A stretch of 32,833 nucleotides of DNA from Terriglobia bacterium (GTDB taxonomy: Bacteria; Acidobacteriota; Terriglobia; Terriglobales; Acidobacteriaceae), in assembly GCA_020073015.1 (NCBI GenBank), contig JAIQFZ010000060.1, positions 1 through 32,833 on the forward strand, in the 5' to 3' direction. A program made the position numbers and the translations under genes. Positions 1 through 32,833 of this stretch are shown piece after piece (positions within the stretch are counted from its first letter, which is position 1; each line of letters opens with the position of its first letter). The notes below the pieces were generated by a model, which had not been told where the DNA came from, made no database searches, and saw nothing but the letters and a program-made list of their open reading frames with translations.

Positions 1-856
1 GGTCGCGGTTGGTGGCGGCCAGCAGGCGGACATCGACCTTGATGGTGCGCGTGCCGCCGAGGCGCTCGAATTCACGCTCCTGCAGCACGCGCAGAAGTTT
101 GACCTGCGTGGCGGGTGGCACGTCGCCGATTTCGTCGAGAAAGAGCGTGCCCTTGTCGGCGAGTTCGAACTTGCCGGGCTTGCTGGTGGTGGCGCCGGTG
201 AACGCTCCTTTTTCGTAGCCGAATAGTTCGCTTTCCAGAAGGTTCTCGGGAATGGCAGTGCTGTTGATCTTGATGAAGGGGCCGGCCGCGCGGCGCGATT
301 TTTCGTGAATGGCGCGAGCGATGAGGTCTTTGCCGACGCCGCTTTCCCCGCCCAGCAGCACGGTCGAGTTGGTGGGCGCAATTCGTTCGACCGTGGCCAG
401 CACTTCTTGCATCTTTGCGCTGCGGGCGATGATGTTGGGGTGGCTGTATTTCTGGCCGAGCGCTTCGCGCAGCGACCGATTTTCCTCGCGCAGGCGCGAC
501 ACGTCCAACTCCTTGTGGACGACCATCCGGATTTCGGCCAGCGAGAAAGGCTTGAGGACGTAATCGCTGGCTCCGGCCTTCATGGCTTCGACCGCCGTTT
601 CGACCGAGCCGAACGCCGTCATCACGACGACGGGTAGCGCCGGGTTCTGCTGCTTGGCGGCCTGCAGAAATTCGAGGCCGCTCATGCCGGGGAGTTTGAG
701 GTCGGTGAGAACCAGGTCGACTGGCTCCGAGCCCAGCAGCTTGAGACCAGTCTCGGCGTCCCCGGCGGAGAGAGTCTTGAAGCCATCGTCGCCGAGGTTG
801 AGCTCGAGCAGGCGGCGCATCTTGGCTTCGTCTTCGATGATGAGAATGGTCGCCAT
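1..856 (-). CDS. NtrC-family sigma-54-dependent response regulator (3' end cut by window)
   Basis: This is the DNA-binding half of a two-component system that activates sigma-54 promoters. The frame is open from the ATG at 856 to the window edge, giving 285 visible residues. The receiver domain covers about residues 1-118, with acidic residues near 9-10, the phospho-acceptor D52 and K102 in VLKPF. The AAA+ domain has Walker A GESGVGKD (170-177), the sigma-54 contact loop GAFTGA (217-222) and Walker [10 protein letters not shown] (about 236-244). The rest of the AAA+ domain and any Fis-type DNA-binding domain lie outside the window. Its start is 2 bases after the stop of the histidine kinase gene, so the two are surely co-transcribed and probably translationally coupled. 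The receiver and AAA+ assignment is certain. A nitrogen role is inferred from the divergent amt-glnK-glnD genes, because many acidobacterial regulators of this class control other processes. Confidence 0.96.
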
Positions 857-858
857 GT

Positions 859-2166
859 CTAGTCCGAAGTGCTTGCCAGCACGGGGTGCGGCTCGCTGGC
901 CGGTTCGAATGGGAAGAATAAAATGAAGACTGCGCCGCCCTGGGGCCGATTTTCGACGTGGATCGAGCCGCGATGGCCGTCCACGATCTTTGAAACAATC
1001 GAGAGCCCCAACCCCACGCCGGTCTTCTTGGTGGTCACGAAGGGATTGAAAATTTCTTCGTGCAGTTCTTCGGGGACACCGGGACCGGTATCGCTGAGCC
1101 TCACTTCGGCTCCTTCGCGGTGATTTCGTGTTGCCCGCATGACCTCCACGCGCAGGGCGCCGCCGTTTTCTTCCATCGCTTCGTAGGCGTTGTGCACCAG
1201 GTTCAGAAACGCCTGCTCGCACAGGCTCTCGTCCATCGGAACCGGCGGCAAGTTTCCCGCGTAATCGCGCTCCACGGCAACCGGCTTGCCGGTCCAACGG
1301 TCAGCTACGGTCTTCAGCACGCGGTCGAGCAGCGCTGTCAGGTCGGTAGGATGCAGCTCGGCATGAAGCGGCCGGGCGAAATCGAGGAATTCAGTGACCA
1401 GTGCACTGAGTCGGTTCACTTCGCTCGAAATGTAGCCGGCCAACTCGCGCTCCAGTTCGTCGGAGTGCTGCAGCTTCTGGGCCAGCATTTCCGCCGAACC
1501 TTTGATGACGCCGAGCGGGTTGCGAATCTCGTGAGCCAATCCGGCGGAGAGCTGGCCGAGCGCCGCTAGGCGTTCGGAGCGCCGCGCTTCGGCCTGGGCC
1601 TGCTCGAGCCGGCGATTGGTTTCCGCCAGGCGCTCGGCGAGCTCGCGATACAACGCGGTTTGATGACGGCTCTGCTCGGCGAAACGGTTCACGATCATCG
1701 CGGCTAGAAAGAAGAACATGATGCGGAGCGCAAGGTAGCCGAGGGCCTCCGGCGTCAGTTCGTATTCGAGCATCGCCGGGTAGAGATACGCGCAGTAGGT
1801 GGCGGAGGAGAGCAGCGTCCAGAACAGCGTTCCCCACGGGCCGCAGTACAGCGCCGCGGTCACCACCGGCAGGTAATAAATTGGATAGTAGCTGCTGTTG
1901 ATGCCAACTTCGCCGGTGTGACCGATGAGGAATGCGGCCAGCAGAATCTTGAGAAGAACGACGTACGACACTCCCCTCTTGGGAAGGTTGGAGATCAACC
2001 AGCTTTCCAGCAACTGCACGATTCCGATAGCGAGCAGAATGAGTTGCTTGTGCAGTTCCCACCGTGGAGGGAGCACGGCCAGTGCGGCCAGGAAGAGCAG
2101 CCAGACGGCGTCGACACGGTTGAACCGTCGGGACTCAGCATCGGAAATAGGAGGCGCAGGACCCAC
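859..2166 (-). CDS. Membrane sensor histidine kinase, NtrB/ZraS-like
   Basis: This 435-aa sensor kinase is the partner of the downstream NtrC-type regulator. Residues about 20-160 contain several hydrophobic segments (around 20-33, 41-58, 66-83, 95-125 and 143-160), so the input domain is embedded in the membrane and no large periplasmic domain is visible. A short coiled coil (about 165-200) leads to the HisKA domain with phospho-acceptor H212 in AHEIRNP. The HATPase domain follows, with the N box around N326 (LVHNAYEAM), DTGPGV (359-364), NPFVTTK (374-380) and GVGLGLSI (383-390). All catalytic motifs are intact. The start is GTG at 2166, directly after an in-frame TGA, with an AAAGG sequence just upstream. 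The signal it senses is not evident. Its position divergent from amt suggests nitrogen status, but that is inference. Confidence 0.93.
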
Positions 2167-2411
2167 TCAGCCTTTATCCAATCCTAGAAGGCCCTCCGGC
2201 GTCAATTCGACAGTGGCAATGGTAGCTCCAAAGTACTGGTACTCACCAGGTGAAGCGGGTCCATCGTCAAAGCGTTCAAGAACGAGTCCGCACATTAGCT
2301 GCATAAGAATTTTCGATCGTGGAAATAAATAGTTTCGATTTCCGGCGCAGCTATGCCAGCCGCTACTGTTATGATGCACGCGTTCTAAAGGTGAGGAGTC
2401 AGAAGGAGTCA
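2167..2411. promoter_or_regulatory. Divergent control region between the sensor kinase and amt
   Basis: This 245-bp stretch must carry promoters for both the minus-strand kinase-regulator pair and the plus-strand amt-glnK-glnD genes. By eye I found no sigma-54 site (GG and GC spaced by 10 bases in a TGGCAC/TTGC context), so control of amt by the neighbouring NtrC-type regulator is not shown by sequence. An 81-codon minus-strand frame fills the region and ends in the TGA abutting the kinase GTG. It shows no recognisable domain and I do not call it a gene. Confidence 0.5.
2366..2374 (+). promoter_or_regulatory. Possible extended -10 promoter element for amt
   Basis: The sequence TGTTATGAT matches an extended -10 (TGnTATAAT with one mismatch). 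It would start transcription near 2381, about 30 bases before the amt ATG. No good -35 hexamer lies 17 bases upstream, which is tolerated by extended -10 promoters. The match was made by eye only. Confidence 0.35.
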
Positions 2412-3836
2412 ATGAAGAATTTCGCCACGCTTTGTCTCACGCTGGTGATGGTGTGTCTATTTGTGTGCAGCGCGCAAGCGCACACTTCGAGTGGGACAGG
2501 CACGGCGAACGACCCCCAATCGGCACGAATTGAGAAACTCGAACAGGCGGTGGCCGACGCCAAGTCCTCAGGCGACAACGCCTGGATGCTGATGAGTTCC
2601 GCCCTGGTCCTGATGATGACCGGACCCGGCCTGGCATTGTTCTACGGTGGGCTGGTACGGAAGAAAAATGTCCTCTCGACAATGATGCAGAGCTTCGCGA
2701 TGATGGCCATCGTTACTCTGCTGTGGGGCCTGATCTCCTATAGCCTGGCCTTTTCCGCGGGGAACAGCTTCATTGGCGGCTTGCACAACGTCTTCTTGCG
2801 CGGCGTGGGAGCGCAGCCGGACGCCGATTACGCCGCCACCATACCGCTCCAGACCTTTATGGTGTACCAGTTGATGTTCGCCATCATTACGCCGGCGCTC
2901 ATCACGGGCGCGTTTGCAGAACGCATGAAATTCAGCGCCATGGCCGTGTTCATGGTCCTCTGGTCGCTCCTGGTGTATGCCCCGATGGCGCACATGGTCT
3001 GGGGGAAGGGTGGCCTGCTGAACGCCTCTCTCCGGGGACGGTTTCCCTGTTTGGATTTTGCTGGCGGCACGGTGGTGCACGTCACGTCGGGCGTTTCGGC
3101 GTTGGTGTGCGCGTTGTATCTGGGGCGCCGTATCGGATATCCCAAACAGCCCATGCCTCCTCACAGCGTGGTGCTCAGCTTTATGGGCGCCTGCCTGCTC
3201 TGGGTGGGATGGTTTGGATTCAACGCCGGCAGCGCGCTCTCGGCGGGGACTCTGGCCACGAGCGCATTTGTCGCCACGCATTTTGCCGCTGCCGCTGCCA
3301 CCCTCGGTTGGAGCGCCGCAGAGTGGTGGAAGAGTGGCAAGCCCAGCGCCCTGGGCGCGATCTCGGGGGCGGTGGCCGGGCTGGTTGCCATCACACCAGC
3401 GGCAGGTTTTGTCTCGCCCATGTCGGCCATCGTCATCGGATTGGCCGCAGGCATTTTCTGTTACCTCATGGTGACCAAGGTCAAGGCAATGTTCCGATAC
3501 GACGACTCGCTCGATGCGTTCGGCGTCCACGGCGCGGGCGGAACTCTGGGAGCTCTGCTGACGGGAGTCTTCGCTTCAAGCGCGGTGAACCCCATCTTTA
3601 AGAACGCTCAGGGAAGCACGCTCGCCTCGGGCCTGCTGGAGGGCAATGCGTACCAGTTACTCAATCAACTGGTCGGGGTAGTGATTGCCTGGACTTTGGC
3701 AATCGTGGGAACCATGGCCATCCTGAAGTTGGTGGATGTCACCATCGGCCTGCGCGTGTCCGAGGACCACGAAATGCAGGGGCTCGATCTCTCCCAGCAC
3801 GGCGAAGAGGGATATTATTGGGAGTCGCCTGCATAA
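2412..3836 (+). CDS. amt: Ammonium transporter (Amt/MEP/Rh family)
   Basis: This is an inner-membrane ammonium channel of 474 aa. I chose the ATG at 2412 over an upstream start at 2319 because it has AAGGAG just ahead (2403-2408) and begins a clear signal peptide, with likely cleavage after SAQA at residue 23, as known for AmtB. A short coiled segment (about 36-52) precedes the channel. Conserved features include D215 in LDFAGGTVVH (the AmtB D160 equivalent), the twin pore histidines H223 (VVHVTSG) and H373 (FGVHGAGG), and the FNAGSALS and AFAERM segments. About eleven hydrophobic helices are expected. The C-terminal tail (450-474) ends in an acidic, tyrosine-containing stretch and is where PII proteins bind Amt channels. 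The next gene encodes PII, 44 bases downstream, so this is the classic amt-glnK pair. Confidence 0.97.
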   Translation: MKNFATLCLTLVMVCLFVCSAQAHTSSGTGTANDPQSARIEKLEQAVADAKSSGDNAWMLMSSALVLMMTGPGLALFYGGLVRKKNVLSTMMQSFAMMAIVTLLWGLISYSLAFSAGNSFIGGLHNVFLRGVGAQPDADYAATIPLQTFMVYQLMFAIITPALITGAFAERMKFSAMAVFMVLWSLLVYAPMAHMVWGKGGLLNASLRGRFPCLDFAGGTVVHVTSGVSALVCALYLGRRIGYPKQPMPPHSVVLSFMGACLLWVGWFGFNAGSALSAGTLATSAFVATHFAAAAATLGWSAAEWWKSGKPSALGAISGAVAGLVAITPAAGFVSPMSAIVIGLAAGIFCYLMVTKVKAMFRYDDSLDAFGVHGAGGTLGALLTGVFASSAVNPIFKNAQGSTLASGLLEGNAYQLLNQLVGVVIAWTLAIVGTMAILKLVDVTIGLRVSEDHEMQGLDLSQHGEEGYYWESPA

Positions 3837-3880
3837 CAAACAACTGAAAACGGGCGATGGAACCAGCGGAACAGATAACC

Positions 3881-4219
3881 ATGACAAAGATCGAAGCGAT
3901 TATTCAAGTTTCCAAGCTCGATGCCGTCAAAGACGCGCTCCACGAAGTGGGTGTCGAAGGCATGACGGTTTTCGAAGCCCGAGGGCACGGCCGGCAAAAA
4001 GGACACACCGAGTTCTACCGGGGACGCGAGTACACCGTGGATTTGATCCCCAAGGTGAAGCTCGAGATCGTGCTCGCGGATGACATGGTGGAGAAAGCGG
4101 TGCACGCCATTACCACGGGAGCGCGCACCGGGAAGATCGGCGACGGCAAGATCTTCCTCTCGCGCATTGACGAAGCGATTCGCATTCGCAACGACGAACG
4201 CGGCGAAAGCGTGCTGTAA
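3881..4219 (+). CDS. glnK: PII nitrogen-regulatory protein (GlnB/GlnK)
   Basis: PII is a small trimeric sensor of 2-oxoglutarate, ATP/ADP and glutamine status; it gates Amt and is modified by GlnD. Starting at the ATG at 3881 gives exactly 112 aa, the standard family length, and begins MTKIEAIIQ. An ATG at 3857 would add eight non-conserved residues. The T-loop (about 37-55) contains GRQKGHTEFYRGREYTVD with Y51, the tyrosine that GlnD uridylylates. The B-loop region TGARTGKIGDGKIF is conserved. The name glnK rather than glnB is chosen because of the adjacent amt. No strong ribosome-binding site precedes the gene, so translation may be coupled to amt. glnD lies 90 bases downstream. Confidence 0.96.
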   Translation: MTKIEAIIQVSKLDAVKDALHEVGVEGMTVFEARGHGRQKGHTEFYRGREYTVDLIPKVKLEIVLADDMVEKAVHAITTGARTGKIGDGKIFLSRIDEAIRIRNDERGESVL

Positions 4220-4309
4220 CCGTTTCGCCGGAAACGCAGTTTGGCAAGCAGCGGAGTTTGACCTCCCTCGTCCGCGGAATGAATCGCGCCCGAAGGGAGC
4301 GTCACCGGA

Positions 4310-6904
4310 ATGAGCACCGTGGCCACCGTCAGCAGTGACTTACGGGACCTGTACGCACGAGAATCCGCTGCGATCCAGCAGGAATTTTCCGTCACGGGTG
4401 GGGGCCGCACTGCGCTCGCCCGGCGCACCGCGCTGGTCGATTCCATGCTTCTGCGGCTGTGGAGTGAGATCATCTCTGCAGACCCGCAGGGGCCCAAGAA
4501 CTTCGCGCTGGTTGCAACTGGCGGATTTGGCCGCGGCTGGCTCTTCCCTCACTCCGACATTGATCTGCTGTTTCTCCACGCGGGCTCCGATACTGAGAAT
4601 GATTTCAAGGATCCGATTCGACGTTTCTCACAGGAATTGTGGGACCTGCGTCTGAAGCTGAGTCCGGGCACGCGGACGCTGGCGGAGTGCGAACGATTCG
4701 ATCCCGACAATGTTGAGTTTGCGATCTCGCTGCTCGACTGCCGCTATCTGGCGGGCGATCGCGATCTCTTCACGCGGCTGTACGACAAGGTTGTTCCCCG
4801 CCTGGTGGCGCGCGAGTGCCACAACCTGATTCAAAACCTGGGTGAGATCACGCGCGGACGACATCACAAGTTCGGCAATACGGTCTTCCACCTGGAACCG
4901 AACGTCAAAGATGGACCCGGCGGTCTGCGCGACTACAACGTCGCCTACTGGCTGGCGCTGATCTCCGCCATGGAAAAGCTGCGCATGTGGCCGGACCCGA
5001 AAACTCTGCTGCCGGTTTCGTCCCGCCGCGCGCTCGAAGCCGCGCTCGACTTCCAGATGTCGGCGCGCTGCTTTCTGCACTTCCGCTACGGACGTCACGA
5101 CAACACGTTGAGTTGGGAAGCCCAGGACGAAGCCGCCGCTCGCAAGATTGGCGCTTCTGATCTTGAGATCGCAACCGCCGCCGATTGGATGCGGGTGTAC
5201 TTCGGTCACGCGCGCGCCGTGCACCGCGTCTGCACCCAGTTGCAGGAAGAGATTCCCGCGGCTTGGTCCTCTTTATACAAGCAACTTCAGAGCTGGCGGA
5301 CGCGCGTCTCAAATCCGGATTTCTCGGTCGTGGATGGACTGGTTTTCCTCCAGCAGCCTGACGCGCTGCAAGATCCGGAAATGCTGCTGAAGCTCTTCCA
5401 CTTCGTGGCTCAGCATGGCGTGAAGCTGAGCACCACCACGGAGTACAGAATTGAACAGGTGCTGCCAGGGCTTGCGGCCACTCCTCCGCGCGGCGCGGAA
5501 CTGTGGCTCTACCTGCAGGAAACGCTGGTCCAGCCGTATGCGGCTGACGCTCTCCGCGCCATGAATGCGCTTCGCCTTCTGCCCCTTCTGCTGCCGGAAT
5601 TGAAGGGGATTGAAGCCCTGGTCGTTCGCGACTTCTACCATCGCTTTACGGTCGATGAACACTCGTTCCTGGCCATCGAACATCTGCACCGCCTGAAGGA
5701 ATCGAAATCGGAGTGGGACCGGCGCTTTGGCGAATTGCTGGGGGAGCTTGAACAGCCGGAGCTTCTGTACCTGGCATTGCTGCTGCACGATACCGGCAAA
5801 GCTTCGCCCGATGAGTACCACGTCGATGCCAGCTTGCAACTGACTGACACCTGCGCCGACCGCTTGGATCTGGATCCGGTGGACCGGGAAACGCTGCGCT
5901 ATCTGGTGGGAAGTCACCTGGAAATGTCGGCGGCCATGCGGCGGGACGTATTCGATCCGGGCAATGTGAAGTCATTCGCGGAAAAGGTCGGAGTGCCGGA
6001 GCGGCTGAAGATGTTGTGCCTGCTGACCTATGCCGACATCAAGGCCGTGAATCCGGAGGCCATGACGCCGTGGAAGGCCGACAACCTGTGGCAGCTCTAT
6101 ATCGCCTCCGCCAACCACCTGAGCCGGTGCGCAGACGAGCGCGTGCATACCGATGACACAGGCTCGAACCTGGCGCATCTGCGATCGCTCGCGCCGGTTG
6201 CCGGGAAGAAAATCAACACCTTCCTCGAAGGATTGCCGCAACGCTATCTTCGGATCCATGGCGCCAGCGATGTGCTCATGCACGCCGAGATGGCCGGCCA
6301 ACTAGGGAGCGACGGCGTGCAGTTGAGTCTGAAGCAGGTGCGCCACTGGTATGAATTGACGCTCATCACGACCGACCGGCCCTTCCTGTTTGCCTCGGTT
6401 TCGGGAGCGCTGGCGGCGTGGGGAATGAACATCGTAAAAGCCAACGCATTTTCGAACGTGGCAGGGGTGGTGGTGGACACGTTCTATTTCACCGATCGCT
6501 TTCGAACGCTCGAGTTGAACGTGCAGGAATGGGAGCGTCTGAAAAAGAGCATCGCGGCCGTGGTCAAGGGCGAGGCCGACGTGGCTCGCATGCTGCGAGA
6601 CCGGCTGAAATCGGAGAAGGCGCACGGCACGAAAGTCAAAATCGACACGCAGATCGAATTCGACGACCACTGCTCGGCGCATAGCACGCTGATGCAAGTC
6701 CTGACCCAGGATCGTCCAGGGCTGCTCTATAAAATGTGCTCGCAGATTTCGAAGCATGAGTGCAATATCGAGATTGCCCTGATTGAAACGGAAGGACAGA
6801 TGGCGATCGACGTCCTGTATCTAACATCGGCCGGGAAGAAGCTGGATGGAAAGCGGCAGGCTGCGCTGAGGCGTGCACTCCAAGAGGAACTGGCAGCAAA
6901 GTAG
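4310..6904 (+). CDS. glnD: Bifunctional [protein-PII] uridylyltransferase/uridylyl-removing enzyme
   Basis: GlnD attaches UMP to PII Tyr51 when glutamine is low and removes it when glutamine is high. The 864-aa protein has the full domain order. The nucleotidyltransferase domain carries GGFGRG (71-76) and catalytic D83 and D85 in HSDIDLLF. It is followed by the helical GlnD linker and a metal-dependent HD hydrolase domain (H451 in VDEHSF and the H493-D494 pair). Two glutamine-sensing ACT domains follow at about 683-760 (start TTDRPFLFASVSG) and 793-864 (start TQDRPGLLYKMCSQI). Both activities should therefore be present. AAGGGAG (4293-4299) precedes the ATG by 10 bases. Linkage to its substrate gene glnK supports a dedicated ammonium-sensing operon. 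Confidence 0.97.
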   Translation: MSTVATVSSDLRDLYARESAAIQQEFSVTGGGRTALARRTALVDSMLLRLWSEIISADPQGPKNFALVATGGFGRGWLFPHSDIDLLFLHAGSDTENDFKDPIRRFSQELWDLRLKLSPGTRTLAECERFDPDNVEFAISLLDCRYLAGDRDLFTRLYDKVVPRLVARECHNLIQNLGEITRGRHHKFGNTVFHLEPNVKDGPGGLRDYNVAYWLALISAMEKLRMWPDPKTLLPVSSRRALEAALDFQMSARCFLHFRYGRHDNTLSWEAQDEAAARKIGASDLEIATAADWMRVYFGHARAVHRVCTQLQEEIPAAWSSLYKQLQSWRTRVSNPDFSVVDGLVFLQQPDALQDPEMLLKLFHFVAQHGVKLSTTTEYRIEQVLPGLAATPPRGAELWLYLQETLVQPYAADALRAMNALRLLPLLLPELKGIEALVVRDFYHRFTVDEHSFLAIEHLHRLKESKSEWDRRFGELLGELEQPELLYLALLLHDTGKASPDEYHVDASLQLTDTCADRLDLDPVDRETLRYLVGSHLEMSAAMRRDVFDPGNVKSFAEKVGVPERLKMLCLLTYADIKAVNPEAMTPWKADNLWQLYIASANHLSRCADERVHTDDTGSNLAHLRSLAPVAGKKINTFLEGLPQRYLRIHGASDVLMHAEMAGQLGSDGVQLSLKQVRHWYELTLITTDRPFLFASVSGALAAWGMNIVKANAFSNVAGVVVDTFYFTDRFRTLELNVQEWERLKKSIAAVVKGEADVARMLRDRLKSEKAHGTKVKIDTQIEFDDHCSAHSTLMQVLTQDRPGLLYKMCSQISKHECNIEIALIETEGQMAIDVLYLTSAGKKLDGKRQAALRRALQEELAAK

Positions 6905-6908
6905 AGCT

Positions 6909-6984
6909 GTAGCGCCGGCAGTTTGCCGGCTGTCCCGAGAGCCTGCCCAGAGCTTGTCGAAGGGGCGCCCCGCCCTCGGCCACT
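6909..6984. repeat. Palindromic intergenic repeat, half copy
   Basis: It begins GTAGCGCCGGC and forms a perfect hairpin, GCCGGCA-GTT-TGCCGGC, followed by CTGTC. It then runs into a common bacterial repeat-like string (GAGCTTGTCGAAGG) and a GC palindrome, AGGGGCGCCCCGCCCT. The left arm matches the arms of the fuller copies at 11569-11662 and 30044-30140. The right arm with the CTAC-type end is missing. It lies 5 bases after the glnD stop and could also act in 3'-end processing. Confidence 0.6.
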
Positions 6985-7158
6985 GCGAACCAGAAAAGCG
7001 CCCTCTCGATTCTAACCCCCGTTGAATCGGTCCAAACCTGGCCTCTTTCACCAGGCGCCTGGAATAATTCTTGGGGCCCATGAAACGGGGCGCGCCTTCT
7101 CTGCACTATCCCAATGAGTGGAAGAAGTCGCGGGATAAGCGACAGCGCCACCCCCTCT

Positions 7159-7190
7159 GGATCCCGGGGCAAAAGCGCCAGGATCCTTTT
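7159..7190 (+). terminator. Possible weak terminator hairpin after glnD
   Basis: Two GGATCC sites (7159-7164 and 7181-7186) can pair around a partly complementary interior with an AAAA loop. TTTT follows. The stem has two mismatches, so this is weaker than the next hairpin, which starts only a few bases later. Confidence 0.3.
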
Positions 7191-7192
7191 AT

Positions 7193-7232
7193 ACGCCAGA
7201 GCCGACGGGGAAGCGGCTCCGGCGTTTTTTTT
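7193..7232 (+). terminator. Rho-independent terminator
   Basis: The 12-bp arms ACGCCAGAGCCG (7193-7204) and CGGCTCCGGCGT (7214-7225) pair with one mismatch around a 9-base loop. Eight consecutive T residues (7225-7232) follow. It is a strong intrinsic terminator for plus-strand transcription, 290 bases after glnD, so it may end either the amt operon or a short independent transcript. Confidence 0.8.
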
Positions 7233-7366
7233 ACTGATTTTCGGGGAATTCCGTGAAACGAAACGTGGCCTCCTTTCACCATCCTTACAAGTGAACGCGA
7301 TCACCGGAAAGCGATTGCCGCAGTTTAGGAGCCCAACTTGGAAACTCCCGGCTGGGATCCACTAGA

Positions 7367-7405
7367 AGTGCCGGAGCCGACGGGGAAGCGACTCCGGCAC
7401 TTTTT
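7367..7405 (+). terminator. Second Rho-independent terminator with the same core
   Basis: The arms AGTGCCGGAG (7367-7376) and CTCCGGCACT (7392-7401) pair perfectly. Five T residues follow (7401-7405). Its core, GAGCCGACGGGGAAGCG, is identical to that of the terminator at 7193. Between the two, 7233-7366 has no gene I can support. Confidence 0.75.
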
Positions 7406-7588
7406 GGTTCTCACTTTCCCCAGGTTCAGATCCGTTGGCCGGTAACTTCCAGTAGTGGGGCTCTTCCCAAGTGCGCAAGGTCTACTCCATCTCGTCGGCA
7501 GGTCGCCCGCGCGCCAGCCACCCCGTTCCCAGGTGCCCCTCTGAGCGCGCCCGTGCGCCGGAAAAGGCCAGCAGCGCCCCGTTTGAAG

Positions 7589-7597
7589 TGCTACACT
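7589..7597 (+). promoter_or_regulatory. Possible extended -10 promoter for the ECF-CHAT cluster
   Basis: TGCTACACT fits an extended -10 element (TGn plus TACACT). It would place the transcript start near 7604, about 26 bases before the TTG I chose for the sigma factor. No convincing -35 is seen. An ECF-type autoregulated promoter is an equal possibility. Confidence 0.3.
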
Positions 7598-7629
7598 GTC
7601 TGCCATTCCATGGTCTGCGGGGCAAGTAT

Positions 7630-8214
7630 TTGCAATTTCAGTCTTTTGACGCATCCTACGTGGAACGTCTGCGAGCCGGTGATTTCCGCACCCAGGACCA
7701 TTTTGTCGCTTATTTCACGGAACTCATTCAAATCAAGTTGCGCTCCCGCCTGAAATCGGCACAGGCCATTGAAGACGTTCGGCAGGAAACCTTTGCGCGC
7801 TTCTTCACCGCTCTGCGTGCCGGGAAAATCCTGCAACCGGAGCGTCTCGGTTCGTTTGTGAATTCGATCTGCAACAACGTGCTGCTGGAGCACTATCGCT
7901 CGGGCGGACGCACCGATTCCCTGGACGAGGATGACGGCAAGGACTTCCCTGCCAAAGGGATTGATATCGTGAGCGCTCTCGCCGCGCAGCAAACGGAAAA
8001 GAAAGTTCGCGAGATTCTCGAACAGCTCTCGGAACGCGACCGGCGCCTGCTGCGCGAGATTTTTCTGGAAGAGCGCGACAAGGACGACGTGTGCCGTGCC
8101 TTCGGTGTCGATCGTGAGTACTTGCGAGTCTTGTTGCACCGGGCCAAACAGGCGTTTAAATCGCTGTATCTGAAGGATATGGGAAATGAGCCACCGGAAT
8201 TTGCCACGGCCTGA
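7630..8214 (+). CDS. ECF-type RNA polymerase sigma factor
   Basis: This extracytoplasmic-function sigma factor has about 194 aa if translation begins at TTG 7630. The frame stays open back to 7471, but the extra 53 residues are Arg/Pro/Ser-rich and unlike any sigma factor, and a candidate -10 lies at 7592. Region 2 is seen around AIEDVRQETFARFF and the following AGKILQPERLGSFVNSICNNVLLEHYRS. Region 4 is a helix-turn-helix, LSERDRRLLREIFLEE through VDREYLRVLLHRAKQAFKSL. A membrane anti-sigma factor follows 54 bases downstream, the standard pairing. Its targets are unknown; autoregulation of this cluster, including the CHAT protein, is the simplest inference. The start codon is uncertain; GTG at 7588 is the alternative. 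Confidence 0.85.
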   Translation: MQFQSFDASYVERLRAGDFRTQDHFVAYFTELIQIKLRSRLKSAQAIEDVRQETFARFFTALRAGKILQPERLGSFVNSICNNVLLEHYRSGGRTDSLDEDDGKDFPAKGIDIVSALAAQQTEKKVREILEQLSERDRRLLREIFLEERDKDDVCRAFGVDREYLRVLLHRAKQAFKSLYLKDMGNEPPEFATA

Positions 8215-8268
8215 GGGCATTGAAACGCTTATGCACGCCGGCTCACTACCTTACGAGGGGGACGACCG

Positions 8269-8946
8269 ATGAACCACGACATGGTGGTTCGGCAAAAAAT
8301 GACGGAAAGGTACCTGCTCGATGAACTCGATCCCGCACAACGGGACGAGTTCGAGGAACACCTTTTCGACTGCCAGAACTGCGCCGATGATGTCCGAGCC
8401 GGCGCCATATTCGTTGAAAAAAGCAAGGTTGTACTGGCGGAGAGCCCGGCGGCGGCTTTGGTGCCCGCACCCGCCCCCGCCTCGCCACCACCCGGATGGT
8501 TCGCCTGGCTGCGCCCCGCCTTTGCCATGCCCGCGCTGGCCGTGCTCCTGGCAGTGGTCGGATATCAGAATCTCGTGACCTATCCTCAACTTGAACAGGC
8601 ACTGAACCGGCCGCAAGTATTGCCATTTGCGTCCGTGAATGTAGGCACATGGGGCGCGGGTGGACCGGTGATCACGACGGCTCCGGGGAAGGGCTTCCTG
8701 CTCTTTGTGCGTATCCCTCCGGACAGCGCCTACGCCCGCTACACCGCAGACTTGTATAACCCGGCGGGAAAGCTAGAATGGTCGCTCACCATTCCGGCGA
8801 TCGCAAGTCAAGATCAGTGGCCGGTGCAGGTACCGGGGGCGAATCGGGAGTCGGGAACCTATACCATGGCAGTGCGCGGCGTGACGGCTGCGGGGGAAAG
8901 CAAAGAAGTGGGCCGCGCCTCATTTGACCTGCAAATTCAGAAGTGA
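8269..8946 (+). CDS. Membrane anti-sigma factor with zinc-finger (zf-HC2-like) domain
   Basis: This 225-aa protein probably holds the preceding sigma factor inactive at the membrane. The N-terminal anti-sigma domain has the zinc-binding pattern H31-x3-C35-x2-C38 within EEHLFDCQNCADD. A Pro/Ala linker (about 60-80) leads to a single transmembrane helix (about 82-102, PAFAMPALAVLLAVVGYQN). The roughly 120-residue extracytoplasmic part is beta-rich. Its FVRIPPDSAYARYTADLYNPAGKLEWSL region resembles C-terminal domains of other acidobacterial anti-sigma proteins, but I cannot name the fold. GAGGGGG (8255-8261) precedes the ATG at a good distance. The next gene starts 24 bases later, so the order sigma, anti-sigma, anchor-P-like, CHAT is one operon. 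Confidence 0.85.
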   Translation: MNHDMVVRQKMTERYLLDELDPAQRDEFEEHLFDCQNCADDVRAGAIFVEKSKVVLAESPAAALVPAPAPASPPPGWFAWLRPAFAMPALAVLLAVVGYQNLVTYPQLEQALNRPQVLPFASVNVGTWGAGGPVITTAPGKGFLLFVRIPPDSAYARYTADLYNPAGKLEWSLTIPAIASQDQWPVQVPGANRESGTYTMAVRGVTAAGESKEVGRASFDLQIQK

Positions 8947-8970
8947 GCTTTAACGAGGGAAGCGTACAAT

Positions 8971-9870
8971 ATGGCCGCTATGCCGGAAACATCGTGGCAC
9001 GAGTTCCATGCCGAAGCCCATGTCCTTAGCGGACACTTGCAGCGTCCCGTCGAGCAGAAGATCGAACGGCACGCGCCGGTCGCGTTGAAGGACCGGAAGG
9101 GTGGCCATCTCACCCGGTTCACAGAGGACGTCAACATCGAAGGACTGGTTTCCTTCAAGCGGGGCCGCACGCGCGTGTCGGGCAGCCAGAGCGCCAAGGA
9201 CGACCCGAAGAATCACGGGTGGGTGACCGTAGCTACTTCAATTCTGGAAGGCCTGAATGTTTTCGAACTCATTACGGCGGATCGTATCGTGGCGCAGGTC
9301 TCGACCGACCATCCCCTGGTGAATGGACACTTCCCCCACGTTACCTTCCTGGGCACGCAGTTCAATAATCTCCAGGTTAACGGAGTTCCCATCACCTTGA
9401 CGCTTAACCTCGGAATCTGTGGACAGAGGCCGAAGGACGACACGTCTTATCTGTCCGATCGCGGTTTCTTGGGCCGGGCTAAAGAGCAGACCGAAAAGGT
9501 TGCCAAGACAGACGGCCTTCCCAAAGATCTTCAGACTGAGTACGCTAATAGGCTCACCGCGATCAACAACCTCATCAAGGGCGGCAACAAGAGCCGCGAA
9601 GCCAAGGTCACATGCTCGATCGTCAAGAGCATCAACAACCTCGACGAGATTCCGATTCCCGGCATCCGGGCGGTCGGACATGTGCTGATCATTCCGGACT
9701 TTGGCACCGTATCGCTGGGCGAGGTCGAGGTCAGCGAGGTGTTCTACGAGGGCTCCGAAAAGCCCAGCAATTCCTTCGATCTAACGATGCTCAAGATGAA
9801 CTTGGGCTGCGTCGGGCACGGGACCGTGAGCGGCGCGAGCGCCAAGTCCAACGGCCAAGGCTATCCATAA
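8971..9870 (+). CDS. Beta-rich protein resembling choice-of-anchor P family proteins
   Basis: This 299-aa protein has no confident function. Parts of the sequence, including ATSILEGLNVFELITADRI, FNNLQVNGVPITLTLN and IPDFGTVSLGEVEVSEVF, recall the repeating pattern of choice-of-anchor P proteins (a layer on hidden internal topics, then an induced variable in an NGxxIP/T stretch, then a PGxGTVxLxE strand). That similarity is from memory, not a search. Unlike those secreted proteins, it has no signal peptide and no membrane helix, and its N-terminus (MAAMPETSWHEFHAEAHVLS) is hydrophilic, so it appears cytoplasmic or exported by another route. GAGGGAAG (8955-8962) supports the ATG at 8971. Its stop overlaps the likely start of the CHAT gene, so the two products are probably made together and may interact as target, substrate or scaffold. 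Confidence 0.7.
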   Translation: MAAMPETSWHEFHAEAHVLSGHLQRPVEQKIERHAPVALKDRKGGHLTRFTEDVNIEGLVSFKRGRTRVSGSQSAKDDPKNHGWVTVATSILEGLNVFELITADRIVAQVSTDHPLVNGHFPHVTFLGTQFNNLQVNGVPITLTLNLGICGQRPKDDTSYLSDRGFLGRAKEQTEKVAKTDGLPKDLQTEYANRLTAINNLIKGGNKSREAKVTCSIVKSINNLDEIPIPGIRAVGHVLIIPDFGTVSLGEVEVSEVFYEGSEKPSNSFDLTMLKMNLGCVGHGTVSGASAKSNGQGYP

Positions 9871-12443
9871 CTTTCGGCGGATGTCTGCTGCTCCTCGCCT
9901 GTGGACTTGGCTGCGTTCGCCGCGGCGACCCGCAGGCTCTTTTTCAGGAGGCACAGCAGGCGCTCTGGCACGGCGACCTGACCCGCGCCCAAAAAGAAGC
10001 TGAACAAGGCTATCTGCGATTTCGGACTTCCAGCCCTGAGTGGGCAAGAAAATTCAGAGTCCTGGAAGCGGAAGCGCTCCAACTGCGTGGAATGTACCCG
10101 CAAGTGCTAACTCTGCTGGACTTGGAGTCAACTCCCCCAGAGAGAGGCTCGACCATCGACGTCCTGGCGCTCAAAGCCGCCGCACACGCGCGCCTCCATC
10201 ATTTCAGCGAAGCTGAGCAAGACCTTACGCGGGCAGAAGAACTGTGCCACACGTCGGCGGAGGTTGCCTGTGGACGGGCGCTGCGGGCGCGAGGCATTCT
10301 GGCGTGGCAGCAAGGCCAACCTCTGGTCGCGAAGCGTTTCTTCGAACAGACGCGAGCTTTCGCCCACCTCCACCGCGATCAGTTCTTGGAGGCAACCACC
10401 CTTCTTAATCTTGGGCTAGGGGCGCTTCTGGAACAGCACTTCGACGAGGCGATCGATTGGACAGATGCTGCCTACCAAGCCGCAGCAGTTCTGGATGCGG
10501 GCACGATTGAAACGAAAGCACTGGGGAATCTTGGCTGGGCTTATTACAACCTGGGTGATTTTGAAAAGTCACTGGAGTTGTCTCTTGAGGCCGAGAAGCG
10601 TGCGATTCAAGTTGGCGACGTCATCGACCAACTCTCGTGGGTCACCAATGCCGGATATGTATACCAGCAAGGGCGCGATTTCCCGCGCGCCAGGCAGTCC
10701 TACCTGAAGGCGTTGGATCTCGCCAGAAAGATCAGCGGTCGGGAAGATATCTACAATGCCCTGCGGGCACTGGCATTGGTTTGCGTGCAGACTGGCGAAC
10801 TCGAGCAGGCGCGCAAGTACGCCGACGAAGCCATCGCCATCGCACAAGCTGATAAGAATCGGACGGATGAGCTTTACCCCCTGCTGGTCAAGGGAATGAT
10901 TGCCGCTCAAGAGAATCCTGCGGAGGCTGAGGACATATTCCGCGAAGTGGAGGGAGACAAGAACGGAAACGCATCTCTGAAGTGGCGGGCTGAACATGAA
11001 CTTGCACGCCTCTATGAACATCAGAATCGCCCGGACTTGGCGGATCGTGAATACCGCGTCGCTCTGGCTACGTTCGAAGGCGCTCGCTCGTCGCTAAAAC
11101 GCAACGACTCGAAGTTGCCGTTCTCCACCAACGCCGCTCACATTTACGACGACTATGTTCATTTCCTGGTCACGCGGGGGAAAACCAACGACGCCTTGCG
11201 CTGGGCCGATTACAGCCGCGCTCGAACACTAGCCGAAGGTCTGGGATTGCTGGCGAAGGAAACGTCGACCGGCACCGCGCAGCAAGACTTCGCCGCCCCG
11301 CCGACCCTGAATGCGCAAGAAATCGCCCGGCACGTGAAGGGCACGCTTCTTTTTTACTGGTTGGGCGAGAAGCAGTCTTATCTGTGGGCCATTACGCCAC
11401 AGAAGACCAGCTTGTTCCCGCTGCCTCCCGGCTCCGAAATCGATGCAGCGGTCGCGCGCTATCGTAAAGCCCTCGGCGGGCCGGAGGACGTAATTGACTC
11501 AGCGAACGCTGATGGCCGCTGGTTGTATCACACGCTGATCGCACCCGCGCAGGCATTGCTGGACGACTGTAGCGCCGCCGCCCCGGCGGCTGTCCCGTCG
11601 GCCGGCTCTGGGCAGGCGAGGGCAGGGTGCCCTCGCGACAGCCGGCAGGGTGCCGGCACTACGAGCCCCAAGGTCTTCGTCATCCCCGATGGCAGCCTGA
11701 ACAACCTGAACTTCGAGACGCTGATTGTCTCCGAACCGAAACTTCACTACTGGATCGAAGACACCACCATTGCCGACGCCAGCTCGCTGCGCGTGCTGGC
11801 CGCTTCGTATGCAACCGAAAAGAAACGCGCCCGGCGCCTGCTTCTCGTGGGGGACAGTGTGGCGCCGAGCAGAGAATATCCTGAACTGCCGAAAGCGGCG
11901 GTCCAGATGGAAAGCATCGCCCGGCATTTTCCAGAGGCGGGGCGGCGGATCTTATCGCGCGGGCAAGCCACTCCGGCGGCATACTTCGAGACCAGCCCGG
12001 AGCAGTTTTCCCACATTCATTTTGTCGCGCATGGAACGGCCAGCCGGTTGAGTCCCCTCGACTCGGCCATTGTGCTGTCGCGGGGAGGCGCGGAGAACGA
12101 TTCCTTCAAGCTCTATGCCCGCGACATTATCCGCCACCCGTTGCGGGCTGACCTGGTCACGATCTCGGCGTGCTACGGCGCGGGTGAACGCTCGTACTCC
12201 GGCGAAGGCCTGGTGGGACTCTCCTGGGCGTTCCTCCGGGCGGGCGCGCACAACGTGATCGCAGCCTTATGGGAGGCGACCGACGTCTCCACCGAGCAAC
12301 TCATGAGTAGGTTTTATGACGAGGTGGATAAGGGAGCGAGCCCGGACGCCGCCTTGCGTACCGCAAAACTGTCGCTGCTGCGGGGCAGCGCGTTTCACAA
12401 TCCGTTCTATTGGGCGCCGTTTCAGCTGTACGCCGGATCGTGA
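9867..12443 (+). CDS. TPR-CHAT domain protein, probable caspase-like peptidase
   Basis: This is a protein of about 858 aa. CHAT domains are caspase/separase-fold cysteine peptidases found in bacterial regulated-proteolysis and cell-death systems. The N-terminus is hydrophobic (FGGCLLLLACGLGC) and looks like a lipoprotein signal, with a Cys at 12 or 16. Residues about 30-440 form TPR-like helical repeats (for example ALGNLGWAYYNLGDFEKSLELS). The CHAT domain covers about 590-858 and keeps the catalytic pair H722 (HFVAHG) and C769 (ISACYGAGE), the family end-motif NPFYWAPFQLYA, and GSLNNLNFE at its entry. No ATG, GTG or TTG exists where the protein should start. ATA at 9867, overlapping the upstream stop, with AAGG 6 bases ahead, is my best guess; the first in-frame ATG is near 10093 and would remove the signal. 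A palindromic repeat adds about 32 residues near 568-599. Confidence 0.88.
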   Translation: MTFGGCLLLLACGLGCVRRGDPQALFQEAQQALWHGDLTRAQKEAEQGYLRFRTSSPEWARKFRVLEAEALQLRGMYPQVLTLLDLESTPPERGSTIDVLALKAAAHARLHHFSEAEQDLTRAEELCHTSAEVACGRALRARGILAWQQGQPLVAKRFFEQTRAFAHLHRDQFLEATTLLNLGLGALLEQHFDEAIDWTDAAYQAAAVLDAGTIETKALGNLGWAYYNLGDFEKSLELSLEAEKRAIQVGDVIDQLSWVTNAGYVYQQGRDFPRARQSYLKALDLARKISGREDIYNALRALALVCVQTGELEQARKYADEAIAIAQADKNRTDELYPLLVKGMIAAQENPAEAEDIFREVEGDKNGNASLKWRAEHELARLYEHQNRPDLADREYRVALATFEGARSSLKRNDSKLPFSTNAAHIYDDYVHFLVTRGKTNDALRWADYSRARTLAEGLGLLAKETSTGTAQQDFAAPPTLNAQEIARHVKGTLLFYWLGEKQSYLWAITPQKTSLFPLPPGSEIDAAVARYRKALGGPEDVIDSANADGRWLYHTLIAPAQALLDDCSAAAPAAVPSAGSGQARAGCPRDSRQGAGTTSPKVFVIPDGSLNNLNFETLIVSEPKLHYWIEDTTIADASSLRVLAASYATEKKRARRLLLVGDSVAPSREYPELPKAAVQMESIARHFPEAGRRILSRGQATPAAYFETSPEQFSHIHFVAHGTASRLSPLDSAIVLSRGGAENDSFKLYARDIIRHPLRADLVTISACYGAGERSYSGEGLVGLSWAFLRAGAHNVIAALWEATDVSTEQLMSRFYDEVDKGASPDAALRTAKLSLLRGSAFHNPFYWAPFQLYAGS
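11569..11662. repeat. Palindromic mobile-type repeat embedded in the CHAT gene
   Basis: This 94-bp element is bounded by GTAGCGCCG and CGGCACTAC. Its left unit (GTAGCGCCG...CGGCGGCTGTC) and right unit (GACAGCCGGCAGGGTGCCGGCACTAC) are inverted relatives. An interior hairpin, GAGGGCAGGGTGCCCTC, lies between them. The same architecture occurs at 30044-30140, and the left unit at 6909. It encodes a low-complexity Ala/Gly/Ser/Arg stretch in the CHAT frame. The length is not a multiple of three, so extra bases must have been gained or lost for the frame to stay open. Confidence 0.8.
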
Positions 12444-12466
12444 GTGACTGTGATCGTCCGCGGGTG

Positions 12467-12715
12467 CTATTGAGGCCGCTGACAGTTTCGCTGGCAGACT
12501 TTGCCAGTCCACACCACGCCGAGGGAGTGCAAGACGAGGACATCTCCTACCGATAACTTGTCAGCGTCTAACACGGCCTCATACGCATAGAACACAAGAG
12601 GATTGGCGGTGATGCACCATGATTCGTGGCGAATGACCCCGCTGCAGTGCTCACATGCCGCCTGAGCGTTGTAATGGTTGCTGTGATACCAGGTGGTGGC
12701 GCTACTGGAAAACAT
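12467..12715 (-). CDS. Small cysteine-rich protein, possible zinc-binding
   Basis: This 82-aa protein is of unknown function. CEHC (21-24) and C34 in HESWC form a plausible metal site, and C74 and C78 (VCQRNC) could complete or duplicate it. The middle part, YAYEAVLDADKLSVGDVLVLHSLGVVW, looks like a folded domain rather than a chance translation. I recall similar small proteins in acidobacteria, but cannot name a family. AGAGGA lies about 7 bases before the ATG. It is convergent with the CHAT gene (23 bases between the stops) and separate from it in transcription. Confidence 0.6.
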   Translation of the reverse strand: MFSSSATTWYHSNHYNAQAACEHCSGVIRHESWCITANPLVFYAYEAVLDADKLSVGDVLVLHSLGVVWTGKVCQRNCQRPQ

Positions 12716-12996
12716 GGCTCTATCCTCTGCTAGACAATCTCGGCCGCCATGATCCGAATACGGCGCTTTCGAGAGTGCCTGGGCTGGATAGTATCGCCGT
12801 CAGGGAACGCTCCCTGTAGTGGATATCACTCTTGGAAGTGATCCAGGTCACGTGGGCGATGGGAGCTCTCATGATCGGGAGTCAATGCGGAGTGCGGCGT
12901 TGAGCGGAAGGCACCAGGGAGGAGCGGGCATGTGTGAGTCGAGGGCCGTCGAGCAGACGTTCCAGCTTGTGCTGCTCAGCAGTCTTGCAAGCGCGC
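12716..12996. other. Intergenic region between the small Cys-rich gene and the aldo/keto reductase
   Basis: These 281 bases should hold the promoter of the minus-strand 82-aa gene and the 3' end of the aldo/keto reductase transcript. I see two short inverted repeats, CAGGGA-ACGC-TCCCTG near 12800-12815 and ATCACT-CTTGGA-AGTGAT near 12825-12842. Neither has a T-run. A plus-strand frame from 12819 has a composition unlike its neighbours and overlaps the reductase, so it is not called. Confidence 0.4.
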
Positions 12997-14037
12997 CTAC
13001 GACCAACGCCGGAAGAAGAGCGCCTGGCGCGCGACCGGCTCGGCTTTTTCGCTGAGCGTGGCCAACTGGCGTTCACTGAGCGGGGTGAAGTCTCGGGCCA
13101 ACTGCACATTTTCCTCCAGCTGGCTGATCGTGTCGCAGCCGATGATCACCGTGCTGACGGGCTGTGAGAGCACGTAGTAGAGCGCTTCCTTCATGGCCAG
13201 CGTGCCTGGACCCGTGGCCGTGCCCGTCCAGCCTCCCTGGTGTTGTGGATCCGGTTTCCAGCTGGCCAGAATGCGTCCGCGGGCGGGAATCTTCATGCCG
13301 ATGATGCCGAGTTGCTTCTCGACTGCCAGGGGCAAAAGCTTTTCCGTGAAGCTGAGGTGATGCCGGTCGGCGGCGTTGAGAGCCATCAGGATCTGGTCAA
13401 AGGGGAACCGCTCCAGACACTGGATGAGAAGGTCGGGATCGTGGTGGCCGGTGACGCCGAGAAAGCGGACCATCTTTTGTTCTTTGGCCTGCTGCAAGGC
13501 CTCGATCGCTCCTCCCTTGGCGAAGATGCGGTCTACGTCGCTTTGCTCGTCGATGTGGTGGAGTTGCCAGGCATCGAGGTGGTCGGTGTTGAGCAGCTTG
13601 AGCGACTGTTCGAGCAGCTTGAGCGAGCCGTCGCGCGTGCGGTCGTGGGTCTTTGAGGCGAGATAGACCTGGTTGCGGCGGCGCTTCATCACCTGTCCGA
13701 CGTAGCGCTGGCTCCAGCGTTCTTCCCCGCCGTACATGGCGGCGGTATCAATGTAGTTGACGCCGAGATCGAGGGCGCGCTCGACGATGGGCACGGCGAC
13801 GTCGTCGTTGTTGGGCTGCTCGATGGAGGCCTGTCCGCCAAGACTGAAGATGCCGACGCGGTAGCCGGTGCGGCCGAGATTGCGCGTGGGCATGGCCTTT
13901 TCGGTGACGGGATTATTAGGAAGCGGAGGAAGCACACGGGTTGTCGTATCGGCGACTGCACCCGTAACAACGGCGGCGCCGAGCACGCTGGATTTTTTCA
14001 GGAAGTCGCGACGGGAGGAATGAGCTTGGTCGGACAT
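12997..14037 (-). CDS. Tat-exported aldo/keto reductase
   Basis: This 346-aa protein belongs to the aldo/keto reductase superfamily, which reduces carbonyl compounds with NAD(P)H. The start at 14037 has GGAGG 6 bases upstream. It begins with a twin-arginine signal, SRRDFLKKSSVLG (8-20), followed by a hydrophobic Ala/Val stretch, so the folded protein is probably exported by the Tat system. The catalytic tetrad is visible: D97 and Y102 (NYIDTAAMYG), K129 (LASKTHD) and H160 or H161 (WQLHHID). The C-terminal half contains the cofactor-side motif PVSTVIIGCDTISQLEENV. Substrate is unknown. Periplasmic members of this type are common in acidobacteria and planctomycetes. The nearby genes do not suggest a pathway. 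Confidence 0.9.
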   Translation of the reverse strand: MSDQAHSSRRDFLKKSSVLGAAVVTGAVADTTTRVLPPLPNNPVTEKAMPTRNLGRTGYRVGIFSLGGQASIEQPNNDDVAVPIVERALDLGVNYIDTAAMYGGEERWSQRYVGQVMKRRRNQVYLASKTHDRTRDGSLKLLEQSLKLLNTDHLDAWQLHHIDEQSDVDRIFAKGGAIEALQQAKEQKMVRFLGVTGHHDPDLLIQCLERFPFDQILMALNAADRHHLSFTEKLLPLAVEKQLGIIGMKIPARGRILASWKPDPQHQGGWTGTATGPGTLAMKEALYYVLSQPVSTVIIGCDTISQLEENVQLARDFTPLSERQLATLSEKAEPVARQALFFRRWS

Positions 14038-14182
14038 GAAGCACCTCCGAACAGGCAATGCTATGCCTGTGGCAGGCGTGGGGCAACCAGCTGGCAATCG
14101 AAATCCATAGGCGGGCGCATCCGATTTTGCGAAGCGCCCGCCCGACAGCGGCTGCAGAGTAGCAGGCTGGCTTATAGTGCGT

Positions 14183-14980
14183 TTAAGGGTTGACCCAAAT
14201 GCTCGTCGCGGCGCTGTTGTTGGTCGGGTCGCGGTCGGGCGTGCTCAGGCGCACACCGGCAGTGGCCTGAGTCCATCCGGAGAGAGTCGGCAGCACGGTG
14301 ATGGTCACAGTTTTGCTGACTCCCGGTGACATTTGACCGAGTTTGCATGTGACTAGTATGCCGCGCGTACACCCTTTGGTCGCAGAGACAAAAGTGGTCT
14401 TTTTCGGCAACGCGAGAAGGGCAAACACGTCTCGGGCATCATCGTCCTGGATGTTGAGCACGGTCACGTTGTAGGTAAGCGGTTCGCCGACTTTCCCAGG
14501 GTTGGTGGACGTGAGCGTAACCTGCATCTCGGTGAGTCCGACTGCAGTGATCGTGCTGGTGACGAAGTCGCTGGCCGAGGCAGTGAGGTCTGTGGCCGTG
14601 GCGGTGACGTCCTGGGGCGCAGTATCAACCGGATGGACTGCGATAACGAAGTCCTGACTCGCACCTCCGGCGAGTTGCTGCGCCGGTGTGCATACCACGG
14701 TTAGATGAAACGGTCCTGGGGTGAAAAGGCAACCTCCGCTGGGCGGGGGAGAGATGGGAAGTTCGCCAAATGGCAAGAGGTACGTTACCTGAAGGTTGGT
14801 GGTGGGAACGGCGCCCGTGTTTTGCACAGTGGCGGTGTAGGTTGGCTCGCCGTTGACATCGGTTCCAGGCGTCAGTTTTACGCTGAGTGTGGTTTGGGCG
14901 TACGCCGCGTTGGCCAAGAGCGACGTGAGTAACAGCAAGGTAAGTCCGAACACAGTGCTTTTTGCAATTAAGTGAGACAT
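14183..14980 (-). CDS. Secreted DUF11/CARDB-type repeat protein
   Basis: This 265-aa secreted protein has a signal peptide (MSHLIAKSTVFGLTLLLLTSLL, likely cleaved after AYA at about residue 28). The mature part has two Ig-like DUF11-type domains, about 29-145 and 150-262. Typical motifs are TYTATVQNTGAVPTTNLQVTYLLP and LTYNVTVLNIQDDDARDVF, and the family-like end TPDRDPTNNSAATSIWV. Four cysteines occur in two pairs and could form disulfides. GGAGGAG lies directly before the ATG. It ends without a membrane anchor, sorting signal or catalytic motif. The role is probably structural or adhesive at the cell surface; this is inference from the fold only. Confidence 0.8.
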   Translation of the reverse strand: MSHLIAKSTVFGLTLLLLTSLLANAAYAQTTLSVKLTPGTDVNGEPTYTATVQNTGAVPTTNLQVTYLLPFGELPISPPPSGGCLFTPGPFHLTVVCTPAQQLAGGASQDFVIAVHPVDTAPQDVTATATDLTASASDFVTSTITAVGLTEMQVTLTSTNPGKVGEPLTYNVTVLNIQDDDARDVFALLALPKKTTFVSATKGCTRGILVTCKLGQMSPGVSKTVTITVLPTLSGWTQATAGVRLSTPDRDPTNNSAATSIWVNP

Positions 14981-15093
14981 GGCTCCTCCTTGGAGTGCAG
15001 GTGAGGCGCTTGCGCGCGGATGGTTATAGGGAAGCCTTAGAAAGAGATTTTGAGGAGGCGGGCCGGGGAATTACTTTGCCCGCCTCCGGCGGA

Positions 15094-15421
15094 TCACTGC
15101 ATCACGTACTGTACGTATACGGTCACGCCGCTGAGGATTGTGCTGCCGATCGGGGGCGCGTTCGCACTGGTCACCGCCCTTTCATTCCATGCGCTGGGCA
15201 CACGGTTCACGTTGAAACTTCCAACGGCCAGCACGCTTCCGACATACACTTTCAGCGTCGCCTTGGAGATGCTGGCACTGGTCACTCCCGCCGGCAAACT
15301 GGAGAGATCGATGCGTAGGAACACCGTGTCTCCCGGGGCGTACAGCAAGAGTTCGAAGTGGCGAATCGAACATGTGTCCTCCCGGCAGGAATCGAAGTCG
15401 GTCGTCGCCGATCTGTTTCAT
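15094..15421 (-). pseudogene. DNRLRE-type protein remnant
   Basis: The frame 15094-15348 encodes VFLRIDLSSLPAGVTSASISKATLKVYV and NVNRVPSAWNERAVTSANAPPIGSTI. This is the core of the DNRLRE surface-protein domain, in which a strand-rich unit of about 160 aa is usual. Only about 84 residues are present. In-frame translation upstream has no start codon except TTG 15348. The nearest ATG (15421, MKQIGDDRLRF) is in a frame shifted by one base, so a single-base indel between 15349 and 15410 could explain the break. There is no signal peptide, and the frame ends soon after the conserved part. I read it as a decayed fragment. It lies between two secreted-protein genes in the same orientation. Confidence 0.55.
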
Positions 15422-15466
15422 GATGTTCCCCGCGACGAAACTCTCCTAGATTGGGACTGGAGCGCG

Positions 15467-15520
15467 GGGCGTCCCTCCGACTGCACCGTGGCTGCACTTC
15501 CGCCGCGAGCGGGGACGCCC
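15467..15520. repeat. Inverted repeat between two minus-strand genes
   Basis: GGGCGTCCC (15467-15475) and GGGACGCCC (15512-15520) are perfect 9-bp inverted arms separated by 36 bases. They lie just after the 548-aa gene on the minus strand. No T-run follows on either side, so it is not a standard terminator. It may be another palindromic repeat type or a folded 3' end. Confidence 0.45.
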
Positions 15521-15542
15521 GTTCCTCGCAAACAAACACACC

Positions 15543-17189
15543 CTATTTCTTGCTGACCTCGGTCAGTACGGCGTTCGCGGCCTGCTGCAGCAGCGGTGTC
15601 AGCACGTCTTCGCCGTCGGATTTCGCCTTGCCTTGCAGAGAGTTCTGCGCGCGCGGCGTAGTCTGTCCGGTGGGCACAAGCTGGTACTGCACGGTCACGT
15701 CGTCTTTGGACTTAATCTGACCGTTGAACCCGGAGAGCTGATTCATAGCCTGTTGTTGCGCCGACATGGCCGCGGCCGACGCGGCCGCACCCGCCGCCTG
15801 GGCCGCAACCGCACCACCCATTCCTCTTCCCATAGCTCCCATCGGAGTCATACTGGCCACGGGCGCCGCCATCTTCATGAACTTGCCAAAACCTCCACCT
15901 GAGCTGTGTTTCACGGCCACGCTGGAGAACAGGATGAAGTCGCACTGTTTTTGCTGAGCCTCGGCCTGGAGTTGCATCGCGATGTGGGAGTCGAGCGCAG
16001 CAATCTCGACCGCCGGGCCGCTCATAAGCGCGACCTCGGCGTTGCGGATTGGAGTGCTGTAGTCAACGCCCGCGTTGTTGCCTTGACCGAGTTGCGCGTC
16101 GGGCGGCGCCACCCCGATCCGAATCTTTCCCGGCGCCTTCGGCCCCAGGGCTTGCGGCGCAGCCACCGGCGCGCTGGCCGGTTGGTGGCCGCCCATGCCC
16201 GGCATGCCACCCATGTTCGGCATCCCACCCTGGGTAAATCCAAGCTGCGAGGCTTGCGCCAAGGCCTGCTGCTGCATCGCTAACTGCGTTGCAGGACCCG
16301 TCACCGGGTTCATCATTTGCGCCACGGACGGCATATTGGGCCGCGGATTCGCCTGCGGTTGCCCATACGAGGCGGGCGGGGCGACCATGCCCCCCTGGGC
16401 GGATTGGGTCGCTTGCGGCGCGCCATTGAGTTCGGCCAGCGTGTTCACTTGCCGGTATCCCGCAGGCACGTCAAACATATCCTTGGGAAGTTCCTGCTTG
16501 GTGAGTTCTGAAACCCGGGTGGTCACCGTAGTCGTGGTGCCGTCCGGGTTCGGCATGGTGATGTCTTCCTGCAGGGGGTATCCAATCTTGCCGCTGCCCA
16601 CGCGGCGCGCAACCACCGTGTCATGGCAACCCGTCCCCTGCTGCACGGGCGGGGCAACCGTGGCGCAACTGGCCTGCTCCTTGGAGATGTCGGCGAACCA
16701 GCCATCGATGTCGAACGACTGGCGCACCTGCGTGCAGGCATCCTGCGAAGGCTCCTGCACGACTTTGGCTTTGATGTGTCGTGCCTGGTAGCCGTACAGG
16801 ACCTTGCGCTCGCCGGTGTCAGTGATCGTAGTGGTGACGGTGACCTTCCCTCCCGCGGCTTCCGTGGCTGGCGCGCCGGTAGCCAGCGCCGCAGCTCTGG
16901 CGGCATTCTCGTCCTGGGGATCACCGGTGGAAAGGTAAGTCTGGGCCTGTTCGTTCAAGGTCAGTGTGCGCCTGAGGTCGCACTGCCTCAGCGTGATCGT
17001 GCTTCCGTTGGGTCCTTGACTCACGCTGCGCTCGCGCGCGCCCTTGATGGACGACTCAGTCGTGGAGACGACGTACCCTCCAACCGAGATATTCTTCTTG
17101 ATGTGCAGATCCTGGGCTTGGGCTGTGATGGCAAAGAGCACGGCCAACGCCAAAACAACACCGACACAACCGCGGGTAGACTTCGTCAT
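15543..17189 (-). CDS. Secreted protein of unknown function with low-complexity middle and glycine-zipper-like segment
   Basis: This 548-aa protein has a signal peptide (cleavage near TAQAQ, residue 25). Residues about 27-245 form a beta-rich domain with paired cysteines (QCDLRRTLTL, KEQASCATV, QGTGCHDTV) that recalls DUF4412-type lipoprotein domains; this resemblance is weak. Residues about 255-345 are low complexity, rich in Gln, Pro, Met and Gly (GGMPNMGGMPGMGGHQ). A second domain, about 355-450, begins KIRIGVAPPDAQLGQG and includes CDFILFSSVAVKHSS. An Ala/Gly/Met-rich hydrophobic segment (GAMGRGMGGAVAAQAAGAA) resembles a glycine zipper that could insert into a membrane. It ends with a VQYQLVPTGQ strand region. 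AGGAGAG precedes the ATG. It is divergent from the sigma-kinase operon, 413 bases away. The function is not recognised. Confidence 0.75.
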   Translation of the reverse strand: MTKSTRGCVGVVLALAVLFAITAQAQDLHIKKNISVGGYVVSTTESSIKGARERSVSQGPNGSTITLRQCDLRRTLTLNEQAQTYLSTGDPQDENAARAAALATGAPATEAAGGKVTVTTTITDTGERKVLYGYQARHIKAKVVQEPSQDACTQVRQSFDIDGWFADISKEQASCATVAPPVQQGTGCHDTVVARRVGSGKIGYPLQEDITMPNPDGTTTTVTTRVSELTKQELPKDMFDVPAGYRQVNTLAELNGAPQATQSAQGGMVAPPASYGQPQANPRPNMPSVAQMMNPVTGPATQLAMQQQALAQASQLGFTQGGMPNMGGMPGMGGHQPASAPVAAPQALGPKAPGKIRIGVAPPDAQLGQGNNAGVDYSTPIRNAEVALMSGPAVEIAALDSHIAMQLQAEAQQKQCDFILFSSVAVKHSSGGGFGKFMKMAAPVASMTPMGAMGRGMGGAVAAQAAGAAASAAAMSAQQQAMNQLSGFNGQIKSKDDVTVQYQLVPTGQTTPRAQNSLQGKAKSDGEDVLTPLLQQAANAVLTEVSKK

Positions 17190-17602
17190 AAATCTCTCCT
17201 GGAATATCAGAAAATTCCTAAAATCACTCTGGTTCCGCTTGCAGACAGCGTCGGCGCGGAATCAATTTGGTTTGCACACCTGATCTCGGGATACGGGTGC
17301 ACCTTCCCCAGGCCACCCGTCTCCAGTCAAGCAACTGCCCAGATACAAGCCAGAAAGTGGGTTGGTTCCGTTTTTCTTCGTCGTGAAATCGCACCGGAGG
17401 TACCCGTTTTCAAGCCGCTTCCCTACTTACTCATGTGAGAAACAGCAAAGAATTGGCTCAACAAATCTCCCCTTTCATTGCATTGGAGAGGAGCGAGGCG
17501 GTAACTCATGTATTTTCAGTGTCTTGACATGTAATTCGCGAGCGGATAAGCTTCCACGCAAGAGCGCCATCCCCCAGGCGCGATGGGCGGACCCACGAAC
17601 TC
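17190..17602. promoter_or_regulatory. Divergent control region upstream of the sigma-kinase operon
   Basis: This is 413 bases without a gene, shared by the minus-strand 548-aa gene and the plus-strand sigma factor. A perfect -35, TTGACA, lies at 17524-17529 on the plus strand. A weak -10 candidate, TAAGCT, sits at 17547-17552 (17-base spacing, three of six bases match). It would give a leader of about 45 bases before the TTG start at 17603. I see nothing else that can be supported. Confidence 0.4.
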
Positions 17603-18181
17603 TTGCACGGCGAATCTCCCAGTCCGGTTACGCAGCTGTTAGTCCGCTGGAGGGCTGGCGACCACGAGGCGCTCGAAGCCTTGATGCCGCTCGTCTACGA
17701 TGAACTGCGCCGCCTGGCGCACCACTATTTGCGCCAGGAGCGAAGCGATCACACCCTACAGAGCACGGCTCTGGTGCATGAGGCTTACTTGCGTCTGGCC
17801 GGACAGAACCCGCCCCAATGGCAGAACCGCGCTCATTTCTTTGGGATCGCGGCCCATCTGATGCGGCAGATCCTGGTGGAATATGCCCGCAGCCGGGGAA
17901 CCGCCAAACGGGGCGCGAACGCTCCCCGATTGGCATTGGATGTGGCTGCGGCTCTTCCTCAGCAAACCGATGTTGACGTGGTAGCGCTGGACCGAGCCCT
18001 GCAGGAACTCTCCGAACTGGACGCCCAGCAGGGCCGTATCGTCGAGTTGCGCTTCTTTGCGGGCCTGACGATCGAGGACACCTCCGAAGTCCTGGGCGTT
18101 TCTCCCGCGACCGTGAAACGCGACTGGACGACCGCGCGCGCCTGGTTGTACCGTGCCATGACCGGAGAAGCGCGGCTATGA
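17603..18181 (+). CDS. ECF-like RNA polymerase sigma factor, kinase-associated type
   Basis: This 192-aa sigma factor is of the ECF-like group (TIGR02999 type) common in acidobacteria and planctomycetes and often encoded next to Ser/Thr kinases. Region 2 spans about residues 8-75, with LLVRWRAGDHEALEALMPLVYDELRRLAHHYL and LQSTALVHEAYLRL. Next comes the group-typical FFGIAAHLMRQILVEYARSR. Region 4 (about 125-185) is LSELDAQQGRIVELRFFAGLTIEDTSEVLGVSPATVKRDW, a helix-turn-helix. The proposed start is TTG 17603, because an ATG at 17583 is in another frame; the exact start is uncertain. Its stop overlaps the first kinase start as ATGA, so the two are translationally coupled. No anti-sigma is encoded nearby, so control may be by phosphorylation, as known for other members. 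Confidence 0.93.
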   Translation: MHGESPSPVTQLLVRWRAGDHEALEALMPLVYDELRRLAHHYLRQERSDHTLQSTALVHEAYLRLAGQNPPQWQNRAHFFGIAAHLMRQILVEYARSRGTAKRGANAPRLALDVAAALPQQTDVDVVALDRALQELSELDAQQGRIVELRFFAGLTIEDTSEVLGVSPATVKRDWTTARAWLYRAMTGEARL

Positions 18182-21099
18182 ACTCCGAGCGGTGGCAACA
18201 GGTCAAGCAGTTGCTGGAGGAAGCGATTGCGCTCGACGTCTCGGAACGCCGGCCGTATCTGGATCGCGCGTGCGCCGCGGATGGTGAACTCCGGAACGAA
18301 GTCGAATCCCTTCTCTCCTCGCACGAACAGGCCGGAACCGGCTTCCTGAAGTCACCGGCGATCGATCTGACTTCTGCTCCACCCGTCCCGACGCGCCCCG
18401 GCGGCCGAATCGGCCCCTACCAGATCGTCGCCGAAATCGGGCACGGGGGAATGGGCGACGTGTACGGCGCCTTCCGCGCAGATGGCCAGTACGAGAAGCA
18501 GGTCGCCATCAAGATCGTTCGTCGTGGTTCCGACACTCGCTCGGTGCTGGAACGTTTCTTCAAAGAACGCCAAATCCTGGCCTCACTCGACCATCAAAAC
18601 ATTGCGCGCCTGCTGGATGGAGGCACGACCGAGGATGGCGTGCCCTACCTGGTCATGGAACTGATCGAAGGTGAGCCCATCGACCAGTATTGTGACGCAC
18701 ACGAGCTGACCATCACGCAGCGGCTGGAAATTTTCCGCCAGATCTGCTCCGCGGTGCAGTATGCCCACCAGCGCCTGGTGATCCACCGTGACATCAAGCC
18801 GAGCAACATTCTCGTCACCGCAGATGGCATCCCGAAGCTTCTCGATTTCGGCATTGCCAAAATCTTGGATCCGTCGGGTACGGCGCAGACCACCATCACC
18901 ATGGCGATGACTCCGGAATACGCCAGTCCGGAACAAGTGCGCGGAGAGGCCATCACTACGGCCACAGACGTGTACTCGCTAGGGGTCGTCCTCTACCAGT
19001 TGCTGACTGGGTATTCACCTTATGGCGGTACCACCAGCACCCCCCACGAGTTGGCCCGCGCCATATGTGAACACGAACCAGAGCGCCCCAGCACAGCGAT
19101 CCTAAAAACGGAGGCCCGTTCCAGTGGCGAGCGCGTGCCCACCGTACCCCAGGCCGCCGGCCACGCGCGCGAACGATCTCCGGCGCGACTTCGCCGGCGC
19201 CTGGCGGGCGACCTCGATAACATCGTGCTCAAGGCGATGCGCAAGGAGCCGCAGCGGCGCTACGCATCGGTCGAGCAATTTGCGGAGGATATCCGCCGTC
19301 ACTTGGAAGGGCTGCCCGTCACAGCCGCTCCCGATTCGCTCGGATATCGGGTGAGTAAGTTCGTGCGGCGGCACAGCGTCGGCGTGGCCGCCACTGCGCT
19401 GATCGTACTCACGGTGCTCGGAGGTGTGACCGCGACCGTGCGCGAGGCTCAGATCGCTCGTGCGCAGCGGACACGGGCGGAAAAACGCTTCAACGATGTC
19501 CGCAAGCTGGCCAATTCGCTGATGTTCGACATTCATGATTCCGTAGCGAACCTGCCCGGCTCGACTCCAGCACGCAAGCTGATCGTACAGAATTCACTCG
19601 AATACCTTGACAGCCTGGCGCAGGAATCCAGCGGCGATCCTTCCCTGCAACGGGAACTAGCCACGGCCTATGAGAAGGTAGGCGAGGTTCAAGGAGACAT
19701 TGTCACGGCCAACTTGGGGGACACGGCCGGAACCCTGGCCAGTTACCGCAAGGCGCTGGCAATCCGCCGGGCCGTCGCCCAAGCGAATCCGGGGAGTGTG
19801 GAGGATCGCATTGCACTGGGCGGGAGTCTTCGTCATCTATGCCGTTTCCAACTCGAAGCGATCGGAGATCTCGCGTCTGCTCTCGAGAGTTGTCAGCAGG
19901 CTGTCGCCGCCACCGCGGCCGCCCTTCAGTTGGACCCTGCCAATCAGAAAGGGCGTGAGGAACTCATTGAAGACTACACGGACTTGGGGTCGGTCCAGAG
20001 CGGCAATGGAACGGGTGGCAATCTGAATGATCCCGCAGCGGGTCTGGAAAGTTATCGCCAAGCGCTGGCGGTTGCCGAACAATTGGCCAAGGACGCGCCC
20101 TCGGACCTGGGCCGGAAACGACTCTTGGCTACGCTTGAAGGACAGACTGCCGACAGCTTGCTGGAAACGGGCGAGCGAGTCGAAGCCCTGCGCCATTTCC
20201 AGCAAGCGCGCGCCATCTTTGAGCAGTTGGCTGCCAGCGATAGCATCGCCCGTCTCAACTCGGTGGTGGTCCTGCACTATATCGGCGACGTGTTCGTCGT
20301 CGACGAAAAGTTTTCTGACGCGCACGCGTACTACTCGAAAGAGTTGGAGCTGGCATCGTCTATTTCTGCGGCGGATCCAAAGAACATCGCCGGCCGGATG
20401 CTGTTGGCCGGAGCCAACATCAATCTCGGGTACTGCCTGGTGGAAATGAATCGCGTCCGCGAAGGCATCACGCGGCTGAATCTCGCCCTTGGGCAGATGA
20501 ATGAACTGCTGAAAACCTCGGGCGCTCACCAAGTTCAAACCGATATCGCGCTGGCCGAAGTTTTCCTGGGACAGGGCTACGAGCACCTCAACGATAGTGC
20601 CAGCGCCTTCCGCCATTACTCGCAAGCGTTCGAGACCTATTCCGCCATCACCCGCGCCGATCCCAAGGATGCTGGCATACGGGTCAACCTCGCTCAACTC
20701 TATGACCGCTTTGGCGGCGTCTACGTCAAGTCAGGAGACACGACCAAGGCTGAGGCCCAGTATCGCCAGGCGCTGGAGATTGCGGACTCTCTGGTCTCTG
20801 CCTCCCCCCGCAATGTCGAGGCCCTCTATGCGCAAGCGAATACCTACGCTGGTCTGGGAGACCTCTCGATAGCGCTAGCTCAGACGGTTCCCAGGGGACC
20901 GGTACGATCCAAGCACACCGCCGATGCCCAGGATTGGTACACCAAGAGCTTGAGCACCTGGCAAAAAGTCCTTAATCCTTCTCGTATCAGTCCAAAAGGT
21001 TTCGAAGTGCACAGTCCAAGCGAGGTTGCTCGCCGACTGTCCGAATGTAAAGCGGGGCTCGCGCCCGCTAACAAGCCGGTCGTGAATCGCGCGCCATGA
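18178..21099 (+). CDS. Membrane Ser/Thr protein kinase with C-terminal TPR sensor (kinase 1 of 3)
   Basis: This 973-aa receptor-type kinase starts in an ATGA overlap with the sigma factor. An N-terminal segment (about 1-70, ERWQQVKQLLEEAIALD ... EVESLLSSHEQAGTGFL) is shared by all three paralogs. The Hanks kinase domain (about 81-375) has GHGGMG (88-93), K112 (VAIKIV), E130, HRDIKPSN (203-210), DFG (223-225) and the APE-equivalent YASPEQ (about 248-253), so it should be active. A single transmembrane helix lies at about 401-421 (VGVAATALIVLTVLGGVTATV). Residues about 430-970 are helical with TPR-like repeats (for example SYRKALAIRRAVAQANP), expected outside the membrane as a sensor or scaffold. 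The C-terminus WYTKSLSTWQKVLNPSRISPKGF is also shared. Substrates are unknown; the adjacent sigma factor is a reasonable guess. Confidence 0.95.
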   Translation: MNSERWQQVKQLLEEAIALDVSERRPYLDRACAADGELRNEVESLLSSHEQAGTGFLKSPAIDLTSAPPVPTRPGGRIGPYQIVAEIGHGGMGDVYGAFRADGQYEKQVAIKIVRRGSDTRSVLERFFKERQILASLDHQNIARLLDGGTTEDGVPYLVMELIEGEPIDQYCDAHELTITQRLEIFRQICSAVQYAHQRLVIHRDIKPSNILVTADGIPKLLDFGIAKILDPSGTAQTTITMAMTPEYASPEQVRGEAITTATDVYSLGVVLYQLLTGYSPYGGTTSTPHELARAICEHEPERPSTAILKTEARSSGERVPTVPQAAGHARERSPARLRRRLAGDLDNIVLKAMRKEPQRRYASVEQFAEDIRRHLEGLPVTAAPDSLGYRVSKFVRRHSVGVAATALIVLTVLGGVTATVREAQIARAQRTRAEKRFNDVRKLANSLMFDIHDSVANLPGSTPARKLIVQNSLEYLDSLAQESSGDPSLQRELATAYEKVGEVQGDIVTANLGDTAGTLASYRKALAIRRAVAQANPGSVEDRIALGGSLRHLCRFQLEAIGDLASALESCQQAVAATAAALQLDPANQKGREELIEDYTDLGSVQSGNGTGGNLNDPAAGLESYRQALAVAEQLAKDAPSDLGRKRLLATLEGQTADSLLETGERVEALRHFQQARAIFEQLAASDSIARLNSVVVLHYIGDVFVVDEKFSDAHAYYSKELELASSISAADPKNIAGRMLLAGANINLGYCLVEMNRVREGITRLNLALGQMNELLKTSGAHQVQTDIALAEVFLGQGYEHLNDSASAFRHYSQAFETYSAITRADPKDAGIRVNLAQLYDRFGGVYVKSGDTTKAEAQYRQALEIADSLVSASPRNVEALYAQANTYAGLGDLSIALAQTVPRGPVRSKHTADAQDWYTKSLSTWQKVLNPSRISPKGFEVHSPSEVARRLSECKAGLAPANKPVVNRAP

Positions 21100-24014
21100 A
21101 CCAGGACCGGTGGCAGCGGGTCAAGCAGTTGCTGGACGAAGCAATTGCGTTCGATGCCGCGGAACGCCCGACTTTCCTCGCTCAGGCCTGTGATGGGGAC
21201 GCCGAGTTGCGGCGTGAGGTTGAATCCCTGCTTGCCTCTCACGAACAGGCGGGCACCGGATTCCTGAACACTCCGGCCGCCAATCTGAAGTCAGCTGCGG
21301 TGGCGCCGGCCACAACCCGCGCCGGCCGGCGCATCGGCGTCTACCAGATTGGCGAGCAGATCGGCCACGGCGGCATGGGTGAGGTGTACCGCGCGGTCCG
21401 CGCCGATGGCCAGTACACCAAAGAAGTCGCCGTGAAACTGGTGCGCGGCGGCTTCGACTCGGTGTCTGTTCTGGAACGCTTCCGCAACGAACGGCAGATT
21501 CTCGCCACCCTCGATCATCCCAACATCGCCCGGTTGCTCGACGGCGGCACCACCGACGACGGCATTCCTTACCTGGTCATGGAGCTGATCGAGGGCACGC
21601 GGATCGACTTGTATTGCGACGATCACGGACTCTCCGTCACCGAGCGGCTGCAGTTGTTCCGCCAAGTGTGCGCGGCCGTGCAGTACGCGCATCAACGGCT
21701 GGTGATCCATCGCGACATCAAGCCCAGCAACATCCTGGTGACTCAAGAAGGCGCGCCCAAGCTGCTGGACTTCGGCATCGCGAAAATTCTGGATCCCGCC
21801 GGCGCTGGCGCGGAGACCACGCTGGCGCGGCCGATGACGCCGGAGTATGCCAGCCCGGAACAAATCCTCGGCGAGCCCATCACGACCGCCAGTGATGTTT
21901 ACTCGCTGGGCGTGGTGCTCTACCAGTTGCTGACCGGCCGTTCGCCCTATTCGGCCGAAACGCGCAGTTCGCACGAACTGGCTCGGGCAGTATGTGAGAG
22001 CGATCCGGGCCGGCCCAGCACGGTGGTGCTCAAGCCGCAGCCGGCTCGCGGCGACGATCAGCCCGAACCGCTCACTCCGGAGCAAGTCAGCAGATCGCGA
22101 GAAGGCTCTCCGGCAAAACTGCGCCGCCGCCTGGCGGGGGACATCGACAACATTGTGCTGATGGCACTGCGCAAGGAGCCGCAGCGGCGCTACTCGTCCG
22201 TGGAGCAGTTTGGGGAAGACGTCCGGCGTCATCTGGAAGCGTTGCCCGTGACGGCCACGAAAGGGTCGTGGAGATACCGGGCAGGAAAGTTTGTGCAGCG
22301 GCACAAGGTCGGAATGGCGGCGACCGTAATCGTGCTGCTGGCGGTGCTGGGCGGAGTCGCGGCAACCGTGCGCGAGGCGCGCATCGCATCTGAAAACCAG
22401 CGCAAAGCCGAAAAACGGTTTAACGACGTCCGCAAACTGGCAAATTCGCTCATGTTCGAAATCCACGATTCGATCGAGGGTGTGCCAGGAACGACTGCGG
22501 CTCGCAGGCTGATTGTGCAGCGATCCCGGGAATATCTGGACAGCCTGGCACAGGAGGCAACGGGCGACGTCTCTCTGCAGCGGGAACTCGCCTCCGCCTA
22601 TGAGAAGTTGGGAAATGTCCAGGGTGACATGTATGGATCGAGTCTTGGTGACGCAGCCGGAGCACTGCAGAGCCTACAGAAGGCGCTGGCCATGCGCCAA
22701 GCGATCGCGAGCGCCAATCCGCACAATGTTGAGGATCTGGTCGCTCTGGCACGCACCTATCATGAAACCGGTCGAGTGCAGTGGTTTTCGCTGGGCGGCA
22801 CCAAAGAAGGCCTGCAGAGTTTGCAGCAAGCGGTCGTGACCGCGGAATCCGCGGTTCACATTGATTCTGAGAATATCAGCGCTGTCGAGACTTTGGCGCG
22901 AGGATATCAATATCTGGGGGATATTCAAGGAGGCAGCGGCCTGCGGGGAGGCACAGCCGACCTCCACGACGCGCTGGAAAACCACCGTAAGGCACTGCCC
23001 CTGTTGCAGCGGGTGGCGGATGCCACTCCCTCCGACCCGGAGAAAACGTACCTTCTCTCCAGAGCAACGCTCGGCGTTGGGGACGATTATGTGCGAACGG
23101 GTGATGCCGCGCTAGCGCTGAAATACTACCTGAGGGCGGAGGAAATCCTCCGACCGGTGGCGGAGAAAGCCAACAACGCCGTGTACGGACGAGGATTCGC
23201 CGTGTGTCATACCCGTATCGGAGATGCCTTGCTGATGATCGGGCGCCCGGCCGAAGCGCTGTCGCACTACCGACAGGAATGGCAAATCCTGCAGCCGCTG
23301 GCGGCCGCTGACGCGAAAGATATGGTGGTTCAGTCTACGTTTACAACTTCCGAAGGAGATATCGGGCACGCCATGGTGGAGGCCGGACAAGTGGAACAGG
23401 GGAAGGCGACTCTTCTGAGGGCGATGGCAAAAACAACCGCATTGGCGAAGGCTGTCGGCGATTCTTATTCACGGGCTTTGCTTGCGAGCACAGCGGCCCT
23501 GGTCGGCGAGGCATTCGAGCGAGGTGGAGATGCCACCACGGCTCAACGGTACTATGCGCAAGCCCTGGACCTTTACCTGGCCACAGCGTCCGACGACAAG
23601 GCCGACATGGAGGACGCCGTCAACGTTGTGATCATGCGTAACCATCTGGGTGGCGCCCACCTGAAGGCGGGAAAAGCGGCGGCGGCCCTGGAAGACTATC
23701 GGAAGGCGTTAGCAGGCGAAGAGTCGCTGGCTGCCTCCAGCCCAAACAACATCGAGACGCTTTATGCACAGGCCGACACCTACGCGGGTCTGGGAGATGC
23801 TTCAGTCGCCCTTGCCCGGCACAGCTTAAGCGCAGCGGAACGATTCAGACGAAGGGTTGAAGCGCGGGACTGGTACACCAAGAGCTTGAGCACGTGGCAG
23901 AGAATCCCTAACCCCGGCCACGTCAGCCCCAATCTGTTCCGGGTGAGCAACCCGCGCGAGGTGGCCCGCCGCTTGTCAGAGTGCAATCTTAGCCTGGCAC
24001 GAGCTGAACGATAG
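21096..24014 (+). CDS. Membrane Ser/Thr protein kinase with C-terminal TPR sensor (kinase 2 of 3)
   Basis: This 972-aa paralog of kinase 1 has the same plan, and its ATG overlaps the kinase 1 stop. The kinase domain has K114 (VAVKLV), HRDIKPSN (205-212), D225 of DFG and YASPEQ, all intact. The transmembrane helix is at about 405-425 (VGMAATVIVLLAVLGGVAATV). The outer TPR region (about 430-960) differs far more from kinase 1 than the kinase domain does, which suggests different signals feeding similar catalytic domains. The kinase half is closer to kinase 3 than to kinase 1, even at the nucleotide level (for example GCCGATGGCCAGTACACCAA). Tandem duplication followed by sensor divergence is the likely history. 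Confidence 0.95.
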   Translation: MNQDRWQRVKQLLDEAIAFDAAERPTFLAQACDGDAELRREVESLLASHEQAGTGFLNTPAANLKSAAVAPATTRAGRRIGVYQIGEQIGHGGMGEVYRAVRADGQYTKEVAVKLVRGGFDSVSVLERFRNERQILATLDHPNIARLLDGGTTDDGIPYLVMELIEGTRIDLYCDDHGLSVTERLQLFRQVCAAVQYAHQRLVIHRDIKPSNILVTQEGAPKLLDFGIAKILDPAGAGAETTLARPMTPEYASPEQILGEPITTASDVYSLGVVLYQLLTGRSPYSAETRSSHELARAVCESDPGRPSTVVLKPQPARGDDQPEPLTPEQVSRSREGSPAKLRRRLAGDIDNIVLMALRKEPQRRYSSVEQFGEDVRRHLEALPVTATKGSWRYRAGKFVQRHKVGMAATVIVLLAVLGGVAATVREARIASENQRKAEKRFNDVRKLANSLMFEIHDSIEGVPGTTAARRLIVQRSREYLDSLAQEATGDVSLQRELASAYEKLGNVQGDMYGSSLGDAAGALQSLQKALAMRQAIASANPHNVEDLVALARTYHETGRVQWFSLGGTKEGLQSLQQAVVTAESAVHIDSENISAVETLARGYQYLGDIQGGSGLRGGTADLHDALENHRKALPLLQRVADATPSDPEKTYLLSRATLGVGDDYVRTGDAALALKYYLRAEEILRPVAEKANNAVYGRGFAVCHTRIGDALLMIGRPAEALSHYRQEWQILQPLAAADAKDMVVQSTFTTSEGDIGHAMVEAGQVEQGKATLLRAMAKTTALAKAVGDSYSRALLASTAALVGEAFERGGDATTAQRYYAQALDLYLATASDDKADMEDAVNVVIMRNHLGGAHLKAGKAAAALEDYRKALAGEESLAASSPNNIETLYAQADTYAGLGDASVALARHSLSAAERFRRRVEARDWYTKSLSTWQRIPNPGHVSPNLFRVSNPREVARRLSECNLSLARAER

Positions 24015-24033
24015 TTAAGAGAGGACGGGTAGC

Positions 24034-26929
24034 ATGGACCGGGCGCGCTGGCAGCGGGTGAAGGGGTTGCTGGATGAGGCTATTGCCCTCGCTGCCGTTG
24101 ACCGCCCGTCGTTCCTCGACCGGGCCTGCGATGGAGACGCCGCCTTGCGCCGCGAGGTTGATTCCCTGCTCTCTTCCCATGAACAGGCTGGAACCGGCTT
24201 CCTGAAGACTCCGGCGGTGGATCTGAGGTCGGCCGGGCCGGCGGCCCCGGCGCGCACCGGGCAACGTATCGGCGTGTATGAGATTGTCGAACAAATCGGC
24301 CAGGGCGGGATGGGCGAGGTGTACCGAGCGGTTCGCGCCGATGGCCAGTACACCAAGGAAGTGGCCGTGAAACTGGTACGCGGCGGTCGCGACTCCGCGT
24401 TTGTTCTGGAACGCTTCCGCAACGAACGGCAGATTCTCGCCACCCTCGATCATCCCAACATCGCTCGCTTGCTGGATGGCGGCACCACCGACGACGGAGT
24501 TCCCTACCTGGTCATGGAGCTGATCGAAGGTGTGCGCATTGATTCGTACTGCGATGCGCACACTCTTTCGATCACGGAGCGCCGCGCACACTCTTTCGAT
24601 CACGGAGCGCCTGAAGTTGTTCCGGCAGGTGTGTGGGGCAGTGCAGTACGCGCATCAGCGGCTGGTCATTCATCGCGATATCAAGCCCAGCAATATTCTG
24701 GTGAGGAAAGAGGGCGTGCCGAAGCTGCTGGACTTCGGCATCGCGAAAATCCTGGATCCGGCAGCGGGAGCGGAGACCACGCTGGCGCGGCCGATGACTC
24801 CGGAGTATGCCAGCCCCGAACAGATTCTCGGCCAGCCCATCACGACCGCCAGCGACGTATATTCGTTGGGCGTCGTGCTCTACCAGTTGCTCACCGGTCG
24901 CTCGCCCTATCCGGCGGAAACCCGCAGCACGCACGAACTGGCCCGGGCAGTTTGCGAAACGGATCCGGGACGGCCGAGCACGTCGGCCTTGAGGCCGCAA
25001 ACAGTTCGCATTAACGATCGGGTGGAACAGGTTACACCTGAGGAGATGAGCCGGCCGCGGGAAGGATCTCCGGCGAAGCTGCACCGCCGGCTAGCGGGGG
25101 ACCTGGACAACATTGTCCTGATGGCGCTGCGCAAGGAGCCGCAGCGGCGGTATGCGTCGGTCGAGCAGTTTGCGGAGGACGTTCGCCGACATTTGGAAGC
25201 ATTGCCGGTCGCCGCGACGAAAGGGTCGTGGAACTATCGGGCAGGAAAGTTTGCGAAGCGGCACAAAGCGGGCGTGATGGCCACCACGGTAGTGTCGCTG
25301 GCGATGGTGGCCGGCATCGGGGCGACGGTGCGTGCCGCCCGCATCGCGCGGCAGCAGGCGGATATCGCCCACGCCGAGCGCGCTCGCGCGGAGAAGCGTT
25401 TCAATGACGTTCGCCAGCTGTCCAACTCGCTGATCTTTGAAATCCACGACTCCATCCAGAGCCTTCCCGGCGCCACGCCTGCGCGCAAGCTCCTGCTGGA
25501 TCGCGCAGTGGAGTATCTGGATAAGCTAGCGCAGGATTCCGCGGGCGACGTTGACCTGCAGCGCGAACTGGCCTGGGGCTATCAGCGGCTGGCGACGGTG
25601 CAGGGTGACACCACCCAATCGAATCTCGGGCAGATCGGCGCCGCGGAGGCCAGCAACCGGAAAGCGATGGCCTTGTTCGAGGCGGTCGCCAAGGCAAATC
25701 CGCACAACGTGACGGATCAACTAAATCTGGCCATGGCCTACCGGTGGCGCGCTTTTTTTGACATCTATGAAACCAGCGGCCGCTCGGAGATCGAGCGGGC
25801 TCTCGCCGTCACCGACCCGCTCATGCGGAGCGACGGCAACATGCTCGAAGTGCAGGCCGAACGAGCCGAAGAGTATACAACTCTCGCCGATAGCCAGGAC
25901 GCGATGGGGGACCGCCTTCAGGCAATCGAATCCTATCGGAAAGTCTGTGCATTGCAGCAACAGATCCAGCGCACAAGTCCTGCCTATGCGGGAATCCGCC
26001 AGCGGATCGCCAAGGCCACGGTTTATCTTGCTCATCTGACCGCGCGCTTCGGCTCGCGCGACGAGGCGATGCAGCTCATGAATACCGGTATCGCCGACTA
26101 TGAGGCGCTGGTCAAGGCGACGGGAGGAGATCCGGGAGTGATCCGGGAATTGAGCACCTCGGTGGGAAGGCGGGGCGAAATTGAACTGATGCGCGGCGAC
26201 CCGGCGGCCGCCCGTGCCGATTTCCATCGTTCGCGCCAACGCATCGAACATCTCGCCAAACTCGATCCCGAAAACAAGATGCTGCAATCCGATCTGTGGG
26301 TTGCCGAGTTTCAAGACGGAAGAGCGCTGGCTGTTGCCGGCCGGCACGCCGAGGCTCTCCCGGTTCTGCAACGCGCGTTCCAGGGATACCAGTCCCTGCA
26401 TCTGGAGGCCGACGTCGGTCCGGGTCCGCCCGCCATGGAGGCATGGATTGGAGAGGCGCAGGCGGGCGTGCACCGCCTGCGCGAGGCCCTGAAGAGTTAC
26501 GAAAAAGCGGCCGCGGGCCTGGCCGTAGATCAAGCGCATTTCGACGATGCGCGCTGCGACCTGGCGATGGTAGAGACGAAGATCGGCAACACGCTGGTCC
26601 AGATGGGCAGGTTGCCCGAAGCGGCCGCCGCATACCGGAAAGCGTCTGAAACCGCCAATCTGCCTTTCTCGCTCGAGCACATGGATATTCCCGCCCTCTA
26701 CGCCGCGGCGGATGCGTACGCAGGATTAGGTGACGTCGCGGCTGCCGAGGCTCGAAAGGCGCCAGATCCGGCCATGCGATCGAAACTCTGGAACGACGCT
26801 CGCATCGCCTACAAGAAGAGCCTGAGCACGTGGGAGAAGATCCCGAGCCCGTCCCGATTCGGCCCAAACGGATATCTGGCCCGCGACCCGCGCCAGATAA
26901 TGCAGACGCTGGCCGCAGTTCCTCATTAG
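24034..26929 (+). pseudogene. Membrane Ser/Thr protein kinase (kinase 3 of 3), frameshifted by a 28-bp duplication
   Basis: The frame from ATG 24034 encodes residues 1-183 of a kinase like its two neighbours (GQGGMG at 90-95, K113, then SITER). It leaves frame at a perfect 28-bp tandem duplication (24556-24611), and the shifted frame ends at 25014. The correct frame resumes after the second copy and runs to 26929, with [37 protein letters not shown], a transmembrane helix and the TPR region. Removing one copy gives 2868 bases, that is 955 codons plus a stop, close to the 973 and 972 aa of the paralogs. As sequenced, the product lacks the catalytic loop. The 3' part could start at GTG 24530 or ATG 24554 but would lack the ATP-binding lobe. 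GAGAGGA precedes the 5' ATG. This may be a real mutation, a reversible switch or an assembly error. Confidence 0.85.
24556..24611. repeat. Perfect 28-bp tandem direct duplication inside kinase 3
   Basis: The unit begins GCGCACACTCTTTCGATCAC and ends GGAGCGCC. Copy 1 is 24556-24583 and copy 2 is 24584-24611, with no mismatch. Kinase 2 has a single equivalent segment (about 21626-21650), so the single form is ancestral. The length, 28, shifts the frame by one base. Confidence 0.95.
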
Positions 26930-27340
26930 CTTGTGCCGGCATTCGTGCGGGCGAGCATGCCCGTGTGGCAGACTCACGCAGGGGACGCAACGTGTGCAAC
27001 CGCTTATTCTCGTTACTTACCGCGTCGCGCAGCCCCACCGGAAGTTGCAGACCAGGCGCCTGATGTAGATCATAAACAATTTGAATTGGACTTCAGGCAG
27101 ACTGGATCTTAGAGTCTATGGGTGCCCCACATGCCCGCAATACCCCGGGAACCAGGTTCTAGTACCATGAAGACTGTGAACCCTTCATTCCGCTTCTCTC
27201 GGGGCCGAGAGCCGAGCATTCCTTTATCCCGCACAACGGTTACTTTAGGATGGTCTCGCTGACCGAATTTGCTTAACCATCCCCCTGGTTTTACGAAACC
27301 ATGAATTGCCAAACCAAGGGTTTTACCTAAATGGAGGCTG
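26930..27340. promoter_or_regulatory. Intergenic leader before the GAF-phosphorylase gene
   Basis: This is 411 bases without a supported gene. It contains a perfect palindrome, CTCTCGG-GG-CCGAGAG (27196-27211), and a small hairpin, GGTTT-TACG-AAACC, near 27288-27301. GGAGG (27333-27337) serves the next gene. No known riboswitch was recognised. A 67-codon minus-strand frame (27109-27312) has no family resemblance and is not called. Confidence 0.4.
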
Positions 27341-30037
27341 TTGGAATTGGATCGACATAAGGAAGCCGTTCAGGACTTGGATCAACCCACTCATTCGCAC
27401 GATGCCAGTCATGTGCTAACACTGGAAGAGATCGCAAACCTTGCCCCCGAAGGCGGCAAGCCGGCGGAGACGTTGATGAACGTCGTCGCCCTGATCGCCA
27501 AGCGCTTTGGAACCGATGTTTGCTCGGCGTATTTACTCGAGCCCGATCGCTCTACGCTGGTCCTGGCCGCCACCGTCGGACTTCGCCGCGAATGTATCGG
27601 CAGTCTCCGGATGGGAGTCCATGAAGGACTCGCCGGACTGGTCGCGGAACAGGTTCGTCCCGTGGCCGTGGAGCAAGTGAAACTTCATCCTCGCTTCAAG
27701 TATTTCAGCGAGGCCGGGGAGGACGCTTACCAGTCGTTCCTCGGGGTTCCGCTCATCGACCGCGGCGTCCTGCAGGGCGTTCTCGTGGTTCAAACCGCGG
27801 AGCCGCGGGTTTTCCCGGAGACTGAAATTCGCCTGCTGACCGAAGCCGCCGCCCAGGTGGCACCGGTAGTGAGCGAAGCCCGTACCCTGGACCGTTTCAT
27901 CGCTCCCTCGCAGGAACGGCTTTGGGCGCTGGCCCGCAACTTGTGGTGGAGCTGGGATCACGATTCGGTGGACCTGTTTCGGGATCTCGATCCGGCACGC
28001 TGGAGCCAGCTAAATCACAATCCGGTTTCGCTGCTGGCCGAGTTTCCCCTGAGAAAGCTGGAAGCTCGCGCGGCGGAACTCGCGCTGCACAGCCGCATCA
28101 ACTACGCCTATCGCCGCCTGCGGGAATATCAGGGCGCGGAACGAACCTGGGGCGCAAGGCATGCCGGCGTTTTGCGCACTCGGCCGGTCGCATACTTTTC
28201 CGCAGAATTTGGCGTGCATGAGTCTCTTCCGGTGTATTCCGGCGGCCTCGGAGTGCTGGCCGGCGATCACATCAAGAGCGCTTCGGATCTGGATATCCCG
28301 CTGGTGGGTGTGGGGCTGTTTTACGGTCAGGGATACTTCCGGCAGCGGCTCGATCGCGACGGCTGGCAGCACGAGGAATATCTCGAAACCGACGTCAACC
28401 AGCTCCCCATGGAAGCCGCCATCGGGAAGAATGGCCGGCCCGTGGTGGTGCAGGTCAAAACCCGCCATGGTTCCATCCGCGCCAAAGTCTGGCGCGTAAA
28501 AGTGGGACGCTGTGATTTGTTCCTGCTCGACTCGGACGTGGAAGGTAATGCTCCTGAGGATCGTGAGCTTACGTCGCGATTGTACGGAGGCGATGGTCGC
28601 GTTCGAGTTCACCAGGAACTTCTTCTCGGCGTGGGCGGCCTGCGCGCCTTAAAAGCTATTGGTATCACGCCCGGGGTACTCCACCTCAATGAGGGACACA
28701 GCGGATTTGTGGTCCTGGAAGCCGTCCGCCAGCGCATGGAGGAGGAGGGTATCAGCTTCGAAAAAGCCGTGCCGCGTGTTTCCCGGGAAGTAGTCTTTAC
28801 CACCCACACCCCCGTGCCGGCCGGCCACGATCGCTTCGATGCTGACCTGGTGGAAGAGCATCTCGGGCCCCTGCGCGAGTCGCTCGGCCTTACCCGCGAA
28901 AGTTTCATGGCTCTGGGACGTGAGAACCCCAACAACACCGACGAGTCCTTCTGCATGACCGTGCTGGGCCTCCGGCTCTCGCGGCGCGCCAATGCGGTTT
29001 CCTCGCTGCACGGGGAAGTCTCCCGGGCCATGTGGACCGGCCTCTCCCCGGGCAAGCACGAAGACTCCGTTCCCATCGGACACATCACCAACGGCGTCCA
29101 CGTGCCCTCCTGGCTCGCTCCGCAGATGTTTCGCCTCTACGACCGCCACCTGGGCGCGGGTTGGCACCTGCGCAGCAGCGAGGCAAAAATCTGGGAAGGA
29201 ATTGAGAACGTCGACGACGGTGAGCTCTGGGAAACTCACCTGAACCTGAAATCACGGCTGGTGGAATTTGTGCGCCGCCGCGCGGTCAAACAAGCGATGC
29301 GCCGCGACGAACCGGCCGAGGTCCTGCAGCGGCTGCAACGCGTACTTAGTCAGGACGCGCTCACCATAGGGTTTGCCCGGCGCTTTGCGACCTACAAGCG
29401 GGCTAACCTGATTCTGGCGGACATCGAAAGACTCGCCGCCATGGTGAACGACCCGAAACGTCCGGTGCAGTTTGTATTTGCCGGGAAAGCGCATCCCCAC
29501 GACGAACCCGGCAAGCGCATGCTGCAGCAGATTGCCCGCTTGATGCGCGACTCGCAGTTTGCCGACAAGTTCGTCTTCGTCGAAGATTACGACATCAACG
29601 TCGGCCGCCATTTCGTGCAAGGCGTCGATGTCTGGCTCAATAACCCGCGTCGTCCACTCGAAGCCTCGGGCACCAGCGGCCAGAAGGTCGTGCTCAACGG
29701 CGGACTGAACCTCTCCGTCCTCGATGGCTGGTGGGCCGAGGCCTACGACGGCCTCAACGGCTTCGCCATCGGGACCGGAAGAACGCATACCGACATGAAC
29801 GTCCACGACACCCGTGACGGAGAGGATCTGCTCCGCGTTCTTCGCGAAGAAGTCATCCCTCTGTACTACCAGCGCGACCGCGCTGGGCTTCCTCGTGGCT
29901 GGATCAAGCGCATGAAGCGCACCATCCGGACGCTCGGCTGGCGCTTCAACGCCGAGCGCATGGTGATGGACTACACGCTCAAGTGCTACGTTCCGGCCGC
30001 GGGCGGCACATCGAGCGACATGCGGCCCAATCTGTAG
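27341..30037 (+). CDS. glgP: Alpha-glucan (glycogen) phosphorylase with N-terminal GAF domain
   Basis: This 898-aa fusion breaks glycogen or maltodextrin down to glucose-1-phosphate with phosphate. Residues about 30-185 are a GAF domain of the type found at the N-terminus of PtsP (nitrogen PTS enzyme I), with [18 protein letters not shown] and [19 protein letters not shown]. Residues about 195-890 are the alpha-glucan phosphorylase domain (the short TIGR02094 type): [43 protein letters not shown] and [13 protein letters not shown]. The pyridoxal-phosphate lysine is K782 in [23 protein letters not shown]. Two TTG starts are possible. The second, at 27347, has better spacing (9 bases) from GGAGG than the first at 27341. 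The GAF domain suggests allosteric control by a small molecule. gltB follows 272 bases downstream. Confidence 0.95.
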
Positions 30038-30043
30038 ATTCGA

Positions 30044-30140
30044 GTAGCGCCGCCGCCTCGGCGGCTGTCGGTGGGGGCGCCCCGCCCCCACCTGCGAGGG
30101 CAAGTTGCCCTCCCGACAGCCGGCAAGGTGCCGGCGCCAC
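30044..30140. repeat. Palindromic intergenic repeat, full copy
   Basis: This 97-bp element starts GTAGCGCCG and ends CGGCGCCAC. The left unit (GCCGCCTCGGCGGCTGTC), a nested palindrome GGTGGGGGCG-CCC-CGCCCCCACC, an interior GAGGGCAAGTTGCCCTC hairpin and the right unit (GACAGCCGGCAAGGTGCCGGC) follow in order. It is the same family as 11569-11662. It lies 7 bases after the glgP stop. Confidence 0.8.
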
Positions 30141-30309
30141 GTCCAGCGGAAATTTTCATCACACCAATCGAAATTCTGAATTGTACTTTTCAACCCTACA
30201 GGCTGTACCAAAGAATAGAGCACTTAGGCTCGAATCCTATGTCTGGCACAGTTCCCCCGGCGACGAGGAGTGCTGTCGAACGACAGCGGGTTGGATCGAA
30301 TCGCAAAAC

Positions 30310-32715
30310 ATGGCATGGTCATCCTCTAATGTGCACGGACTCCCCCCTGCCCAGGGCCTCTATGACCCTGCGCACGAGCACGATGCCTGCGGTATGGGCT
30401 TCGTCGCCAGTGTAAAAGGCCAGAAAAGCCACGACATTGTTCGCAAAGGCATCCAGGTTCTGATCAGCCTGACGCACCGCGGAGCCTGCGGGTGCGATCC
30501 GGAAACCGGCGACGGCGCCGGGATCCTGATCCAGATCCCGCATACATTTTTCGTGCGCGAGTGCGCAAAATTAGGCTTCGAATTGCCCGCGGCCGGCTCC
30601 TACGCGGTCGGCATGACATTCCTGCCGGTGGAGCGGCATCAGCGGCTGCAGTGCGAAGGAATTCTCGAGCGCATCGTACGCGAAGAAGGACTGACGCTGC
30701 TGGGTTGGCGCGACACGCCGGTGGATGGCTCGGCGGTGGGCCGAGTAGCGCGCGCTTCGCAACCCTACATTGAGCAGATTTTCGTTCGATGCCGGCCCGA
30801 CATGGACGAGGGCGCCTTTGAGCGCACGCTCTATATCGTCCGCAAGCGAGCCGAAGCGGAGATTGCCGCCTCGGACATGGAAGATCGGGGAATGTTCTAC
30901 ATTCCTTCCCTCTCGGCGCGCACTATTGTCTACAAAGGCCTGCTGCTCGCTCCGCAAATTGAAAACTTCTATCGCGAACTGGCCGATCCCGATGTGACCA
31001 GCGCCATGTGCCTGGTGCACCAGCGCTTTTCGACCAACACTTTCCCGAGCTGGCAGCTGGCGCATCCGTACCGCTACATCGCGCACAACGGTGAAATCAA
31101 CACGCTCCGCGGCAACGTGAACTGGATGTACGCGCGCCAGTCGGTGCTGAAGTCGCCGTTGTTTGGGGACGATTTGAAAAAAACGTACCCGATCATCACG
31201 CCGGGCGGCAGCGACTCAGCGAGCTTCGATAATGCGGTCGAATTGCTCTTCCAGGCTGGGCGGGACCTCCCTCACGTCATGGCCATGCTGATCCCCGAAG
31301 CGTGGGCGGGGAATCCGCACATGAAAGAAGAGAAGCGTGACTTCTACGAATACCACGCGTCTTTGATGGAACCGTGGGACGGGCCCGCCGCCATCGCATT
31401 CACCGACGGCCGCGTAATCGGCGCAACTCTGGACCGCAACGGCTTGCGTCCTGGCCGCTACGTTGTAACCCACGACGACCTCGTGGTCATGGCTTCCGAA
31501 ACCGGCGTGCTCGACATCGCGCCCGAACAGATCAAGCGCAAGGGCCGCCTGCAACCGGGAAAGATGTTTCTGGTGGACACGGTTGCCGGCCGCATCATTT
31601 CCGACAAAGAGGTCAAAGAGCGGCTGGCCAGCGCTCAGCCCTACGGAGAATGGCTCAAGCAAAACCAGATCACCCTCGACCAGTTACCCGAGCCCGCGCG
31701 CGTGCATCCTTCCGATCACGACACGATCATCTGCCGCCAGCGCATGTTCGGCTATACCGACGAAGACATCCGAATGATTCTGGAACCCATGGCGACCCGC
31801 GGCGAGGAACCGGTGGGCTCGATGGGTACGGATACTCCGCTGGCCTGCCTGTCCGATCGGCCGCAGCCGTTGTTCAACTACTTCAAGCAACTCTTCGCAC
31901 AGGTCACCAATCCGCCGATTGATCCCATCCGGGAAGCGATGGTGATGTCGCTGATCAGCTACATCGGCACGGAGGGAAACATCCTCGATGAGACGCCCGG
32001 CAACTGCCACACGCTGCGGCTCGAACATCCGATCCTGACCAACCGCGACCTTGAGAAACTTCGGCGCGTGTCACGTGGCGGCCTGCTGGCCACCACGCTG
32101 CCCGCGCTCTTCCACGTTGACGACGAAGAGATCGGCCTCCGGCGCGCGCTCGACGACCTGTGTCAGCGTGCCTCGCTGGCGGTTGAGGCCGGATACAGTC
32201 TCCTAATTCTCTCCGACCGTGGCGTCAACAAAGACTACGCGCCCATCCCCAGCCTGCTGGCATTGGCGGCGGTCCACAACGTCCTCATCCAGGAGGAGAA
32301 GCGGACCCAGGTCGCGCTCATCGTGGAATCGGGTGAACCCCGGGAAGTCATGCATTTCGCGCTGCTGCTCGGCTACGGAGCCAGCGCCATCAATCCTCAT
32401 CTTGCGATCGAAACCCTGGAAGATCTTTCCTGGCGTGGGAATTTGCCGGAACACGTAACCGCCGAGAAAGCGGTGAAGAACTTTGTCAAAGCCATCAATA
32501 AGGGCCTGCTGAAGACCTTCTCGAAGATGGGAATCTCAACGCTGCAGAGCTACCAGGGCGCCCAGGTCTTCGAAGCCATCGGCCTGAACAAAGAACTGGT
32601 GGACAAGTATTTCGTTGGGACAACCTCGCGCCTCGACGGCATCGGGCTTAAGGTTTTAGCGCGCGAGGCGCAGATGAAGCACGAGCATGCGTTTCGGTGT
32701 TCATCTTCGCCGTGA
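30310..32715 (+). CDS. gltB: Glutamate synthase large subunit, amidotransferase half, truncated
   Basis: Glutamate synthase turns glutamine and 2-oxoglutarate into two glutamates and is the partner of glutamine synthetase in ammonium assimilation. The ATG at 30310 gives a short propeptide before C27 in EHDACGMGF, the nucleophile exposed by cleavage. The amidotransferase domain follows: HRGACGCDPETGDGAG, VHQRFSTNTFPSW, IAHNGEINTLRGNVNWM and NGLRPGRY. The central domain runs to about residue 795 (VGTTSRLDGIGLKVLAREA). The protein then ends after a short unrelated tail (RCSSSP) at 801 aa. Full-length GltB is about 1500 aa, and the FMN/iron-sulfur domain and beta-helix are missing. The frame is open upstream to 29983, but the extra 109 codons overlap glgP and the repeat. 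No strong ribosome-binding site is seen. Activity as sequenced is unlikely. Confidence 0.9.
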   Translation: MAWSSSNVHGLPPAQGLYDPAHEHDACGMGFVASVKGQKSHDIVRKGIQVLISLTHRGACGCDPETGDGAGILIQIPHTFFVRECAKLGFELPAAGSYAVGMTFLPVERHQRLQCEGILERIVREEGLTLLGWRDTPVDGSAVGRVARASQPYIEQIFVRCRPDMDEGAFERTLYIVRKRAEAEIAASDMEDRGMFYIPSLSARTIVYKGLLLAPQIENFYRELADPDVTSAMCLVHQRFSTNTFPSWQLAHPYRYIAHNGEINTLRGNVNWMYARQSVLKSPLFGDDLKKTYPIITPGGSDSASFDNAVELLFQAGRDLPHVMAMLIPEAWAGNPHMKEEKRDFYEYHASLMEPWDGPAAIAFTDGRVIGATLDRNGLRPGRYVVTHDDLVVMASETGVLDIAPEQIKRKGRLQPGKMFLVDTVAGRIISDKEVKERLASAQPYGEWLKQNQITLDQLPEPARVHPSDHDTIICRQRMFGYTDEDIRMILEPMATRGEEPVGSMGTDTPLACLSDRPQPLFNYFKQLFAQVTNPPIDPIREAMVMSLISYIGTEGNILDETPGNCHTLRLEHPILTNRDLEKLRRVSRGGLLATTLPALFHVDDEEIGLRRALDDLCQRASLAVEAGYSLLILSDRGVNKDYAPIPSLLALAAVHNVLIQEEKRTQVALIVESGEPREVMHFALLLGYGASAINPHLAIETLEDLSWRGNLPEHVTAEKAVKNFVKAINKGLLKTFSKMGISTLQSYQGAQVFEAIGLNKELVDKYFVGTTSRLDGIGLKVLAREAQMKHEHAFRCSSSP

Positions 32716-32833
32716 TCTGGTTACGGACATCCCACAAGGGCTTATACAGCGTGCCGTGCTCCATGCGCTGGCGCAGGATTTCGACCGGCGTTCCCATGGT
32801 GCCCACCACTTCGCCGCCGATAATCCGCTGCGC
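32648..32833 (-). CDS. Unidentified protein, C-terminal end only (cut by window)
   Basis: On the minus strand an open frame enters from the right window edge and ends at TAA (complement of 32648-32650). The visible 61 residues include RIIGGEVVGTMGTPVEILRQ, RMEHGTLYKPLWDVRNQI and TAKMNTE, which has the composition of a real protein with a possible helix (VEILRQRMEH). The last residues (THARASSAPRALKP) are antisense to gltB and are probably read through the junction. I do not recognise the family. The overlap with gltB marks the point where gltB similarity ends (about 32694). Confidence 0.45.
   Translation of the reverse strand, partial: AQRIIGGEVVGTMGTPVEILRQRMEHGTLYKPLWDVRNQITAKMNTETHARASSAPRALKP

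Follow-up and report, generated by a model that had tools for sequence, protein, structure and literature searches.

A conserved four-gene ECF sigma, anti-sigma, P299 and TPR-CHAT cassette of Acidobacteriota, with a CHAT gene that very probably starts inside its neighbor

Results

A four-gene cassette is retained across Acidobacteriota

In the window, that is, the whole stretch of 32,833 nucleotides of a Terriglobia bacterium analyzed here, a gene for an ECF sigma factor stands next to genes for a membrane anti-sigma factor, a protein of 299 residues (P299) and a caspase-like TPR-CHAT protein. This raises the questions of whether the four genes form a unit, where the CHAT gene begins, and what a putative protease does beside a sigma/anti-sigma pair. 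A preliminary description of this DNA had reported a tight four-gene cluster, and this holds: all four genes lie on the plus strand in the order ECF sigma, ZAS anti-sigma, P299 and TPR-CHAT, with intergenic gaps of 54 and 24 bases followed by an overlap of P299 and CHAT, and the same order recurs across loci.

The complete set was found in 26 of 31 loci of a first set (including L089, where the sigma match is weak), in 74 of 80 loci of a second set that shares part of its loci with the first, and in 9 of 12 and 16 of 18 loci of a third and a fourth set, which were picked by hand from match lists and represent 11 of 17 and 18 of 39 genomes, respectively. The source genomes of the compared loci are mostly metagenome-assembled. 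Among the 80 loci, a CHAT gene lies at most 1.2 kb downstream of the P299 gene in 78, which is the co-conservation that had been set beforehand as a test, while a sigma gene lies near P299 in 76 and an anti-sigma gene in 78, so that the pair mostly stays with the cassette, as the preliminary description had asked. The exceptions are L091, which has CHAT alone, L143, which lacks CHAT, and L148 and L201, which lack both sigma and anti-sigma. The flanking genes for GlnD and an aldo-keto reductase are retained, among the 31 loci, only in the closest relative, with weak matches (27-31%) in L083 and L090. From these comparisons of gene order we consider it almost certain that the cassette is one conserved unit of Acidobacteriota.

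The sigma factor and its anti-sigma factor

The sigma factor (194 aa; positions 7,630 to 8,214, plus strand) scores 43.8 bits against TIGR02937 (sigma-70 ECF, cut-off 42.9), and Pfam regions 2 and 4 are matched in order, each under its own cut-off; having regions 2 and 4 only, it has the make-up of an ECF sigma factor. Its start is most likely the TTG at 7,630, since TTG or GTG stands at the same place in the listed orthologs. The sigma alignment included all 27 collected sequences. The mechanical ORF opens at 7,471. The start used previously, apparently the GTG at 7,588-7,590 (7,589 lies one base inside it), is given up here; this codon sits in a promoter-like block, GTGCTACACTGTCTGCC. Upstream listing and pattern searches delimit this block as TGCTACACTGTCTGCC (7,589 to 7,604, plus strand), with an extended -10 element TGnTACACT. 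Close relatives keep it 5' of the sigma gene, and it occurs once in the 5.5-Mb genome in a pattern search allowing up to one mismatch, with no further copies genome-wide at one mismatch. By eye it is sigma70-like rather than ECF-like, and it may serve as a promoter.

The anti-sigma factor (225 aa; 8,269 to 8,946, plus strand) matches zf-HC2 with 28.0 bits (cut-off 22.2) and has the features of a ZAS protein, namely, an N-terminal HxxxCxxC zinc motif (H31-x3-C35-x2-C38, invariant in 28 aligned sequences out of 29 listed), a gene adjoining that of the sigma factor, and a single hydrophobic span at about residues 84-102, as read from the sequence. Its profile matches 3hug_B in the PDB (E 4.4e-4), and its C-terminal domain is presumed to be extracytoplasmic.

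P299 and the TPR-CHAT protein

P299 (8,971 to 9,870, plus strand) scores 28.1 bits against the choice-of-anchor P model NF040603 (cut-off 27), in an alignment that spans residues 14-143 only; 26 of 28 aligned orthologs (30 listed) match this model at E <= 0.1, and the reading frame is conserved among orthologs. The AlphaFold model (pLDDT 92.2, pTM 0.91) is all-beta with two helices. A profile search for a solved relative returned 0 matches, and a PDB fold search with the model returned nothing at E <= 1e-3. Choice-of-anchor P proteins are made with a signal peptide and with a surface anchor, which can be of several kinds. In P299, inspection by eye shows no hydrophobic stretch at the N- or C-terminal end and no secretion signal or anchor, and the protein adjoins TPR-CHAT. 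The earlier label "anchor-P-like" holds for the family match.

The TPR-CHAT protein (943 aa when read from ATG 9,612; 9,612 to 12,443, plus strand) is laid out as a disordered tail (residues 1-83), a hydrophobic helix (84-100), then Cys 101 within a GLGC that resembles a lipobox and was found by a lipobox scan, TPR repeats (107-544), and the CHAT domain (11,511 to 12,431, plus strand), which matches PF12770 with 171.6 bits (cut-off 24). The catalytic dyad that had been described as intact is indeed so: H807 (codon 12,030-12,032) and C854 (codon 12,171-12,173) are invariant in 27 aligned CHAT sequences out of 31 listed. The dyad, together with fold matches to Csx29 and separase, identifies a CHAT cysteine protease fold. 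The top fold matches of the AlphaFold model (pLDDT 79.1) are 8rw5 and 8rot (E 1.1e-14 and 4.1e-14), followed by separase and Csx29. Membership in a defence system was rejected, PADLOC giving weak matches only (GajB, 17.3 bits; TPR, 19.7 bits). In 8 of 9 non-orthologous acidobacterial CHAT loci, our own models found no anti-sigma or sigma match on the CHAT strand; since such loci mostly lack the pair, a CHAT domain alone does not imply an anti-sigma role.

The CHAT gene very probably starts within the P299 gene

Comparison of the junctions makes it very probable that the CHAT gene starts at ATG 9,612, inside the P299 gene, and we infer that it is translated from this internal start. The dyad numbering given above follows from this start, and so does an overlap of 259 nt (9,612 to 9,870, plus strand), in which P299 residues 215-299 and the stop codon share their DNA with the first 86 CHAT codons in the -1 frame, about 86 codons thus being read in two frames. 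The former numbering, H722/C769, corresponds to a start at the ATA codon at 9,867; the comparative evidence favors ATG 9,612, and the size of the overlap had been missed. Across loci of family f1 the overlap measures 202-310 nt, or 67-103 codons, and in family f7 the frame stays open and a start is found at a similar place, which also indicates an overlap. In the isolate Granulicella aggregans M8UP14, which has the cassette, the start lies 247 nt ahead of the end of P299.

The comparison covered 92 loci, after removal of L081, L091-L093, L143 and L161 (fragments, or loci missing P299 or CHAT) and 14 duplicates. One alignment column holds a start codon in 60 of the 62 overlap loci (52 ATG, 7 GTG and 1 TTG). 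ATG stands there in 52 loci, versus 19.3 loci with A expected by codon usage, giving a P-value of 4e-22 if loci are independent; this and the stop statistics below count related genomes as independent. The Cys codon that supplies the start codon is absent from 7 of the 92 loci, and of these only L170 and L175 belong to the overlap group; in both, the CHAT frame does not stay open as far as the start column and nearer starts are present. These two exceptions are left out of the 60-locus set used below. An earlier overlap group of 18 loci had been picked by eye from the junction listing, and L073 was dropped from its non-overlap counterpart in one test.

After the start column, the CHAT frame contains 0 stops in 4,293 codons, the last 10 codons being left out of stop counts in overlap and non-overlap loci alike. 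Codon shuffles predict 166 stops, a number that is nearer 73 after correction because shuffles overstate -1 stops: the ratio of observed to expected stops is 0.59-0.78 in other genes and parts of P299, 0.49-0.84 in the upstream bins, and 0.44 in the same region of loci without the overlap. Just upstream of the start column, the same frame has 49 stops in 1,200 codons (79.2 expected), and a -1 stop immediately precedes the start codon in 9 loci. The 23 loci with separate or nearer CHAT starts, a set from which nine loci were left out for copies, breaks or truncation, have -1 stops in 17 cases, with 29 stops observed versus 66.2 expected. A GGAG-like ribosome site is located at -12 to -9 of the internal start, with a mean duplex energy of -5.70 versus -4.45 in synonymous shuffles; this signal is moderate, as -4 kcal/mol is reached in 39 of 60 loci, and a control site reaches it in 17 of 60.

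These patterns point to selection on both frames of the overlap, with a weak amino-acid constraint in the second one: third-base identity gains just 0.007-0.026 in loci with the overlap and for the most part declines in the rest. In that frame, net charge is raised over the final 10 residues ahead of the P299 stop, at 2.05 versus 1.02 and above the shuffle mean in 47 of 60 loci; the first 40 residues are less positive than in shuffles, with 12 of 60 loci above. On a FastTree tree, long and short junctions interchange 21 times versus 35.6 in shuffles, in a tree with long branches that meet, labels set by open-frame length, and gains indistinguishable from losses; the label "long" overstates L212, L227 and L228, because these also carry an ATG at their P299 stop. 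It is conceivable, though we think it rather unlikely, that selection has long maintained the overlap, as an old device rather than a frozen accident, in much of one acidobacterial family and seemingly in a second. If true, the overlap would tie the caspase-like protein to P299, and the cytosolic N-terminal tail of the protease would be encoded within the gene of its partner; contacts of this tail with P299 or with the sigma/anti-sigma pair on the inside could link sensing outside to control inside.

Other ways of producing CHAT

Both other accounts that we considered are weaker than internal initiation. A -1 ribosomal frameshift from P299 would yield a fusion of P299, membrane span and TPR-CHAT without internal initiation. 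The CHAT frame is indeed the -1 frame and is open through the P299 stop, and many loci have no start codon near that stop, but a frameshift leaves unexplained the start codon that 60 of 62 loci have at a single column and the ribosome-site signal upstream of it, and no common slippery heptamer is seen by eye in the junction and start-site listings. Individual loci bear on this as well. L159, which encodes P299 and part of CHAT as one ORF, would fit a fusion, but it carries a second frame break within CHAT, and because of this break indels are likely there; CHAT is intact in L117 although the overlapping P299 copy is itself frameshifted, and in L073 although only the C-terminal part of P299 is left. 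We consider a frameshift very improbable. Still less credible is initiation of CHAT at a rare codon (ATA, GTA or CTA) located at the P299 stop, with the open second frame as a by-product of codon usage. Such a start would account for the hydrophobic segment that opens right at the P299 stop in many loci, but many of the proteins have their hydrophobic span well beyond that stop, and no single codon is kept at the stop (GTA 25, ATA 19, CTA 11, TTA 4 and CTG 3; n = 62). Codon usage as the source of the open frame is disfavored by the codon-usage shuffles, with 0 stops against 166 expected, and by the stops in the same region of the 23 loci without overlap.

Discussion

What the cassette may do

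We favor, with a probability of roughly 55%, a split DdvA-like switch in which TPR-CHAT relieves the anti-sigma factor, P299 is an added component, and CHAT is made from its internal start. The ECF sigma factor would be held by the membrane ZAS anti-sigma factor, and a separate, membrane-tethered TPR-CHAT protein would be exposed on the outer side of the inner membrane, as would the C-terminal domain of the anti-sigma factor. Upon a signal, TPR-CHAT would relieve the anti-sigma factor, most likely through cleavage of its outer domain, and the sigma factor would be freed. P299 would be an all-beta partner added to the switch, and the start of CHAT within the P299 gene would tie the two genes together and give CHAT its disordered N-terminal tail. 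Comparison shows that the cassette is conserved, that the dyad and the zinc motif are kept, and that the second frame stays open from a conserved internal start codon; the topology, the cleavage and its target, the signal, and whatever the tail may do are conjectured here. Taken by itself, the step in which CHAT acts on the anti-sigma factor has, in our judgment, slightly less than an even chance.

The preliminary description had seen a membrane-stress sensor that switches on a protease. A sensor plus a protease remains a plausible reading of the sequence, but the direction from sigma factor to protease is not favored over the reverse, as DdvA and Craspase suggest that TPR-CHAT acts on, or senses for, the inhibitor of the sigma factor. 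In the earlier direction CHAT would be an output: a sigma factor freed by other means would raise P299 and CHAT, and the protease would attack other envelope targets or the cell itself. The position of P299 and CHAT downstream of the sigma/anti-sigma pair in one tight cluster agrees with this, but the fused relative DdvA, titled an anti-sigma factor, itself carries TPR-CHAT, the promoter-like block before the sigma gene, judged by eye, does not look ECF-like, and only 24 nt separate the anti-sigma gene from P299; we judge CHAT as an output to be unlikely.

Under the split switch, sensing, cleavage and sigma release would be separable gene by gene, so that the cassette would make a CHAT-linked anti-sigma switch accessible to genetics. 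The P299/CHAT junction is a well-supported long same-strand overlap in bacteria, its second frame being open from a conserved start in 60 loci, and annotation rules that reject overlaps of this kind would place the starts of these CHAT proteins wrongly.

Comparison with known systems

A known same-strand overlap, also kept across genera, measures 32-56 bp, versus 202-310 nt here, and a published survey examined 715 co-directional overlaps longer than 60 bp without accepting any as real. The preliminary description knew of no system with this composition. This stands for the four-gene split form with P299, of which we found no description in the literature searched; it does not stand for the logic, in which DdvA, Craspase and ECF54 are relatives.

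DdvA (8rot, 8rw5), which we take to be the partner of the ECF sigma factor DdvS of Myxococcus xanthus, is titled a transmembrane anti-sigma factor, and the deposited protein, 991 residues long, is named as CHAT domain-containing. It is the best fold match to TPR-CHAT, over 913 alignment columns with a moderate TM-score (0.48), and like the cassette it ties anti-sigma function to a CHAT protein; in sequence, the CHAT parts show marginal similarity (E 0.14). In DdvA, judging by title and length, anti-sigma factor and CHAT are one protein, whereas the cassette encodes them in separate genes with P299 between them and a long overlap. The cassette may therefore work like DdvA, but it is not DdvA.

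The TPR-CHAT protease of Craspase, Csx29, cleaves Csx30, which inhibits an ECF-like sigma factor (PMC10028731). This type III-E CRISPR system (Csx29, Csx30, Csx31 and CASP-sigma) resembles the cassette in combining a TPR-CHAT protease with an ECF-like sigma factor in one locus, but it is RNA-guided and in complex with Cas7-11, and the available text of that source makes no mention of a membrane ZAS anti-sigma factor. The NCBIfam model of Csx29 scores 17.4 on TPR-CHAT against a cut-off of 300, which sets the protein apart from Craspase, and no CRISPR or Cas family was matched among the 13 proteins of the window scanned with Pfam.

For the ECF54 group, the available part of the source describes CHAT-domain proteins as conserved in the genetic context and lists the group among ECFs without an anti-sigma factor (PMC8999054). 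The cassette differs in having a ZAS anti-sigma factor. What is new here is the probable internal CHAT start with its long overlap, while the proposed CHAT-linked control of a sigma factor has relatives in DdvA, Craspase and ECF54.

The four-gene cassette and its conservation

The cassette lies in a 5.5-Mb acidobacterial genome assembled into 245 contigs and consists of four plus-strand genes, namely, an ECF sigma factor gene starting with TTG (7630-8214; TIGR02937, 43.8 bits, cut-off 42.9), a membrane ZAS anti-sigma factor gene (8269-8946; zf-HC2, 28.0 bits, cut-off 22.2), the gene for P299, a 299-residue protein related to choice-of-anchor P proteins (8971-9870; choice_anch_P, 28.1 bits, cut-off 27), and the gene for a TPR-CHAT protein (9612-12443; CHAT, 171.6 bits, cut-off 24). 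The intergenic gaps of 54 and 24 bases in the preliminary description were measured at the same values. By eye, a GGAAAAC-like block lies about 28 bases 5' of GTGCTACACT (window about 7560-7604), and such a block ahead of the sigma gene is common to many close relatives. No sigma or anti-sigma match adjoins the only other CHAT gene of the genome, which is on a different contig. Elsewhere, the window encodes two successive Ser/Thr protein kinases with TPR repeats, whose genes overlap by 4 bases (18178-24014), a protein joining a GAF domain to DUF3417 and a carbohydrate phosphorylase (27341-30037), and a 548-residue ORF on the minus strand (15543-17189) without a Pfam match at E <= 0.01.

P299 is present in 29 of 120 genomes including its own, in most of which a CHAT ortholog adjoins it. 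All four genes occur in 26 of 31 loci from relatives, one of these (L089) having a weak sigma match; four of the remaining five are truncated by contig boundaries (L069, L081, L092 and L093), and L091 harbors CHAT alone. The upstream part of L091 looks by eye like the leader ahead of the sigma gene, as would result from a deletion or mis-assembly that removed sigma, anti-sigma and P299 together with the N-terminus of CHAT. Among the named relatives listed, the closest P299 proteins belong to Terriglobia, Candidatus Sulfotelmatobacter and Acidobacteriaceae genomes. We scanned the best 80 of 96 such relatives, partly the same loci as the 31, and found all four genes in 74; of the others, four are at contig ends (L115, L126, L161 and L178), L143 is without CHAT, and L148 is without sigma and anti-sigma. 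Phylum-wide, P299 was detected in 17 of 297 genomes (own included), and in 12 selected loci it accompanies CHAT in all 12, with all four genes in 9. With the anti-sigma factor as the query, matches were obtained in 39 of 151 genomes of the class (own included); in 18 selected loci from four other families, anti-sigma, P299 and CHAT occur together in all 18, and all four genes in 16. The four-gene cluster of the preliminary description is conserved in these sets of loci. Of the 31 loci, only that of the closest relative retains the upstream GlnD and downstream aldo-keto reductase genes, bar weak matches in L083 and L090, so the unit is the four genes. A related cluster, L097, contains CHAT and weak sigma and anti-sigma matches, with no P299 match.

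A putative CHAT start inside the P299 gene

The P299 and CHAT genes share 259 nt (9612-9870), CHAT being read in the -1 frame. In many orthologs, the CHAT frame past the P299 stop has no ATG, GTG or TTG near the hydrophobic segment. In 18 such loci, picked by eye, the -1 frame of the last 75 P299 codons is free of stops in every locus, where 43.3 (sd 5.8) would be expected from synonymous shuffles; for the other frame, 56 stops were counted and 49.6 expected. Because the shuffles overstate -1 stops (observed/expected 0.59-0.78 in other genes and other parts of P299, and 0.44 in the same region of loci without the overlap), correction lowers the expectation to about 19-34. A single alignment column, at the codon boundary before a conserved P299 cysteine, carries a start codon in all 18 loci.

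In a larger set, the -1 CHAT frame is open across the P299 stop in 62 of 92 distinct loci, and in 60 of these 62 that column holds a start codon (52 ATG, 7 GTG and 1 TTG). As the cysteine codon supplies the TG, the information lies in the preceding base: 52 of 60 loci have an A there, compared with 19.3 predicted from codon usage (P 4e-22 on the assumption of independent loci, which does not hold). From the start to the P299 end, omitting the last 10 codons, the 4293 codons contain 0 stops, whereas 166 are expected (~73 when scaled by 0.44); the 1200 codons immediately upstream contain 49, with 79.2 expected. In 9 loci, a -1 stop lies immediately 5' of the start and rules out an earlier beginning of the frame. 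The cysteine at the start column is missing in 7 of the 92 loci; the sole such loci within the overlap group are L170 and L175, where the CHAT frame closes short of the column and nearer starts are present. Loci with a separate or nearer CHAT start have stops in the same region in 17 of 23 cases (29 observed, 66.2 expected). A GGAG motif precedes the start at -12 to -9 (33, 46, 37 and 36 of 60 loci per position), and pairing with the 16S tail has a mean duplex energy of -5.70 there, versus -4.45 for synonymous shuffles and -2.90 for a control site. Moreover, a frameshifted second P299 copy sits ahead of CHAT in L117, and in L073 the second copy is reduced to the C-terminal part carrying the CHAT start, which speaks for independent initiation of CHAT translation inside P299. 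A second copy or remnant of P299 also precedes CHAT in L120, and L127 and L141 have broken second CHAT copies. In L159 (6814-9505), P299 and part of CHAT form a single open frame, either a fusion or an assembly error, with a further frame break within CHAT.

The long form is found in family f1 and, judged by the open frame and a start located 217-235 nt ahead of the P299 end, in six loci of family f7. Some distant relatives have short junctions, for example, ATGA at the P299 stop (L197) or ATG on the last base of that stop (L227 and L228), and these likewise put CHAT in the -1 phase, so that the long overlap may have descended from a short junction whose start was lost. On the tree, 21 changes are needed between the long and short forms. 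In the accessible text of the survey PMC2478687, no real case was accepted among 715 co-directional overlaps longer than 60 bp, the longest real one being 56 bp, and that of PMC3887535 models how such overlaps arise when start or stop codons are lost and replaced. Titles and abstract openings listed by general searches on overlapping genes did not name the four-gene set.

Features of the encoded proteins

In the CHAT model, the tail encoded by the overlap (residues 1-83) is disordered, with block pLDDT of about 26-36, followed by a helix over the hydrophobic stretch (84-100), a TPR solenoid (107-544) and the CHAT domain. A simple pattern, which overlooks some cases and admits doubtful ones, finds a lipobox-like cysteine after the span in 37 of 62 overlap loci; some overlap loci have a span without a cysteine. 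The CHAT His/Cys dyad, described earlier as intact, is invariant in 27 sequences (H807 and C854). An in-frame GC-rich repeat in the CHAT gene, GCCGGCAGGGTGCCGGCACTA (11641-11661), has 19 genome copies at up to 2 mismatches, and lies in or beside a low-confidence model loop (residues 654-683). H31, C35 and C38 of the anti-sigma factor are invariant in 28 sequences, and its profile matches 3hug chain B (E 4.4e-4), which we take to be a mycobacterial anti-sigma factor. The P299 model is a high-confidence all-beta fold that includes two helices (pLDDT 92.2), with no fold match in the PDB at E <= 1e-3; each of the two conserved cysteines of P299 occurs in 85 of 92 loci, and both in 78.

Comparison with known systems

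A literature search, thin for subscription journals, did not find the four-gene set described, and the matches listed for DdvA were all on other subjects. DdvA is the best PDB match of the TPR-CHAT model (8rw5, E 1.1e-14; 8rot, E 4.1e-14), with a moderate TM-score (0.48 by query length) and a large rmsd, followed by separase and Csx29. Its PDB title is that of a transmembrane anti-sigma factor. However, DdvA is a single chain of 991 residues, entered in the PDB as a CHAT domain-containing protein, whereas the anti-sigma and TPR-CHAT proteins here are encoded by separate genes; since DdvA, by title and length, combines the two, a split anti-sigma/TPR-CHAT pair is a natural reading of the cassette. 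According to the accessible text of PMC10028731, the TPR-CHAT protease of Craspase cleaves an inhibitor of an ECF-like sigma factor, and according to that of PMC8999054, group ECF54 has CHAT proteins in its genetic context, as the cassette does, but without an anti-sigma factor. These likenesses to DdvA, Craspase and ECF54 favor a TPR-CHAT protein that would act on the anti-sigma factor as an outside sensor or protease, with a topology, a cleavage and a signal that we infer.
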